From positions 17,100 to 81,099 of the forward strand of contig CACYMJ010000004.1 in the NCBI GenBank assembly GCA_902775485.1: DNA of 64,000 bases, given 5' to 3'. Position 1 is the first letter of the stretch, and each line of letters starts with the position of its first letter. The notes below the pieces were generated by a model. That model worked only from the letters and a program-made list of their open reading frames with translations. It ran no database searches and was not told the origin of the DNA. The translations under genes were made by a program, and so were the position numbers. This document shows positions 1-64,000 of the stretch, piece after piece. The DNA comes from an uncultured Lachnospiraceae bacterium. Its GTDB lineage: Bacteria > Bacillota > Clostridia > Lachnospirales > Lachnospiraceae.

Positions 1-612
1 TCCCTCAGCCATAAGGTCTATCCTCTCTTTTGCATTCTCCGTGGCAGCCTTTACGAGTTCGAGCTTTAACGAATCAAGATCCCTGTAATAATATTCAGGG
101 GAATTCGATGTGAACTGCACACCCTTTTCGATCAGCTCCGTTATATCCCTTGAAACCTCTTCTACCGTGTCAACATCCTCGGAAGATACCGTGACCGTCT
201 GATACAGTTCATATCCGTCAAAAGTGTCGCCCACATAATTTCCTTCATCGTTGTAATTCGAAACATATCTCTTTGAGATATCGATCGCCGAGAAAACAAC
301 ATCGCTCTCGTCGATACCGTAATCTTCAAGAAAATCCCTTATCCTGTCGGCATCGCGGTTAAGATTTGAATATGCCTCGCCTGTGGTTGCGGCATATGTC
401 GAATACGTTCCGCGCCATACGATAAGATCCGCCTCAAAGTCAACGCTTGCGGAGCCCGTTGCGGACAGTCCGCCGTTTCCGTTGGTCTTGTATGTCACAA
501 GTCCTTTTGTAAATATCGCGGTACAGGCCACCAGCGCAGCAGCTATCATGAAAACACAGATCAGTGTCACTATCGATCTTACAACGCCCGTTGTTTTGTT
601 TTCGTTTTCCAT
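1..612 (-). CDS. SIMPL (DUF541, YggE-like) domain protein, partial
   Basis: Only the first 204 codons are present; the gene runs off the left edge without a stop. A short charged N-terminus (MENENKTTG) is followed by one hydrophobic helix at about residues 10-33, which should anchor the protein with the rest outside the membrane. The stretch after it (GNGGLSATGSASVDFEAD) and the following alpha/beta pattern with 'YSNLNRDADRIRDFLEDYGI' match the SIMPL family, whose members are periplasmic or surface proteins of poorly defined role, sometimes linked to oxidative stress. It starts 3 nt after the stop of the sce7726-type gene and has an AAGGAG-type ribosome site, so the two genes are probably co-transcribed. 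The family call is fairly safe; the function is not known. Confidence 0.75.
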   Translation of the reverse strand, partial: MENENKTTGVVRSIVTLICVFMIAAALVACTAIFTKGLVTYKTNGNGGLSATGSASVDFEADLIVWRGTYSTYAATTGEAYSNLNRDADRIRDFLEDYGIDESDVVFSAIDISKRYVSNYNDEGNYVGDTFDGYELYQTVTVSSEDVDTVEEVSRDITELIEKGVQFTSNSPEYYYRDLDSLKLELVKAATENAKERIDLMAEG

Positions 613-615
613 TCC

Positions 616-1269
616 TTACTTACTCCTTTTCTTCCTCTTCCTGACTCTTCTTCTCTTATGTTCCCCGTGCTCGAGTCTGTACCTGTTGATCTCATCGAAT
701 ATAGTATTATAATCACGTTCAAAAAGCAAATCGCATATCTGCGCCTGAAGTTCATCTTCATCGATCCGTCCTTCATCGACCCATGTGGCTATCTTTTCCA
801 CCACGAATGATTTGCTGTTGCCCCTGTACATAGGCATCTCATGTTTTTCCTGTATCTTTACAAGTTCGGGGCGCCACAGGAATTCAAGCTTTCTGCGAAA
901 GGTTACGTTCTCGTTTTCGGAAGGCTCCCTTAACACGTAAAAATCGAGTTCATCCGCGTCCGCCTCCACGGTTATGACTCCCCAGTGAGGCGGAACATGT
1001 TCCCTTATATGAAGTGCATGCGATGTTCCCACGACAACGATGTTCCTGTCGTAATATCTGTCATAGTCCTCAACCTGACGTGTGAGCCTTGCATAAGTAT
1101 CTGCATCGCTCTTTATCTCTATTCCGTATAACGCCGATTGGGTCACCATAACGACATCGGCGCGCGATCTTCCTATGTTCTTCTCCTCAAGGATACGTAC
1201 CTTTCCGTAACGCTCCTCGAGAAAAAAGAAAAGCGATTCTCTTATATCCTTGTCCTTAAGCGTACCCAT
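616..1269 (-). CDS. sce7726 family protein (nuclease-like fold)
   Basis: 217 residues, soluble. The N-terminal half has the pattern R-A-D-V-V followed by L-Y-G-I-E-I-K-S-D and then 'ARLTRQVEDYDRYYD', which is typical of sce7726 proteins and resembles the D...ExK core of PD-(D/E)XK nucleases (D near residue 38, E and K near 51-53). The C-terminus is very basic (RRRVRKRKKRSK), suggesting nucleic acid contact. These proteins are often found in defence or mobile regions, but nothing in the immediate context (a SIMPL gene downstream, a chemotaxis receptor upstream) supports such a role here. No good Shine-Dalgarno lies close to the ATG; the nearest purine run (AAGGGAG) is about 14 nt away. Activity is unproven. 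Confidence 0.65.
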   Translation of the reverse strand: MGTLKDKDIRESLFFFLEERYGKVRILEEKNIGRSRADVVMVTQSALYGIEIKSDADTYARLTRQVEDYDRYYDRNIVVVGTSHALHIREHVPPHWGVITVEADADELDFYVLREPSENENVTFRRKLEFLWRPELVKIQEKHEMPMYRGNSKSFVVEKIATWVDEGRIDEDELQAQICDLLFERDYNTIFDEINRYRLEHGEHKRRRVRKRKKRSK

Positions 1270-1287
1270 TTACAGATATACTCCCTT

Positions 1288-1322
1288 AAACAAAACTCTA
1301 CCTGCACCGTATGGTGCAGGTA
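1288..1322 (-). terminator. Intrinsic terminator of the chemotaxis receptor gene
   Basis: A perfect 10-bp inverted repeat (TACCTGCACC / GGTGCAGGTA, positions 1299-1308 and 1313-1322) with a 4-nt loop. On the minus strand it is followed by a T-rich stretch (GAGTTTTGTTT). It lies about 50 nt past the receptor's stop codon, separating it from the next gene pair. Confidence 0.75.
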
Positions 1323-1370
1323 AAGCAAATGATCAATGATTTATCCGATGCCCTCGTTAATTTACGGGGA

Positions 1371-3467
1371 TCAGTCGCCGATCTTGAAGAAATCTATGGC
1401 AGCGCTCATGTCATCATTTATGTTACGCATCTCAGCCGTAGAGTTCTGTGTATCGGAGCATGCATCGGTAACTGTCTGACAAGAAGCAGCAACTTCCTGG
1501 GCAGAAGCGCCGAGCTCTTCGGAAATAGCTCCGAGTTCCGTTGTTGTATTGGAAAGGTCGACCTTGATCGAATCGAGTCTGTCCGTCATCTGTCTGATCG
1601 TATCGATCTCCAATATCGATGCTTCCACCGAATCCGACAGGACATTGAACTTATCCTGTGCATCCTCTATGTCAGCCTGTTCCTTGCTGATAACCTCAAA
1701 TACGCGGTTACTTATATCAACCGTTCCGTTCGAAAGAACGATGACATTTTCAATGATCTGTTTGATCTCCTTGGCGGATTCAGCTGAGGAATCAGCCAGG
1801 CTTCTGATCTCATCCGCAACAACCGCAAATCCGCGGCCCGCTTCTCCGGCACGGGCTGCCTCGATCGAAGCATTGAGTGAGAGCAGATTGGTCTGTGCCG
1901 CAATCGACTCTATCGCCTGAACGGCAGATCCGATCTCGGCGATCGCCGAGTTGGTCTCCGCGATCTTGTCATTTATGTTCTGCATAGCTTCAACTGATTC
2001 GTTTGCACCTGCGTATACGGACTTCATGCAGTCCGTTGCATCGTTGTTGGCATTCTTGATAGTCTGTGATGCCTCGAACAATGTCTGCACGTTGTCGTTG
2101 AGCTTTTCGATATCCATACCGAGCTCTGCTGCCTTCTCAGCCATTGTCTGTGCGTTCTCGGCAACGCTCTGGGATGTCTGTGCGACCTCATTGATGGCCA
2201 TATTGATCTGCGATACGCTTTCAACGTTGTTACCGGTCATGCCGTCAACATTAACTATCGCATTATTAAGTATATTAGCCGAATCCTTGACCGATCTCAT
2301 CGAAGTTGACAATGCATTCTTAAGTACCCTGAAAGCATTTATGATGCTGACGGTTTCCTTGATATGTGACTTCGCATTGCACTCTGTCGTTACATCACCG
2401 GTACTGAGCTGTTCAAGAGACTTGGATATCGTGATCAGCGGTACGGAGATAACTCTCTCTATTGCAAGCGCTACTGCGGTGAATATAAGGATACATACGA
2501 TGCAGATGATGATCGTATAGTTTCGAAGGGCATGAAGTCCTGCAAGAACATCGTCCTCATCAGCCGTCAAAACGGCGATATAGTGATCATCTGCTCCGAC
2601 ATAATATCCGGCATATTTTGTCTTGCCTTTGTACTCATATTCCACGATGTCGGGTTCAGGATGCTCACCTGCGGCAAGCTTTGCAACCAGTCCCTTGACT
2701 GCTGCATTCTCAACAGGATTACCTATCTTGGACTCATCGGGATGGAACAGCATCGTTCCTTCCTTGTCTACAAAATAAATATATGCACTTGAAAGCTCAA
2801 GACCGGAAACATCGGAAATCGCTTCTGCTATACCCTTTACATAGAATCCGCAGCCGGCAAACCCGAGAGGAGTTCCGTCATCGTCAAGTACAGGTGTATA
2901 CATTGACATTATTATCTGTCCGGATGCGGGGCTCGTCATGATACCCGTATTGAACACTCCGTCTTCCGCTGAAAGCATTGATTCCTGAAGCTTTGAAAGG
3001 CTGTCGCCTTCTCTTAATACCATTCCAACAGCACCCTCATTCGGATGAGTAAGAACCTGGGAATTCCAGTCTGCAAGATAAATTCCTTCCCAACCGCTTA
3101 ATTTACTGAAATAATCAAGCGTGAACTTCTGTGCTCTCGATCTGATCATATCATTGGAAGTATCCTTAAGCGCCTCACGGATTATCGGTGCTGCCGTATA
3201 AGCCTTCAGTATAGCCCTGTTGGTGTTGGCCATGGAATCAAATGAATTACCCACACCCTCAACAACCTGAACAAGCGAGTTGTGAGTATAGTTCTTCATT
3301 TGCTTCTGGCTTGAGTTGTATGAAACAACGCTTATGATAACCGAAGAAACAAGAAGCGGGATAAGTGCAAACAGGATGAGCGTTACGCGCATGTTTAGCT
3401 TGGATCCCGATCCGCCTGCCTTGGCACTGCCTCCCTTTGGTTTTGTTGATGTTTTCTTTACTGCCAT
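1371..3467 (-). CDS. Methyl-accepting chemotaxis protein with dCache sensor
   Basis: 698 residues from the ATG at 3467, chosen because AAGGAG precedes it by 7 nt; a longer reading with 13 more codons starts near the transcription start. Order of parts: a Lys/Gly/Ser-rich cytoplasmic tail, TM1 at about 28-50, a large extracellular ligand-binding region (about 55-310) with double-Cache features ([20 protein letters not shown] and [19 protein letters not shown]), TM2 near 320-345, HAMP, and a long coiled-coil signalling domain. The signalling tip shows the conserved [20 protein letters not shown] block that contacts CheA/CheW. There is no C-terminal CheR-docking pentapeptide. The gene stands alone between its own promoter and terminator. 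Cache domains commonly bind small organic acids or amino acids; the ligand here cannot be told. Confidence 0.95.
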
Positions 3468-3515
3468 ATCTGCCTTCTCCTTATCATTAGGATTGTGATA
3501 GATCACATATGCAAT

Positions 3516-3544
3516 ATTATAGTCAAAATATCATAATAATTCAA
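3516..3544 (-). promoter_or_regulatory. Promoter of the chemotaxis receptor gene
   Basis: TTGAAT (3544-3539), a 17-nt spacer, then a perfect TATAAT (3521-3516) on the minus strand. Transcription should begin near 3509, giving a leader of about 40 nt before the ATG at 3467. The -10 lies upstream of the longer in-frame ATG at 3506, but only just, which favours the shorter protein. Confidence 0.7.
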
Positions 3545-3574
3545 GGAATGCGTCACATTTTTTAGTAAAAATCA

Positions 3575-3862
3575 TCAAAGCGGCAGTTTCATCTTAAACT
3601 CTTCGATCTCCACACGGATGATATTTACAAAATCGATATCCATGACCCCGGCAACATAAACATATATGCTCACTCCTATTGCCAGAAATCCGAATATGAT
3701 ACCGATCATGATCTCCGCTTTCCCGAGTTTCGTAAGTCTCTTTTTTTTCATAAGTATCCGGATGGTTCCAAGCAGCACCGCAAGAGTAGCGGGAACCGCA
3801 CCGATAAGGACCCATGACATGACAAATCCGACTATTCCGAGAACAAGAACAACAATCTCCAT
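3575..3862 (-). CDS. Small membrane protein, unknown function
   Basis: 95 residues. Two hydrophobic segments, about 4-33 and 49-70, are separated by a basic loop (MKKKRLTKLGKAE), which by the positive-inside rule should be cytoplasmic. The C-terminus (DIDFVNIIRVEIEEFKMKLPL) is amphipathic. I do not recognise a family. It follows the TauE/SafE transporter by 30 nt and appears to be the last gene of the pxp operon, so it may be a passenger or an accessory to one of the transporters. No clear terminator is visible after it. Confidence 0.55.
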   Translation of the reverse strand: MEIVVLVLGIVGFVMSWVLIGAVPATLAVLLGTIRILMKKKRLTKLGKAEIMIGIIFGFLAIGVSIYVYVAGVMDIDFVNIIRVEIEEFKMKLPL

Positions 3863-3892
3863 AATCCCCCGCCTTAAGATCGCAGCCGCTGC

Positions 3893-4633
3893 CTAAACCG
3901 CGGCGGCAAAATAATTATATATAAGTAAAGCTCCGCTTATCGCAAGGAGCGCATATATCACTTTCAGAAACAGCTCCCGGTCCAGACGGTCGGCAACCTT
4001 CTTTCCGACAAATATCGCGATCGCAACCGGGATAAGCGAATAAACCACAAGCATGTACTCTCCGTTCGCGTACATCCCGGAAAATATCATGCGTCCCACC
4101 ATGTATGTGTTGATGACGGCCCAGACGGTCGAGATCGTCGCCCTGAACCTGTTCTTGTCATGTATCGCACTTACCGCATATATGACAAGGAACGGACCGC
4201 CCGATGTGAACATGCCCTGCATCAGTCCCGAGAGGATCAGCGCACCTATCCTGACAGATGCCGGCAGTCCGCCCGATTCCGGGAAGAACAGTTTCCACAA
4301 TCCTATGAAAACAACTATGATCCCGTAAACGAGCATGAGCACTGCAAGCGGAAGCGTGGCAAACAGCCACATCCCCACAATAACACCCGGGATCATACAG
4401 GCGAGTATGATCCCGAGGTGTTTAAAGTCAATATTCTTTATCTCACGTACCGATATGATGACGCACGTGATCCACAGAATGCATGTGACCGCTGCCTTTG
4501 CTTCGTTAATGCCCACAAGCGCCATTGAAGGCGGCATCGATATAGGACCGCCGCCAAAACCGGTGACAGCCTGCACGAAGTTCGAAAAAGCCTGTACGAG
4601 TACAAATAATACGGTTACAACAGTCTGTGACAT
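3893..4633 (-). CDS. TauE/SafE family membrane transporter
   Basis: 246 residues, nearly all hydrophobic, with about eight predicted membrane segments. The N-terminal 'FSNFVQAVTGFGGGPISMP' and the second half 'GLMQGMFTSGGPFLVIYAV' are the duplicated G-x-G-G-x motifs of the TauE/SafE (DUF81) family. Members export sulfite, sulfoacetate or other small organic anions, usually with the proton gradient. It starts 8 nt after the stop of the Nramp-like gene, so it is part of the pxp operon. A role in moving a small acid linked to 5-oxoproline or glutamate metabolism would fit the context but is inference only. Confidence 0.85.
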   Translation of the reverse strand: MSQTVVTVLFVLVQAFSNFVQAVTGFGGGPISMPPSMALVGINEAKAAVTCILWITCVIISVREIKNIDFKHLGIILACMIPGVIVGMWLFATLPLAVLMLVYGIIVVFIGLWKLFFPESGGLPASVRIGALILSGLMQGMFTSGGPFLVIYAVSAIHDKNRFRATISTVWAVINTYMVGRMIFSGMYANGEYMLVVYSLIPVAIAIFVGKKVADRLDRELFLKVIYALLAISGALLIYNYFAAAV

Positions 4634-4641
4634 TTTTATTC

Positions 4642-5913
4642 TCAGCCGGAAATAAGCTTGTTAAATCCGTCGATGAACGCATTCATGTTTCTTGCCGCAA
4701 TGAATACGAACACACCGATAACAAGAACAACGAGTACATTAAACCATGTCTTGTTCACGTATTCCTTCATGATCGTCTTATCGTTGGCAACGATCAGGAG
4801 CAGGATTCCGGTGATCGGAAGCAGGAATGCGTTTGCAGCCTGTGCGAACAGGATGATCTCTGTCGGTGAAGCTCCGAGTACAAGGGAAGCAAACAGACCG
4901 AACGCAACGACAACGATCCAGAAGATCTTAAACTTCATCTCCTTAAGATCCTCTTTCCATCCGAGGATACCTGCAGATGCAAATGCAGCCGCAAGAGGCG
5001 CCGTGATCGTTGATGATATACCGGCTGCACAGAGGCCGATACCGAAGAATACCGTTGCCCATGATCCAAGCAAAGGCTCAAGAGATTGTGCCATCTCCGC
5101 ACCGGATGCTATCTCGGTACCCGTAACGTTCATCGTTGCACCGGCACATACAATGATAGCCATTGAAATAAGACCGCCAAGTCCGATCGAGATGATAGAG
5201 TCAAGTCTTGAATTGGCAAGACCTTCGGATACATCCGCATCCTCTCCCCACTTCTTCGAAGCACTCGATGCGTGAAGATAGATGTTATACGGAACGACCG
5301 TTGTTCCCATAAGAGCCGCTACCGTCATCCATGCATTCTCTTCCGCGGGAACCTTGAATCCGAACAGTCCGACTAGAACAGCACCCCAGTCGGGCTTTGC
5401 CGCAAATGCGGTAACGAAGAACACTACGCCCATGATAACTACAAGCGCCGTAAGGAACTTCTCGATATACACGTAACTGCCTGACCACAAAAGAGCCGCC
5501 GCAACAACCGCTATGACTATGATCAGGATCACTTTGCCAGCCGAACCGGAAAGAGCCGGGAACGCAGCCTGGACTCCGAGAACGGAACCTGTGATGTTTC
5601 CTGTCTCATATGCAACGTTACCGATAAATACTGCAGCGATGACCAGTATCGCAAGAAGTATCCTCGATGCCTTGCTCGTAAACTTTGCACGAAGAGCCTG
5701 GCCGAGTCCCATCTTGGACACGATACCGAGTCTTGCAGCCATTGACTGCATGATGATGACCGAGATCACCGACAGGAGCATCGCCCACAGCAGAGTGTAG
5801 CCGTAACTTGCTCCGGATTTGGAACAGCTTGTGACCGTTCCGGGTCCGATGAACGCTGCCGCGACAAGCGCACCGGGACCGATGTTTTTGAGTCTTGTTT
5901 TGAACTTATCCAT
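4642..5913 (-). CDS. Nramp-family transporter lacking the usual metal ligands
   Basis: 423 residues with about 11 membrane segments and the LeuT-like Nramp layout. In classical Nramp metal transporters TM1 carries D-P-G-N and TM6 carries M-P-H; here the same places read G-P-G-T (residues 23-26) and V-P-Y (207-209), so the Asp, Asn and Met that bind Mn2+/Fe2+ are gone. The following TM6 sequence (NIYLHAS) is otherwise typical. The gene sits between pxpA and a TauE/SafE gene, the same position as ycsG in the Bacillus subtilis ycsF-ycsG-ycsI-kipIA cluster. I infer that it carries something other than a divalent metal, possibly 5-oxoproline or a related compound. Confidence 0.88.
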   Translation of the reverse strand: MDKFKTRLKNIGPGALVAAAFIGPGTVTSCSKSGASYGYTLLWAMLLSVISVIIMQSMAARLGIVSKMGLGQALRAKFTSKASRILLAILVIAAVFIGNVAYETGNITGSVLGVQAAFPALSGSAGKVILIIVIAVVAAALLWSGSYVYIEKFLTALVVIMGVVFFVTAFAAKPDWGAVLVGLFGFKVPAEENAWMTVAALMGTTVVPYNIYLHASSASKKWGEDADVSEGLANSRLDSIISIGLGGLISMAIIVCAGATMNVTGTEIASGAEMAQSLEPLLGSWATVFFGIGLCAAGISSTITAPLAAAFASAGILGWKEDLKEMKFKIFWIVVVAFGLFASLVLGASPTEIILFAQAANAFLLPITGILLLIVANDKTIMKEYVNKTWFNVLVVLVIGVFVFIAARNMNAFIDGFNKLISG

Positions 5914-5942
5914 AAAGCCCTCCCTTTATATGAATATTTTTA

Positions 5943-6713
5943 TCAACCGATTACCTGGGAAAGAGGTGCTATCTCAATGTTTTCATCTGCAAGCCTCTTT
6001 CTGATGATCCTGACGAATTCGAGTGCATGTGCGTTATCACCGTGAACACATATCGAATCGATCTTAAGATCCAACTCGTTACCTGGGAATGTCGTGACCT
6101 TTCCGGTCTTTATAACCTTAACAACGCGCTCGATAGCCTCATTCTCATCTTCTATCATCGCACCTTCCTTTGTCCTGGCGCGAAGCGACCCGTCATCCTC
6201 GTATGCCCTGTCGGCAAAAAACTCCCTTGCGCACCGAAGCCCGATATCCTCTCCGGCCTTTATCATCTGCGAGCCCGACAGACCCAGAAGTATCAGGTCG
6301 GGGTCAAAATCATATATCGCACTGCAGATGCCCTTTGCAAGCTCATAGTCCTTGCCGGCCATGTTATAAAGCGCACCGTGCGGTTTGACATGATCGATCC
6401 GAACTCCCTGCTGGGTGCAGAAGGCGCTGAGCGCTCCGAGCTGATATGTGACATAAGCATAGGCTTCCGAGGGCGATATGTTCATGTTCCTGCGTCCGAA
6501 TCCCATCAGATCGTAAAATCCGGGATGTGCTCCTATCCCTGCCTTTGCGGCCGCGGCACGCTCTACCGTACGGCGCATGACTACCGGATCGGATGCGTGA
6601 AAACCGCATGCTATATTTACCGAAGAGACAAGTTTGATCACCTCTTCATCCATTCCTATCGTATAAGCACCAAAGCTCTCGCCCAGATCGCTGTTAAGAT
6701 CGACTTTATACAT
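5943..6713 (-). CDS. pxpA: 5-oxoprolinase subunit A
   Basis: 256 residues, the usual length of LamB/YcsF family proteins. The N-terminus ([19 protein letters not shown]) and the blocks [35 protein letters not shown] and SICVHGDN are family signatures. PxpA acts with PxpB and PxpC as an ATP-dependent 5-oxoprolinase, turning pyroglutamate, an unavoidable damage product of glutamine and glutamate, back into glutamate. All three subunit genes are here in the order B-C-A with short gaps, so the assignment is firm. Confidence 0.95.
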
Positions 6714-6739
6714 ATCTTCCTCTTTTCCCGTAAACGATA

Positions 6740-7726
6740 TCAGTTCTTCCAGTGATTGAACAGCCTGTGAATGAAGCTCCTCTTTATGAAACGTTCATTA
6801 AGAAGCCTGAAGCGTTCACGCTCCATCATATATATCCTCTGTGCCTCTTCAACACTGACCTTCGTAAATCTTACCTTTTGCGGATATTTGCACTGTGCTA
6901 TCTTTGACAGGTCCACGGATATGACATTTGCGATCTTGGTGTATCCTCCGAGCGTCTGGCGGTCCGACATCATGATGATCGGCTGTCCGGAGCTCGGAAC
7001 CTGGATCGCCCCCTTTGCAATGCCGTCGGATATTATGTCTGCGCCCAGTTCGTTATGTTCTATGACATCACCTTCAAGGCGATATCCCATCCTGTCACAC
7101 TGGGATGTGACGGTATATTCACTTTCCAGGAATGTCCTGATGCCTTTTTCGGTAAAATGATCGTCCTGCGGTCCCATGGTCACGCGCAGTTCCACGACGT
7201 CCCCGCCGTAATCCGGACGTTCTATCCTTCTCTGGCCCATAAGCGGAAGGGTTTTTACGCTCGAGAGAAAATGTATCTCGTCTCCGTCCTTTATCTGCCT
7301 TCCTTCAAGGCCGCCGAGCCTGCATTTGATATCGGTAGATCTTGAGCCCATTACCTGGGGAACATCAAGTCCACCGGCAAATGCCACGTATCCCCATGTA
7401 CCGCTTTTGCAAAATCCCATCTCAAGCTCATCGCCCTTTTGGACTTTGATCGCCGCATACATCGGAACGGCCTCACCGTTTATCTTCGGATCGAAATCCC
7501 CGCCGGTAATGCATATGACAGTATCAGATGTGAAATACAATGTGGGGCCTGATATCGTAAACTCTATCACGGCCTCCCTGTCGGTATTGTCGACCAGAAG
7601 ATTTGCGGCCCAGTATGCATGTCTGTCCATCACTCCGCATACGTGAAATCCGAGGTTCTGATAACCCATCCGACCGTAATCCTGTACGGTTGTAAATATT
7701 CCGCCTTTATTGAATACTATTCCCAT
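6740..7726 (-). CDS. pxpC: 5-oxoprolinase subunit C (KipA-like carboxyltransferase domain)
   Basis: 328 residues matching the biotin-dependent carboxyltransferase/KipA family: N-terminal [18 protein letters not shown], then [17 protein letters not shown] and the C-terminal [20 protein letters not shown]. Together with PxpB it makes the part of 5-oxoprolinase that handles the phosphorylated intermediate. It begins 4 nt after the stop of pxpB and precedes pxpA by 26 nt. The last 45 residues are basic and aromatic ([19 protein letters not shown]) and may be a lineage-specific tail. Confidence 0.94.
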
Positions 7727-7730
7727 GTTT

Positions 7731-8456
7731 CTATTCCGTTACTTCAAATTCATATCCGCCGGAAAGATCAAGCCGGCGCAGTTCATCAAATTCTTCCTTC
7801 GTTATCGATTCGAACTTGATATGATCGCCCGCCATATACGGTATAGGCTTATCCTTCTCGGGATTATAACATCTTACAGGTGTTACACCGATGATCCTCC
7901 ATCCGCCCGGGGACTCCATCGGATACAGTCCGGTCTGTCCTCCTCCGATACCTACCGATCCGGCCTCAAGCTTTATCCTCGGCGTCTCAAGTCTCGGAGT
8001 ATGTATCCTCTCATCCAGTCCTCCCAGATACGGGAAGCCCGGCTGGAATCCGAGCATGTACACAAGATAAGGGGTTGCGGTATGTATCTTAATGACCTCT
8101 TCAACGCTTATCCCCGCATGCTTTGCAACATCCTCGATATCCGGACCGTACTGTTTGTCATAACAGACCGGGATCTTCACGATCCTCTTACGGTGAGAAT
8201 TCTCCCTGATCGGAACCTCAAGTGCCTTTTTCAGTATCTTCTCCATTGCGGAGTATGTAAGTATGGCCGGATTATAGTGGATCAGGACAGCACGAAACGA
8301 GGGGACGAATTCTTCTATCCCCTTGATCCTCTCATCTGACAGATGGTTTATAAGACCCATCAGTCTGGCATTGATATGTTCATCGATCTCATTCCCGAAC
8401 TCCACCGTAAGAGCTCTGTCTCCGGTAGGCAGGATACGCGGGTATTCAATACTCAT
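7731..8456 (-). CDS. pxpB: 5-oxoprolinase subunit B (KipI-like)
   Basis: 241 residues from the ATG at 8456. Family signatures include ILPTGDRALTVEFGN near the N-terminus, FVPSFRAVLIHYNP, LGFQPGFPYLGGLD, and VGIGGGQTGLYPMESPGGW. This is the first gene of the operon pxpB-pxpC-pxpA-Nramp-TauE-small membrane protein. A longer reading frame extends 51 codons upstream, but it crosses the promoter (-10 at 8464-8469) and can be excluded. No Shine-Dalgarno is visible; the -10 lies exactly 7 nt before the ATG, so the message is probably leaderless. Confidence 0.93.
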   Translation of the reverse strand: MSIEYPRILPTGDRALTVEFGNEIDEHINARLMGLINHLSDERIKGIEEFVPSFRAVLIHYNPAILTYSAMEKILKKALEVPIRENSHRKRIVKIPVCYDKQYGPDIEDVAKHAGISVEEVIKIHTATPYLVYMLGFQPGFPYLGGLDERIHTPRLETPRIKLEAGSVGIGGGQTGLYPMESPGGWRIIGVTPVRCYNPEKDKPIPYMAGDHIKFESITKEEFDELRRLDLSGGYEFEVTE

Positions 8457-8463
8457 GGGTAAG

Positions 8464-8492
8464 ATTATATCAGAATAATCGCGTTGTAACAA
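8464..8492 (-). promoter_or_regulatory. Promoter of pxpB, predicted leaderless
   Basis: TTGTTA (8492-8487), 17-nt spacer, TATAAT (8469-8464) with an extended -10 (TGA before it) on the minus strand. Only CTTACCC separates the -10 from the ATG, so the start codon falls at the expected +1. Confidence 0.7.
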
Positions 8493-8541
8493 TTCGAAAA
8501 AACAGCTAAGCGATATTTTTGCAGGATATGAAAAATTGTTA

Positions 8542-8570
8542 TTGACTATAAAACTTTGCTTTGGTATTAT
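8542..8570 (+). promoter_or_regulatory. Promoter of tRNA-Leu
   Basis: TTGACT (8542-8547), 17-nt spacer, TATTAT (8565-8570). The predicted start is 2-4 nt before the mature 5' end of the tRNA. It is divergent from the pxpB promoter, the two -35 boxes being about 50 nt apart. Confidence 0.72.
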
Positions 8571-8579
8571 ATACGGGAT

Positions 8580-8664
8580 GCGGAAGTGTCGGAATTGGCA
8601 GACGAGCAAGACTAAGGATCTTGTGGGCGCTTAGCCCGTGTGAGTTCAAGTCTCATCTTCCGCA
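8580..8664 (+). tRNA. tRNA-Leu (anticodon AAG)
   Basis: 85 nt with acceptor stem GCGGAAG/CTTCCGC and discriminator A, a type II long variable arm (GGGCGCTTAGCCC), T-arm GTGAG-TTCAAGT-CTCAT, and anticodon stem CAAGA/TCTTG around the loop CTAAGGA. The anticodon AAG (read as inosine-AG if deaminated) reads CUU/CUC. The 3' CCA is not encoded. An intrinsic terminator follows directly. Confidence 0.93.
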
Positions 8665-8668
8665 CGTT

Positions 8669-8701
8669 AAAGAAGCCCTGATGATTCAGGGCTTCTTTTT
8701 T
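8669..8701. terminator. Bidirectional terminator between tRNA-Leu and the GH42 gene
   Basis: Stem AAAGAAGCCCTGA (8669-8681), loop TGAT, TCAGGGCTTCTTT (8686-8698), then a run of T on the plus strand and the matching A run on the other side. It can stop the tRNA transcript on the plus strand and the beta-galactosidase transcript (ending at 8712) on the minus strand. Confidence 0.85.
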
Positions 8702-8711
8702 ATCCTCCGGT

Positions 8712-10763
8712 TCAGGACTTATACTTAAAACAGTATTTCTTTTTTGTTTCACCTGCTCCGTCCCCGCGGGCCACAACAAGGCTTTCCTTCGGAGCAAGCG
8801 TTGTATCCCCGACCGTTATGCTGCCTTCGGATGTATTTAAATAGAATTCAAACACCTTATCTCCGTCTGACCTTCTGTGATACTCGATCCCTTTCGGTAT
8901 GTCCGCACATTCGATGTCTGCATCTTTAAGAAGGGTTTTAAGAAAACCTTCCATTTCATCAGGAGCGCTTCTGGCTGCCTGGTAATAAGCCGCACCGCTC
9001 CCGTATTTCTTACAGGTAAGTGCCGCCCCTCCCTTGTAGTAATCATCAGTATATACACCTATGACATCGGCATCCCCAACCTTTAATACCTCGGCATAGT
9101 CCCTTACTTTCCAGTTCGAATCTCTGAATCTCTCATCCGTTATATTAACGGTATTTGTATCTGTGGGATAGAGCGTGTCGATCTCTTCGCTGACGATCCC
9201 GAAAACCTCCGAAAGGCCTGCTCCCGGAAACCCTCCGAGATGGCACAGGCAGTTCTCATTAATATATCCCATCATATAAGTTCCCAGTATTATGCCGCCC
9301 CGGCTGACAAAATCCCTGATACGCCGTGCGCACTCATCACGCAGCAGAAACAGCATCGGCGCGATTATAAGGCTGTATCCGTCAAACGGATCATTTGCTG
9401 ATATTATGTCGGCCTCAACTCCGAGCTGCAACAGTTTCTTCCAATATTCCGAACACGTCTGAGGATACCGGCGGGTTGTTTTTGCAAAGCCTCCGGATCC
9501 GTCTATGGCCCACCAGTTGTCCCAGTCAAACAACACTGCCGCTTTGGATACCGGAACCGTTCCTTCCACATCCGCAAGTTCTTCAAGCATTTCCCCGGTT
9601 GCGGCGACTTCCCTGAATATCCTCGTTCCGTCTGTTCCGTCATGACCTATAACACCGCCATGGAACTGTTCCGCCGCTCCGCGCGATTTTCTGAACTGAA
9701 AATACTGTACCGTATCGGATCCCGATGCGATCGCCTGAAGCGAGAACTGCATATGAACGCCCGGGCGTCTTAATTTGTTATAATCCATCCAGTTAACAAC
9801 TCCGGGTGTACTCTCCATCAGCATGAACGGACGGCCTCGTTTAAGTCCCCGAAGCAGAGCATTGTCAAAAGCGCTCTCAAGCATCGTGTCCGCATATGTC
9901 TCACGGTCATTGTGAAATTCCGGATAACTGTCCCAGGAGATCGTATCCATCTGCGCGGTCAGTACCCGGTAATCTATATCGTAAAACTGTTTCATCAGAT
10001 TTGTCGTTACCGGGATATCGTCTCTTGATGAATACTGTCTTAATGTATCTGCCTCAGTCTTGGCAAAGTCTGCAAAATTCCACGACGTAAATCTCTTCCA
10101 CTCAAGATTCAGCCCCATGATCGCCGTCTGACCGTTTTCATAAGGAGGTTCGATCTCATCAAAGCTTTCGTATCTTGCGCTCCAGAATGTCGTCCACCAC
10201 TCATGATTCAACTTCTCTATGTCATTACCAAAACGCTTTTTCAGATACTCTCTGAACCTGTTTTTACAGTTATCACAATAGCACTCTCCGCCATATTCGT
10301 TTGAAATGTGCCACATCAGAAGTCCGGGATGTGATCCTGCACATTCTGCAAGTTTCCGGTCGATCAGCCTTACCTTGTTCCGGTATATTTCCGAACTCAG
10401 GCAATGGTTATGCCTCAGACCGTGCCGGTTTCTGATCCCCATCCCGTTCGTACGCATAACTTCCGGATACTTAAGATCCATCCATGCCGGCCGGGCTCCC
10501 GACGGGGTTGCAACAATACTGTATATCCCGTTTTCATACAGTCTGTCCATGACATCGATAAGCCATTCAAAATGGAATTCTCCCTCACGCGGCTCATATA
10601 CACTCCACGAAAAAACGCCGATCGTTGCCTCGTTGATCCGCGCTTTCTTCATATACTCTATATCAGCCTTAAGTATATCCGGCCGATCGAGCCACTGCTC
10701 CGGATTATAATCCCCTCCGTGTATCAGTTTTCCTATCGGTCTGTCAAATACAAAGTTTTTCAT
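8712..10763 (-). CDS. Beta-galactosidase, GH42 family
   Basis: 683 residues, full GH42 length. The TIM-barrel domain spans about 10-390 with acid/base Glu156 (WHISNEYGG) and nucleophile Glu317 (MLMESTPG). Cys121, Cys161, Cys163 and Cys166 form the zinc cluster seen in many GH42 enzymes. A central trimerisation domain (about 400-600, starting near VSKAAVLFDWDNWW) and a small beta-rich C-terminal domain follow. There is no signal peptide, so it acts in the cytoplasm on imported galactosides or galacto-oligosaccharides. A GGAGG site precedes the ATG. No sugar transporter lies nearby; instead it follows the EAL gene by 33 nt, so it may be read from the same transcript as the two c-di-GMP genes. 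Confidence 0.95.
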   Translation of the reverse strand: MKNFVFDRPIGKLIHGGDYNPEQWLDRPDILKADIEYMKKARINEATIGVFSWSVYEPREGEFHFEWLIDVMDRLYENGIYSIVATPSGARPAWMDLKYPEVMRTNGMGIRNRHGLRHNHCLSSEIYRNKVRLIDRKLAECAGSHPGLLMWHISNEYGGECYCDNCKNRFREYLKKRFGNDIEKLNHEWWTTFWSARYESFDEIEPPYENGQTAIMGLNLEWKRFTSWNFADFAKTEADTLRQYSSRDDIPVTTNLMKQFYDIDYRVLTAQMDTISWDSYPEFHNDRETYADTMLESAFDNALLRGLKRGRPFMLMESTPGVVNWMDYNKLRRPGVHMQFSLQAIASGSDTVQYFQFRKSRGAAEQFHGGVIGHDGTDGTRIFREVAATGEMLEELADVEGTVPVSKAAVLFDWDNWWAIDGSGGFAKTTRRYPQTCSEYWKKLLQLGVEADIISANDPFDGYSLIIAPMLFLLRDECARRIRDFVSRGGIILGTYMMGYINENCLCHLGGFPGAGLSEVFGIVSEEIDTLYPTDTNTVNITDERFRDSNWKVRDYAEVLKVGDADVIGVYTDDYYKGGAALTCKKYGSGAAYYQAARSAPDEMEGFLKTLLKDADIECADIPKGIEYHRRSDGDKVFEFYLNTSEGSITVGDTTLAPKESLVVARGDGAGETKKKYCFKYKS

Positions 10764-10796
10764 TTTATCCTCCGTTTATCCCGCAAAAGGCAACAT

Positions 10797-12662
10797 CTAA
10801 TTCCTGACAGCCAGGAACGATATGAACTCATCTTCGGGAAGGGGCCGGGCGAAGTAATAACCCTGTATGTATTCCACACCCATATCTTCCATGACCTTTT
10901 CCTGCTCCTCGGTCTCTATTCCTTCGGCAACTATGCTCATACCCATCTTGTGAAGTATATCCATCATTCCGGTAAGGATATGTTTGGTCTTCTCGTTCTC
11001 AAAGAACCCTTTTGTAAATGAATGGTCAAATTTGATGATGCCCACCGGCATATGTACAAAGTAATCGATATTTGATCTTCCCGTTCCGAAATCATCCAGC
11101 GAGAAAGTTATTCCCTCATCGATCAGCCTGTTCATATTCTTGAGCATCAGCTCACTGTTTCTGGCCGCTGCTGTCTCGGTGATCTCCAGATTGATCCACC
11201 CGGGATCAACATTATACTGCTCCATATAATCAAACACGAACTTCGCAGGATTCTCATAATCAAACTGCGCCGCCGAGATATTGACCTCGATCTGCTCAAG
11301 ACCGTATTTCTGAACTTCGCCCCTTGAAAGTGTCTGACAAACTTTTTCAAAAACACGTATTCCGAGAGGAATGATCTGTCCGCTCTCTTCGGCAACAGGT
11401 ATGAACTCTCCGGGCGGTACCAGACTGCCATCCTTATTTCGTATCCTGACGAGTGCTTCCGCAACGTTAAAACGCGACTCTTTGACATTGTAGAAAGGCT
11501 GATAGAATACCTCTACCCTGTCTTCTGCGAGCGCATCATTGATAAGTTCCTTTGTTTTGTTTGTCCTGCGAAGCTTTTGAACAAGTTCCACACTTGCGAC
11601 CACTATCTCCTGTTCGCTTTCAAGATATGTATGCAGAAACCTGAAGAATTCATCCGATCCGCTCATGATCAGGCTGTCCGGTATCAACAGATATGTACCT
11701 TTTGCCGGAATATCGGTAACATTGTCCTTCTGCATCTTGATGTTCGCGGCCCGCTCAAGCATCCTTTCCTTATCATCATAAAGAACACAGAATGTATCGT
11801 CATCTATCCTGAAGGCCGGCTCGGGTCCGAGTGCCACAAGTGCACGGGCCGTACGCATAACGGCAGCCTGCTCCATACTGTAATCGACAAAATTGGTCAG
11901 ATAATGTATCTTGGCGGTAAACATCGAAAAAGACTTTCCAAACCTGTATTTATCTCTCACATAAGCAGACAATGCATTGGTCGTAAACAGTCCCGTTGAT
12001 GCATCTATATACTCACTCGGATTCTCAAGCTGGATATACAGTATTACCATACCGAATGCCGATGCAAATCCGACCAGAAGCACCTTCGGCACAGCAAACT
12101 GAATGGCGGCCGCAAGAAGCCACAGCCCCTGCCATAAAAGCATCGCGACAAATCTTCTGCCCGGCATGCTTTTTCTGTAAGCAAGCGTTGTAATGATCGT
12201 TGCCATAACATATATTGCCGCAAGCGCATATGCAACCGTCGTCGACGGTCCGTAAGAATAAACCTCACGCCCATGCACTTCATAACCGATCGGCAAAGCA
12301 AGCATCAGTACCTCACCTGCAGCAAATATCACATGTGAGATGATCGTGACGTTTTTTGCCCATTTTTTATCCTGTGGAAGAAGACTTGTGGAAGCATACA
12401 TATAGCCGAAATATCCCTGCATAACAAGCAGCATGATATATATCTTGCATACCAGAGAGGTAATGATAGGGCTGAATCCCTTAAGAATTGACATATTGAT
12501 CAGAATAACGGACAGGATATCGAATATCAGACAGGCAACGCATGCACAGATGGCTCTGAAAAAAAGCTTACGGTTCATAAGGTCAAGCTTCTTCTCACGA
12601 AGAAACATGACCGTGATCGTAAATATGATAAAAAGCGCACAACATTGAAGTTCTATATTCAT
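10797..12662 (-). CDS. Membrane c-di-GMP phosphodiesterase with degenerate GGDEF and active-looking EAL
   Basis: 621 residues. About seven membrane helices (residues 5-215) are followed by a degenerate GGDEF domain (about 225-350) in which the signature reads R-I-D-D-D-T-F instead of R-x-G-G-D-E-F, so it cannot make c-di-GMP. The EAL domain (about 365-615) keeps the key residues: A-E-A-L, V-N-I-S-A-A-Q, E-I-T-E-T, L-D-D-F-G-T-G-R-S-N, the Lys in GIIKFDHSF, and A-E-G-I-E-T-E-E-Q. It should therefore hydrolyse c-di-GMP. It lies 63 nt downstream of a diguanylate cyclase gene, pairing synthesis and breakdown in one unit. Confidence 0.92.
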   Translation of the reverse strand: MNIELQCCALFIIFTITVMFLREKKLDLMNRKLFFRAICACVACLIFDILSVILINMSILKGFSPIITSLVCKIYIMLLVMQGYFGYMYASTSLLPQDKKWAKNVTIISHVIFAAGEVLMLALPIGYEVHGREVYSYGPSTTVAYALAAIYVMATIITTLAYRKSMPGRRFVAMLLWQGLWLLAAAIQFAVPKVLLVGFASAFGMVILYIQLENPSEYIDASTGLFTTNALSAYVRDKYRFGKSFSMFTAKIHYLTNFVDYSMEQAAVMRTARALVALGPEPAFRIDDDTFCVLYDDKERMLERAANIKMQKDNVTDIPAKGTYLLIPDSLIMSGSDEFFRFLHTYLESEQEIVVASVELVQKLRRTNKTKELINDALAEDRVEVFYQPFYNVKESRFNVAEALVRIRNKDGSLVPPGEFIPVAEESGQIIPLGIRVFEKVCQTLSRGEVQKYGLEQIEVNISAAQFDYENPAKFVFDYMEQYNVDPGWINLEITETAAARNSELMLKNMNRLIDEGITFSLDDFGTGRSNIDYFVHMPVGIIKFDHSFTKGFFENEKTKHILTGMMDILHKMGMSIVAEGIETEEQEKVMEDMGVEYIQGYYFARPLPEDEFISFLAVRN

Positions 12663-12725
12663 AAGCTTCCCCCCGGCATGAGCCGGACTGTTTTATGTTT
12701 TACCCTTCCCGTCAGGAAGCGTCAC

Positions 12726-14723
12726 TCATATTCTGTCAGCTTTAAGCTGCTGTTTGTTCTCGTACATCTTACGGTCGGCTCTTGCAAATACCGCGGATAC
12801 ATCCTTGTCCGCTCCGGCTTCGTATTCGGACAGACCGCAGGCGATTATCGGTCCGTCATCGACAAGGTTTTCAAGAACCCTGCAGCGCAGCTCTTCCATA
12901 AGTTCTTCCCTTGCCGCAAAATCATCTCCGCGAAGGAATACAACAAATTCGTCTCCGCCTACACGGAACACCGGACTGTGAGCGAATATGTCGCACAACA
13001 GCTTGGCCGACGCCCTTATATACTCATCTCCGGCCTTATGCCCCTTTGTATCGTTTATATATTTTAAGTTGTTCGTATCACACACAACGATCGCGAACGG
13101 CTCCTTCTGATCTCCGCTGTCGATATCGGCCTGAACGGACCGTTCAAGTTCAGTGTATGCCGTCTTGTTTTTCGTACCGGTAAGCTCGTCACGCCTTGCA
13201 AGTTCCTTCTCGGTATTAAGCGCAGACAGCTGCTCTCTCTCTTTGCGGATCTGATCGTCAATATTTTCCACGGTGATAATGATATGAGCGGCATCACTCG
13301 ACATACGTATGGACATCCTGAAGTACTGAGCATCACCTTCATATACGAACCGGTAAATGATATCATGCTGCTTTCTTCTGTCCAGAGCAGATATGATGAA
13401 ATCCCTGTTGAGCGTCTCATACATTCTGTCCCTGTCGTCCTCGTGAACTATCCTTGATATATAGTCCCGTGACTCACTAAAGAAATCATTTCCTTCTTCT
13501 CTGACCTCGAGCTGACCGTATATGTTTCTCGAAGTAAAGCTTGTATAACTTCCGTCAGAGGCATCCACGTAGTAGATCACATCGTAGTTTGAAGCCAGGC
13601 TTTCCGCGATCTGTCCGAATGTTATATGCTTTTTCTGGCTTTCCTGCCGGGCTGTTTCCGCAGTTATCTCATCGTCCATATCCTTCTCGCATAAAACAAA
13701 ATGTTTTTTATCGGGCGATAACATGATCGTGAATCTGAAATACCTCGGCTGCCCTCCTACCATTATTCTGTACTTGTACGAATATGAATTCCTGCCCTCC
13801 AGATTGGAAAGCATCGTCTCCTTGCTGTAAAGGCTGACGGCAAACTCCCTGTCGTCGGGATGTGCGTATATAGCAGCATTCTCCTGCGTTTCTTTGTAGA
13901 AATCCTTGCCCTGCATCGGAACATTCATTGAGTCGTATTCCTTGCTGGTCGAAAATTCCCTGTACTCTCCCGTTTCGATATCGATGTAATACATCGCTTC
14001 ATAATCTTCCGCCAGACCCGTTGCGATGTTATCATAGACTTCATTCTCTTTGCGCTCATCCGCTTCCACAAATGTATGTATCACACACGTTGCCACAAGG
14101 CATCCCAGCGCATAATACGGCAGCATGGGATCTGCAAGCTGAAGTATCAGGAACAGGACCAGAACAAGACAGGTTGCGCACACGGCCCTGTACCGGAATT
14201 TATCGCGCCCTCTTGATCTGAGTGATACTATGAATGCATACATCGAAATGACAAGATATAAAGTCAGCTGCAAATAGAGCGCAATGTATCTTCCAGGCTC
14301 GGCAACATAATTACGGTTTGCATCAAATGAGAAAATGACCGGTTTAAAGAAATTGACAAACAGAAGTGCTACCGCACATACCGCGATAAAATGCGTGGCG
14401 TGAAACAACGCAATGCTGCGCATGCGTTTTTTGTTAAGATATGCGATAACATATCTGATCCACAGGACCATGATTATGACCATGAGAACAAAATACACGG
14501 CCGTATCCGCATAAATGAGCGAGAACCCCGTCGGGGTATGACGGAATTCATACAGAATACCCCACAATACATCGGAGATGTAATAGAGCATCACCGCAAC
14601 AAGAAAAGCCCTGTAGCGCTTCGCCGATTCTGTGGCGTTATCATCTTTGTTTTTTTTCAGGACATCTTTGTTGATGATCAGATTAACTATCAGTGCAACA
14701 AGTCCGGCACTTGAATATACCAT
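12726..14723 (-). CDS. Membrane diguanylate cyclase (GGDEF) with two PAS-like repeats
   Basis: 665 residues. Six or seven membrane helices (about 5-215), then two similar PAS-like segments of about 130 residues each (from TGLAEDYEAMYYIDIETGEY and from ESLASNYDVIYYVDASDGSY), clearly an internal duplication, then a short coiled linker and a GGDEF domain (about 500-660) with an intact R-V-G-G-D-E-F. The D-x-L-T-G-T-K-N-K motif at the domain start is also intact, so it should be an active cyclase. I see no RxxD product-inhibition site before the GGDEF motif. It is the first gene of a run continuing into an EAL phosphodiesterase and a GH42 enzyme. Confidence 0.92.
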   Translation of the reverse strand: MVYSSAGLVALIVNLIINKDVLKKNKDDNATESAKRYRAFLVAVMLYYISDVLWGILYEFRHTPTGFSLIYADTAVYFVLMVIIMVLWIRYVIAYLNKKRMRSIALFHATHFIAVCAVALLFVNFFKPVIFSFDANRNYVAEPGRYIALYLQLTLYLVISMYAFIVSLRSRGRDKFRYRAVCATCLVLVLFLILQLADPMLPYYALGCLVATCVIHTFVEADERKENEVYDNIATGLAEDYEAMYYIDIETGEYREFSTSKEYDSMNVPMQGKDFYKETQENAAIYAHPDDREFAVSLYSKETMLSNLEGRNSYSYKYRIMVGGQPRYFRFTIMLSPDKKHFVLCEKDMDDEITAETARQESQKKHITFGQIAESLASNYDVIYYVDASDGSYTSFTSRNIYGQLEVREEGNDFFSESRDYISRIVHEDDRDRMYETLNRDFIISALDRRKQHDIIYRFVYEGDAQYFRMSIRMSSDAAHIIITVENIDDQIRKEREQLSALNTEKELARRDELTGTKNKTAYTELERSVQADIDSGDQKEPFAIVVCDTNNLKYINDTKGHKAGDEYIRASAKLLCDIFAHSPVFRVGGDEFVVFLRGDDFAAREELMEELRCRVLENLVDDGPIIACGLSEYEAGADKDVSAVFARADRKMYENKQQLKADRI

Positions 14724-14770
14724 CTCTTTTTTCCTGCTTTATCCCTTTTATAAGCACGATCAGGTATTTT

Positions 14771-14806
14771 AAAAACAAAAAGCCACCGGGCACGGCCCGG
14801 GTGGCT
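14771..14806 (-). terminator. Intrinsic terminator after the STAS gene
   Basis: GC-rich hairpin built from AGCCACC (14781-14787) and GGTGGCT (14800-14806) with further GGGC/GCCC pairing inside. On the minus strand it is followed by TTTTTGTTTTT. It ends the STAS transcript, and by position the whole glm-pur-atp run. Confidence 0.85.
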
Positions 14807-14834
14807 TATAGTATTCACATATGACCGCGGCAGA

Positions 14835-15134
14835 TCATTCGACGGTAAGGATATCAAGAAATCCGGTTACTTCGAGGATCTCATTAACCTCTTCGGAAAC
14901 GTTCCTGACGATCATCTTACCCTGCTTGTTCATGATCTTCTGGGCGGAAAGAAGAACGCGAAGGCCGGCACTGGAAATATACTCGAGCTGTGCAAGATCG
15001 AATATAAGAGTTTCCACGTTGCCAAGTCCGCTCTTTATCTGTTCTTCAAGATCCGGTGCGGTGACCGTATCAAGTCTTCCTTCGAGAGCGAGCTTTAATT
15101 CACTTCCGTTTTCTTCCTTAGATATTTTAAGCAT
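14835..15134 (-). CDS. STAS-domain anti-sigma factor antagonist (SpoIIAA/RsbV type)
   Basis: 99 residues, a single STAS domain. The site phosphorylated by partner kinases is visible as Y-I-S-S-A-G-L-R (Ser near residue 54-55). It starts with MLKISKEENGSELKLALEGRLDT, typical of RsbV-like proteins. A strong AAGGAGG site lies before the ATG and it has its own promoter. No kinase or phosphatase is adjacent, but an RsbW-like kinase gene lies at 63429-63851 in this window and is a possible partner. Such pairs control sigma factors or, in many clostridia, other outputs; the target cannot be told. Confidence 0.9.
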   Translation of the reverse strand: MLKISKEENGSELKLALEGRLDTVTAPDLEEQIKSGLGNVETLIFDLAQLEYISSAGLRVLLSAQKIMNKQGKMIVRNVSEEVNEILEVTGFLDILTVE

Positions 15135-15188
15135 CTCTATCCTCCTTATTAAAGCCTACATAGCCTCATCTTTTTCTGAGTATATCAT

Positions 15189-15218
15189 ATTATACACCAA
15201 AACTGTAAATTTCCACAA
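15189..15218 (-). promoter_or_regulatory. Promoter of the STAS gene
   Basis: TTGTGG (15218-15213), 18-nt spacer, perfect TATAAT (15194-15189) on the minus strand, inside the 96-nt gap after atpC. It lets the STAS gene be expressed apart from the ATP synthase genes. Confidence 0.6.
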
Positions 15219-15230
15219 GAATCTTCAATA

Positions 15231-15647
15231 TCAATTGTATTTTCCGTATCTCTTTTTTATCTTGAGACGGTTAACGGCACGGGCCAGTATTCCCTTCGCG
15301 GCACGGTAATTGAGCATGTCGCTCCTGCCCTCAAGAACATCCTTTGCCATGTCTTCTTCATCCCTTGCCCTGGCTTCATCGATCTCATCCGGATCCTCGG
15401 CCGATTCCACGAGCAGCATAACGCTGTTGTTCTCGACCTTTACGATCCCGTTCGACACAGCCGCATGGCACCTTGTTCCGTCGGGAAGCGTATACTTAAC
15501 CACCCCGATCGTAACTGCCGCAACAAGGTTTTCATGCATAGCCTGTATACCGAGCATCCCTTCGGTCGTCGGAACGACAAGGCTTACGCACTTTCCGTTG
15601 AAAAAATCGTTATCAGCTTCAAGAATGTGAAGATCGAACTCTCTCAT
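15231..15647 (-). CDS. atpC: F-type ATP synthase subunit epsilon
   Basis: 138 residues: N-terminal beta-barrel (EFDLHILEADNDFFNGKCVSL, GMLGIQAMHENLVAAV) and a C-terminal two-helix domain. The IDEARA stretch near residue 90 matches the I/L-D-x-x-R-A motif by which some epsilon subunits bind ATP. The C-terminal helix is basic (NRLKIKKRYGKYN). Epsilon couples the gamma shaft to the c ring and can block ATP hydrolysis when its helices extend. It begins 2 nt after atpD, ending the ATP synthase genes. Confidence 0.95.
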   Translation of the reverse strand: MREFDLHILEADNDFFNGKCVSLVVPTTEGMLGIQAMHENLVAAVTIGVVKYTLPDGTRCHAAVSNGIVKVENNSVMLLVESAEDPDEIDEARARDEEDMAKDVLEGRSDMLNYRAAKGILARAVNRLKIKKRYGKYN

Positions 15648-15649
15648 GT

Positions 15650-17917
<2,268 letters not shown>

Positions 17918-17925
<8 letters not shown>

Positions 17926-19648
17926 ATGCTCTTATCGCAGCTTCCGTGATCCTCTGTTTGTCCGCCTCGTCAAGAGTGCCTTCGTTTTCTATCTTCAGGA
18001 CTATATCCTGACACTGCTTCATCGTCTCATCTACAAGAGGGATGATCCGCTCATCGATATCCTCCGGATCGATATGCTCAAACCTGTCAGTCGTAGCTAT
18101 AACAAGCATAAACACCTGCTCGGCAAGAGTACGCGGACTGTTCTGCTTCTGTTTGAGTATCTTCATAAGTCCTTCGCCGTATCTTATGAGCTTTTTTGTC
18201 GCCTCATCCATGTCGCCGGCGAACTGCGAGAACGTCTCCATCTCCCTGTACTGTGCAAGGTCGAGTCTGAGTGTTCCGGCTGCTTTTTTCATGGCCTTTG
18301 TCTGCGCATCTCCGCCCACTCGCGATACCGACAGACCGACGTTTATTGCCGGACGCTGGCCGAGTCTGAACAGACCTCCCGATAAGAATATCTGTCCATC
18401 AGTGATGGATATGACATTTGTCGGGATATATGCGCTGACATCCTCTTCCTGTGTCTCGATCACCGGAAGTGCCGTAAGGCTTCCGCCTCCCTTTTCATCC
18501 GACAGCCGCGCGGCACGCTCAAGGAGTCTTGAGTGCAGATAGAATACATCTCCGGGATAAGCTTCACGGCCCGGAGCACGCTCGAGCAGCAGACTGATCG
18601 ATCTGTATGCCACCGCATGTTTTGTAAGGTCATCGTATACGATCAGGACATCTCTTCCCTTTTCCATAAAGTATTCGCCGATCGCGCATCCGGCATAAGG
18701 AGCTATGTACTGAAGCGGTGCGGGCTCTGCCGCCGATGCGTTAACGACTATGGTATAGTCCATTGCGCCGTGTTTTGTAAGCGTGTCAACAAGCCTGGCT
18801 ACCGTGCTCGTCTTTTGTCCTATCGCAACATATATGCAGATAACATCCTTATCCTTCTGGTTAAGAATGGTATCCGTTATTATCGTACTCTTTCCCGTCT
18901 GTCTGTCGCCGATTATCAGCTCACGCTGTCCGCGGCCTATCGGAAACATGGAATCTATCGCAAGTATACCGGTCTCGAGCGGAACATTTACCGGCTGTCT
19001 GTCTATAACGGCCGGTGCATCGTTTTCAACCGGTCTGTAGTCATCTGCTATTATCTCTCCGAGTCCGTCGATCGGTATGCCGAGCGGATCCACTACTCTT
19101 CCGATGAAACCTTCACCGACGGGAATACCGGCCACTCTTCCGGTACGCTTTACCGTGCTCCCTTCGCATACTTCCTCTTCGGCATCAAACAGGATACATG
19201 CTGTCTCATCACGCCGCAGATCAAGTGCCATTCCGCGGACGCCGCCCGAAAACAACAGGATCTCACCGTATGTAGTATCCTCAAGACCGCTTACCGTTGC
19301 GATCCCGTCACCAACCGAAGTTACCGTTCCGATCTCATCGATCATAACCCTCGGGGTCCAGTTTTCAAGCGTATCCTTGATCAGCGGGATTATATCATCG
19401 CGCTCCGTATGAAGCGCAAGAAGAGCATCCTGAAGTTGTCTCAGTCTGCCCTGCTTGTTCCAGTCATATACATCCCCGCCGACAACAAGCCTGAATCCGC
19501 CTGTGATCCCGGGACTGTTTTTCCAACCGATCGATATCGGTTCCTTATATTTTTCAAGAAGAAAATCCGCCAGTCTTTTTAAGTCCTTCTGTGACGGTTC
19601 CTCGCTGCTGTATAATACAGCGGTCTTTTTATCTTCCATTCTCATCAT
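17918..19648 (-). CDS. atpA: F-type ATP synthase subunit alpha with an N-terminal delta-C-domain-like fusion
   Basis: 576 residues, about 78 more than usual. From about residue 83 it is an ordinary alpha subunit, including the N-terminal helix ([14 protein letters not shown]), [15 protein letters not shown], Walker A GDRQTGKS (247-254) and [10 protein letters not shown] with the arginine near the catalytic interface. Residues about 8-78 are extra: a helix ([14 protein letters not shown]), [16 protein letters not shown], then [18 protein letters not shown]. This follows the C-terminal domain of subunit delta (compare E. coli delta: [20 protein letters not shown]). No atpH gene lies between atpF and atpA. 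Three nearby ATGs (19648, 19645, 19639) compete; AAGGA is best spaced for 19639, and all keep the fused domain. Confidence 0.95.
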
Positions 19649-20127
19649 TCCTTATCGGACATGTTTTCAAAGAAGGAGTCAAAATCATCCTCGAGATCCC
19701 CTTCTTTCATGACGATCTTCTCTGCGGCGCGCGAAACATATTCCGTGATCTCCTGGCGGGCCTGTGCGATCATGCGATCGTGCTCTTTCTGTGCCTTATC
19801 CCTCGCATCATTAACAATACGATCGGCACGTTCATGTGCATCGCCTATGATCTTCTCCCTGTCAGCTTCAGCTTTGGCCGTTACGTCGGCACGAAGCACG
19901 GCATTGTCCTTCTCGGCCTTGGCGATCTTGTCCTCATAATCACCTTTGAGCTTTTCCGCTTCCGACAGAGCGTCTTTGGTTTTTTGGTCCCTTTGCCGGT
20001 ATTCTTCCTCTCTTTTGTCCATGAAATCATGAACCGGCTTGTACAGCAGTACATAAAGAATGCCGAACAGAAGGACCAGATTGAACATATGCAGCAGTAT
20101 CTGCTGCGGATCAATGTTAAGTGGCAT
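19645..20127 (-). CDS. atpF: F-type ATP synthase subunit b
   Basis: 160 residues: one N-terminal membrane helix (about 10-30, [19 protein letters not shown]) and a long charged coiled coil with the usual [17 protein letters not shown] stretch. It ends in an acidic tail ([18 protein letters not shown]). In a normal operon atpH follows; here the stop codon overlaps the first ATG of atpA (ATGATGA). There is no delta fusion on b itself, unlike the mycobacterial b-delta protein. Confidence 0.95.
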
Positions 20128-20149
20128 GGTTTTACCTTCCTATCATCTA

Positions 20150-20506
20150 TCAGAGTACGAATATGATCAGAATAGCCACGATAAGTGCATAGATTATGGC
20201 CGTCTCGACGAATACCAGACCCAGCATCATTGCCGTTCTTATCTTTCCTTCGGCTTCAGGCTGTCTTGCGATACTCTCCACTGTTTTCCATATGACAAGT
20301 CCCATTGACAATGCACCTGCCGCTGCCACGACTGCGATCGCAATGCCTGCAGCCCATGCTTTTGAATGAGTCAGTGAAGCTTCGTCTGACATAGTGATCA
20401 CTTCGGTTTCGGACTCGGCTGCATACGTGTACTTCGGTGTGGCGATCGCCCATACCATAAGAGCGAGCATTAAAATAGCCGCGATCCTGACTGTAATCCT
20501 GTTCAT
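20150..20506 (-). CDS. atpE: F-type ATP synthase subunit c with a signal-peptide-like N-terminal extension
   Basis: 117 residues, about 35-45 more than most c subunits. Residues 1-30 look like a signal peptide (basic MNRITVR, hydrophobic core AAILMLALMVWAIA, possible cleavage after TYAA), followed by an acidic stretch (ESETEVITMSDEAS). The usual hairpin then follows: helix 1 about 50-78, polar loop ARQPEAEGK, helix 2 about 92-116. The ion-binding Glu is 101, with Thr102 and Tyr106 around it. In known Na+-binding rings a Gln sits in helix 1; the matching place here is Met68, so proton coupling is more likely, though not certain. Confidence 0.94.
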   Translation of the reverse strand: MNRITVRIAAILMLALMVWAIATPKYTYAAESETEVITMSDEASLTHSKAWAAGIAIAVVAAAGALSMGLVIWKTVESIARQPEAEGKIRTAMMLGLVFVETAIIYALIVAILIIFVL

Positions 20507-20509
20507 TTG

Positions 20510-21313
20510 TCAATCCTCCTCTTGACCGCTTACTTCCCCGTAGAACAGTGCCGTCAGCATCGTCAGCACGTACGCCTGTATGAGCGCGTGCAGCATCGTG
20601 AACATAACGGCCACAAACACGGGGATGATAAAGCTTGTGGTAATATAATAATAAACAAGTTCGGTGACCAATGCTCCGGAAAGGAGTGCACCGAACAATC
20701 TGAAACTCATCGATATCGGAAGCGAGAAATCCTTCAGTGTATTAAGGACTCCCTTAAACTTATTGCCTGCTATACCGCCCGAAAGAATGACACAGTATGA
20801 GATCACACCCATGGATATAGCACCGTTTATGTCGGCAAGCGGTGCGGGAAGTGCCACGGCTTCACCCGATACGGTTGGCACCATGATACCGAGCAGTTCA
20901 AACATGGTCCCTATAAAAATATATGCTCCGGCGGTAAATACATAGGCTCCGAGAAACCTGTGTCTGTGCGGGCTGTTGGATGTCGCGAGCGAATCAAACA
21001 GTCCTACCGCCTGTTCGAGCAGCATCTGAAAACGTCCCGGAATGTCCTTAAACTTCGGGATAAAGAAGATCCTTACGATAAGTGCAAAACCAAATATGAT
21101 ACCCGTGACCGTATATGCCGCTACCAGTCCGGGGTTGACGTGCATGATACCTAAGAAGTTTATCTTGGCATACTCATGGAGCACTGCATCCTTCATTACC
21201 ACCCTGATCGGCTCTTCCTCTTTCGACCCTCCGGTCAGGATGATGAGTACGAGCAGCACGGCGAGAATACATCCGATGATCACCAAAAAACGTGTTCTTT
21301 TTCTTTTATCCAT
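20510..21313 (-). CDS. atpB: F-type ATP synthase subunit a
   Basis: 267 residues with an N-terminal membrane segment (about 8-27), a charged outer segment, and five further helices. The essential arginine that faces the c-ring carboxylate is Arg205 in SFRLFGALLSG. The C-terminal helices (HALIQAYVLTMLTALFYGE) are typical. It starts 10 nt after the stop of purB, so the ATP synthase genes seem to be read from an upstream transcript; no promoter is visible in the gap, and no atpI gene precedes it. Confidence 0.96.
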   Translation of the reverse strand: MDKRKRTRFLVIIGCILAVLLVLIILTGGSKEEEPIRVVMKDAVLHEYAKINFLGIMHVNPGLVAAYTVTGIIFGFALIVRIFFIPKFKDIPGRFQMLLEQAVGLFDSLATSNSPHRHRFLGAYVFTAGAYIFIGTMFELLGIMVPTVSGEAVALPAPLADINGAISMGVISYCVILSGGIAGNKFKGVLNTLKDFSLPISMSFRLFGALLSGALVTELVYYYITTSFIIPVFVAVMFTMLHALIQAYVLTMLTALFYGEVSGQEED

Positions 21314-21323
21314 CAGATCACCT

Positions 21324-22775
21324 TCAGACTCTTATCTCGGCTTCTACGCCGATAAGTTCCCTGTTAGCCTCCAGCATGGGCTTGATGCAACCATTCAGAT
21401 AATTATCCACCTGATCGGCGCTTCTGCCGGTGTAATCGGAAGGGACCATATACCCCTTAAGCTCTTCCATCGAAAGATCAAAATCATCCGAAGCGGCTAT
21501 GAGCTCGAGAAGATCATTTTCCGCTCCGTCCTGTTTGACGTGTCTGCCCGCTTCCATTGACAGCTGTCTTATGGATTCGTGAAGTTCCTGCCTGTTACCG
21601 CCGGCCTTTACCGCATCCATCATGATGTTCTCGGTTATCATGAAAGGAAGTTCGCTCTTAAGATGTTTTTCGACAACTTTTGAATTGACCACAAGACCGT
21701 TCGTGACGTTTATGCACAGGTCGAGTATTCCGTCGAGTGCAAGAAAACCTTCCGCGACAGACAGTCGCTTGTTGGCGGAATCGTCAAGCGTTCTCTCAAA
21801 CCACTGCGTTGCTGACGTGATCGCCGGGTTGAGCGCATCGATCATGACATATCTCGAAAGAGATGCGATCCTCTCCGATCTCATCGGATTACGCTTATAT
21901 GCCATAGCGGAAGAACCTATCTGGTTCTTCTCGAACGGTTCCTCAACCTCCTTAAGATGCTGCAAAAGCCTGATGTCATTTGACATCTTGTGTGCGCTTG
22001 CGGCTATCCCCGCAAGTACGTTTAACACTCTTGTATCGACCTTTCTCGAATATGTCTGTCCGCTGACGGGATAACAGTCATCAAATCCCATCTTCTGTGC
22101 GATCTTTTTATCGAGCAGGTCGAGCTTTTCCTTATCGTTATTGAACAGTTCCTTAAATGAAGCCTGCGTCCCGGTCGTTCCCTTGCATCCGAGAAGCTTT
22201 AACGAACCCATGACATAATCAAGATCCTCTAGATCGATCATGAACTCGTTGATCCAAAGCGTTGCCCTCTTTCCGATCGTTGTGGGCTGCGCCGGCTGAA
22301 AATGCGTAAACGCAAGTGTAGGTTCACTTTTGTATCTGTCGGCAAATGAGGCCAGTATCGATATGACGTTTACAAGCTTTTTCTTAACAAGTCCGAGTCC
22401 CTCGCGCATTATAATGATATCGGTATTGTCACCGACGTAACAGCTCGTCGCTCCCAGATGGATGATGCCTGCTGCCAGGGGGCACTGCTGCCCATACGCA
22501 TAAACATGGCTCATGACGTCATGTCTGACCTGTTTTTCACGCTCTTTTGCCACATCATAATTGATGTCATCAACATGCGCCTTCATCTCTTCTATCATCT
22601 CATCGGTGATGACCGGCTTCCCGCCCTGCTCAAGACCCAGTTCCTTTTCGGTCTCGGCAAGAGCGATCCACAGTCTTCTCCAGGTCGAAAACTTTTTATC
22701 CTGCGAAAAGATGTACTGCATCTCCTTGGATGAATAGCGCTCGGAAAGCGGACTTATATATGTATCGGTGTTCAT
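21324..22775 (-). CDS. purB: Adenylosuccinate lyase
   Basis: 483 residues from the ATG at 22775, chosen because AAAGG lies 7 nt before it; a second ATG 15 nt upstream overlaps the end of purC. Signature SSAMAYKRNPMRSE carries the catalytic Ser loop of the fumarase/aspartase superfamily, and THFQPAQPTTIGKR and GATSCYVGDN are also typical. The enzyme acts twice in purine synthesis: on SAICAR and on adenylosuccinate. It lies directly after purC, which makes SAICAR, its substrate. Confidence 0.96.
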   Translation of the reverse strand: MNTDTYISPLSERYSSKEMQYIFSQDKKFSTWRRLWIALAETEKELGLEQGGKPVITDEMIEEMKAHVDDINYDVAKEREKQVRHDVMSHVYAYGQQCPLAAGIIHLGATSCYVGDNTDIIIMREGLGLVKKKLVNVISILASFADRYKSEPTLAFTHFQPAQPTTIGKRATLWINEFMIDLEDLDYVMGSLKLLGCKGTTGTQASFKELFNNDKEKLDLLDKKIAQKMGFDDCYPVSGQTYSRKVDTRVLNVLAGIAASAHKMSNDIRLLQHLKEVEEPFEKNQIGSSAMAYKRNPMRSERIASLSRYVMIDALNPAITSATQWFERTLDDSANKRLSVAEGFLALDGILDLCINVTNGLVVNSKVVEKHLKSELPFMITENIMMDAVKAGGNRQELHESIRQLSMEAGRHVKQDGAENDLLELIAASDDFDLSMEELKGYMVPSDYTGRSADQVDNYLNGCIKPMLEANRELIGVEAEIRV

Positions 22776-22786
22776 GTTGCTGCCTT

Positions 22787-23659
22787 TCATTTAAGATCGC
22801 TCCCCGTGAGCATCCTGTAGCCTTCGAGATACTTGTTGATCGTCTCCTTCGTTACATCCTCCGGAAGTTCCCATGAATGACCCGGATTGTTCGTAAGCCA
22901 GTCTCTTGCGAACTGTTTGTCAAAGGAAAACTGGCCCCTGCCCGGCTCATACTGTGACTTATCCCAGAATCTTGAAGAATCGGGTGTGAGCACTTCGTCT
23001 CCGAGTACAACGTCTCCGTTCTCATCAAGCCCGAACTCGAACTTCGTATCTGCGATTATTATACCTCTTTCGAGAGCGTAATCGGCGCATTTGTTATATA
23101 TCGCAAGAGAATATTCCCTGATCTTTGACGCATACTCTTTGCCCTTTCCGGGGAATCTCTTCTCGAGATATTCGATACATTCCTCATACGAAACGTTCTC
23201 GTCATGTTCGCCTATCTCAGCCTTTGTTGAAGGAGTGAATATCGCTTCGGGAAACTTTGCGGATTCGACAAGTCCCTCGGCAACCTTTGTCTTACATACG
23301 GTGCCGCTCTTCTGATATTCCTTCCATGCGGTTCCGGTTATATAACCTCTTACAATGCACTCTATCGGAAGCATCGTAAGCTTTTTGACCAGCATGCTCC
23401 TGCCTTCGAACCGTTCGTTTCGGAAAAATTCCGGCATATCCTTCATATCGCACGATATCATATGATTAGGTACGATATCGCTTGTAAGATCGAACCAGAA
23501 CTTTGACATCTGGGTCAGTACCTTACCCTTATCGGTGATGGTGTTTTTGAGTATGACGTCAAAACAGCTGATCCTGTCCGTTGCGACTATGACAAGATCA
23601 TCTCCAACATCATAGATCTCGCGGACCTTTCCTTCTTTTACACTTTTGTATTCCTGCAT
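22787..23659 (-). CDS. purC: SAICAR synthetase (phosphoribosylaminoimidazole-succinocarboxamide synthase)
   Basis: 290 residues from the ATG at 23659, which has AAAGGA 6 nt upstream; a longer form with five more codons is less likely. Motifs: EGKVREIYDVGDDLVIVATDRISCFD (nucleotide site), PIECIVRGYITGTAW, IIADTKFEFGLD and DEVLTPDSSRFW. The protein is of the longer type also found in yeast and many clostridia. It follows glmS by 33 nt and precedes purB, with no terminator between. Confidence 0.95.
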   Translation of the reverse strand: MQEYKSVKEGKVREIYDVGDDLVIVATDRISCFDVILKNTITDKGKVLTQMSKFWFDLTSDIVPNHMISCDMKDMPEFFRNERFEGRSMLVKKLTMLPIECIVRGYITGTAWKEYQKSGTVCKTKVAEGLVESAKFPEAIFTPSTKAEIGEHDENVSYEECIEYLEKRFPGKGKEYASKIREYSLAIYNKCADYALERGIIIADTKFEFGLDENGDVVLGDEVLTPDSSRFWDKSQYEPGRGQFSFDKQFARDWLTNNPGHSWELPEDVTKETINKYLEGYRMLTGSDLK

Positions 23660-23692
23660 GGCATGTCCTTTCATAAAACGATATTAAACAGT

Positions 23693-25567
23693 TTACTCCA
23701 CGGTCACGCTCTTTGCAAGGTTACGTGGTTTATCAACATCAAGTCCCTTCGATACGCTCAGGTAATAGCCGAGCAGCTGAAGCGGTATGATGGCAAGGCT
23801 TCCGATGAAGTGCTCATCGACCTTCGGAATATAGACCGCAAAATTGACCGAATCCTCGACATCGTATTTCCCGTATGATGTCAGCCCCATCAGATAAGCA
23901 CCGCGGCTCTTGCACTCCATCATGTTCGAAAGCGTCTTCTCGTACAGATCGGTCTGTGTGAGCACGCCTATGACGAGCGTTCCGTCCTCGATCAGCGATA
24001 TGGTCCCGTGCTTCATCTCACCTGCCGCATATGCTTCCGAATGAATGTAGCTGATCTCTTTCATCTTAAGCGAACCTTCAAGACAGACGGCGTAATCGAT
24101 CCCTCTTCCGATAAAGAAAATATCACGTGCATTCGAATATTTGGATGCGAACCACTGTATCCTCTCCTTGTCATCAAGCACCTTTTCCATCTTTTCGGGG
24201 ATCGTAAGAAGCTCTCCTATCAGATCATCATACGAATCGATGCAGCCTCTGACCTTTGCAAACTCAAGTGCGAGCATGAACATGCACACAAGCTGGCAGC
24301 TGTATGCTTTTGTCGTTGCGACCGAAATCTCTGGTCCCGCAAGGGTATACATACAGTGATCGGCCTCACGGGCTATTGAAGAATCAAGTACATTTACTAT
24401 CGCAAGAGTCCTGATGCCGCGTTCCCTGGCCATTCGAAGGGCCGCGAGAGAATCCGCGGTCTCTCCGGACTGGGATATGACAATGACAAGACTGTCCCTG
24501 TCAAGGCGGTTTTTCCTGTAACGAAATTCCGATGCAAGCTCAACCCTTACCGGTATGTCACACATTTCCTCGAGGACATACTGCGCTTCCATTCCCACAT
24601 GCCATGCGCTTCCGCAGGCAACGATATACAGTGACGACAGTCCGGCGATCAGATCTTCGGTAAGTCCTGTCTGGGACAGATCTATCTTCCTGCCGGCTTC
24701 ATCATCAACGATATATTTGTGAAGCGTGTCGAGAACGACACCGGGCTGTTCATGTATCTCCTTCATCATGAAATGCTCATAACCGCCCTTTTCGGCCGCT
24801 TCCGCATCCCATTCGATCTCGGTGATCTCTTTTGTGATCCTGTCTCCGTCAAGGTTGTAAAAAACCGCTTCCCCGGCAGATATCTCGGCCATCTCGAGAT
24901 TGCCTATGTAGTATACTTTTCTTGTATGCGAAAGGATCGCGGGAACATCCGATGCGATAAATGACTCGTTCTCATTTACGCCTATTATCATCGGAGACTC
25001 TTTTCTTGCCACAAAGATCTTTCCCGGATGATCCGAGAACATCACTGCGAGCGCATAGCTTCCCCTGACCCTCACGATCGTCTTGGCAAGGGCGTCGATC
25101 GGACCTACCTTGTATTTTTTGTAATAGTAGTCCACCAGTTTGATAAGTACTTCCGTATCGGTCTCGGAATAGAACCGGTAGTCATGCCGTTCCATCTTGG
25201 CCTTAAGTTCCTGGTAGTTTTCGACTATCCCGTTATGAACTCCGACCACTTCGGACTCGACAACCCCGGATCCTGAATTGGTGCAGTTTCCCGATACATG
25301 AGGGTGGGCATTTGTCTGACTGGGCGCACCATGCGTCGCCCATCTTGTATGACCTATACCGCATGTTCCGGTAAGGGCCCTTCCCTCATCGGTCTTCTCG
25401 ACCAGATTGTTGAGCTTCCCTGTTGTTTTGACAACAACGGCAGGAGCCTCGCCGTCCCTGACGGCGAGGCCTGCCGAATCGTAGCCTCTGTATTCAAGTT
25501 TTGCAAGGCCCTGCAGCAGCACCGGTGCTGCCTGCTTATCGCCTACATATCCTACTATTCCACACAT
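23693..25567 (-). CDS. glmS: Glutamine-fructose-6-phosphate aminotransferase
   Basis: 624 residues. The N-terminal class II glutaminase domain starts with the nucleophile Cys2 after Met (CGIVGYVG) and holds GHTRWATHGAPS and HNGIVENY. Two SIS sugar-isomerase domains follow (about 300-430 and 470-600) with ACGSAWHVGMEAQY, SQSGETADSLAAL and the C-terminal LAKSVTVE. It makes glucosamine-6-phosphate for cell-wall precursors. The 46-nt gap before it is too short for a glmS ribozyme, so that control is absent. It is placed directly after nagB, the enzyme of the reverse reaction. Confidence 0.97.
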   Translation of the reverse strand: MCGIVGYVGDKQAAPVLLQGLAKLEYRGYDSAGLAVRDGEAPAVVVKTTGKLNNLVEKTDEGRALTGTCGIGHTRWATHGAPSQTNAHPHVSGNCTNSGSGVVESEVVGVHNGIVENYQELKAKMERHDYRFYSETDTEVLIKLVDYYYKKYKVGPIDALAKTIVRVRGSYALAVMFSDHPGKIFVARKESPMIIGVNENESFIASDVPAILSHTRKVYYIGNLEMAEISAGEAVFYNLDGDRITKEITEIEWDAEAAEKGGYEHFMMKEIHEQPGVVLDTLHKYIVDDEAGRKIDLSQTGLTEDLIAGLSSLYIVACGSAWHVGMEAQYVLEEMCDIPVRVELASEFRYRKNRLDRDSLVIVISQSGETADSLAALRMARERGIRTLAIVNVLDSSIAREADHCMYTLAGPEISVATTKAYSCQLVCMFMLALEFAKVRGCIDSYDDLIGELLTIPEKMEKVLDDKERIQWFASKYSNARDIFFIGRGIDYAVCLEGSLKMKEISYIHSEAYAAGEMKHGTISLIEDGTLVIGVLTQTDLYEKTLSNMMECKSRGAYLMGLTSYGKYDVEDSVNFAVYIPKVDEHFIGSLAIIPLQLLGYYLSVSKGLDVDKPRNLAKSVTVE

Positions 25568-25613
25568 AATATACCTCCGCGCCTGCTGTCACCGACGTTT
25601 GGGATCTTCGGAT

Positions 25614-26345
25614 TCAGCCTTTGTATCCTATCTCATCCGCCAGCGACTTTTCGATGACAACTATGGCATCCCTGTGAAGACGCATGAACGTAGCAGGGCA
25701 CATCGGATCGATCTTATCTTCCATGAGAAGTTTTCTTGCCGCCTCCTGCTTGTTTCCGTTGATGATCATCAGAAGCGTTTTTGCCTTCATGATAGATCCC
25801 ATTCCCATCGTTACCGCATAGCGGGGAACCTCATCGCGGCTTGCGAAAAATCTTGTGTTCGCATCGATCGTGGAATCCTCAAGAGTTTCCTTGTGAGCCT
25901 TTTCGTAAAGCACTGCGCCGGGCTCGTTGAATCCGAGATGTCCGTCCGGTCCTACTCCGAGAACCTGAAGATCTATATCGGTCTTATCAAGGATGTCGTT
26001 AAACTCTTTGAGGTTTGCTTCAACATCTCCGACTCCCTTTGCAACATACGTGTTGGCCTTGTCGATATTGATGTGGTTGAACAGATTATCATCCATGAAA
26101 TATCTGTAACTCTGGGGATGTGTCGGCTCAAGTCCGACATATTCGTCAAGATTTACGGAATGAACTTTGGAAAAATCAAGACCTTCCTCTTTGCACCTTC
26201 TTGCAAGTTCCTTGTACATGCCGACAGGGCTTGATCCCGTAGCAAGTCCGAGCGTACATTCCGGATTTTCGCGTACAAGCTTCTCGATCACGTCCGCTGC
26301 TTTCTTTGCGCCTTCTTCATATGTGTCTGCCACTATTACTCTCAT
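25614..26345 (-). CDS. nagB: Glucosamine-6-phosphate deaminase
   Basis: 243 residues from the ATG at 26345, which is preceded by GGAGG at 7 nt. Signatures: LGLATGSSPVGMYKEL, VNLDEYVGL (catalytic Asp-Glu), GVGPDGHLGFNEPG, and HRDAIVVIE. It converts glucosamine-6-phosphate to fructose-6-phosphate and ammonia. Finding it inside a biosynthetic run with glmM and glmS is unusual, since the two enzymes oppose each other; it may act to set the hexosamine pool. Confidence 0.96.
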   Translation of the reverse strand: MRVIVADTYEEGAKKAADVIEKLVRENPECTLGLATGSSPVGMYKELARRCKEEGLDFSKVHSVNLDEYVGLEPTHPQSYRYFMDDNLFNHINIDKANTYVAKGVGDVEANLKEFNDILDKTDIDLQVLGVGPDGHLGFNEPGAVLYEKAHKETLEDSTIDANTRFFASRDEVPRYAVTMGMGSIMKAKTLLMIINGNKQEAARKLLMEDKIDPMCPATFMRLHRDAIVVIEKSLADEIGYKG

Positions 26346-26374
26346 GTTACTTCCTCCCATTTGTATGACTCTTA

Positions 26375-27040
26375 TCAGTTTTCCTTAACAACTATCTTTC
26401 TGGCTTCCTTGTAGATGCTGTTTGCGGGTATCACTCCGCGTACGCAGGAAACCGGATAAACATTTGAATCCCTTCCTATGACCGTTCCGGGATTTAAAAC
26501 GCTGTTGCATCCCACCTCAACTCTGTCGCCGAGCATCGCTCCGACCTTCTTGCGTCCGGTCTCGATCTTCTCATCACCGTCCTTGATGACTACGAGCTTC
26601 TTGTCGGATTTTACGTTACTTGTTATCGAACCGGCTCCCATGTGGGATTTGTAGCCGAGGATCGAATCTCCGACATAATTGTAATGAGGCACCTGTACAT
26701 TATCGAACAGTATGACGTTCTTAAGTTCGGTTGAATTGCCGACAACACAGTTGTCCCCCACAAGTGCCGAACCTCTTATGAATGCACCCGGACGTATCTC
26801 CGTCTCATGACCTATGATGCACGGTCCTCCTATGTAGTTGTTGGGATAACGTTTTGCATCCTTGGCGATCCACACATCCTCTTCGGGATGATCGTACTCA
26901 TCGGCCGGAAGCGTTGCACCGATCTTAAGTATCAGTTCCTTGATCCCTTCAAGCGCCTCCCACGGATATGTAAAACCTTTGAGATAATCTCCTGCCTTGG
27001 AATGAGACAGATCATACAGATCGTTTATCGTACACTTCAT
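26375..27040 (-). CDS. Left-handed beta-helix acyltransferase, GlmU C-domain-like
   Basis: 221 residues. Repeated hexapeptides (IGGPCIIGHETEIRPGAFIRG, VEVGCNSVLNPGTVIGRDSNV) form a left-handed beta helix like the acetyltransferase half of GlmU; there is no nucleotidyltransferase domain. The gene lies between glmM and nagB. An obvious role is acetylation of glucosamine-1-phosphate, the product of GlmM, with uridylyl transfer done by another protein elsewhere. Sugar nucleotidyltransferase regulation is an alternative. The fold is certain, the exact reaction is inferred from context. Confidence 0.8.
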   Translation of the reverse strand: MKCTINDLYDLSHSKAGDYLKGFTYPWEALEGIKELILKIGATLPADEYDHPEEDVWIAKDAKRYPNNYIGGPCIIGHETEIRPGAFIRGSALVGDNCVVGNSTELKNVILFDNVQVPHYNYVGDSILGYKSHMGAGSITSNVKSDKKLVVIKDGDEKIETGRKKVGAMLGDRVEVGCNSVLNPGTVIGRDSNVYPVSCVRGVIPANSIYKEARKIVVKEN

Positions 27041-27049
27041 GTTTTCCTC

Positions 27050-28615
27050 CTATCTGACCTTTACGAGATGTCCCGAAGTCTTCATTGATTCTATGATATC
27101 ATCAACACATTTTTCGCAGTCCTTGTATGTCTGTGCTTCCGACATGACACGAAGTACCGGTTCGGTACCCGAAGCACGAAGAAGGACACGTCCGTCGTTT
27201 CCAAGGAAGGCCGATGCCTCATCCACTGCCTTCTTAACGGCGGGATCTTCAAGCGTCTTTTCCTTATCATCGACCTCAACGTTCTTGAGCACCTGGGGAT
27301 ACATCTTAACTTCCGATGCCAGTACGGAAAGCGGAAGCTTTGTCTCCACAAGTACCGTCATGAGCATGATAGCCGTAACAAGTCCGTCGCCGGTATGGGC
27401 ATATTTTCTGAAGATCACGTGTCCGCTCTGCTCACCGCCTATCATATGGTCGTTCTCTTTCATGTTCTCATAAACATAACGGTCGCCGACCTTGGTCTTC
27501 TCATAATCTATGCCTATCTTGTCGAACGCTTTGTAAAGTCCGAAATTGGACATGACCGTCGTAACGACCGTATTGTCCGGCAGAAGGCCTTTATTCTTGA
27601 AATGCTTGGCGCAGATGTACATTATCATGTCACCGTTTACAACGTCGCCGTATTCATCTACCGCAAGACATCTGTCCGCATCACCGTCAAATGCAAAGCC
27701 CACATCAACCTTGTTGTCCCTTACATATTTCTGAAGGCCCTCTATATGAGTCGAACCCGCATTAAGGTTTATGTTCACGCCGTCGGGTGAATCGTTCATA
27801 ACGCTGATCTTCGCGCCGAGCGCATCAAATACCGCACGCCCGATCATCCATGAGCTTCCGTTCGCGCAGTCAAGCGCAACCTTGCATTTTTCAAACGATA
27901 CGGGAGCTATACCGGTCAGATATCCTATGTAACGGTTACGTCCCGAATAGAAATCGATGGTACGTCCTATCCTGTCATCGGTTGCCCACTTAACATCATC
28001 TATCTCGTCATCAATGAACTTCTCAACGAGATCCTGTACTTCATCTTCCATTTTCTCGCCTTCGGAGTTCATAAGCTTGATACCGTTGTCAAAATACGGA
28101 TTGTGGCTGGCCGAGATCATTATCCCGCAGTCAAATCCTTCCGTTCTTGTAATGTAGCTTACGCACGGAGTCGTCGTAACATGCAAAAGATATGAATCTC
28201 CGCCCGATGAGGTAATGCCTGCCGAGAGTGCCGATTCATACATATAGGAAGATCTTCTAGTATCCTTTCCTATAACGATCTTCGCAGGTCTTTCCTTTCC
28301 GTAGTACGCTCCGAGAAAACGTCCGATTTTGAACGCATGCTCCGCCGTCAGCACTTCTCCTGCCTTGCCACGGAAACCGTCTGTACCGAAATACTTGCCC
28401 ATAACTGTCCTCTCCTTTGTTTTCTTCTGCTTCATGCTCTGATGTGCTTCTTTTGTCCTGCCGTCAAACGGCTTCGGGGCCCTGTCCGGTATGTACCACA
28501 GTTTCCCCTTCTTTTTTGCCCCGGCGATCTTTCCGTCGCGGCACAGCATCGTGATCCTGCGCTCCGTCATGTCCCACCTGACCGATGCTTCATGAACGTC
28601 AATAAAATCTTTCAT
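27050..28615 (-). CDS. glmM: Phosphoglucosamine mutase preceded in frame by a helix-turn-helix domain
   Basis: 521 residues from the ATG at 28615. Residues 72-521 are a complete GlmM: KYFGTDGFRG, the phosphoserine loop ISASHNPYFDNGIKL, the metal loop DGDADR, and the C-terminal RASGTEPVLRVM. It converts glucosamine-6-phosphate to glucosamine-1-phosphate. Residues 5-55 form an excisionase/MerR-like DNA-binding domain (DVHEASVRWDMTERRITMLC, then GKLWYIP) of a kind usually found as a free small protein in Lachnospiraceae. No stop codon divides the two. The ATG at 28402 (MGKYFG) has its own strong AAAGGAGAGG site, so a short GlmM may also be made. An even earlier ATG (28723) lies upstream of the promoter -10 and is excluded. 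Confidence 0.9.
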   Translation of the reverse strand: MKDFIDVHEASVRWDMTERRITMLCRDGKIAGAKKKGKLWYIPDRAPKPFDGRTKEAHQSMKQKKTKERTVMGKYFGTDGFRGKAGEVLTAEHAFKIGRFLGAYYGKERPAKIVIGKDTRRSSYMYESALSAGITSSGGDSYLLHVTTTPCVSYITRTEGFDCGIMISASHNPYFDNGIKLMNSEGEKMEDEVQDLVEKFIDDEIDDVKWATDDRIGRTIDFYSGRNRYIGYLTGIAPVSFEKCKVALDCANGSSWMIGRAVFDALGAKISVMNDSPDGVNINLNAGSTHIEGLQKYVRDNKVDVGFAFDGDADRCLAVDEYGDVVNGDMIMYICAKHFKNKGLLPDNTVVTTVMSNFGLYKAFDKIGIDYEKTKVGDRYVYENMKENDHMIGGEQSGHVIFRKYAHTGDGLVTAIMLMTVLVETKLPLSVLASEVKMYPQVLKNVEVDDKEKTLEDPAVKKAVDEASAFLGNDGRVLLRASGTEPVLRVMSEAQTYKDCEKCVDDIIESMKTSGHLVKVR

Positions 28616-28705
28616 AATCCACCGCCATGATTTGTACCGAAAGCATTCGCAAAAAGCTTTACGGCACCATATGTTGTATACATCCTTGACCCGTGTACAA
28701 ATATC

Positions 28706-28733
28706 ATTATACCCGCCGGACATTATATGTCAA
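28706..28733 (-). promoter_or_regulatory. Promoter of glmM and the hexosamine-purine-ATP synthase run
   Basis: Perfect TTGACA (28733-28728), 16-nt spacer, perfect TATAAT (28711-28706) on the minus strand. The -35 box lies within the first copy of a repeated 12-bp motif. Predicted start near 28699, giving an approximately 84-nt leader to the ATG at 28615. Confidence 0.78.
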
Positions 28734-28804
28734 GTTATATCATCACGGTATGTCAAGTTACAGAAATTGTATCTTGACATTTGATGTTCTCCTAACTTGA
28801 CATA
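28726..28804. repeat. Four copies of a 12-bp operator-like motif
   Basis: TATGTCAAGTTA occurs at 28726-28737 and 28749-28760 on the plus strand, and in the opposite direction at 28793-28804 (exact) and 28770-28781 (10 of 12). The two forward copies are 23 bp apart start to start, and so are the two reverse copies. The leftmost copy overlaps the -35 box of the glmM promoter. This layout suggests cooperative binding of a regulator; the helix-turn-helix domain encoded just downstream is the natural candidate. Confidence 0.75.
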
Positions 28805-28807
28805 ACG

Positions 28808-28838
28808 AAAAAAGATGCATATTGCATGCATCTTTTTT
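28808..28838. terminator. Terminator after dapL
   Basis: A 13-bp perfect stem, AAAAAAGATGCAT / ATGCATCTTTTTT, with loop ATTGC. It lies 22 nt past the dapL stop codon and has a T run on either strand, so it can end the glnA-ANTAR-dapL transcript. Confidence 0.85.
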
Positions 28839-28860
28839 ACCGGTAACGATATGTAAGATC

Positions 28861-30075
28861 TTACAGAGCGCATATCCTTTCAACGGCTTTTGCCGTATTC
28901 TCATGGCTTCCGAAAGCCGTCAGTCTGAAATAGCCTTCACCGCATGCGCCGAATCCCACTCCCGGAGTGCCGACAACACCTGCGTTCTCAAGCAGTTGAT
29001 CGAAGAATTTCCAGCTCGACATATCATCGGGAGTCTTAAGCCAGATGTACGGCGAATCCGTTCCGCCCGACACCGTATAACCCGCTTTTTTCAAGCCGGA
29101 TAATATGACTGCGGCATTTTCCATGTAATAATCCACAAGAGCGCGTATCTCTGCCTTTCCCGCTTCCGAATACACCGCCTCGCCTGCCCGCTGCACGATA
29201 TAGGGTGCTCCGTTGTATTTGGTGGCATGCCTTCTCGCCCAGAGCGAATTAAGCGATACACCGTCCCTCACAAGGTCTTTGGGCACAACGGCATATCCAA
29301 GTCGCAGTCCGGTGAATCCGGCATTTTTCGAGAACGAATGAAGTTCTATCGCGCACTCTCTCGCCCCGCTGCATTCGTATATGGAATGCGGAACACCGGG
29401 ATCTTTTATATAAGCTTCATATGCCGCATCAAATATGATAACGGACCCGTTCGCATTTGCATGATCCACCCATTTTTGCAGCTCTTCTTTCCTGATCACG
29501 GCACCGGTCGGATTGTTCGGAAAGCACAGATAGATGATGTCACACCGTTTTTGCGGCAGTTCCGGCACGAATCCGTTTTCCGCCGTGCACGGCATATAGA
29601 CGATCCTGTCATATCTGCCCGTCTTTTCATCAAAATCCCCGCAGCGTCCCGCCATCACATTTGAATCCACGTAAACGGGATATACCGGATCGCACACACC
29701 GACAACATTGTCATCGTCGAATATCTCCTGTATGTTTCCCGAATCCGGTTTTGCACCGTCGGATATGAATATCTCATCTTCGTATATGTTGCAGCCGCGT
29801 GCCCTGTAATCATTTTCGCACACCGCATGACGCAGAAAATCATAACCCAGATCCGGGGCATATCCTCGAAACGTTTTCTCATCGGCCATCTCGTCAACCG
29901 CCGAATGAAGCGCGCTGATCACAGAATGCGTCAGCGGTCTTGTAACATCCCCTATGCCGAGACGTATGATCGTTCTGTCGGGATTTTGTGCAGCATAAGC
30001 ATTAACCTTTTTGGCTATCTGTGAAAACAGATAGCTGCCCTGCAGTTTCTGATAGTTTTCATTAAGTTTTACCAT
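28861..30075 (-). CDS. dapL: LL-diaminopimelate aminotransferase
   Basis: 404 residues, a class I/II PLP aminotransferase. The Schiff-base lysine is Lys250 in SFSKNAGFTGLRLGY. DapL-type features are the start LNENYQKLQGSYLFSQIAKK, IIRLGIGDVTRPL, FPNNPTGAV and FDAAYEAYI. It transfers an amino group straight to tetrahydrodipicolinate, bypassing acylated intermediates, and supplies diaminopimelate for peptidoglycan and lysine. It is the third gene after glnA and the ANTAR regulator, with short gaps (21 and 31 nt), so nitrogen control may extend to it. Confidence 0.94.
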   Translation of the reverse strand: MVKLNENYQKLQGSYLFSQIAKKVNAYAAQNPDRTIIRLGIGDVTRPLTHSVISALHSAVDEMADEKTFRGYAPDLGYDFLRHAVCENDYRARGCNIYEDEIFISDGAKPDSGNIQEIFDDDNVVGVCDPVYPVYVDSNVMAGRCGDFDEKTGRYDRIVYMPCTAENGFVPELPQKRCDIIYLCFPNNPTGAVIRKEELQKWVDHANANGSVIIFDAAYEAYIKDPGVPHSIYECSGARECAIELHSFSKNAGFTGLRLGYAVVPKDLVRDGVSLNSLWARRHATKYNGAPYIVQRAGEAVYSEAGKAEIRALVDYYMENAAVILSGLKKAGYTVSGGTDSPYIWLKTPDDMSSWKFFDQLLENAGVVGTPGVGFGACGEGYFRLTAFGSHENTAKAVERICAL

Positions 30076-30106
30076 TTTTTCACCTCAAACATGACCATTT
30101 GATCCA

Positions 30107-30643
30107 TCATCCGCCTCCGAGCGACAATATCATATGTGCCGTCTCGGCAAGCGTACGTCCCATATCCATGCTGTTTTTCTGCATATACCGGTATGCTTCC
30201 GCCTCAGTCATATTATTCCTGTCCATAAGAAGCATCTTGGCTTTATCGATCGTGATCTTATCGCCGACGGAACGTGCGGACTTCGCACTGCGCCTTCTGT
30301 ATCCCTCCGGAAGCAGCATGCGCATGCTGTTGATCAGATCCGCGCTCTTAAACGGTATCTGAAGGACCACTATATTGCTCGAGAACAGATCGATACGGTT
30401 ATCTTTCGTAAGAAGCAGCATGTTTGTCGCCGCCGGCATATATTCATACAGTTCCTCATATCCCATGTCACACATTCTTCGCGTGCACAGAACAAGGCTT
30501 ATATCCATATCCTCTATGCGGCGCAGTATCTCGGAACCCGTATCGCATATGAATACGTCTTCCCAGATATCACTGCCCCTGATCATCCTGGCTATCCGTT
30601 CCGAGTCGTCATGTTTGGGCATTGCCACAAGTATTGCGCCCAT
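30107..30643 (-). CDS. ANTAR-domain RNA-binding regulator with a pseudo-receiver
   Basis: 178 residues. The N-terminal half has the shape of a response-regulator receiver, but the phosphoacceptor position reads V-L-C-T-R-R-M in place of L-L-D-x-x-M-P, and the acidic pair near the N-terminus is also lost, so it is unlikely to be switched by phosphorylation. Residues about 118-175 form an ANTAR domain (ITIDKAKMLLMDRNNMTEAEAYRYM). ANTAR proteins bind RNA hairpins and prevent termination. The gene follows glnA, as nitR does in Clostridium saccharobutylicum, and glnA has a terminator in its leader, an obvious target. Confidence 0.88.
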   Translation of the reverse strand: MGAILVAMPKHDDSERIARMIRGSDIWEDVFICDTGSEILRRIEDMDISLVLCTRRMCDMGYEELYEYMPAATNMLLLTKDNRIDLFSSNIVVLQIPFKSADLINSMRMLLPEGYRRRSAKSARSVGDKITIDKAKMLLMDRNNMTEAEAYRYMQKNSMDMGRTLAETAHMILSLGGG

Positions 30644-30664
30644 ATAATCTCCCCGGCTTCGGCC

Positions 30665-31951
30665 TCAGATCCTCGTAAGATAATTATCGATCTCCCACTG
30701 TGTGACTTCTCTTACAAACGCTCTCCACTCATCGCGCTTAACCTTTAAGTAATCGTTTATGAACGTATCGCCGAGTGCGTTTTTGATAACATCGTCTTTT
30801 TCAAGTTCGGCAAGCGCTTCCTTCAGATCCTCGGGAAGTGTCGGAGTCGATTCCGGATCGGCATCACAGCATTTTGTTCCCAATGCCGTCTGCTTCCTGA
30901 TACCGTCTATCCCCGCCGCAAGGCATGCGGCAAATACAAGATAGGGATTTGCGGATCCGTCGGGGAAACGCAGTTCTATCTTAACGTCGTCTATCTCCCT
31001 GGTGATATTGACAAGCGCCTTCTCGCCCTTATCGGCCCACGTGATCATAAACGGTGCATCATATCCGGACAGGAGTCTTTTATACGAATTGACCGAAGGA
31101 TCCGTTATGGCACACAGTGCCCGTGCGTGCTCCATAATACCGCCGGCAAACCACCGTGCCTCATCCGATGCCTCGCCGTTCTCGTTCATGAAAATATTTT
31201 TCCCGTCCCTTACAAGTTTCAGGTTCATATGCATTCCGGATCCGGCAACATCCTGACGCGGCTTGGGCATGAACGTGGCATACAGTCCGAAACGTTTGGC
31301 TATGGACCTTACCGCAAACTTGAAAGTCTGGATCGAATCGGCCATGGCAAGAGCTTCATCTTCCTTAAAATCTATCTCATGCTGTGCGGGAGCATGCTCA
31401 TGGAGCGATGACTCGATCTCAAAGCCCATATCCTCGAGCATCAGCACGATATCCCTTCTGGCATTCTCTCCGAAATCGGAAGGTCCTACATCCATATACT
31501 CGGCACGCTCGTGGCTCGTTGTCGTGGGCAGACCGTTCTCATCGGTATGAAACAGGAAAAACTCACATTCCGGATCTACTATCATCGAATACCCTGCCTT
31601 AGCGGCATTTTCAGACGCCTGTTTGAGTATGTATCTGGATCCGGCCTCAAAGGGCGTACCGTCCATGTAGCATACATCGCAGATGATCTTGGCAACCTTT
31701 CCCTGCTGCGGTCTCCACGGAAGTATCGTAAAAGTATCAAGATCAGGATACAGATACAGCCTGTCATCGAGCTCGCGGACATTCGCGTACATCGCCGATC
31801 CCTGGAACGAATACCCGTTTGCGAAAACCTTTTCCATCTGGACCGGGGTTACCGCCAGGTTTTTCAGCCTTCCGAAAATATCCGTGAACTGAAGCCTGAT
31901 AAACTCGACTCCCTCTTCTTCGATCATCCTCTGTATGTCTTCTTTTCGCAT
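30665..31951 (-). CDS. glnA: Glutamine synthetase, type I
   Basis: 428 residues. Signatures: FIRLQFTDIFGRLKNLAVT at the N-terminus, QGSAMYANVRE, PAQHEIDFKEDEAL, FMPKPRQDVAGSGMHMNLKL, and ELRFPDGSANPYLVFAA. It makes glutamine from glutamate, ammonia and ATP. The size and the lack of a recognisable adenylylation-site block fit the short GSI-alpha kind of Gram-positive bacteria. GGAGGG stands before the ATG. It heads the operon glnA-ANTAR-dapL; its leader contains a promoter, a terminator and a tandem repeat. Confidence 0.96.
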   Translation of the reverse strand: MRKEDIQRMIEEEGVEFIRLQFTDIFGRLKNLAVTPVQMEKVFANGYSFQGSAMYANVRELDDRLYLYPDLDTFTILPWRPQQGKVAKIICDVCYMDGTPFEAGSRYILKQASENAAKAGYSMIVDPECEFFLFHTDENGLPTTTSHERAEYMDVGPSDFGENARRDIVLMLEDMGFEIESSLHEHAPAQHEIDFKEDEALAMADSIQTFKFAVRSIAKRFGLYATFMPKPRQDVAGSGMHMNLKLVRDGKNIFMNENGEASDEARWFAGGIMEHARALCAITDPSVNSYKRLLSGYDAPFMITWADKGEKALVNITREIDDVKIELRFPDGSANPYLVFAACLAAGIDGIRKQTALGTKCCDADPESTPTLPEDLKEALAELEKDDVIKNALGDTFINDYLKVKRDEWRAFVREVTQWEIDNYLTRI

Positions 31952-31974
31952 GTTACCCTCCTGTAAAACGTGTT

Positions 31975-32002
31975 TTCTTATCCTTTGATCTTCTTATCCT
32001 TT
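31975..32002 (-). repeat. Tandem 12-nt repeat in the glnA leader
   Basis: AAAGGATAAGAA occurs twice on the minus strand (32002-31991 and 31986-31975) separated by GATC, between the leader terminator and the glnA ribosome site. The AAAGGA part resembles a Shine-Dalgarno sequence. A protein- or ribosome-binding role is possible. Confidence 0.6.
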
Positions 32003-32037
32003 AAAAATGAAGGCGCCATGAAACATCATGACGCCTT
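32003..32037 (-). terminator. Terminator between metY and glnA; possible glnA attenuator
   Basis: 12-bp stem (AAGGCGCCATGA 32010-32021 and TCATGACGCCTT 32026-32037, one G-T pair) with a 4-nt loop, followed on the minus strand by CATTTTTAAA. It lies downstream of metY but also downstream of a good promoter at 32048-32076, so it would be inside the leader of transcripts that start there. Confidence 0.8.
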
Positions 32038-32047
32038 TGTCGGTTAG

Positions 32048-32076
32048 ATTATAATGCAGTTTTTTTTATTACACAA
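32048..32076 (-). promoter_or_regulatory. Predicted glnA promoter
   Basis: TTGTGT (32076-32071), 17-nt spacer, TATAAT (32053-32048) on the minus strand, just after the metY stop codon. Transcription from near 32041 would pass through the hairpin at 32003-32037 before reaching glnA. Confidence 0.55.
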
Positions 32077-32084
32077 GCAAAAAA

Positions 32085-33362
32085 TCAGATCACATCAAGC
32101 CCCTGCGCAAGATCCGCGATCAGATCATCTGCATTTTCAAGTCCCACCGAATAACGGATCAGATCCGGCGATATGCCTGCTTCGATAAGCTGCTGTTCGG
32201 ACAGCTGGCGGTGTGTATGGCTGGCGGGATGCAGCAGACATGTTCTCGCATCGGCAACATGGGTTGCGATCGTGGCAAGTTTTAACTTGTCCATGAATTC
32301 TATCGACTTATCCCTTCCTCCCTTCACGGCAAAACACAGAACTCCGCTGCTTCCCTTCGGGAGATACTTCTTCGCAAGTTCATGATACTCGTCATCGGGA
32401 AGATCCGGATAGTGTACCCACGCAACCTTTTCATGGCCTTTAAGGAATGTTGCGACCGCTAGCGCGTTCTCGCAGTGACGCTGTATCCTGACATGGAGTG
32501 ATTCAAGTCCCGTGTTTACATAGAATGCATTCTGAGGCGACTGTATGCATCCGAAATCCCTCATAAGCTGTGCGGTCGCCTTCGTGATATAGGCACCCTT
32601 CCCGAACTTTTCGGCATATACTATCCCGTGATAACTCTCATCGGGAGTAGTCAGGCCCGGAAACGTTTCGGCGTGAGCCATCCAGTCAAAGTTTCCGCTG
32701 TCAACTATCGCTCCTCCGACAGATACCGCATGACCGTCGATATACTTCGTGGTCGAATGCGTGACTATATCGGCACCCCATTCGATCGGTCTGCAATTTA
32801 CGGGAGTCGCAAACGTGTTATCGACTATAAGGGGTACTCCGTGGCTGTGCGCAAGGCGTACGAACTTTTCTATATCAAGTACACTGCACGTCGGATTGGT
32901 GATGGTCTCACCAAACACCGCTTTCGTATTGGGCTTGAAATATTTCGCCAGTTCTTCCTCAGGAAGAGTCTGGTCGACAAAAGTACATTCAATACCCATC
33001 TTCGCCATTGTGACCATAAAGAGGTTGTATGTTCCTCCGTAGATCGATGAGGACGCTATAAAGTGATCCCCGGCTTCGCATATATTGAACACTGCAAAAA
33101 AGTTCGCTGCCTGTCCGGATGAAGTGAGCATGCCCGCATATCCGCCTTCAAGAGCTGCGATCTTTTTTGCGGCCATGTCATTTGTGGGATTCTGAAGTCT
33201 CGTATAAAAATAGCCCTCGGCTTCAAGATCGAACAGTGCACCCATGTCATCACTCGTTGCGTATTTCCATGTTGTGCTCTGCCATATCGGCAGCTGTCTG
33301 GGTTCTCCGTTCCCGGGCTCATATCCCGCATGAAGACATTTTGTTTCGATTTGTGTACTCAT
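32085..33362 (-). CDS. O-acetylhomoserine sulfhydrylase-type PLP enzyme, copy 1
   Basis: 425 residues, Cys/Met metabolism PLP family. The PLP lysine is Lys206 (HSTTKYIDGH), with YTRLQNPTND and SSGQAANFFA in the N-terminal half and the C-terminal SHTHRQLSEQQL loop that binds the substrate carboxylate. The length and the large insertion fit MetY (homocysteine from O-acetylhomoserine and sulfide). Its ATG overlaps the stop codon of the upstream GAF/GGDEF-like sensor gene (ATGA), so it is the fourth gene of signalling operon A. Copy 2 at 42306-43586 is clearly different in sequence; the two probably differ in substrate or control. Confidence 0.9.
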   Translation of the reverse strand: MSTQIETKCLHAGYEPGNGEPRQLPIWQSTTWKYATSDDMGALFDLEAEGYFYTRLQNPTNDMAAKKIAALEGGYAGMLTSSGQAANFFAVFNICEAGDHFIASSSIYGGTYNLFMVTMAKMGIECTFVDQTLPEEELAKYFKPNTKAVFGETITNPTCSVLDIEKFVRLAHSHGVPLIVDNTFATPVNCRPIEWGADIVTHSTTKYIDGHAVSVGGAIVDSGNFDWMAHAETFPGLTTPDESYHGIVYAEKFGKGAYITKATAQLMRDFGCIQSPQNAFYVNTGLESLHVRIQRHCENALAVATFLKGHEKVAWVHYPDLPDDEYHELAKKYLPKGSSGVLCFAVKGGRDKSIEFMDKLKLATIATHVADARTCLLHPASHTHRQLSEQQLIEAGISPDLIRYSVGLENADDLIADLAQGLDVI

Positions 33363-35494
33363 TGTTTTCCTCCTTTTATCCTCTCGCCGGCAGTCCTGAT
33401 GACCCTCTGCATGTCGGTCGTACCGTTTTGACAGTACACGTATCCGACATTTACACTGATCCCGGCTTCGGCAGCTTTCTTTTCGAATTTAGCGACATCG
33501 TCGCAAAAATATGTTTCATCGGTTTCAAAACCGAATGCCGCAAATCTCGATCCGACCATACGGTAAACATTCTCTTTTCCGAATATGTCGGAGAGCATCT
33601 CGACCGTATCGATGACTTTTTTATCTCCGGCTTCAAGGCTCTCTTCTTCGCTTATCTTATCAAGATCGCATATCTCACATGAAATATATCCGAACGGAGA
33701 TGCCATATCAAGTCCGTTTTTGACAAACTCTTCGTATGCACGTCTGTTTCCGGCTCCCGAGAGCGAGTCGTTGTACGTATACGTTCTCATCCTCTTCTGA
33801 TCGTCACGACGTAAAATAAGCTGTGACAGGAAATAAGAAGTCAGCGCCGCAACCGACGTTGCCTCTTCGATCAGATTGGCAGGCAGATCGAGAAGGACCA
33901 GAAGTCCGGTCACATCGCCGTCGACCTCGAGCGGATTGACCACGGCACTGTCTGCATTATACGATCTTAGAAGATTATAAATGTTCTGATCGACATCCCG
34001 GTACTCTTCCATATCCGATATCAGGAACCTGTTGCCATTTTCCGAATATGATCTTAAAACCTCTTCCACAAATCCCCTGTACGGAAGATACAGAAGATCA
34101 ATGGATCTGTTCCCGAGACTTTGATCGAGCCATCCGTATTTACCCGCAAATCTGCCGTTATGCATATCCTCGAACACGATCGCTCTCTTGCACTTGAGTT
34201 CTTTGCCCATATATTCGAGCATCAGACGTATGCTCTCATCCGGGGAGTCTGACGAGAGTGCATACTGCAATGCCCTGTTCGTGAAACGTTCCCTTTCGAT
34301 GACCTCACGGTCCTTGGTCCACCATCTGATGAACTGTATCAATGCCACCGGCACAAGAATGAACGTTCCGAAACTTGTCAGGGCACCGTATGTGTTTCCG
34401 AATAACCGTTTGGTGGAATACAGGGCATAATCAGCCAGCGCACATACTATAAATACAGCGATCGCAACGTAATAAAACTTCATGCCCGACGCAATGCCGC
34501 TTCTGTGGCAGAACCGTTCGTTCTCGATGATCATAACGAGTGTCGAGATTATCACCACGGCATAAAAGATCATCAATACCTTCTGGAACGACTGCATCAT
34601 ATCGACCCCGGCCGCAAACCTGAGTATGAGCAGAATGGCGATCAGCAGCACACTTGAGCCAAATGCCGTAAGGGTATATATACGCCTCTTTTTTCTGGTA
34701 AGAGAATTGAAAAAACCGACAAGCGGTGCTCCGGCAAGAAGTATCAGAAATCTGTTCAGCACACGTACGACATATATATGATCCGTAACGAGCTGGTATA
34801 CATTTGTAAGTGCCATGAGCCAGGCACCTATCAGTACGGATGCCATCCCGAGATATGATACGTCAAAAGGGAGCCTTTCCCTGTCGGATACGACAAGGCT
34901 GATAAGAAGGAACACGATTCCGAAGAACAATATTAGTCCCGAGGCCACAAGAGCCAACGCGTTGCTTTTCAATTCCATATGAATATATGAAGCAGCGGGG
35001 CCCAGATACATATTGGTGATATATCCGCGTTTTGAAGAATACTTCGGATTACAGTTCGTAAAATACAGTTCTATTGTCTTTCCTGCATGATCCCTTCCGA
35101 GCCCCACCTCATGATATGCAGTTCCGTAACCCTTTCCGGTCAGGTTTTCCTTCGACTCGAACGAATAGATCTCGTGACCTTCCACAAGAACATAAACATT
35201 TACATTTGATGATTCAAAGCACAGGTCATCGCTGTCCTGTATGTTTTCCGGGAGCCGTTTTTGCAGCAGAGGAGATATCCCGCTCTCATCAACCCTCAGT
35301 TGTGATATGTCATACTCTTTCCCGTCACCGGCAGTCCAGCCGTTAACGAACGGACGCATATCCTCGACTCCGCCCTCATCGATCCGGACGGCAAATGCGA
35401 TCAAAACAACGGTAAGTAAAGCTGCCGATATCCCGAATACCAGCTGCAGAAGGCTGTTTCTGTTCATATGCTTTTTATTAAAAAGAGGTTTCAC
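33359..35494 (-). CDS. 7TM sensor with GAF and degenerate GGDEF domain
   Basis: 711 residues. One N-terminal membrane helix (about 15-37), an extracellular beta-rich domain of about 140 residues resembling 7TMR-DISMED2 (YVLVEGHEIYSF, GRDHAGKTIELYF), seven membrane helices (about 185-395), a GAF domain (about 405-560) and a C-terminal GGDEF-like domain. In that last domain the signature is V-G-S-R-F where G-G-D-E-F is expected, so it cannot make c-di-GMP and may bind a nucleotide or protein. It overlaps both neighbours by 4 nt (ATGA), indicating coupled translation between the DegV-type kinase and metY. Confidence 0.85.
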   Translation of the reverse strand: MKPLFNKKHMNRNSLLQLVFGISAALLTVVLIAFAVRIDEGGVEDMRPFVNGWTAGDGKEYDISQLRVDESGISPLLQKRLPENIQDSDDLCFESSNVNVYVLVEGHEIYSFESKENLTGKGYGTAYHEVGLGRDHAGKTIELYFTNCNPKYSSKRGYITNMYLGPAASYIHMELKSNALALVASGLILFFGIVFLLISLVVSDRERLPFDVSYLGMASVLIGAWLMALTNVYQLVTDHIYVVRVLNRFLILLAGAPLVGFFNSLTRKKRRIYTLTAFGSSVLLIAILLILRFAAGVDMMQSFQKVLMIFYAVVIISTLVMIIENERFCHRSGIASGMKFYYVAIAVFIVCALADYALYSTKRLFGNTYGALTSFGTFILVPVALIQFIRWWTKDREVIERERFTNRALQYALSSDSPDESIRLMLEYMGKELKCKRAIVFEDMHNGRFAGKYGWLDQSLGNRSIDLLYLPYRGFVEEVLRSYSENGNRFLISDMEEYRDVDQNIYNLLRSYNADSAVVNPLEVDGDVTGLLVLLDLPANLIEEATSVAALTSYFLSQLILRRDDQKRMRTYTYNDSLSGAGNRRAYEEFVKNGLDMASPFGYISCEICDLDKISEEESLEAGDKKVIDTVEMLSDIFGKENVYRMVGSRFAAFGFETDETYFCDDVAKFEKKAAEAGISVNVGYVYCQNGTTDMQRVIRTAGERIKGGKQ

Positions 35495-38400
35495 TTATCC
35501 GTTGCCTCCCGGTCGCTTTCCCGTAATACCTTCAGTATTTCCGTATATTGCCCAAGATGACGGACCAGCGCATCATTGTTTTTTTCGATATGATCAGCAT
35601 CACCGCTCTTACCCGCCTTCTCAAGCATGAGCGCCTCATCTGCCAGAAGCGTCGCGCCGATCAGAAGAGCCTTGGTCTTAAGGGCATGGACCTTGACGGT
35701 ATAATTGTGCCAGTCCCGCTCTTTGCAGTATCTGTTTATCTGTTCGATATCCTCTTCTATCGAAGAGTAAAACTCCTTTGCCGCCTCAAGGTACGTCTCT
35801 TCAGAGCCCGTGTTCCTCAGGCCGGTCACAGGATCTATTTCCGGCAGGCCGTCGTACCATTTTCCGCCGTCAGTTGATTCCTGTGTATCATCGTCTGAGC
35901 CGGATGGGATATCCTGATCCTCTTCCTGAGTCTGTACTGCAGCCTCATCATCTTCAAACAGTTTTGAAAGGTTGTACCGGTAATCACCCTCAAGCATGAA
36001 AATGACCGAAAATGCATCGATCCCCATATGGATCGGAAGAACGCATGACGTACGCTGGAACAGTATCCGTTCAAATCCGTATGTTTTCTTCAGATACTCT
36101 TCTATCTTATCCTTCTGTTCCTGTGTCATCTCGGCATAAACGACCACCGCCATCTCTTTGACCGGAGTCTCAAACGTGGGCAGCAGGTGATCGATGAACT
36201 TTTTGTAATATCTGTCAAAATCGCCTATAACGTAACGGTCAACACCGAACCCTCCGTTTTTGTATCTGATCATGGCGCGAATGCCCAGTGCTCTCATGAA
36301 GATCGCAATGCCTTCCCTGACAGGTCTGTTCTTACCGTAATAATATATGCTGTCGAGTACGAACGAGCAGACTATCCTCTTTTTTATCTTCTCAATCTGT
36401 TCGATGATGTTTTCAAAAGTCTCACCGCTTGTGGCCATTCTCTGGGCAATGAGTATCAAAAACCCGACTGCAGTCGAACAGCACTCGGCATCTATAACAG
36501 CCACGTTCCCGTATGATCTTGCGGCATCACACGCCCTTGCATACTCCGGACTTATGCCCGATGCTGCGGATATATATATAAGATTGTGCGCATACTTTAA
36601 GCATCTGCCGAAGAACATCCTGAACTCCTCAACCGTAGGAGGATCGCACGTGAATTTTTTTCCTTCGGAAATATATCTGACAAGTTCATCTCCTGATGTC
36701 TCAACTCCGTCATAGAATGTACGCCCGTCCGAAGCTATCGTATAAGGTATTGTTTCGATCTGATATTTCCCGACGATCCGCGGCGGAAGATCGCACGTTC
36801 CCGCACATGTTACTATTACCGGTATCTTACGGCTGTAATCCCTCGACGTAATCATACCCGTGCCCGCTTCATCCCTGTGTATGTCACGCTCAACCTTCGA
36901 CGCCGGAAGATGTGCCAGGAGCATCTCTTCAAGCTGCTGCCCCGTTACCGGTTTTAACAGATAATCTTCGAATCCGCTCTGCGCATACAACTGTCTGTTC
37001 TCACCCTCCGCATTGGCGGTGAGCACTATGATGGGGATCCTGTTGTTCAGTCCGCCGGCCTGCTTTCTTATCTGCTGCATGCACTCGATACCGTCCATCT
37101 CAGGCATCAGATGATCCATCAGGATTACATCGTATCGCTCCGTTCGCGTCATATTAAGCGCTTCGGCGCCGGATGTGACAGTATCCACAACTATCCTGGT
37201 ACCTTCAAGAAGTTTCTTTTCAACCTTCAGGTTCATCGTGCTGTCATCGACGATGAGCACCCTTGCATCGGGCGCAACAAACGAAGATTTATACGCCTTG
37301 CTCGCGCGGCTCTTTTGATAACTGTCAATGTCTATCGTACCGACCGCATCGCTTCTCGCAACCTTCTGGCGCAGCGTTACCGTAAAGGTGGAACCCTGGG
37401 TGTATATGCTGTCCACCGATATCCTGCCGCCCATAAGATCCACAAGCTGCTTGACTATCGAAAGTCCGAGTCCGGTTCCCTCTATCTTCGCGTTCCTTCC
37501 CTCATCCATTCTTCTGAAAGCATCATACAGGTACGGTATAACATCCTGCTTGATACCCATTCCGGTGTCGGAAACAGAGAAGATCATTACAACCTGGTCA
37601 CCCTCTAAACTCTCCCTTTCAATATGAAGAGTAACGCTGCCTTCCGCCGTATATTTGACGGCATTGTTCAGCAGGTTTACCAGTATCTGCTTGATACGTA
37701 TCTCATCGCCGTACAGTTCCGCAGGTGTTGACGGATCCAGTTCCACATTGAACTTAAGCCCCTTTTCTTCCGCACGGCCCCGGACCATGTTCACTATATC
37801 GGATACAAGGGAGGCGATACTGTAGTTCACCGGTACTATATCCATCTTACCGGCTTCTATCCTTGAAAAATCGAGTATGTCATTTATGAGTGCAAGAAGC
37901 ATGCGCCCCGCACCCTCAATGCTTTGTGCGTCCTTCCTTATGGATTCGGTTGCATCGGGATCTCTCAGTATTATCTCGTTCATACCGAGAATGGAGTTTA
38001 TGGGAGTTCTGATCTCATGGCTCATGTTGGAGAAGAAACGGTTCTGGTTTTTCCCGAGTTCTTCGACTTTCTTTGTCTCCTCCTTTGCCATTTCATTCTC
38101 ATGGGTGAACAGACGGTTCTGGAACCATGTCATGATAAAGCACACATACCCGACCTCCACTACGGCAAGGAAAGTATCCAGATGATGTATCTCCCTCGAG
38201 TACCGCACGACCAGCTCCGGATGGAAGTAATCGTAAGTAAATGCAGCGCAGACCAGAACGGTATACGTGATCAAAGCGGCGATACGCCAGCGTCCGGACA
38301 GAACAAGTCCCATATAAAGATATGCAAATATCAGCCAGGGAATGAGCGCCCCGTTCGTTCCGCCGCCGAAAAAGAACACGACCGGAAGTATTATGAAGAT

Positions 38401-38655
38401 AAGTGCAAACGATATGAATATGGTGGCTTCCTTAGCCTTTCCGTATCTGACACTGAACAGTGTGATGAACGGAACAGTCACGGTCGTAAACAGAAGTGTC
38501 AGTATCTCGACAATACTGTCGGCATACAGCACATCTCCGATAAAAGCAAGGGCACAGACACCGATCGAAGCCAGCGTGAACATGATGAACACACGCTCCT
38601 GGAGATTCCTCGAAGGATCCGATATGATGTTTCGAATGAACTTGCGAAGTTTCAT
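35491..38655 (-). CDS. Hybrid histidine kinase: HK-REC-DegV-HPt
   Basis: 1054 residues. Parts in order: six membrane helices (about 25-180); HisKA with His213 (SNMSHEIRTPIN); HATPase (N box LLNNAVKY, G1 DTGMGI, G2 GTGLGLSI; to 430); receiver 463-585 with Asp514 (ILMDHLMPEMDG); a DegV domain 611-890; an acidic linker; and an HPt domain 950-1050 with His990 (KVHALKTKALLIGA). The DegV part follows the family from VTCAGTCDLPPRIVGKYQIETIPYTI through SFVLDSIYYYGKNRPVREG to IHMGIDAFSVIF, where His876 stands at the usual DegV ligand-binding His. DegV (FakB) proteins bind fatty acids, so a lipid input to a phosphorelay is suggested. I know of no described protein of this design. Confidence 0.9.
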   Translation of the reverse strand: MKLRKFIRNIISDPSRNLQERVFIMFTLASIGVCALAFIGDVLYADSIVEILTLLFTTVTVPFITLFSVRYGKAKEATIFISFALIFIILPVVFFFGGGTNGALIPWLIFAYLYMGLVLSGRWRIAALITYTVLVCAAFTYDYFHPELVVRYSREIHHLDTFLAVVEVGYVCFIMTWFQNRLFTHENEMAKEETKKVEELGKNQNRFFSNMSHEIRTPINSILGMNEIILRDPDATESIRKDAQSIEGAGRMLLALINDILDFSRIEAGKMDIVPVNYSIASLVSDIVNMVRGRAEEKGLKFNVELDPSTPAELYGDEIRIKQILVNLLNNAVKYTAEGSVTLHIERESLEGDQVVMIFSVSDTGMGIKQDVIPYLYDAFRRMDEGRNAKIEGTGLGLSIVKQLVDLMGGRISVDSIYTQGSTFTVTLRQKVARSDAVGTIDIDSYQKSRASKAYKSSFVAPDARVLIVDDSTMNLKVEKKLLEGTRIVVDTVTSGAEALNMTRTERYDVILMDHLMPEMDGIECMQQIRKQAGGLNNRIPIIVLTANAEGENRQLYAQSGFEDYLLKPVTGQQLEEMLLAHLPASKVERDIHRDEAGTGMITSRDYSRKIPVIVTCAGTCDLPPRIVGKYQIETIPYTIASDGRTFYDGVETSGDELVRYISEGKKFTCDPPTVEEFRMFFGRCLKYAHNLIYISAASGISPEYARACDAARSYGNVAVIDAECCSTAVGFLILIAQRMATSGETFENIIEQIEKIKKRIVCSFVLDSIYYYGKNRPVREGIAIFMRALGIRAMIRYKNGGFGVDRYVIGDFDRYYKKFIDHLLPTFETPVKEMAVVVYAEMTQEQKDKIEEYLKKTYGFERILFQRTSCVLPIHMGIDAFSVIFMLEGDYRYNLSKLFEDDEAAVQTQEEDQDIPSGSDDDTQESTDGGKWYDGLPEIDPVTGLRNTGSEETYLEAAKEFYSSIEEDIEQINRYCKERDWHNYTVKVHALKTKALLIGATLLADEALMLEKAGKSGDADHIEKNNDALVRHLGQYTEILKVLRESDREATDK

Positions 38656-40715
38656 ACCCGTCCTCCCCTCTCATTCGTCGTATGAGTCATGCCGGGAAGG
38701 ACTCTGCTCATGGTACGTTCGAATTCATTAATGTCGATCGGCTTCCCGATAAATCCCGCAAAACCTTCGCGAATAAACATCTCTTTTGCACCGCTGACGA
38801 CATTCGCGGTAAGCGCGATCACTCTTGCCGTCTTTTGCTGCTGCAGGGCAACATCTTTTATCCTCTTCGCAGCCTCGATACCGTCCATCTGCGGCATCAT
38901 GTGATCCATGAACACCACATCATAATCATTTTCCGTAAATTTCCTGATCGCTTCAGCTCCGGAAGATGCAGTGTCGACCGACATGTTGTATTCCTTAAAC
39001 AGTCCGCGCGCAACGATCAGGTTCATCGGCTCATCATCGACAACGAGTGCTTTAACGCCGCTAAATACCGGACGCTCAAGCAGTGATTCCGATGTATGTA
39101 TTATCCCCGCCTCTCCGTTTAAAACACGTATGATCTGCACGGCACAAAGCGGCATGGGAATAACAGTGATCCGGCCGTTTTGCGACACAAATGATCCCGG
39201 TGTGCTGACGGCAACTGTTGTTTTTTCGGAAAGACTGTCATATAACGCCCTGTCCTTCGTATATTCCCTCTCTCCGACAAAAATGTGAGTTATATCACCT
39301 CTGTCCGCAAGCTTTGAAACCTCCGCGGCAGATGTTGCAAAATACATGTTTATCCTAAGATCCTGCGCAATGTTTGCCGCCATCTTCCTGTAGAATTCGA
39401 GCGTCTTCGATCCGCTGCGGCCGTGCTGATCAAAATGGAATACTACACCCGGTACAAGATCGCTCTTTAATACGAGGCACGGCGTCGGATCAATAACGGT
39501 CTGGGTCAGAGTGACAACGACACTTGTGCCCTTTTTCTTTTCGCTCTCGATACGGATAAAACCGTTCATGCACCGTACAAATCCGTAAATGATCGGAAGA
39601 CCCAGTCCTATACCTCCGGTACTTCTGTCCCTTCCTCTGCTGCTCTGATACATCCCGTAGTTGATCTTTGCTATCTCATCAGCCGACATACCTATTCCGC
39701 TGTCGGTAACTTCGATCACGAGGTTTGTGGTATCCGCGTGCTTTATCGTGGATATCCTCAGATAGACCGCACCCTTTAGGGTAAACTTAAATGCGTTGTC
39801 AAGAAGATGGCCGAGTATCTTGTTTATCCTTCCGGCATCACCGTACATTACGGACGGAACATTCGGATCCAGGTCCACTATCAGTTCCTTTCCCGAGTCC
39901 TTCTGATAATAGGAATATCCTGCTATGATATCGTTTATCATCGACGTTATCATGTAATTGCCTTCTTCAAGTATAACGTCTCTGCGCTGTATCTCACTGT
40001 AATTCTGGATATCGTCTATCTGACGTCCCAGACGTATCCCCGCATCGTTTATCGATGCAACATCATCCCTGTCCTCTTTCTTCATTATGATCGCTGACAG
40101 CCCGTTTATGACATTGACAGGTGTACGCAGTTCATGGGAAATGTTGACAAGAAAATCCTCCATGTCGCTCTTCTCTCTCATTTTTTCCGCGTTCCTGCGC
40201 TCCAGCTCCCTCGTATCTGCCATATCGTTTCTGATAACATCGTGAAGCACACGGAATATGATCATCTCTATGACCACATGAAGAAGTATCCTTGAAACGG
40301 TCAGCGAATCAAATATAAGAGTGCCGTTCCTGATCCCCATGAACAGCTGCATAATGACCATAACAAAAAACTCTGTAAGAAGTATATTGAGAAAAACGGG
40401 CCTTCTTAAAAGCGTGACCGTGACCATAAGAAGAACCGATACTATGACAAGATCAAAAAAACTGGTTTCGTGTACGCCATGATAGAATGCCATGAGCATG
40501 GCAAAGATAAGATAATAAGTCTCCCGAAACGTGCTCTGCCTGTACTGGAGAATGTGCATTATCCAGCACGCAACAAGACCGACCGCGATAAGCGGAGGTA
40601 CCCAGAACTCCCATCCCTGCGTAATGCTTTCCACGATCGCACTGAGTGCGCCTATGGTGATTATGATCACGACAGTATTATGGATTCTTGTATTCTGCTG
40701 GCTGTTATCGTTCAT
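38652..40715 (-). CDS. Hybrid histidine kinase: TM-HK-pseudoREC-REC
   Basis: 687 residues. About five membrane helices (12-160), HisKA with His194 (VNISHELRTPVNVI), HATPase (LLDNAFKFT, DSGIGM, GGIGLGLPI), then a 120-residue region of receiver-like shape without an acceptor Asp (VVFHFDQHGRSGSKTLEFY to IPMPLCAVQIIRVL), and a final true receiver (VKALVVDDEPMNL, VVFMDHMMPQMDG). It has no HPt; that domain is on the next gene, which overlaps it by 4 nt. First gene of operon A. Its closest relative in the window is the kinase at 57389-59980, which shares the same order of parts and adds an HPt. Confidence 0.9.
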   Translation of the reverse strand: MNDNSQQNTRIHNTVVIIITIGALSAIVESITQGWEFWVPPLIAVGLVACWIMHILQYRQSTFRETYYLIFAMLMAFYHGVHETSFFDLVIVSVLLMVTVTLLRRPVFLNILLTEFFVMVIMQLFMGIRNGTLIFDSLTVSRILLHVVIEMIIFRVLHDVIRNDMADTRELERRNAEKMREKSDMEDFLVNISHELRTPVNVINGLSAIIMKKEDRDDVASINDAGIRLGRQIDDIQNYSEIQRRDVILEEGNYMITSMINDIIAGYSYYQKDSGKELIVDLDPNVPSVMYGDAGRINKILGHLLDNAFKFTLKGAVYLRISTIKHADTTNLVIEVTDSGIGMSADEIAKINYGMYQSSRGRDRSTGGIGLGLPIIYGFVRCMNGFIRIESEKKKGTSVVVTLTQTVIDPTPCLVLKSDLVPGVVFHFDQHGRSGSKTLEFYRKMAANIAQDLRINMYFATSAAEVSKLADRGDITHIFVGEREYTKDRALYDSLSEKTTVAVSTPGSFVSQNGRITVIPMPLCAVQIIRVLNGEAGIIHTSESLLERPVFSGVKALVVDDEPMNLIVARGLFKEYNMSVDTASSGAEAIRKFTENDYDVVFMDHMMPQMDGIEAAKRIKDVALQQQKTARVIALTANVVSGAKEMFIREGFAGFIGKPIDINEFERTMSRVLPGMTHTTNERGGRV

Positions 40716-40768
40716 AACATCTCTCCGACTGTGTCAGGTCCGATCCGCTATGCAGATCCATAAACAGT

Positions 40769-40797
40769 ATTATATTGGAAAAAGCCGTGATGTTCAA
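40769..40797 (-). promoter_or_regulatory. Promoter of signalling operon A
   Basis: TTGAAC (40797-40792), 17-nt spacer, perfect TATAAT (40774-40769) on the minus strand. The leader to the ATG at 40715 is about 47 nt. It drives the run HK, HK-REC-DegV-HPt, 7TM-GAF, metY. Confidence 0.7.
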
Positions 40798-40810
40798 CAG
40801 CCGCGCATTT

Positions 40811-40845
40811 AAAAAGGCGCTTCGCAATGTATTGCAAAGCGCCTT
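40811..40845 (-). terminator. Terminator of purA
   Basis: Stem AAGGCGCTT...AAGCGCCTT with an inner GCAA/TTGC extension and loop TGTA; on the minus strand TTTTT follows. It lies 15 nt past the purA stop codon and before the operon A promoter. Confidence 0.88.
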
Positions 40846-40860
40846 CTCAAACCGGCCCGT

Positions 40861-42156
40861 CTAGAAAGAATCGGGGGTGCGATATATGATATCATCCCTT
40901 GCCGGACCGTTGGATATCATGGTGATCGGATAACCGATCTTCTTTTCGATAAACTCTATGTATTTCCTGCAGTTTTCCGGAAGCTTTTCGTATTCGCGTA
41001 TACCGGTTATATCGCATTTCCATCCGGGAAGCTTTTCATACACGGGCTTTGCCTGGGCAAGGAGTCTTGTTACCGGGAACTGGTCGGTCACCTCGCCGCC
41101 TATCTCATAACCGGTACATACGGGGATCTCATCAAGATATCCGAGCACATCCAGAACCGTAAATGCCACATCCGTTGTACCCTGAAGACGGCATCCGTAC
41201 TTGCTCGCAACACAGTCAAACCATCCCATCCTTCTCGGCCTTCCGGTCGTTGCGCCGTATTCTCCTCCGTCGCCGCCGCGTCTGCGGAGTTCATCCGCAA
41301 CCGCTTCATCTTTTATCTCGCTGACAAATTCCCCTGCTCCTACGGAAGATGAATAAGCCTTACATACAGAGATGACCTGTTTGATCTCATAAGGCGGTAT
41401 CCCGCATCCCACTCCGCCATATGCCGCTATGGTATTTGATGACGTTACCATAGGATATATTCCGTGGTCGCAGTCCTTGAGGGTTCCGAGCTGTCCCTCG
41501 AGAAGGATCGTTTTGCCGCCTTTTATCGCGTCGTTCAAATAAGATGAAACATCACACACAAACGGTGCGATCATATCCCTGTACTTCATGAGCGTAGCGT
41601 AAGTCTCTTCAACATCGATCGGAGGCTTGTGATACAGATGCTCGAGAAGCACGTTCTTCTGTACGGACACATTTCTGATCTTTTCCTTCAGATCCTCTTC
41701 GGCATCCCAAAGGTCACTGACCTGAAATCCTATCTTTGCGAACTTATCCGAATAGAAGGGCGCAATGCCTGATTTGGTCGAACCGAATGATCTTCCCGCA
41801 AGACGCTCCTCTTCATATTCATCAAACTTTATATGATACGGCATGATCATCTGTGCGCGTTCCGAAATGAGAACTATCGGCTTCGGAACACCCTTTGCGA
41901 TGATGCCTTCGAGTTCTCCGATAAGGATCGGTATGTTAAGTGCTACACCGTTTCCGATTATGTTCACGGTATTCTCGTTAAACACACCCGAAGGGAGTGT
42001 GTGAAGAGCGAACTTGCCGTACTTGTTCTTGATCGTATGTCCCGCGTTGGCACCGCCCTGAAATCTTACAACAACATCGGCGTTCTGTGCCAGCATGTCA
42101 GTGATCTTACCTTTGCCCTCATCGCCCCAGTTGGCTCCGACAACAGCTTTTACCAT
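40861..42156 (-). CDS. purA: Adenylosuccinate synthetase
   Basis: 431 residues. Signatures: VGANWGDEGKGKITD (GTP loop with catalytic Asp), GGANAGHTI, LPSGVF, SFGSTKSGIAP, LLEGQLGTLKDCDHGIYPMVTSSNT and GATTGRPRRMGWFD. It makes adenylosuccinate from IMP and aspartate, the step before PurB. It is a single-gene unit with its own promoter and terminator. A GGAGG site precedes the ATG. The leader starts with a strong terminator-type hairpin, suggesting attenuation. Confidence 0.97.
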   Translation of the reverse strand: MVKAVVGANWGDEGKGKITDMLAQNADVVVRFQGGANAGHTIKNKYGKFALHTLPSGVFNENTVNIIGNGVALNIPILIGELEGIIAKGVPKPIVLISERAQMIMPYHIKFDEYEEERLAGRSFGSTKSGIAPFYSDKFAKIGFQVSDLWDAEEDLKEKIRNVSVQKNVLLEHLYHKPPIDVEETYATLMKYRDMIAPFVCDVSSYLNDAIKGGKTILLEGQLGTLKDCDHGIYPMVTSSNTIAAYGGVGCGIPPYEIKQVISVCKAYSSSVGAGEFVSEIKDEAVADELRRRGGDGGEYGATTGRPRRMGWFDCVASKYGCRLQGTTDVAFTVLDVLGYLDEIPVCTGYEIGGEVTDQFPVTRLLAQAKPVYEKLPGWKCDITGIREYEKLPENCRKYIEFIEKKIGYPITMISNGPARDDIIYRTPDSF

Positions 42157-42203
42157 GATCGTTTCCTCCGTTATTTGACCGCAGCTTCAAAATACGTTCG
42201 GTC

Positions 42204-42248
42204 GCAAAAAAATAAAAAAAGGGACCATAAACACATTATGGCCCCTTT
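42204..42248 (-). terminator. Terminator after metY copy 2; possible purA attenuator
   Basis: A 13-bp stem (42218-42230 with 42236-42248, one G-T pair) and 5-nt loop, followed on the minus strand by a long T tract (TTTTTTTATTTTTTT). It can end the metY transcript. It also lies just inside any transcript begun at the promoter at 42260-42288, which would then have to read through it to reach purA. Confidence 0.85.
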
Positions 42249-42288
42249 GCCCATAGAGAAATATACGCTCACTATGGGCAAAAGTCAA
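42246..42288 (-). promoter_or_regulatory. purA promoter with a perfect inverted-repeat operator
   Basis: TTGACT (42288-42283), 17-nt spacer, TATATT (42265-42260) on the minus strand. A perfect 11-bp inverted repeat, TTTGCCCATAG (42246-42256) and CTATGGGCAAA (42272-42282), frames the -10 box: one arm fills the spacer next to the -35, the other covers the predicted start near 42253. This is a convincing operator layout for a dimeric repressor; the protein is unknown. Confidence 0.65.
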
Positions 42289-42305
42289 TAAGAAACATCC
42301 GCGTT

Positions 42306-43586
42306 TTATATCGCGGCAAAACCGTTCTCAAGATCAGCGATTATGTCATCGACATGCTCTGTTCCGATCGACAGACGGATAGTTCCGGGGGTAATGTTCT
42401 GCTCCGCAAGTTCCTGCTCGCTAAGCTGCGAATGTGTAGTTGAGGTCGGGTGGATCACAAGGCTCTTTACGTCCGCTACGTTTGCAAGAAGCGAGAAGAT
42501 CCTCAGATTGTCGATAAAAGCCCATGCCGCTTCCTGACCGCCCTTGATCTCGAATGTGAATATCGAACCGCCTCCGTTGGGGAAGTACTTCTGATACAGC
42601 GCATGATCGGGATGATCCGGCAATGACGGATGGTTAACCTTAGCAACCTTCGGATGCTTAGACAGATACTCAACAACCTTTTTCGTATTCTCGGAATGTC
42701 TCTCAAGCCGCAGCGAAAGCGTCTCAACTCCCTGAAGGAGTAAGAATGCGTTAAACGGTGAGATCGTCGCACCTGTATCTCTTAAGAGGATCGCACGGAT
42801 ATATGTTACAAATGCTGCCGGACCGACCGCATCATAGAACGATACACCGTGGTAGCTCGGATTGGGATCGGCTATTGCCGTGTATTTTCCGCTTGCCTTC
42901 CAGTTAAACTTTCCGGACTCGACTATGATTCCGCCGAGTGTCGTTCCGTGACCCCCTATGAACTTTGTTGCGGAATGAACAACTATGTCAGCACCGTGTT
43001 CGATCGGTCTTATAAGGAACGGTGTTCCGAATGTGTTGTCAACGACAACGGGCAGTCCGTGTTTATGAGCTATCTCAGCTATCGCATCGATATCGGGAAT
43101 GTCACTGTTGGGATTTCCGAGTGTTTCAAGATATATGGCTCTCGTATCATCTTTTATCGCAGCTTCAACTTCGGAAAGATCATGTGCATCCACAAATGTT
43201 GTATTTATTCCGTATAACGGAAGCGTGTGTGCCAGAAGATTGTAGCTGCCGCCGTAGATCGTCTTCTGTGCAACGATGTGTCCGCCGCCGCCTGCAAGTG
43301 CTTCGATCGTATATGTGATCGCAGCGGCTCCGGATGCAAGTGCAAGTGCTGCACTTCCGCCCTCAAGTGCGGCAAGCCTCTTCTCAAGAACATCCTGTGT
43401 TGAATTGGTCAGTCTTCCGTAAATGTTACCCGCATCGGCAAGTCCGAAACGGTCTGCAGCGTGTTTGCTGTTCTTAAAAACGTATGATGTCGTCTGGTAA
43501 ATGGGAACCGCTCTCGCATCCGATGCCGGATCGGGTTCTTCCTGACCTACGTGTATCTGTAATGTCTCAAATCTGTAATCGCTCAT
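42306..43586 (-). CDS. metY: O-acetylhomoserine sulfhydrylase-type PLP enzyme, copy 2
   Basis: 426 residues. The PLP lysine is Lys208 (HSATKFIGGHGTTLGG). The start FETLQIHVGQEEPDP, the PIYQTTSYVF block and the long C-terminal half (NPSYHGVSFYDAVGPAAFVTYIRAI) are typical of MetY, more so than in copy 1. It should make homocysteine (or cysteine) by direct sulfhydrylation. AAAGGAG precedes the ATG. It has its own strong promoter and a 160-nt leader carrying a short open reading frame and a hairpin, which suggests control by translation of the leader. Confidence 0.93.
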   Translation of the reverse strand: MSDYRFETLQIHVGQEEPDPASDARAVPIYQTTSYVFKNSKHAADRFGLADAGNIYGRLTNSTQDVLEKRLAALEGGSAALALASGAAAITYTIEALAGGGGHIVAQKTIYGGSYNLLAHTLPLYGINTTFVDAHDLSEVEAAIKDDTRAIYLETLGNPNSDIPDIDAIAEIAHKHGLPVVVDNTFGTPFLIRPIEHGADIVVHSATKFIGGHGTTLGGIIVESGKFNWKASGKYTAIADPNPSYHGVSFYDAVGPAAFVTYIRAILLRDTGATISPFNAFLLLQGVETLSLRLERHSENTKKVVEYLSKHPKVAKVNHPSLPDHPDHALYQKYFPNGGGSIFTFEIKGGQEAAWAFIDNLRIFSLLANVADVKSLVIHPTSTTHSQLSEQELAEQNITPGTIRLSIGTEHVDDIIADLENGFAAI

Positions 43587-43633
43587 ATTTTATCTCCTTT
43601 GTCTGTATGGTGTGATCAATAGTTTCCTGAAGA

Positions 43634-43662
43634 CCTCGATCCGGATCAGCTCCCGGACGAGG
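43634..43662 (-). promoter_or_regulatory. Leader hairpin before metY copy 2
   Basis: Two stacked stems, CCTCG/CGAGG and TCCGG/CCGGA, with a single-nucleotide bulge and an 8-nt loop. It starts 3 nt after the stop codon of the leader peptide and has no T run, so it is not a terminator by itself. It could pause ribosomes or pair differently when the leader peptide is stalled. Confidence 0.5.
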
Positions 43663-43665
43663 GCA

Positions 43666-43710
43666 TCACATCCATATCTTGTCGTGGAGATTGTTTTCCC
43701 TTACGTACAT
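43666..43710 (-). CDS. Possible 14-residue leader peptide of metY
   Basis: The frame MYVRENNLHDKIWM has a strong GGAGG site 6 nt before its ATG and a TGA stop. It is the only open frame with a ribosome site in the 160-nt leader of metY copy 2, and ends with Trp-Met just before a stable hairpin. A terminal Met codon would fit sensing of methionyl-tRNA, but a single codon is weak evidence. It could also be a chance frame. Confidence 0.45.
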   Translation of the reverse strand: MYVRENNLHDKIWM

Positions 43711-43754
43711 ATTCATCCTCCGGCGTAAGTTTTGTGTTCCTGCGGTTTTAGAGG

Positions 43755-43783
43755 ACTATATCATGTATTACCTACCTTGTCAA
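43755..43783 (-). promoter_or_regulatory. Promoter of metY copy 2
   Basis: Perfect TTGACA (43783-43778), 17-nt spacer, TATAGT (43760-43755) with an extended -10 TGA on the minus strand. The predicted start is near 43748, about 160 nt before the metY ATG. Confidence 0.78.
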
Positions 43784-43803
43784 TAGGTATTAAATGAAAA
43801 TTT

Positions 43804-44319
43804 TTATCCCCTCAGAGTTTTGACTGCATTTATCTTCGCAACAAGCGGGATCAGAATATTCCCGAGTACAAGGCAGACCACAGCCTGAACCGCATTTCCG
43901 GCAACGGATGCCATTGCCGCCATACCCATGCCGAGAATAACCGCCTCGAATGCAAAATATCCCGCAAGCATGATAATCTCAGCGGCTGCCGAAACAAGGA
44001 TGACCGATACCGTTTTGTTCTTCACTGCCGCAAAAAGCTTGGTATGCAGTCCGACAGTCAATCCCATCAGTGCTTTGATGACAAATGTCGCGGGAGCATA
44101 TACCGCATAACCGGACAGGATATCCGCAAGTGCGGATCCGATACCCGCCGCAAGGGCTCCGTACGGACCTCCCAGGATCCATCCCGACAAAATGACCATC
44201 GCATCACCGATATTGACATAGCCTCCTCCGGCTGTCGGTATCGTGATGACCATTGTTGCGATCGCAGTCATGGCCGCCAACATAGCCGCCGTGACGATTT
44301 TTACATTGGTGTTTCTCAT
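43804..44319 (-). CDS. ECF transporter S component
   Basis: 171 residues, five or six membrane helices. The start NVKIVTAAMLAAMTAIATMVI and the loop GGGYVNIGDAMVILSGWILGGPYGALAAGIGSALADIL are typical of ECF vitamin-uptake S components, of the kind with G-x-x-N-I-G-D after the first helix (pantothenate/HmpT-like groups). It uses a shared energising module encoded elsewhere. It follows the NUDIX-PgeF gene by 34 nt with a strong GGAGG site. There is no riboswitch in the short gap, so the vitamin cannot be guessed. Confidence 0.82.
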   Translation of the reverse strand: MRNTNVKIVTAAMLAAMTAIATMVITIPTAGGGYVNIGDAMVILSGWILGGPYGALAAGIGSALADILSGYAVYAPATFVIKALMGLTVGLHTKLFAAVKNKTVSVILVSAAAEIIMLAGYFAFEAVILGMGMAAMASVAGNAVQAVVCLVLGNILIPLVAKINAVKTLRG

Positions 44320-44353
44320 CTTTTTCCTCCTTTTACGACTTAATGCCGGGCGG

Positions 44354-45598
44354 TCAGTCTTCCCGTTTCATTATGACCGTGGCAAGGCTTCCCCGGTTTC
44401 CCTTCGTTCCCCTGTGCGAAAAATACATCCCGGGATCACACATCGTACATCCGCCGACCCTTTCGATATTCTCCGGCTTTACTCCGAGCATCTCAAAGCG
44501 CCGCGCTACGACTCCGCGAAGGTCGAGCATATACCTGTCGCCGCTTTTATCATAAAAACCGCCCGCATCATCTCCGATCAGCTCCGTCACCGCATCGATC
44601 ACTTCCGCTCCCACCTCAAAACAACACCTGTCTATTGCGGGGCCGAGAGCAATATGTATGTTGCCCGGCCGCGAACCGAGTGATTCAAACGCATCCACTG
44701 CGTTTTTTTCGATATCGGCGACAGTGCTCCTCCAGCCGCAGTGTACAACCCCGACAACTCCGGCATTTTTATCTTCCATAAGGACCGGAACACAATCGGC
44801 TGTAAATATCACAAGCGGTACATTTGCACATGCAGTAACATATCCGTCGCATTCGATCAGATCCCTTCCGTCCGGATATACTCCGTATGCCGGGCGAAGA
44901 TCGTCTTCTCCCGCTATGACAACGCGGCTGCCGTGCACCTGGTTTCCGCATACGAAGCTCCTCACCGGTATCCCGGCCTCTCCAAGGAATCTTCTCCAGT
45001 TCTCTGTTACTCTCGCTCTGTCATCGCCCCTGTTCATGCCGAGGTTTAATGACTCAAACATTCCGGTACTTACTCCGCCGCGCCGTGTCGAAAATCCGTG
45101 AGGACTGTCGATGAGCGACGATCTGTGTATTATGACATCCTCCGTCAGATCCTCGCATCTTACCAGATCATCGCCTTTATATTCAACGAGCATGTCTATC
45201 CTGTCCCTTCCCTCGATAAGGGGTTTGACAAAATACCTGTCTCCTTCCCATGTCGGAAGGGACAAAACCTTACCGGCCTCTACCCATTCGAGAATGCCTT
45301 CGTCACATCGGGTGTGGCACTGTCCGGTATATCCGTCGGCAGAAAAAAGATACATATCCTCATTTTCCCATACATCGGATATGAACTTTACCACTCCGTG
45401 AAGATGATATCGGGTGAGCGTCAGACCTGTCTCTTCAAATACTTCACGGACAAGACAATCTTCGGCCGTCTCGCCTTCTTCGAATTTTCCACCCACGCCG
45501 ATCCACTTGCCTTCGTTAAGATCGTTCTGCTTTCCAACCCTGTGAAGCAGGAGGTATTCGTTTTTCTCATTCCTTATATAGCACAGTGTCGTATTCAT
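44354..45598 (-). CDS. NUDIX hydrolase-PgeF (YfiH) fusion
   Basis: 414 residues from the ATG at 45598. Residues 1-145 are a NUDIX domain with an intact box (GGKFEEGETAEDCLVREVFEETGL), of the MutT/8-oxo-dGTPase kind (CYIRNEKNEYLLLHRV). Residues about 165-410 are a PgeF/laccase-domain protein with GNQVHGSRV, FTADCVPVL and VVHCGWRSTV supplying the zinc His-Cys-His set. PgeF is known to remove wrongly incorporated amino acids from peptidoglycan precursors, or act on purine nucleosides. Both halves look active, suggesting a joint clean-up role. The -10 box is 7 nt before the ATG and no Shine-Dalgarno is seen. Confidence 0.92.
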   Translation of the reverse strand: MNTTLCYIRNEKNEYLLLHRVGKQNDLNEGKWIGVGGKFEEGETAEDCLVREVFEETGLTLTRYHLHGVVKFISDVWENEDMYLFSADGYTGQCHTRCDEGILEWVEAGKVLSLPTWEGDRYFVKPLIEGRDRIDMLVEYKGDDLVRCEDLTEDVIIHRSSLIDSPHGFSTRRGGVSTGMFESLNLGMNRGDDRARVTENWRRFLGEAGIPVRSFVCGNQVHGSRVVIAGEDDLRPAYGVYPDGRDLIECDGYVTACANVPLVIFTADCVPVLMEDKNAGVVGVVHCGWRSTVADIEKNAVDAFESLGSRPGNIHIALGPAIDRCCFEVGAEVIDAVTELIGDDAGGFYDKSGDRYMLDLRGVVARRFEMLGVKPENIERVGGCTMCDPGMYFSHRGTKGNRGSLATVIMKRED

Positions 45599-45605
45599 AA
45601 CGTGC

Positions 45606-45614
45606 ATTATAACA
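45606..45614 (-). promoter_or_regulatory. Extended -10 promoter of NUDIX-PgeF, predicted leaderless
   Basis: TGT-TATAAT on the minus strand (45614-45606) with no good -35. Exactly 7 nt (GCACGTT) separate it from the ATG at 45598. Confidence 0.6.
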
Positions 45615-45629
45615 TGCCGTAAACAAACG

Positions 45630-45638
45630 TGGTATAAT
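45630..45638 (+). promoter_or_regulatory. Extended -10 promoter of the MATE gene, predicted leaderless
   Basis: TGG-TATAAT (45630-45638) with no clear -35. Exactly 7 nt (ATCTGAC) separate it from the ATG at 45646. It is back to back with the NUDIX-PgeF promoter; the two start codons are only 47 nt apart. Confidence 0.6.
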
Positions 45639-45645
45639 ATCTGAC

Positions 45646-47016
45646 ATGGACCAGTCAGCAAGGGCCGCCAAGGCCCAATACGATAAAATGACAAAATCCC
45701 CGGTACACAGGCTCATAGTCACGCTGGCGATACCGACTATACTGTCCATGATGATAACGACGATATACAACCTCGTGGACACCGCCTTCGTCGGAAGGCT
45801 GGGGACAAGCGCTTCCGGGGCAGTGGGCGTCGTATTCGGCTTCATGTCGATAATGCAGGCGTTCGGTTTTATGTTCGGACAGGGTGCCGGAAGCATGCTG
45901 TCAAGAAAGCTCGGTGAGCGTGATGCCGATGCAGCGAGCCGTGTGGCATCAACCGGTTTTGCCGCTTCATTTACGAGCGGTATACTCATCGCCGTATTCG
46001 GTTTCATATTCGAAGACAAACTGATCTTCATGCTCGGCAGTACCGAAACGATCGCACCTTACGCGAAGGATTATCTGAACAACATAATGTTCGTTGCGCC
46101 GTTTTGCGCATCCAGTTTTACCCTCAACAACATGCTCAGATACGAAGGCCGAGCAAAGCTCGGAATGTTCGGCCTGCTGACCGGCGGGATACTCAATATC
46201 GGCGGTGATGCACTGTTCATGTTCGGCATGAATATGGGTATAGCAGGTGCAGGACTGTCCACAGCCATTTCCCAGGTGATAAGCTTTTCCATCCTTCTGT
46301 ATATGTTCCTGTCGGGAAAGACACAGTCAAAACTTGCCTTCTCAAACATAACATTCAAAGACAAAATGCTCACCGAGATAATCGGGACGGGCTTTCCCTC
46401 ACTCCTGCGCCAGGGGCTCGGAAGCCTTGCAACGATCCTGGTCAATTTCAAAGCGGCCGAGTATGCGATGGATGCCGGTGTATCCGCCATGACGATAGTT
46501 ACAAGAGTGGCGTTTTTTCTGTTCGCCATCGCCCTCGGGATCGGCCAGGGATTCCAGCCCGTATGCGCATTCAACTACGGTGCCGGAAAATACAAACGCC
46601 AGCGTGAGGCATACCGTTTTACGCTTCTCCTTGCAACGGTTGTACTGGCTGTCCTGACCGTATTTGCGATGATATTCTCGGGCAGTCTCATCCGGATATT
46701 CAGGGACGATCCCGCCGTTATAGAGATCGGAACCAGGGCTCTTCGGCTGCAGTGCATTGCCCAGTTGTTCCTTCCCATAGTCATGGTCACCGAAATGCTC
46801 ATGCAGTCAAGCGGTAAAAAAATCCCCGCAACATTGCTCTCGTCACTGCGCGGGGGAATATTGTTCATTCCGCTTCTTATTGTACTTCCGATATTCCGCG
46901 GCCTTGCCGGCGTTCAGGAAGCACAGCCTCTTTCATATCTTCTCGCAGTACCTCCGGCACTGCTGATGGCTGACAGATTCTTTAAGCATACACCGAATGA
47001 AGACCAACCGGACTGA
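45646..47016 (+). CDS. MATE family efflux transporter
   Basis: 456 residues with 12 predicted membrane helices. The N-terminal PVHRLIVTLAIPTILSMMITTIYNLVDTAFVGRLGTSA block and the repeat in the second half (EIIGTGFPSLLRQGLGSLATIL, GIGQGFQPVCAFNYGA) are MATE signatures. It exchanges Na+ or H+ for drugs or other organic cations. It is divergent from NUDIX-PgeF and convergent with degV, whose stop codon is 3 nt away. No Shine-Dalgarno is visible. Confidence 0.93.
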   Translation: MDQSARAAKAQYDKMTKSPVHRLIVTLAIPTILSMMITTIYNLVDTAFVGRLGTSASGAVGVVFGFMSIMQAFGFMFGQGAGSMLSRKLGERDADAASRVASTGFAASFTSGILIAVFGFIFEDKLIFMLGSTETIAPYAKDYLNNIMFVAPFCASSFTLNNMLRYEGRAKLGMFGLLTGGILNIGGDALFMFGMNMGIAGAGLSTAISQVISFSILLYMFLSGKTQSKLAFSNITFKDKMLTEIIGTGFPSLLRQGLGSLATILVNFKAAEYAMDAGVSAMTIVTRVAFFLFAIALGIGQGFQPVCAFNYGAGKYKRQREAYRFTLLLATVVLAVLTVFAMIFSGSLIRIFRDDPAVIEIGTRALRLQCIAQLFLPIVMVTEMLMQSSGKKIPATLLSSLRGGILFIPLLIVLPIFRGLAGVQEAQPLSYLLAVPPALLMADRFFKHTPNEDQPD

Positions 47017-47019
47017 TAT

Positions 47020-47880
47020 CTATCTTCCGTTTGCAAGGAAAAAGAGTGCTATCGTTCCGGGTCCGGAATGGGATCCTATTATGGCGCCGACATAAGTGAT
47101 GAGTGCGCACTTGCTTCCGCCTTCCGCTACTATCATACTCTCAAGCAGTTTTGCATCATCAAGACAGTCGCCGTGTGAGATAAAATATATTCCCTTCGGG
47201 TCCTGTGCCGTCTCCATATATTTCTTCGCGATCGTCTTAAGCGACTGCTCGCGTCCTCTGACCTTCATCATATTGATAAGGTGTCCTTCATCGTCAACAT
47301 GCAGGACCGGCTTGATGCCGAGTACTCCGCCGGCAAACGCAGCCGCCGCACTGACTCTTCCGCCGCGCTTTAAATATACGAGATCATCAACCGTAAACCA
47401 GTGCGCAAGTTTGAATATCATATCACGCACATACTGTGCCGTCTCTTCGATATCGGCACCGCTTCTTTTCTTTTCGACCGCATAGTAAACAATAAGTCCC
47501 TGTCCGGCCGATGCGGCAAGCGTGTCTATCGTAATGATCTTCCTGTCCGGATATTCCTCACGAAGTTCGTTGGCAGCCATCATACCCGAGTTGCACGTAG
47601 CTGACAGGCCTGATGAAAATCCGAGATACAATATGTCCTTACCTTCTTTTAAAGCCTCCTCAAACAGCTCCTTAAAGTTCTGTGAATTGACGGCGCTGGT
47701 CTTGCTGACATCTCCGCCTCTCATCCTGCTGTAGAACTCGCTCATCGACATCTCGCCTTCGGGATGTTCGATCCCGTCTTCAAAATGAAACGTAAGTCCC
47801 CTGAAGCCTACTTCCCAGTCTCTGAGTGTCTCAAATGCTATGTCGCAGCCCGTATCGGACATAATAACGTATTCGCTCAT
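47020..47880 (-). CDS. DegV family fatty-acid-binding protein, free-standing
   Basis: 286 residues from the ATG at 47880 (GGAGGG just before it). All DegV blocks are present: MSDTGCDIAFETL, KTSAVNSQNFKELFEEAL, LGFSSGLSATCNSG, DTLAASAGQGLIVYYA, TVDDLVYLKRGGRVS and the C-terminal GAIIGSHSGPGTIALFF with His before Gly-Pro-Gly. DegV/FakB proteins hold a fatty acid for phosphorylation by FakA. This copy gives a useful reference for the two kinase-fused DegV domains in the window. It is divergent from a DUF1836 gene, and the intergenic region holds a short palindrome. Confidence 0.94.
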   Translation of the reverse strand: MSEYVIMSDTGCDIAFETLRDWEVGFRGLTFHFEDGIEHPEGEMSMSEFYSRMRGGDVSKTSAVNSQNFKELFEEALKEGKDILYLGFSSGLSATCNSGMMAANELREEYPDRKIITIDTLAASAGQGLIVYYAVEKKRSGADIEETAQYVRDMIFKLAHWFTVDDLVYLKRGGRVSAAAAFAGGVLGIKPVLHVDDEGHLINMMKVRGREQSLKTIAKKYMETAQDPKGIYFISHGDCLDDAKLLESMIVAEGGSKCALITYVGAIIGSHSGPGTIALFFLANGR

Positions 47881-47933
47881 ATTCCCTCCATACATCGGAA
47901 AGCGCCGTGCCATATCATGTACGGCACGATATC

Positions 47934-47979
47934 ATCTAATTTACGATATTAGATTAACAACAGTCTTACTCTATGTCAA
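47934..47979 (-). promoter_or_regulatory. degV promoter with palindrome
   Basis: Perfect TTGACA (47979-47974), 17-nt spacer, TAATCT (47956-47951) on the minus strand. The inverted repeat ATCTAAT (47934-47940) / ATTAGAT (47948-47954) overlaps the -10 and the predicted start, a place where a bound regulator would repress. The DUF1836 protein encoded divergently is a possible binder. Confidence 0.55.
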
Positions 47980-48012
47980 TAGAAAAAACATAATGAAATC
48001 TCGTTATTGGAA

Positions 48013-48021
48013 TGATATAAT
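48013..48021 (+). promoter_or_regulatory. Extended -10 promoter of the DUF1836 gene
   Basis: TGA-TATAAT (48013-48021) with a weak -35. Unlike the leaderless cases, it is followed by a 30-nt leader with AAGGAG before the ATG at 48052. Confidence 0.55.
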
Positions 48022-48051
48022 TAAACGAGTATTACAAGGAGATGGTATACA

Positions 48052-48660
48052 ATGAGTTATGACAAAGATCTTGTTGCCGGGAAGCTCAGACGCTGGGAAA
48101 AATATCTGGAGGATTTCAAGCTCCCGTCATGGAAAGAGATCCCGGATATAGGCCTATATATGGAGCAGGTCATCATCCTTCTGAAAGAGTATCTTGATTA
48201 TCTCCCCCCGGAGCTTAAGGACGAGCAGATCATAACGGCGGCTACTATCAATAATTACGTCCGTACGAAGATCATGCCTGAGCCCGTCAGGAAAAAGTAT
48301 TACAGGATCCACATCGCGTATCTGGTCATGATCTGCACAATGAAACAGATACTTCCGATCGCAGTGATCTCACGTATTATACCGATGAACATTTCCGACG
48401 AGGAAGTGGAACACATATACGAACGATATTCCGACAGACATCGAAAGACAATACAGTACTTTCTCGGTCAGATCCGGCTTGTGGCGGGTCCGATCCTGGA
48501 TCATAAGGATATTATCGCGGAAAGTGCCACCGACACGGACGATCTGATAACGATGTGTACGATATTTGCGGGATTTTCAAAACTGCTTGCGGAAAAACTG
48601 CTTCTGCTCGACGGCAAGGATCTGACCAACGGCGGCAGCATAGAGATAAGAAAGAGATAG
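48052..48660 (+). CDS. DUF1836 domain protein, likely regulator
   Basis: 202 residues. The central part (WKEIPDIGLYMEQVIILLKEYL, ITAATINNYVRTKIMPEP, YYRIHIAYLVMICTMKQILPI) matches DUF1836, a helical domain common in Firmicutes that resembles a MerR-like DNA-binding fold. The remainder is helical. It is divergent from degV, an arrangement that suggests control of that gene. Its stop codon lies inside a hairpin shared with the converging LacI-GGDEF gene. Function otherwise unknown. Confidence 0.8.
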   Translation: MSYDKDLVAGKLRRWEKYLEDFKLPSWKEIPDIGLYMEQVIILLKEYLDYLPPELKDEQIITAATINNYVRTKIMPEPVRKKYYRIHIAYLVMICTMKQILPIAVISRIIPMNISDEEVEHIYERYSDRHRKTIQYFLGQIRLVAGPILDHKDIIAESATDTDDLITMCTIFAGFSKLLAEKLLLLDGKDLTNGGSIEIRKR

Positions 48661-48690
48661 GCAATGCCTATCTCTTGTGTTTTTCTCTCT
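48652..48690 (+). terminator. Terminator spanning the stop codons of two converging genes
   Basis: Perfect 11-bp stem AAGAGATAGGC / GCCTATCTCTT (48652-48662 and 48666-48676) with a 3-nt loop, then a T-rich run on the plus strand. It contains the last codons of the DUF1836 gene and the last codon and stop of the LacI-GGDEF gene, so one hairpin serves both. Confidence 0.75.
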
Positions 48691-50509
48691 TTTCCTTGTA
48701 CATTTCCTGATCCGCCAGTTCTATCAGTGCACTGAGCGGTTTGTCATTATCAAACGGCACCATGTGATATCCTATGCTGGCATCGAGCGTATACTTCCGG
48801 TCTCCTGTGGCATTCAACTCTCTCATCGTCTTTCGTATGCGTTCGACATATGCGGCAACTTCGATCCTTTCCAGCCCTTTACCGAACACAACGAACTCAT
48901 CACCGCCGTATCTCATCAGAAGTTCTTCCTTATCCCTTGTCTTTCGAAGAACATCCGCCATATCGCATATCATACGGTCTCCCGTCTCATGGCCGAGAGC
49001 ATCGTTAACCTTCTTAAGGCCGTCAAGATCGATGAAGATAAAGAACATATCTTCCCTGTCACGTTTTGATTCCTCAAGTATCTTTTCGGAAAACTTGAAA
49101 AATCCCGCACGGTTATACACGTGAGTCATCGGATCGAACACCCACATCTCATCAAGCGTCCTGATCATCTTCTGCATCTTCTTGACGTTGCTTACCTGTT
49201 CAAGTGCAGATGACAGGGTCATCATGAGCACGCGGTAGAATTCCGAGAACAGCGGCATCGTGGAATTGCGTATCGAAGCAAGACCGTAGAAATGCTCCCT
49301 GTAGTGAAGCGAATAGATGATGAACAGATTTCCGCCGTTTCCTCCTTCAAACCTCGGATGCCTTTCATCCATGTTCTCGTTTGTTATCATTTTGAAGGTT
49401 CCGTCGCGGTAATCTATCCCGTATGCATTGCGAGCGGTATCGTCCGTTTTATCTTCATCTTCGTTAAACATCGCGACAACAAAAGCATCTCCGCCGAGCT
49501 CGGGAATACACGGTTTTAGCGATTCAACGATATCCTCCATCGATCTCGCATTGGTCAGCTCTACCGTAAGTTCGGATATCATTTCCGCATATCTGGCTTC
49601 ACGAAGTTTATTTCTGGAGTACTGGTTGACGACCAGGCGGTGATTGACCGGACGCACAGCCTCGCAGCCGCAGCTTTCCGCATAGACAGGTTCGGACACT
49701 ATGACCGGAGCATCATCGTACCGCCTGCCTTCAATGGCATGCAGGACATTTTTGTATGCGGTCTCGCCGATCTTTTTTTCATATCTGGTGACCGTAGTTA
49801 TCCTCGGATAGTGATTGGCCGCCTCGAAAATATTATCATAACCGGAGAGTATCGTATCATCCGGAACCTTGATGCCGCGATCCGACAGCGCATAAAACGC
49901 TCCGAGAGCCATCTGGTCATTGGCACAGACATAGGCATCGGCCTCAAGCAGCCCTTTGCTCTCAAAATACTTGACCGCCGCTCTTCCGCTCCTGGCGTAG
50001 TAGTCTCCCTCATAGAACCGTTCATCGTCAAACTTAAGTCCCACACGCTCCAGTTCCTCGGTAAATACACGCTTACGCGTGATCGCATCTATCGAGTCTT
50101 CCGGTCCGCCGATAAAATTGACGGATCTGATCCCGTGCTTTTCTATAAGATGTCTTGACAGCATGCGCATGGCGCCTTCATTGTCGCTGCTGACATTTAT
50201 CATGCCATCAAGAGGATAATCTATCGAAGCACACGGTTTGTTCTGATCACGGATCTTTTCGATGACTACCTCGCGGATCCGCTCTGAATAAATACTCTCG
50301 GCATAGATGATAAAACCGTCATAAACGGAAAAATCATCATAGAGCATCGCCGCGGATTCTCCTTCATTAAACCCGTCATCTGCGGACAGCGTGAGCGCAT
50401 AGACCACAATATTGTTCCCGTCCTTTTTGGCCGCCTCGGCTATGCCCTCAAGAACCTTGCGCTGCGTATCAAGTTGTAACTCTCCAAGAAAAAATGCTAT
50501 GTTGCGCAT
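48668..50509 (-). CDS. Diguanylate cyclase with LacI-type sugar-binding sensor and GAF domain
   Basis: 613 residues from the ATG at 50509 (GGAG 5 nt before). Residues 1-290 are a periplasmic-binding-protein fold of the LacI kind (IAFFLGELQLDTQRKVLEGI, SVNFIGGPEDSIDAITRKRVF, ADAYVCANDQMALGAFYAL, LSGYDNIFEA) without signal peptide or DNA-binding head, so it senses a ligand in the cytoplasm. A GAF-like region (about 320-450) and a GGDEF domain with intact Y-G-G-D-E-F follow. It should link a sugar or sugar-phosphate to c-di-GMP level. It is last in an operon after a secreted carbohydrate esterase. Confidence 0.9.
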   Translation of the reverse strand: MRNIAFFLGELQLDTQRKVLEGIAEAAKKDGNNIVVYALTLSADDGFNEGESAAMLYDDFSVYDGFIIYAESIYSERIREVVIEKIRDQNKPCASIDYPLDGMINVSSDNEGAMRMLSRHLIEKHGIRSVNFIGGPEDSIDAITRKRVFTEELERVGLKFDDERFYEGDYYARSGRAAVKYFESKGLLEADAYVCANDQMALGAFYALSDRGIKVPDDTILSGYDNIFEAANHYPRITTVTRYEKKIGETAYKNVLHAIEGRRYDDAPVIVSEPVYAESCGCEAVRPVNHRLVVNQYSRNKLREARYAEMISELTVELTNARSMEDIVESLKPCIPELGGDAFVVAMFNEDEDKTDDTARNAYGIDYRDGTFKMITNENMDERHPRFEGGNGGNLFIIYSLHYREHFYGLASIRNSTMPLFSEFYRVLMMTLSSALEQVSNVKKMQKMIRTLDEMWVFDPMTHVYNRAGFFKFSEKILEESKRDREDMFFIFIDLDGLKKVNDALGHETGDRMICDMADVLRKTRDKEELLMRYGGDEFVVFGKGLERIEVAAYVERIRKTMRELNATGDRKYTLDASIGYHMVPFDNDKPLSALIELADQEMYKEKREKHKR

Positions 50510-50535
50510 GTCTTCTCCGTCAATCCCACCCCTTG

Positions 50536-51498
50536 TCAGGGTATTGCCTTTGATCTGGCAGCCGCCACGCTGCCGCACTGGCTGCCTGCCATGTTAAGCG
50601 CCGACTGGTTGTAATGACATCCGTCGGGAATGTATGTCGGAGGGAGCTGGCCGAGTGCATCGCTTCCGAGAGTGAATCTCGGATCGGACGCGCACAGTTC
50701 CATATCAGCCGCCCTTACCTTATCGTATGTTCCGGGAAGCCCGACATACTGTCCGATAGGGATAATGAACACCTGCTCAAGTCCCTTGGCAAACAGTGAT
50801 GAAAAAACGTTTACGAGTCCTGTCTTATATGTTTCCTTATCTATATTGGCAACACCGTCCGTCTCGCCCTGCAGCCAGACAACATATTTTCTGCGGATAA
50901 ACACATGATTGGCCGTACACCATGCATTAATGGTATCGTACTTGCTTATAAGTTCCGCCTGTACGGGTGCCGTCTGCCAGTATCCGATACTGCTTCCTCC
51001 ACGTGCCGCTGAAAAACCCATCGCAGGTACGCCGCATCCCCTGTAATACGAATTCATAAATGCGGATACAAGCGATCCGGAGCGAAGTACCGCAGGGTCG
51101 CACAGATATCCGTTGGAATATATTCCGAAAGGCTCGGTAACCGGATAAAGCCCGGATGGACATGTTCCTATCCTGAATTCGTATCCGGTGTCAACCGGAA
51201 CTCCGGGAGCAGCCTTTGAATTGCCGCCTCTTCCGGACATGTTGCTCTGTCCGGCGAATATGACCAGATCCACAGTACGAAGCGCCGCCGGAGTCGGCGT
51301 TGCAGCTGCGGGTGTGACCGGCGCGGCAACAGCATTTGCAGGCAGAACATTCGTGGTTGCGGGCAGTGCCGGGTTGGTCACCGGAACCGCTGCCGCTGCA
51401 GGTGCGGTCTGCGCACTTACAGCAGATGCATCACATGATAAAATAACCGCCGCCGTTACGGCTGCCATCAAAAATCTTCTCTTCATTTCCCTTTTCAC
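50536..51498 (-). CDS. Secreted SASA-family carbohydrate O-acetylesterase
   Basis: 320 residues (GTG start at 51498, or ATG at 51486). A signal peptide (MKRRFLMAAVTAAVILSCDASAVSA) is followed by a 45-residue Ala/Pro/Thr-rich linker and a SASA (sialate O-acetylesterase/CE6-like) domain. The catalytic Ser is in FAGQSNMSGRGG, the middle block in WLQGETDGVAN, and the Asp-His pair in IPDGCHYNQSALNMAG. It most likely removes acetyl groups from plant polysaccharides such as xylan, or from host glycans. It starts 3 nt after the patatin gene. Confidence 0.85.
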   Translation of the reverse strand: MKREMKRRFLMAAVTAAVILSCDASAVSAQTAPAAAAVPVTNPALPATTNVLPANAVAAPVTPAAATPTPAALRTVDLVIFAGQSNMSGRGGNSKAAPGVPVDTGYEFRIGTCPSGLYPVTEPFGIYSNGYLCDPAVLRSGSLVSAFMNSYYRGCGVPAMGFSAARGGSSIGYWQTAPVQAELISKYDTINAWCTANHVFIRRKYVVWLQGETDGVANIDKETYKTGLVNVFSSLFAKGLEQVFIIPIGQYVGLPGTYDKVRAADMELCASDPRFTLGSDALGQLPPTYIPDGCHYNQSALNMAGSQCGSVAAARSKAIP

Positions 51499-51501
51499 CG
51501 C

Positions 51502-52359
51502 TTACGCGGTCTCCCCTCTTTTCATAAATCTTTCAAGTGCGGGCATGACCTCTGCCGCCTCGCTTCTTCCTATCTCATATGCTTCACGTATGATAAGCGG
51601 ATCGTGGCATATATGTCCGAGCGGGAGCGGCGACTTGGGACAGATGACAAAATTGCTGCCTGCCTTCTCCTGCTTGAAGCAGTGATCCAACTGCTCATTA
51701 TATGTTATGTGCCTTACATCCATCGCATGTATGAGATTGGGATAATCCCTGTATTTCCATTTAATGAGCGGCATCATCTTCTCATGGGACTTCCGATAAC
51801 CCCTCGGTTTCGTTAGCACGGTCACATTAAGATCACAGCCTATCGCCTCGGAAGCCTTCAGCGGAATGGCATCCGTCATGCCGCCGTCAAGATATTTGCC
51901 TCCGCCTATCTCTACAATATTGGATACGAGCGGCATTGACGAACTCGCTCTCATCCATTCAAGCTCCTCATAACTTGCATCCGTCATCCTGTGATATCCG
52001 GCCTCACCGCTCTCGATATCCGTTACGACCATGTAGAACGGAACAGCAGATGCGATAAATGCTTCCTCGTCGAACACGTCCAGTTCTCCCGGAAGCGTAT
52101 GATAGCAAAACTCGGCGCCGAATATATCACCCGTACGTATGAGTGAAGATATGCTGCAGTATCTTCTGTCCTTCGCGTACCTGATATTGTATCGGAGTGT
52201 CCTTCCTATCTGGCCCGATACATAATTGCACCCGAAACACGCACCGGCGCTCACCCCGATGACATTGTCAAACTTTATGCCGTTTTCCATAAAGACGTCC
52301 AATACACCGGCGGTAAAAATCCCGCGCATCGCACCGCCTTCAAGTACAAGTCCGGTCAT
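51502..52359 (-). CDS. Patatin-like phospholipase
   Basis: 285 residues. The oxyanion loop (LEGGAMRGIFTAGVLD), the nucleophile elbow G-V-S-A-G and the catalytic Asp in KYLDGGMTDAIPL form the Ser-Asp dyad of patatin enzymes. It has no signal peptide, so it works on membrane lipids from inside. Its ATG overlaps the stop of the lipid kinase gene (ATGA), which points to coupled lipid turnover. Confidence 0.93.
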   Translation of the reverse strand: MTGLVLEGGAMRGIFTAGVLDVFMENGIKFDNVIGVSAGACFGCNYVSGQIGRTLRYNIRYAKDRRYCSISSLIRTGDIFGAEFCYHTLPGELDVFDEEAFIASAVPFYMVVTDIESGEAGYHRMTDASYEELEWMRASSSMPLVSNIVEIGGGKYLDGGMTDAIPLKASEAIGCDLNVTVLTKPRGYRKSHEKMMPLIKWKYRDYPNLIHAMDVRHITYNEQLDHCFKQEKAGSNFVICPKSPLPLGHICHDPLIIREAYEIGRSEAAEVMPALERFMKRGETA

Positions 52360-53237
52360 ACGACAAACTCCACAACGTCGTGCATGTTTTCTATGATCGT
52401 AACATCCGACATACCGCCGAACTCTCCGTCAAGTGTCCATGATATCGGCTCGTCGGATTCGATCCTGATCCCGGAACACTTAAAGCATATCACGTTATCC
52501 GATCTGATCCTGCGGTCAAGTATCGCGGGGCCGATCATATTCAGTTCAAACAGGCTCTCGGGAGATCGCACGAGCATCACCTCAAAAACCCCGTCATCAA
52601 GCTTGACATCCGGCCCGGTTATTCCCTTGATACCGCCAACCGAATCCGAATTCGTGATCATTCCCACGAGGAAATTGTCGGCAAGTACTTCATCATCATA
52701 GGTGATCCGAAGAGGTATAGATCTGACCGACGGGAGTCTTTTCACAGCCTCCGCCAGGTAGGCAGTGTATCCGAACAGATTTTTCAGATTCTGGTCCGTT
52801 TCGTATGTAACATCGGTGAACAGTCCGAATGCCGCAACATACACAAAATATCTTGAATTAAATCTTCCTATATCGCATTTGAACAGGTTATCCTTTGCCG
52901 CTGTCTCGGCAGCCTTCCTGATGCTCTTCGGAAGTCCGAGGCTGCGTGCAAAATCGTTTGTGGATCCGGAGGGCAGATAACCTATCGGGATCTTTACCTG
53001 CGAGCGCATGACTCCCGTCACTATCTCATCAAGCGTTCCGTCGCCGCCTGCGCACACTATCCTGTCAAAATCCTTTGCCCACTCTCCCGCAATGACTTCA
53101 CCGTCTCCCTGACACTGTGTCGGGTAGATCGTGACCCTGTAGTCATGCTGTGTAAATGTATCGACGATATGTCCGAGATGATTGGATATACTGCCCTTCC
53201 CGGCTCTCGGATTGTAAATGAACAAAAGATTTTTCAT
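52356..53237 (-). CDS. Diacylglycerol kinase-type lipid kinase
   Basis: 293 residues from the ATG at 53237. Signatures: LLFIYNPRAGKG, VCAGGDGTLDEIVTGVM (ATP site), and GYLPSGSTNDFARSLGLP. This is the DagK/YegS group, which phosphorylates diacylglycerol or related lipids. An earlier in-frame ATG lies 13 codons upstream but would precede the transcription start. No Shine-Dalgarno is visible; the -10 lies 7 nt before the ATG. First gene of the operon lipid kinase-patatin-esterase-cyclase. Confidence 0.93.
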   Translation of the reverse strand: MKNLLFIYNPRAGKGSISNHLGHIVDTFTQHDYRVTIYPTQCQGDGEVIAGEWAKDFDRIVCAGGDGTLDEIVTGVMRSQVKIPIGYLPSGSTNDFARSLGLPKSIRKAAETAAKDNLFKCDIGRFNSRYFVYVAAFGLFTDVTYETDQNLKNLFGYTAYLAEAVKRLPSVRSIPLRITYDDEVLADNFLVGMITNSDSVGGIKGITGPDVKLDDGVFEVMLVRSPESLFELNMIGPAILDRRIRSDNVICFKCSGIRIESDEPISWTLDGEFGGMSDVTIIENMHDVVEFVV

Positions 53238-53244
53238 ACGAGAG

Positions 53245-53273
53245 ATTGTATCATAAAAGGGTTTGTTACACAA
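53245..53273 (-). promoter_or_regulatory. Promoter of the lipid kinase operon, predicted leaderless
   Basis: TTGTGT (53273-53268), 17-nt spacer, TACAAT (53250-53245) with extended -10 TGA on the minus strand. Exactly 7 nt (CTCTCGT) separate it from the ATG at 53237. Confidence 0.65.
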
Positions 53274-53286
53274 CATATACGGTATG

Positions 53287-53295
53287 TGTTATAAT
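53287..53295 (+). promoter_or_regulatory. Promoter of the SPFH gene
   Basis: Extended -10 TGT-TATAAT (53287-53295), weak -35. It overlaps an imperfect palindrome (AACATATAC / GTATGTGTT, 53272-53290) between the two divergent promoters. The ATG at 53330 follows with AAAGGAG upstream. Confidence 0.55.
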
Positions 53296-53329
53296 TATAT
53301 TTATATTGATCATGAAAGGAGTCATAAAA

Positions 53330-54220
53330 ATGGGTGGTATAATCTTTCTCTTGGTTTTTTTCCTTATTTTGCTGATATTCTGCGTAAGATGCATCTGCAT
53401 CGTTCCGCAGGCAAACGCATGGGTAGTCGAGTTTCTCGGCAAATACCACAGCTCATGGGCAGCAGGTCTTCACTTTAAAGTGCCCTTCTTCTACCGCATA
53501 GTCAAGAAGGTCTCACTAAAAGAGCAGGTTGCCGATTTCGAACCTCAGCCTGTTATCACAAAGGATAACGTTACGATGATGGTCGACTCGGTAGTATTCT
53601 TCTCGGTATTCGATGCAAAGCTTTTCACATACGGTGTTGAGCGTCCCATTGCAGCCATCGAGAACCTGTCCGCCACAACGCTTCGTAACATCATCGGAAG
53701 CATGACACTTGATGAAACTCTTACAAGCCGTGACGATATCAATTCACAGATCACCGTGATCCTTGATGAAGCAACGGATAAATGGGGTATCAAGGTCAGC
53801 CGTGTCGAGGTCAAGAACATCATGCCTCCTCAGTCGATCCAGGATGCGATGGAAAAACAGATGCGTGCCGAACGTGAAAAACGTGAAGCCATCCTGACGG
53901 CCGAAGGTAAGAAACAGTCCGCGATCACGCTTGCCGAAGGTGAAAAACAGGCGGCGATCCTTCGTGCCGAAGCTGTCAAGGAACAGCGTATCCGTGAGGC
54001 GGAAGGTGAAGCGGAAGCACTGCTTGCCGTACAAAAGGCCAAGGCCGAGGGTATCAGGCTCATCAACGAAGCCAATCCGACCCAGCAGTATCTGACTCTC
54101 CAGTCATTTGATGCTGTTGCCAAAATGGCTGACGGTCAGGCAACAAAAGTTATCGTTCCTTCCGACCTTGCCAACCTTGCAGGTGCCATAACGGCTCTGT
54201 CTGAAAGCGCAAAACAGTGA
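53330..54220 (+). CDS. SPFH/Band 7 (stomatin-like) membrane protein
   Basis: 296 residues from the ATG at 53330 (GAAAGGAG before it). An N-terminal membrane helix (about 3-25) precedes the band-7 domain (VPQANAWVVEFLGKYHSSWAAGLHFKVPF, DNVTMMVDSVVFFSV, LRNIIGSMTLDETLTSRDDIN) and a long Ala/Glu/Lys coiled coil (about 185-265). Proteins of this family form ring-like scaffolds at membranes and help organise lipids and proteases. Many have an NfeD partner; none is seen here, but a small membrane protein follows by 13 nt. It is divergent from a lipid kinase gene, a fitting neighbour. Confidence 0.94.
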   Translation: MGGIIFLLVFFLILLIFCVRCICIVPQANAWVVEFLGKYHSSWAAGLHFKVPFFYRIVKKVSLKEQVADFEPQPVITKDNVTMMVDSVVFFSVFDAKLFTYGVERPIAAIENLSATTLRNIIGSMTLDETLTSRDDINSQITVILDEATDKWGIKVSRVEVKNIMPPQSIQDAMEKQMRAEREKREAILTAEGKKQSAITLAEGEKQAAILRAEAVKEQRIREAEGEAEALLAVQKAKAEGIRLINEANPTQQYLTLQSFDAVAKMADGQATKVIVPSDLANLAGAITALSESAKQ

Positions 54221-54233
54221 CAGAGGATAAGAT

Positions 54234-54644
54234 ATGAACGGAATATTTTCTCTTGTATTTCTGATAATAATCTTTGCGATCTTTATACCAAGACTCAAAA
54301 ACAGCATGCGCTCATCAGATGCTGCGCAAAGGAAAAGGCCTGCTGCTTCTGCGGGGAGAGCCCGCGGCTTTACGAACTACAGACCGCATAAGGATATAAT
54401 AAGCGTCAGTCGTGATATGGGGGATTCGAAGAACTCATCGGTCCTTCGCGATGACAGGTCAAATGACTGGCTGGCAAAGCAGCTGCGCGAGGAACACCGC
54501 GCTTTCAAGGCAACGAGCGAAATGTTCGACCTCAAGATAGAGCACGCCAGTCATTGTGACGCAAGATTCATTGAACAGTTCCACAAACGCAACTGTGATG
54601 CAAGAGGCATTGATCTCGCAAACGGATCAACGATCCACAGCTGA
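54234..54644 (+). CDS. Small membrane-anchored protein after SPFH, unknown
   Basis: 136 residues. One N-terminal membrane helix (about 4-18) followed by a basic, Ser/Ala-rich stretch and a charged C-terminal domain (DWLAKQLREEHRAFKATSEMFDLKIEHASHCD). The cytoplasmic part contains several His and two Cys residues (HASHCD, RNCD) but no recognised metal site. GAGG precedes the ATG. It has the same direction as the SPFH gene and probably is its partner. I do not recognise a family. Confidence 0.6.
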   Translation: MNGIFSLVFLIIIFAIFIPRLKNSMRSSDAAQRKRPAASAGRARGFTNYRPHKDIISVSRDMGDSKNSSVLRDDRSNDWLAKQLREEHRAFKATSEMFDLKIEHASHCDARFIEQFHKRNCDARGIDLANGSTIHS

Positions 54645-54647
54645 ATA

Positions 54648-57392
54648 TCACATCTTCTTTTTATACAGAAGTCCGAACGTTCCCGGCCCGCAGTTTACAG
54701 CAATGGTCGGGGACGCTTTCTGTATATAGACATTTTCAAAATGAACTTTGCTCTCTACGATCTGAGTTATAAAATCCAGTTCCTTCTTTGTAAGACCGAC
54801 ATATGTAATGAACAGTTCGGATCTGTCTATAGCCGATTCGTTTGACAGGCAGGAATTGATATATCTTCTCCAGGCATGTGATCTCGTTCCGAAATAGAAC
54901 TGTCTGGTACTCATGCGTCCGCCTCTCATGTTGATGACAGGATGGATCATAAATGCACGAAACAGTGCAGCGGTCCTGGTGCCGACCTGCCCGGATCTTG
55001 CCAGGAAATCAAGCGTATCAACAATGAAATTGGTATGAACATAATCCCTCATTGCCTTGATCCGTTCGGTTATCTCATCAACCGACATTCCGTCCGCTGC
55101 CATCCGGCAGGCTTCGAGCACAAGTATTCCCTGTCCGCTCGATAAATGTCTCGTATCCAGTACCGTAACATTGTCAAATGCCGCCGCCCCGTCTACCGCA
55201 TCATCAAATCCGCTGTGGTTGACCCGTGTGGAGATGGTAAGATGCAGCACGTTGTTTGCACCCGCAAGAGCCTTCGCGAAGAACTCCTCGTGCTCCTTTG
55301 CCGTGGGTGCAAGTGTTTTTACGTAATCGTTCGACGCCATATAGTCAAGCAGACCATCCGAATCTATCTCGACCCCGTCGGCAAATACACCGTTTTTTGT
55401 TTTGACCTTGTGGGGGATCTGCGCGATATTGTACCGTTCGCGGAGGCTTGCCGGAATATCCGCAACGCTTTCCGTCGTTATCGCAACCGCCCTTTTCTTC
55501 CTGTGTTCGTCCATCCATGACATACTGTTGATAAGGATATCATCACTGCCGCCCGTCAGCGTGACCTTATCCCTCGGAAGAAGTCTCATAAGCTCGGCCT
55601 CAAGTTCTACGGAGTTTATGGGCTTTACGATGTAGCCGTCAAATCCTCTGTCCGAATACATTTTCTTCATTTCACTTCCGGCATTTGCCGTCAGTGCTAC
55701 GATCTTTGCATTCTTTGACATTCCTCCGACCTGGTCGCGTATCCTGCCAAATGCTTCCACACCGTCCATCTCCGGCATAAGATGATCCATAAAGATAACA
55801 TCATACGCCACCTCAAGAGTCTTCTCGAGTGCCTTTGCGCCGGAATCTGCCGTATCAAGAATGACCTTCGTATCACGCAGAAGTTTTCTGATGACCATAA
55901 GATTGGACTCATTGTCATCCACCGCCAAAACATGAGCAGCCGGTGCCTCGAACGTGCTCCGGTACTGTCCCGACATATTGGCTCTGTGTTTGTTCTCGAG
56001 ATTTATATTACCTATCTGCGAAAAATCAGTGACCTTCTGCGGTATCCGGATAACAAATGTCGATCCCTGGGTATAAACGCTGTTGACACTGACGCTGCCG
56101 CCCATAAGTTCGGTCAGTTGTTTTACTATGCTAAGTCCGAGTCCCGTTCCTTCGATGTAACGGTTCTCCTCCTCGTCAACACGTCTGAATGCCGTGAACA
56201 GATGTGGCAGATTTTCTTTTTTGATACCTATTCCGGTATCGGTTACGGAATAGATGATATCGGCCTTCTGATCATTGATACCGTTACACTGGATGGAAAG
56301 CGTGACCGACCCTTTCTGCGTGTATTTGATCGCATTGTTCAAAACGTTGATGAGTATCTGTTTTATCCTCACCTCATCGGCATACAGTTCTGACGGGATA
56401 TCTGGTGCAACCTCGACATGAAATTCCAGCCCCTTCTCCCTTGCGCGCATCCACAGCATTCCGACTATCTCGGAAAGCATATCTCCCGGACGGTAATTTA
56501 CCGGTGTCAGTTTCATCTGGCCCGATGATATCTTGCTCATATCAAGGATATCGTTGATAAGATGCAAAAGCATGTTGGAAGCGGCTCTTATGTTTGCGGC
56601 ATCTTCCGCGACCTCATCGTTTACCTTTTCGCGCAGTATCATCTCATTAAGTCCGATGATGGTATTGATCGGTGTTCTGATCTCATGACTCATGCTCGAG
56701 AAAAACCTGTTCTGAGCCCGGTTCAGATCATCGATCTCCTTTTTCTGTTCTTCGTAAACGATGGATCTGACCCTTATGGAAAACTGCAGGAAATACAGCA
56801 TCAGGGCAAAAACAATACGGAGCGCAAATGTCACGGCAACAACCGCTGTCAGCGGAGATGCGGCATCAAGCTGCCGGGTCAGATTATTATAGACGATAAG
56901 CATTGCTATATCGGCAATTCCGGCTGTCAGCAGATAAGCGAGCGGATGCATATACACGCACATAGGGACTACAAGCGACGTACATATATACAATATCGGA
57001 TTTGCAAAACCGAGTGCATGTGCGTTCAAAACCGTAGCAATGATCGCCCACACAAGAGTGAGTACGGCAAGCGACGGCATCAGATACAAAAGCATCGAAA
57101 ACCATGCATCAAAATCACGTTTGACAAACCTGATCAGGATTATGACAAAAATCATAACAACCAGCAGCGATGCATATACATATCTGTACTGCACCACGAA
57201 CTGCGCCGCTGCATGTTTTGCGGTAAAACTGGCAATAAGCGCCACCAGCTGCAAAGCTCCCGCAAGTGAACAGAACAGCGTTATCTTGTCAAGCGCAGAA
57301 GCATAAATGGATCTGTTGATACTGTCCTCATATTTGATCGAACCTTTTCTGTGAAGAAAATACGGCAGAAAATCGGCAAATGATACTCTCAT
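54648..57392 (-). CDS. Hybrid histidine kinase: HK-REC-DegV
   Basis: 914 residues. Six membrane helices (about 35-205), HisKA with His236 (SSMSHEIRTPIN), HATPase (LNNAIKY, DTGIGI, GTGLGLSI; to 452), receiver 487-605 with Asp536 (IFMDHLMPEMDG), and a DegV domain at 634-912 up to the C-terminus. The DegV signatures are clear: AITTESVADIPASLRERYNI, FIVDTLDFLARSGQVG and NCGPGTFGLLY, though the usual His before Gly-Pro-Gly is replaced (VNCGPG). There is no HPt; the neighbouring kinase, whose stop overlaps this start by 4 nt, carries one. It is the sister of the protein at 35491-38655. Confidence 0.9.
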   Translation of the reverse strand: MRVSFADFLPYFLHRKGSIKYEDSINRSIYASALDKITLFCSLAGALQLVALIASFTAKHAAAQFVVQYRYVYASLLVVMIFVIILIRFVKRDFDAWFSMLLYLMPSLAVLTLVWAIIATVLNAHALGFANPILYICTSLVVPMCVYMHPLAYLLTAGIADIAMLIVYNNLTRQLDAASPLTAVVAVTFALRIVFALMLYFLQFSIRVRSIVYEEQKKEIDDLNRAQNRFFSSMSHEIRTPINTIIGLNEMILREKVNDEVAEDAANIRAASNMLLHLINDILDMSKISSGQMKLTPVNYRPGDMLSEIVGMLWMRAREKGLEFHVEVAPDIPSELYADEVRIKQILINVLNNAIKYTQKGSVTLSIQCNGINDQKADIIYSVTDTGIGIKKENLPHLFTAFRRVDEEENRYIEGTGLGLSIVKQLTELMGGSVSVNSVYTQGSTFVIRIPQKVTDFSQIGNINLENKHRANMSGQYRSTFEAPAAHVLAVDDNESNLMVIRKLLRDTKVILDTADSGAKALEKTLEVAYDVIFMDHLMPEMDGVEAFGRIRDQVGGMSKNAKIVALTANAGSEMKKMYSDRGFDGYIVKPINSVELEAELMRLLPRDKVTLTGGSDDILINSMSWMDEHRKKRAVAITTESVADIPASLRERYNIAQIPHKVKTKNGVFADGVEIDSDGLLDYMASNDYVKTLAPTAKEHEEFFAKALAGANNVLHLTISTRVNHSGFDDAVDGAAAFDNVTVLDTRHLSSGQGILVLEACRMAADGMSVDEITERIKAMRDYVHTNFIVDTLDFLARSGQVGTRTAALFRAFMIHPVINMRGGRMSTRQFYFGTRSHAWRRYINSCLSNESAIDRSELFITYVGLTKKELDFITQIVESKVHFENVYIQKASPTIAVNCGPGTFGLLYKKKM

Positions 57393-59980
57393 GCTTCGCC
57401 TCCTTCCTCGCCCATAGGGCCGAATTCAAGTATATCGTCATCGGATGATGCCGAAACTTCATCCGCCACGCTCTCATCCACAGCTGCCGGGAGTATGGAC
57501 AGGATCCTGTCATACATCACGAGCATTGCTTCATGATTGGCATCTATATACTCCCTGTCATTTTTCTTTCCGGCTTCTTCAAGCTCTCTTGCGGCTTCCG
57601 AGAGTTGCATCGCACCTATCATCTTGGAAGTGCTCTTTATCGAATGTACCTGGATCGCATAAGCGGCAAGATCGTTCTCATCAAGAGACTTCTTCATCAG
57701 GTTCTTTTTGACCGGGGACTCTTTTGCATACTGTGCAAGCAGCGAAATATAGAACTCTCTGTCGTTCTGGCTGTAATAGAGCCCCTTATTTACATCCACA
57801 CCGTAAGATACAAGCCTTGAGATCACGTCATTCGTTTCGGATTCTTTTTCGTGCTCCGCTTTTCCTGCGTCATAAGCCGGGCCCGTTTTCGCTTCATTAT
57901 CTTCCGGCTCCGCATCGATCACCTGATAGGACGCCGGCAGAACATGCTTCAGTACACGCTCAAGTTCAACACGGTCGACGGGTTTGGATACAAATCCGTC
58001 AAATCCCTCCTGTCTGAACATTTCCTTTGCCGAACTTACCGCATTTGCCGTAAATGCGATGATCGGAACGCTTTTTTTGTTTCTTGCAAGATCGCTCCTG
58101 ATCCTCTTCATTGCCTCGACACCATCCATACCGGGCATCATATGATCCATGAAAATGATATCGTATTCGTTTGCGCGGCACAGTTCTATTGACTCCATGC
58201 CACTCTCACATGTCGTAACGACCATGCCGTATCCCTTGAACATTCCCGATGAAACTATAAGGTTCATAGGTTCATCATCTACTATCAGAGCGCGTACACC
58301 CGGGAATGTCAGTTTACCCTCATCGGTGATATCATCATCGACCGTGCTGTTTAATATACTGACAACAGGGAAACAGTAAAACGGTTTGGGCATCAGACGG
58401 ACGCGCGAGCCCTTCGGAAGATCTATCTCCCCGGGATTTGCGACAACGGTCACTATTATGTTTTTTGCAAGTTCCTCAATATAATCCCTTGCACTTAAAT
58501 ACTCCTCGGGACCGGCAAAAAGATGTGTAAGCCTTTTGCTGTCATTAAGTGCATGCAGTGACTCTTTGTTCTCCACCCTGTGCATGGACACCTTCAGGCC
58601 CGTAACGAGATTTTTGACCATTGAGTCATAGTATTCCCTGACATGCGGATCGGGGTATTTATCGAAGTGAAGATATGCACCGAGGCTGATGTTTTCACGG
58701 TCCGCCACTGACATACAGCACTCATCGTCAATAACCCTGCTCGGAATTGATACCCTGACACATGTTCCCTGTTCAGGTGTGCTGTCAACTGTCATGAATC
58801 CGCCGAGCGACCTTACAAACCCCAGAACAATGGGCATGCCCAGACCAAGGCCTCCGGTCCTTCGTGCTCTTCCCGAATCAGCCTTATAGAAGTTGTCAAA
58901 TATCTGCTCAAGCTGGGCTGCATCCATACCGATTCCGGTATCCTTTATCTCGATGCAAAGGTTAATGCCGTATTCCTGGGGTACAGCCGAAAGGTGGACA
59001 TACACTCCGCCTTCGTTCGTGAACTTTATACCGTTCATGATCAGATGCCACAGGATCTTTTTCAGTTTTGCGACATCCGTGTTCATGACGGAAGGTATCG
59101 ATGCGTCAACATCAATGATGAGTTCTATGTTTGTTTTTCTGTACGGCGCAAGTTCATTAACGAGATCGTTAAGTACGGACGAGAGCATGTAGTCCTCATA
59201 GTTATTCGTCAGATCGCTCCTGTCTATCTCGGAATAATCAAGGATATCGCTTATCTGTTCGCCTATCTTCTTGCCGGCCTCCTCTATGGATGCGAGGTTG
59301 GAGCGTTTGGCAATGTCAGTCTCCTCTTCCATTGTCATATCGCATAATCCCAGTATGGCATTGATGGGCGTTCTGATCTCATGAGAGATGTTGGCAAGAA
59401 AATCTCCGAGGCGCTCAGCCGCTATCGTCAGCTGCTTGATCTCCTCCTCGGAATGCCCGAGTACTTCCTTCCATTTGTCGATTATGACCCTTGCCAGCCA
59501 GCAGATCATTGTTACCATGGCAAAATGAAGGAATGTTCTTGTAACAAGAAGAGGATCAAATACCTCTCCGCTTCTTGCAAGCTGTATGATCGCATATATC
59601 ATGGTGATATAGTAAGTATACTGACAGAGCGTGATCAGCGAATGCATTGCCGTCATGATATACAGAATTATCACGGCTGACATGACTATGGCCAGATCGT
59701 ATGTACTGGTGATATGCGATCCGTAATAAAAGAATGTTGCCATCATAAGAAAGGCTACGATCCACAGTCTCATACTGTCGGTGCCCCTGCGCATGATATG
59801 CATATACCATGATATGGCAATACCGCCGGTTATAAGGATCACTGCCCATTTTTCCCAGTCCATCACAAATATCTCGCAGACAAGTATGATCGAGAATATC
59901 GTGTAACTGATGACCATCATCATCTGGGATGATATGAACAGTTCATTACTGTTATTGCCGCTTTTGTCCTGCTTTCCCAT
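57389..59980 (-). CDS. Hybrid histidine kinase: TM-HK-pseudoREC-REC-HPt
   Basis: 863 residues. About six membrane helices (20-168), HisKA with His200 (LANISHEIRTPINAI), HATPase (LIMNGIKFT, DTGIGM, GGLGLGMPI), a receiver-like region without acceptor (LHFDKYPDPHVREYYDS to MPKPFYCFPVVSIL), a true receiver (VRALIVDDEPMNL, IIFMDHMMPGMDG) and a C-terminal HPt with the phospho-His in AIQVHSIKSTSKMIGA. It begins directly after the stop of the HD-GYP gene (TAAATG) and overlaps the next gene by 4 nt. Its relative in operon A (38652-40715) lacks the HPt. Confidence 0.9.
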   Translation of the reverse strand: MGKQDKSGNNSNELFISSQMMMVISYTIFSIILVCEIFVMDWEKWAVILITGGIAISWYMHIMRRGTDSMRLWIVAFLMMATFFYYGSHITSTYDLAIVMSAVIILYIMTAMHSLITLCQYTYYITMIYAIIQLARSGEVFDPLLVTRTFLHFAMVTMICWLARVIIDKWKEVLGHSEEEIKQLTIAAERLGDFLANISHEIRTPINAILGLCDMTMEEETDIAKRSNLASIEEAGKKIGEQISDILDYSEIDRSDLTNNYEDYMLSSVLNDLVNELAPYRKTNIELIIDVDASIPSVMNTDVAKLKKILWHLIMNGIKFTNEGGVYVHLSAVPQEYGINLCIEIKDTGIGMDAAQLEQIFDNFYKADSGRARRTGGLGLGMPIVLGFVRSLGGFMTVDSTPEQGTCVRVSIPSRVIDDECCMSVADRENISLGAYLHFDKYPDPHVREYYDSMVKNLVTGLKVSMHRVENKESLHALNDSKRLTHLFAGPEEYLSARDYIEELAKNIIVTVVANPGEIDLPKGSRVRLMPKPFYCFPVVSILNSTVDDDITDEGKLTFPGVRALIVDDEPMNLIVSSGMFKGYGMVVTTCESGMESIELCRANEYDIIFMDHMMPGMDGVEAMKRIRSDLARNKKSVPIIAFTANAVSSAKEMFRQEGFDGFVSKPVDRVELERVLKHVLPASYQVIDAEPEDNEAKTGPAYDAGKAEHEKESETNDVISRLVSYGVDVNKGLYYSQNDREFYISLLAQYAKESPVKKNLMKKSLDENDLAAYAIQVHSIKSTSKMIGAMQLSEAARELEEAGKKNDREYIDANHEAMLVMYDRILSILPAAVDESVADEVSASSDDDILEFGPMGEEGGEA

Positions 59981-62356
59981 TTACTGCTCCCTTAACATGT
60001 AGTCCTTGTCACTGTCAATGATGTCGACCATGATATCCGCAAATATCGGATCAAACTGCGTACCCCTGCACCTTATTATCTCTTCCCTGACCTCGTTCTG
60101 GGGGAGCGTATCGCGATAGCTCCTGTGACTGGTCATGGCATCATATGCATCGGCAACGGATATTATCCTTGCAACTTCAGGGATCTCCTCTCCGGACTTA
60201 TGATCCGGATAGCCCGTACCGTCATATCTTTCATGGTGCCATCTTGCACCGTTTATCAGATTCGGCATTTCTTTAATGGAAGAGAGTATCTGTGTTCCTA
60301 TGACCGGATGGGTCTTGATGATCTCGTATTCATCGTCGGAAAGCCGCGTATTCTTGTTGATTATCGCATCGGGTATACCTATTTTACCGACATCGTGAAG
60401 CAGTCCTATGATATATATCTCGTTCTGCTGTTCCTCGGTATAACCGTACTTTTCCGCGATCATCCTTGAATATGTCGCAACACGGCTTGAATGACCGTTG
60501 GTGTATTTGTCCTTTGCATCTATCGCATATGCAAGTGCTTTGATGATATGTATGCTCAGCTTTTCGATGTCCTCGGTCCTTTTCTCGACCTCCCTGCTCA
60601 GATGGTCTTTCAGACGCGAAAGCTGCATAACGTTGTTAACCCGGATATAAAGCTGCTCATCCGAAAGCGGCATGCGCAAAAACTCACTCACTCCGAGTTC
60701 AAGCGCTCTTTGTTCATATGATTCATCGTTGAGTATGAAGATGACCGGTATGCGCCTTACGGCTCCTCCCATCTTCCTGATCCCGACAAGTGTATCCGTA
60801 CCGCTCATCCCGTTCATTGACGCCCGCATGATGATAAGGTCGGGCTTCGTATCATCAAGCAGTTCAAGCGCACTTTTTCCGTCAGGTTTTCCGACAATAT
60901 CCAGACCTTTTGATGAAAGTATATCTACAATATGATCAAGCTCCTGTCTGTCATCATCGACCACCATGATGATGCCGTCTCCCTCGGAACCGTCGGAAGC
61001 ACTGTCATGCATTTCGCTGTCGGTGCTCTCCGTCTCGACCGTCAGCTTGACAAGCCCGCTGTACTGGTTGTTGTTCCATGCATGCATGACCCTTTCGGTT
61101 ACGCGGTTGACGTTATAATCGCTTATCTCCGGAAGCATCAGGAAGAAATGATTATCCCCTATCTGCATCATGATATCGCTGTTTCGAAGCGACTCCTGAA
61201 GCAGTTCGCGCAGGCTCAGCATTATCTTCTGTTTCTCCGACTGTGACAGATCCTTGGGGATAAACTTGGCGGTAAAAAGCATCTTGTAAGCGGTCCCGCG
61301 ATATCTGTCCATATATCTGATCATGTATCTGTAAACATTTCCGAACGCTTCCTTACCCATCCACATCGCATTCTGTGGAATATTTCTCTCCTCAAGTATC
61401 GTGGTGAGCATGGAAAGATTGATATCGGAGGGAATGGAGGATGCGGCATCGTCATCGTCGATGTACAGGGAATATCCGTGTTTACCGTTGTTCTTGATCG
61501 TATAAAGTGCACGGTCCGACAGTCTGAACAGCTCATTAAAATCCGTGCCCTGTTCGGGAACAAAGATCGCACCTATGGAAGCACCGAGCGGTATGCTCAT
61601 ATCCTCTCCCATCATTAAGCGTGCTTCGTTTATGAGACTGCGGTTGATCGAATCGGAATACCTGGCGATCTCCTTTTCCTCTTTTAGGTTCTCGGCAAAA
61701 AGCAGGAACTCATCACCGCCTATACGGCCGAACACCGTGGGGAACATCATATTTTCCTTGAGTATCTGCGAGAACTTCGCAAGGACACGGTCACCCATGT
61801 CATGACCGTAAATATCATTTACAAGTTTGAATGAATCAAGATCGACGATCATCAGTGTGCCCTGTTTGCTCAGGCACATTTGCGTTATATGTTCGTTTGC
61901 ATTGTATTTGTTCAGGAAGCCCGTCAGTTTATCGATGGTGGCTTCCTCTTCATACTTGAGCATTCTGCCGCGTGTGCTGATGATGTTGTTGACACGGCGC
62001 ACAAGGACATCCGGATCAAAGGGTTTTCTGATATAGTCGGATACACCCATCTCGAATCCCTTACTCTCATTAGCCTTGTCTTCATCGGCGGTGAGCATGA
62101 CGACAGGTGTTGCCGGAACAAGCTTTTCATCTTCAAGCGCACGGAATCTGTTATATGTCTCAAACCCGTCCATCTCCGGCATATTGATATCCAGAAGAAC
62201 AAGGTCCGGGAATCCGTGTTCATCATCTCTGACATAATCAAGAAGTGCCTGTCCGCTTTTTACGGCAATGACACGCATGTTGTTCTTTGACAGTATCTGT
62301 CCGGCCATCTTAAGGTTTGTGACATCATCATCTACAACGATAACCCAGCTTGCCAT
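59981..62356 (-). CDS. Response regulator: REC-GGDEF-degenerate GGDEF-pseudoREC-HD-GYP
   Basis: 791 residues, no membrane segments. Receiver 1 (1-125) has Asp56 (LVLLDINMPEMDG). A GGDEF domain (about 140-305) has intact R-I-G-G-D-E-F. A second GGDEF-like region (about 320-450) has Q-I-G-D-N-H-F and must be inactive. A second receiver (about 470-590) has Arg in place of the phosphoacceptor (LIIMRASMNGMSG). The C-terminal HD-GYP domain has HDVGKIGIPDAI and HHERYDGTGYPD and should degrade c-di-GMP. One protein thus has both synthesis and breakdown parts. It precedes the two kinases of operon B and is their obvious output. Confidence 0.92.
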   Translation of the reverse strand: MASWVIVVDDDVTNLKMAGQILSKNNMRVIAVKSGQALLDYVRDDEHGFPDLVLLDINMPEMDGFETYNRFRALEDEKLVPATPVVMLTADEDKANESKGFEMGVSDYIRKPFDPDVLVRRVNNIISTRGRMLKYEEEATIDKLTGFLNKYNANEHITQMCLSKQGTLMIVDLDSFKLVNDIYGHDMGDRVLAKFSQILKENMMFPTVFGRIGGDEFLLFAENLKEEKEIARYSDSINRSLINEARLMMGEDMSIPLGASIGAIFVPEQGTDFNELFRLSDRALYTIKNNGKHGYSLYIDDDDAASSIPSDINLSMLTTILEERNIPQNAMWMGKEAFGNVYRYMIRYMDRYRGTAYKMLFTAKFIPKDLSQSEKQKIMLSLRELLQESLRNSDIMMQIGDNHFFLMLPEISDYNVNRVTERVMHAWNNNQYSGLVKLTVETESTDSEMHDSASDGSEGDGIIMVVDDDRQELDHIVDILSSKGLDIVGKPDGKSALELLDDTKPDLIIMRASMNGMSGTDTLVGIRKMGGAVRRIPVIFILNDESYEQRALELGVSEFLRMPLSDEQLYIRVNNVMQLSRLKDHLSREVEKRTEDIEKLSIHIIKALAYAIDAKDKYTNGHSSRVATYSRMIAEKYGYTEEQQNEIYIIGLLHDVGKIGIPDAIINKNTRLSDDEYEIIKTHPVIGTQILSSIKEMPNLINGARWHHERYDGTGYPDHKSGEEIPEVARIISVADAYDAMTSHRSYRDTLPQNEVREEIIRCRGTQFDPIFADIMVDIIDSDKDYMLREQ

Positions 62357-62399
62357 ATGACTCTCCTTCTCCTGTTATACACAAAACAAAGCAGGGCGG

Positions 62400-63425
62400 T
62401 CAGACTTTCTTTATAAGCCGCCCCGATATCATTCCCGATATCTTCGAAACTGTAAAATGAAATACTATCGATGACAGATATGCACATATAAAGCTAAGCG
62501 GAACCGTTACAAAGAACCACCAGAAAGCTTCCACCGCAGAAGTCATGTATCTCTTGACAAAGCCGTAGATGATAGCATCATATGCGCCTGCGAACAGATA
62601 TATCTCGAATGAAACGCCGCTTATCGAGGCCAGTATAGCCCTGACGGCACCGTTTTTGATGTCGGTATCATACAGCAGCAGGAAAATGCATACCGTACAT
62701 ATCGATATGAACAATGTTCCGTATGTTCCGTCAGCGGTTGATATGAGATTCCAGTCAAATGTCCCCGTCGATGTGAGCTTCATGCTGATAAGCGCTTCGA
62801 CAAAAAGCGTTACGCCAAGTATTCCGATAAGCAGCAGCCTGTTCGGCCTCCATTTCCTCTCTCTTACCGCCATACCCAGGAAATAAAAAAGCACCGGATA
62901 AGTTCCGATAAAATATGACGGAGCTATGTAATTCCATACCGGGTAGATGGTGCACAAAAAGGCCATCGTACCGATAAGTATGTTCTGTTCCCTCTTATCA
63001 AGCGCATACCATGCTTTGTTTAAAAACGGGATGAGCAGGAACACGCACAGATACAGTCCCATATACCAGGCGATCTGATAATTCCCGAGATTTACGAATA
63101 TCTCCCTGATGCCGTAGATCCTGCCGTACAGTCTGTTGTACAGGATCATCTTGGCAACCGATATGACGACATATGATACGACGAGCGGGATAAGTGCCAT
63201 ATAGTGCTCACGGTCCGCAGTCTTATTCTTTTTAAAATATCCCGTCAGCATAAAAAACAGCGGCACTGCAGTAACAAAAAGCCAACGGCAGGCGGTCATG
63301 ACAAACATCTTTCCTCCGGCCATGGGCTCGTTGTAATAGTTCATATTCAGATAAAAGTGGGCACCCACCACAAAGAAACATGCGATCGATCTGATCAGAT
63401 CCGGGCCGCTCTGGCGTTTTGTCAT
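62400..63425 (-). CDS. Acyltransferase family 3 membrane protein
   Basis: 341 residues, about ten membrane helices. The N-terminal signature is QSGPDLIRSIACFFVVGAHFYLN, with the His of the family's R...H motif in VVGAHF, then LFVTAVPLFFMLTGYF. Family members add acetyl or succinyl groups to surface polysaccharides or lipids. It lies 3 nt after the RsbW-like gene and 43 nt before the response regulator, so it is part of operon B; a link between signalling and surface decoration is possible. Confidence 0.9.
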   Translation of the reverse strand: MTKRQSGPDLIRSIACFFVVGAHFYLNMNYYNEPMAGGKMFVMTACRWLFVTAVPLFFMLTGYFKKNKTADREHYMALIPLVVSYVVISVAKMILYNRLYGRIYGIREIFVNLGNYQIAWYMGLYLCVFLLIPFLNKAWYALDKREQNILIGTMAFLCTIYPVWNYIAPSYFIGTYPVLFYFLGMAVRERKWRPNRLLLIGILGVTLFVEALISMKLTSTGTFDWNLISTADGTYGTLFISICTVCIFLLLYDTDIKNGAVRAILASISGVSFEIYLFAGAYDAIIYGFVKRYMTSAVEAFWWFFVTVPLSFICAYLSSIVFHFTVSKISGMISGRLIKKV

Positions 63426-63428
63426 ATA

Positions 63429-63851
63429 TCAGCCCTCATCCATTCTGATCTTCTTGCGTATGGACAGTATATTCTTCCCGTTCTCATACCTGTAGGCAAC
63501 ATCATCCATGCTCTTTTTGACCATATAGATACCCAGTCCGCCGATCCCTCTTTCCTCCGCGGAGAGTGTGATATCCGGATCGGGCTTTGCGAGCGGATCA
63601 AACGGCTTGCCCGAATCAGCAAGCGTAAATACGGCCTGTCCGGTCGCATCATCCATTTCCGCAGTGATCTCGGCATCCCCCGGTGCATCCGTATATGCGT
63701 AACTGGCGATGTTGACGAATATCTCCTCAACGGCGACATCGATCCTCATCTGTTCCGCTATCATACAATCATTCTCTTCAAGAAAAGCATCGACGAACGC
63801 AAGAACCTCATCAAGCTTTTGTACGTCGGCTGCTATGGTCAGTTTCTTCAT
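63429..63851 (-). CDS. RsbW/SpoIIAB-like serine kinase (anti-sigma type)
   Basis: 140 residues from the ATG at 63851. A GHKL ATP-binding fold of the HATPase_c_2 kind: N box VAVEEIFVNIASYAY, G1 LADSGKPFDPLA, G2 GIGGLGIYMVKKSMD. Such kinases phosphorylate a STAS partner and hold or release a target such as a sigma factor. The STAS gene at 14835-15134 could be a partner. No good Shine-Dalgarno is seen and the -10 lies 7 nt before the ATG, so the message may be leaderless. First gene of operon B. Confidence 0.88.
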   Translation of the reverse strand: MKKLTIAADVQKLDEVLAFVDAFLEENDCMIAEQMRIDVAVEEIFVNIASYAYTDAPGDAEITAEMDDATGQAVFTLADSGKPFDPLAKPDPDITLSAEERGIGGLGIYMVKKSMDDVAYRYENGKNILSIRKKIRMDEG

Positions 63852-63858
63852 AGAAGTC

Positions 63859-63887
63859 ATTTTATCATACTTTGTGACAATGCACAA
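63859..63887 (-). promoter_or_regulatory. Promoter of operon B, predicted leaderless
   Basis: TTGTGC (63887-63882), 17-nt spacer, TAAAAT (63864-63859) with extended -10 TGA on the minus strand. Exactly 7 nt (GACTTCT) separate it from the ATG at 63851. The 113 nt beyond it to the window edge hold no gene I can support. Confidence 0.6.
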
Positions 63888-64000
63888 AGCCACGTTCTTT
63901 TATGATAGCGTAAACTTATTGTTGGTTGGAAATAAAAAGAGATGTTCTGAGAATACAATGATTTCATTTATCTCCAACATTTTACTGTGGCAGGCCTGCG

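Follow-up and report, generated by a model that had tools for sequence, protein, structure and literature searches.

DegV domains in paired, membrane-attached histidine kinases and possible lipid sensing by gut bacteria

The window, by which we mean the whole stretch of 64,000 nucleotides that was analysed, comes from an uncultured Lachnospiraceae bacterium and holds two operons in which a hybrid histidine kinase carries a DegV domain (Table 1). The kinase gene at 35491-38655 is an unbroken minus-strand frame of 1054 codons. A preliminary description had given its order as membrane sensor, HisKA, HATPase, receiver (REC), DegV and HPt in one frame, and this order is borne out by the translation and by Pfam, although the Hpt match stays under its cut-off. 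HisKA (residues 204-269, 66.8 bits), HATPase_c (residues 316-430, 93.3 bits) and Response_reg (residues 466-579, 91.9 bits) all score far over their cut-offs, and DegV (PF02645) is matched at residues 619-887 with 121.7 bits (E 4.6e-35; cut-off 27). The Hpt match at residues 960-1029 has 18.6 bits against a cut-off of 24.6. In five L-type relatives that were scanned the same region gives 24.0-40.3 bits and is over the cut-off in four. The DegV and the HPt of this kinase are each weak for their kind. All the same, His213, Asp514, His990 and the IHMG motif with His876 are found where the preliminary description had placed them. The HPt histidine is the same in 21/21 aligned rows that reach its column, and twelve residues, namely the HisKA histidine, the N-, D- and G-box residues and the REC Asp/Asp/Asp/Thr/Lys, are identical in 33/33 DegV-kinase rows.

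The full-length AlphaFold model of this kinase has a mean pLDDT of 80.0 and a pTM of 0.54. Its predicted helices at residues 18-43, 48-70, 74-96, 104-118 and 121-144, with one more starting at 154, can be read as six membrane helices joined by short loops. It seems unlikely that the architecture originated by chance or as an assembly artefact, because both the architecture and the gene order recur in other genomes; an assembly chimera was ruled out on the same observation.

Table 1. Features of the two DegV kinase operons in the window.
Feature	Position	Strand	Basis
DegV-bearing hybrid kinase, L type, 1054 aa	35491..38655	minus	Pfam, translation, AlphaFold model
DegV domain of the 35491-38655 kinase, residues 604-892, with the greatest divergence among 35 fused domains and with His876 in the position of FakB1 His270	35980..36846	minus	alignment, model, Foldseek
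Partner hybrid kinase, HisKA-HATPase-REC, 687 aa, no HPt found	38652..40715	minus	Pfam, gene order
711-aa protein, next gene after the DegV kinase, 4-base overlap	33359..35494	minus	translation, weak profile matches
Second DegV-bearing hybrid kinase, S type, HisKA-HATPase-REC-DegV, 914 aa, no HPt found	54648..57392	minus	Pfam, DegV 161.2 bits
Partner hybrid kinase of the S copy, HisKA-HATPase-REC-HPt, 863 aa, Hpt 36.7 bits	57389..59980	minus	Pfam
791-aa S-operon regulator: REC and GGDEF (two stretches each) and HD_5 (HD-GYP like)	59981..62356	minus	Pfam

Partner and DegV kinase overlap by 4 bases in both operons. The 711-aa protein that follows the L-type kinase has apparent membrane segments and a GGDEF-like region without a GGDEF motif, as read from its translation. 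GAF was the sole match from our domain scan of this protein (14.5 bits, E 0.051, under the cut-off), and the CbrR model matches it with E 0.0069, far under its cut-off; it is a possible output of the L operon. The domain content of the 791-aa regulator points to c-di-GMP turnover as the output of the S operon. A third DegV kinase of the same genome, of 1132 aa and with an HPt, lies on another contig, and the genome also encodes five standalone DegV frames as well as a frame of 578 aa whose C-terminal domain is FakA-like.

The isolated DegV domain of the 35491-38655 kinase is modelled by AlphaFold with a pLDDT of 84.5 and a pTM of 0.83. When this predicted domain is compared with the PDB by Foldseek, ranks 1-45 are all DegV/FakB chains with a TM (query) of 0.74-0.86, and the FakB-like fold extends across the whole of the fused domain. 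The DegV fold proposed in the preliminary description has thus withstood the structure prediction that was named there as its test. Next in the ranking comes the C-terminal domain of FakA, which is described as lacking a fatty-acid tunnel in the available text of PMC9136124; with a TM of 0.50 against 0.74-0.86 it was ruled out as the identity of the domain. In the tree, one branch with a support of 100/100 parts the fused DegV domains from 34 standalone DegV. We also observed matches of PF13684 (FakA-like_C) to part of the DegV region in the relatives L094, where its 24.0 bits barely exceed the cut-off of 23, and L088, where 18.9 bits fall short of it, and to one standalone DegV of the window's genome (36.3 bits). 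DegV scores far above FakA-like_C in the same regions, with 135.8 bits in L094 and 163.3 bits in L088.

The DegV kinases follow a rule in their operons, which we describe for pairs consisting of a fused DegV kinase and the next gene upstream. The first set contains 52 pairs; four genes had been dropped (one without upstream sequence, two cut and one with a cut neighbour), and L010, L058, L059 and L061 had been excluded beforehand as copies of other loci. Judged by an HPt model that was iterated from the HPt of the 35491-38655 kinase itself, and which was also used for the second set and the gene-run counts below, 50/52 pairs have a partner hybrid kinase upstream of the DegV kinase and an HPt on exactly one of the two proteins. 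The HPt is on the DegV kinase and none on the partner in 28 pairs (27 L-type and one N-type), and on the partner with none on the DegV kinase in 22. For the partner of L071 the iterated model finds an HPt and Pfam gives none at E 0.001. The two genes overlap by 4 bases in 26/52 pairs. One exception is L088, where a second DegV kinase stands behind the first and an HPt-bearing kinase precedes both; the other is L094, a HATPase-DegV protein that lacks HisKA, REC and a partner. In a second set of 20 further loci, picked from the survey matches after the rule was noticed, 16/16 testable pairs (13 and 3) obey the rule and none breaks it. Outside this test were L133, whose partner is split in two frames of which the second is REC-HPt, the cut L134, L135, which is a HATPase-DegV protein like L094, and L142, which has no upstream gene.

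The three types of kinase differ in the place of the DegV domain. The order REC-DegV-HPt is common to the L-type rows, of which there are 28 in the DegV tree grouping. In the S-type relatives, among them the second copy in the window, the DegV is C-terminal and the partner kinase bears the HPt. In the N-type kinases L093, L134 and L147 the DegV is at the N-terminus, and the sequence of L134 stops before any HPt would show. Since the position of the DegV varies in this way, a location between REC and HPt is not the common feature of the families, and the earlier argument, by which a DegV placed between receiver and HPt would gate the transfer between them, does not find support.

The L-type kinases form one side of a branch with a support of 100/100. 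The partner tree was built without L064 and L065, which are near-copies, and without the L088 gene whose neighbour is a DegV kinase. In this tree the L partners (27) and the N partners (3), on which no HPt was found, form two separate groups, and with the starred branches the S label must have changed two times or more. On this tree the HPt has changed protein at least twice, and it follows that the pair rule rests on two or more independent changes and not on 66 independent pairs. The distances of the paired proteins are correlated (r 0.93, 48 pairs), but we discarded this as evidence because shared descent alone can produce such a value.

Regulator genes are unevenly distributed around the kinases, in counts for which contig ends shorten many of the gene runs. 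HD_5 (HD-GYP like) genes with REC are found in the same gene run in 15/39 S-type, 2/3 N-type and 0/32 L-type rows, the contig-cut L053 being counted as S-type and the partner fragments of L068 and L133 as REC genes; L132 is N-terminally short. GGDEF without HD-GYP occurs in the run of three S-type, six L-type and two HATPase-DegV rows, and a REC protein of 251-261 aa is next downstream in 15/32 L-type rows. REC-only, GGDEF and HD-GYP genes are all absent from the run in 12/39 S-type and 13/32 L-type rows. The 35491-38655 operon is among the latter, its run being without an HD_5, GGDEF-motif or REC-only gene, and the next gene is the 711-aa protein.

For the taxonomic distribution, fused genes in the genome surveys were taken as open frames of at least 700 aa, part of which were domain-checked, and the figures cover this DegV lineage alone and would miss other fusions of histidine kinases with DegV. 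Among the matches listed, fused frames are found in at least 32/36 genomes of the same genus and in at least 3/12 genomes from other genera of the host family, and frames of this length are found in 0/31 genomes from other families of the order. The preliminary description had left open how often and in which taxa the architecture occurs. It recurs: in addition to the two more copies in the window's own genome, long-frame DegV is found in 67/397 sampled genomes of the host family and 58/334 genera (E <= 1e-65). One of the 67 genomes, G170, contains a HATPase-DegV protein only (L135), and ten more genomes of the family have a DegV match in shorter frames only. Beyond the family, a class-wide survey of 391 genomes (E <= 1e-50) finds such frames only in three genomes of one genus. 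A contig scan with a narrow pattern gave 17 loci, of which two are standalone DegV. The literature that we searched, consisting mostly of titles and abstract openings and with subscription papers largely outside it, yielded no fusion of DegV with a histidine kinase, in agreement with the earlier remark that no protein like this had been described.

In FakB1 of S. aureus, Thr62, Ser95 and His270, together with Ser171, hold the fatty-acid carboxylate, Arg173 covers the carboxylate and is required for catalysis, and Arg205 docks FakA (PMC8892158, PMC9136124), whose C-terminal domain FakB1 binds through the DegV fold (PMC9136124). We placed these residues on the fused DegV domains via alignment and motif. 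The carboxylate network Thr62-Ser95-His270 is not retained across the fused domains. At the Thr62 place 22 of the 35 domains have Ser and 8 have Thr, the Ser95 place has Ser in 24/35, and at the Arg173 place there are 14 Arg and 12 Gln, with Arg missing in 21/35. The His270 place has a letter in 34 of the 35 domains, which is Asn in 32, Lys in one and His in the 35491-38655 copy. By comparison, the 34 standalone controls, which were obtained from 43 candidate frames as best-scoring matches and proteins of the window's genome and lean towards canonical DegV, retain His270 in 33, Arg173 in 34, Thr62 in 33 and Ser95 in 32. In the Arg205 loop Arg stands in one of two aligned columns in 34/34 controls and in 0/35 fused domains, which mostly have a hydrophobic residue followed by Gly (35/35), but the register of this loop is unsure and an Arg or Lys is present one or two columns on in 15/35.

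The 35491-38655 copy itself has Cys, Ser and His in the carboxylate network and by alignment Pro778 at Arg173 and Ile810-Gly811 at the Arg205 columns. It had been described as diverged, and indeed it is changed at 22/60 conserved DegV columns, compared with 0-15 in the other 34 rows; its GPG loop is changed too. It had also been argued that the domain keeps the final His and that ligand binding is therefore plausible. The His is present, but in this copy only, and Asn is the residue of the clade (32/34).

Across the fused domains Asp622, Ser727, Gln867, Ser870, Asn876 and Gly878 rank within the top 43 of 289 columns by conservation, and among these six only 876 maps to the FakB site. The Asn at the His270 place and the nearly fixed Asp622, Ser727, Gln867, Ser870 and Gly878 point to a constraint on polar positions, and we read the pocket as probably kept yet re-specified. 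The other network places count against this reading, since the equivalents of Thr62, Ser95 and Arg173 rank 117, 149 and 171 of 289 columns and are not specially conserved. The Asn could even indicate a domain that holds no fatty acid, because mutations in the carboxylate network destabilise FakB (PMC8892158).

Our proposal, to which we would give an even chance, is that a re-specified DegV ligand domain, with a presumably fatty-acid-like ligand, tunes a two-kinase phosphorelay that often lies beside c-di-GMP regulators. By sequence, each pair contains two HisKA/HATPase cores, two receivers, one HPt and one DegV domain, and the gene at 35491-38655 would encode one half of the relay. The two kinases would form a complex, in which phosphoryl groups from one or both cores would pass to the receivers, from there to the single HPt and on to a regulator. 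HPt transfer would take place in cis in L-type operons, that of 35491-38655 among them, and in trans in S-type operons. With less certainty, the DegV fold would be a cytoplasmic ligand domain derived from a fatty-acid carrier and re-specified, having Asn for His and no FakA-docking Arg. It would bind a molecule that is fatty-acid-like or otherwise amphipathic, would shift the balance of kinase and phosphatase activity and would not pass its ligand to FakA. The 35491-38655 copy may be a divergent member that binds something else or nothing. A bolder version, which we hold to be possible and rather doubtful, is a family-wide lipid-reading phosphorelay in which the carrier has become a cytoplasmic sensor, has lost the hand-over to FakA, has gained a new head-group site built around Asn and sets c-di-GMP through the relay of two kinases and one HPt.

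The DegV fold might instead be a ligand-free docking or dimerisation module that joins the kinases or docks a regulator, with a vestigial pocket. FakB1 binds the C-terminal domain of FakA via the same fold (PMC9136124), and in the fused domains the residues of the ligand network and the latch are changed, with no special conservation at three of the four mapped places. Wherever the upstream side of an HK-REC-DegV gene is readable, a partner kinase also stands next to it, in L133 as split frames and in L088 with a DegV kinase in between. On the other hand, the FakB-like fold is kept over the entire domain, a drifting dead pocket would not readily yield a nearly fixed Asn876, and the HATPase-DegV proteins L094 and L135 have no adjoining kinase partner. 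We regard a pure docking module as rather unlikely.

Two further readings keep the fatty acid. In one, the DegV domain of 35491-38655 with its His876 would bind a fatty acid like FakB and gate the REC-to-HPt transfer by its position, for which the presence of this His and the order shared by the L-type rows could be cited. As His876 is unique to a copy with an altered GPG loop and changes at 22/60 conserved columns, and the DegV lies elsewhere in the S- and N-type relatives, this is highly improbable. We give least credence to the idea that the fused domain is still a FakB, presenting fatty acid to FakA and coupling lipid synthesis with signalling. It would agree with the common fold and with a genome that encodes a FakA-like C-terminal frame and five standalone DegV. 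Against it, the docking Arg is at neither aligned column in 35/35 fused domains, even if an Arg or Lys follows one or two columns on in 15/35, and Arg173 is absent in 21/35 and His270 replaced in 33/34, where the controls keep them in 34/34 and 33/34, respectively.

The occurrence of a DegV fold in membrane-attached kinases with a partner kinase suggests possible lipid sensing by gut bacteria. If the fold is a sensor, this would be a second use for fatty-acid carriers and would define a testable lipid-to-c-di-GMP pathway in a large family of gut bacteria. If true, a lipid-reading relay would be the counterpart in the gut to DSF sensing, and free fatty acids or a dedicated lipid signal would be read from inside the cell. 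The rule of one HPt per pair furthermore offers a natural test of how far a phosphorelay tolerates the movement of domains between partners.

Among known systems, FakB/DegV proteins (PF02645) share homology and fold with the fused domain over its whole length. They differ in that the DegV is here part of a kinase, forms a separate branch of the tree and lacks the docking Arg at the aligned place in 35/35 domains. As a signalling system, the DegV kinases resemble RpfC of Xanthomonas, a hybrid kinase in the membrane that bears REC and HPt and has a REC-HD-GYP regulator, RpfG, in its cluster (PMC3749722). The combination of kinase, REC and HPt with REC-HD-GYP regulators is seen again in the second operon of the window and in 15/39 S-type and 2/3 N-type rows. 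A fatty-acid (DSF) input has been shown for RpfC, where DSF is sensed by an N-terminal stretch of 22 residues (PMC5391125). The domains described for RpfC in the available text of PMC3749722 include no DegV, whereas the DegV kinases carry one, and in the DegV kinase pairs two kinases share one HPt and HD-GYP is found in 0/32 L-type runs. By analogy, a DegV kinase pair would work in a way that resembles RpfC/RpfG, but we do not file it there because the sensor of RpfC is a short N-terminal stretch and the 35491-38655 operon is without a REC-HD-GYP regulator. The networks of GacS with LadS and RetS (PMC4866733) are similar in that a single relay is shared by two or more hybrid kinases; they differ in that the partner of the DegV kinase is encoded next door, often in an overlapping gene, and the HPt can be on either protein. 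ShkA of Caulobacter (PMC7010744) offers a precedent for a central ligand-binding domain that controls the activity of a kinase, as the DegV domain may do here, although its domain is a pseudo-receiver that binds c-di-GMP and not a DegV fold. We see the DegV-kinase architecture as new and the kind of system as known, with the operon pair rule as the main new result.

A possible nearest standalone relative of the fused group, the DegV domains lying within kinases, comes from the genome of the window itself: at locus L001 (G000:C30) a standalone DegV frame of 286 aa adjoins this group in the midpoint-rooted tree (99/99). Some kinases carry DegV at the N-terminus (see table), that of locus L093 together with a dCache domain, and in that of L147 a search for REC found none. 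For the HATPase-DegV proteins of loci L094 and L135 we found no HisKA, REC or partner kinase; at both loci the next genes downstream are one of 459 aa and a GGDEF gene of 553-554 aa.

Features accompanying the DegV-bearing kinases
Feature	Location	Strand	Remark
Kinases with N-terminal DegV	L093:2808-7544; L134:5431-8304; L147:4447-7329
HATPase-DegV proteins	L094:4951-7563; L135:4790-7378
DUF6976 gene	L064:9275-11768		Downstream of L-type kinase
Sodium:alanine symporter	L069:9047-10573		Downstream of L-type kinase
Two O-acetylhomoserine sulfhydrylase-like genes	Window 32085-33362; 42306-43586	-	One each side of main DegV-kinase operon
Patatin-like phospholipase and diacylglycerol-kinase-like genes	Window 51502-53276	-	Close to S-type operon
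636-aa protein, LacI-like sugar-binding domain and GGDEF	Window 48668-50578	-	Domain matches
446-aa protein, NUDIX and Cu-oxidase_4 (laccase-like) fusion	Window 44354-45694	-	TTG start

Relatives of the DUF6976 gene and of the symporter (clusters c9 and c3) recur downstream of L-type kinases. In the window, the sulfhydrylase-like gene at 32085-33362 overlaps the 711-aa gene of the main operon by 4 bases, and on one side of this operon purA is found with the sulfhydrylase-like gene. Within 30107-31951, on the minus strand, a glutamine synthetase gene is directly adjoined by that of a 178-aa ANTAR-domain protein. The 636-aa LacI-like/GGDEF protein is a candidate sugar-reading diguanylate cyclase. 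Near the S-type operon, the segment with the phospholipase and diacylglycerol-kinase-like genes includes a 306-aa gene of cluster c11, and a protein from the same cluster occupies the equivalent location at locus L063.
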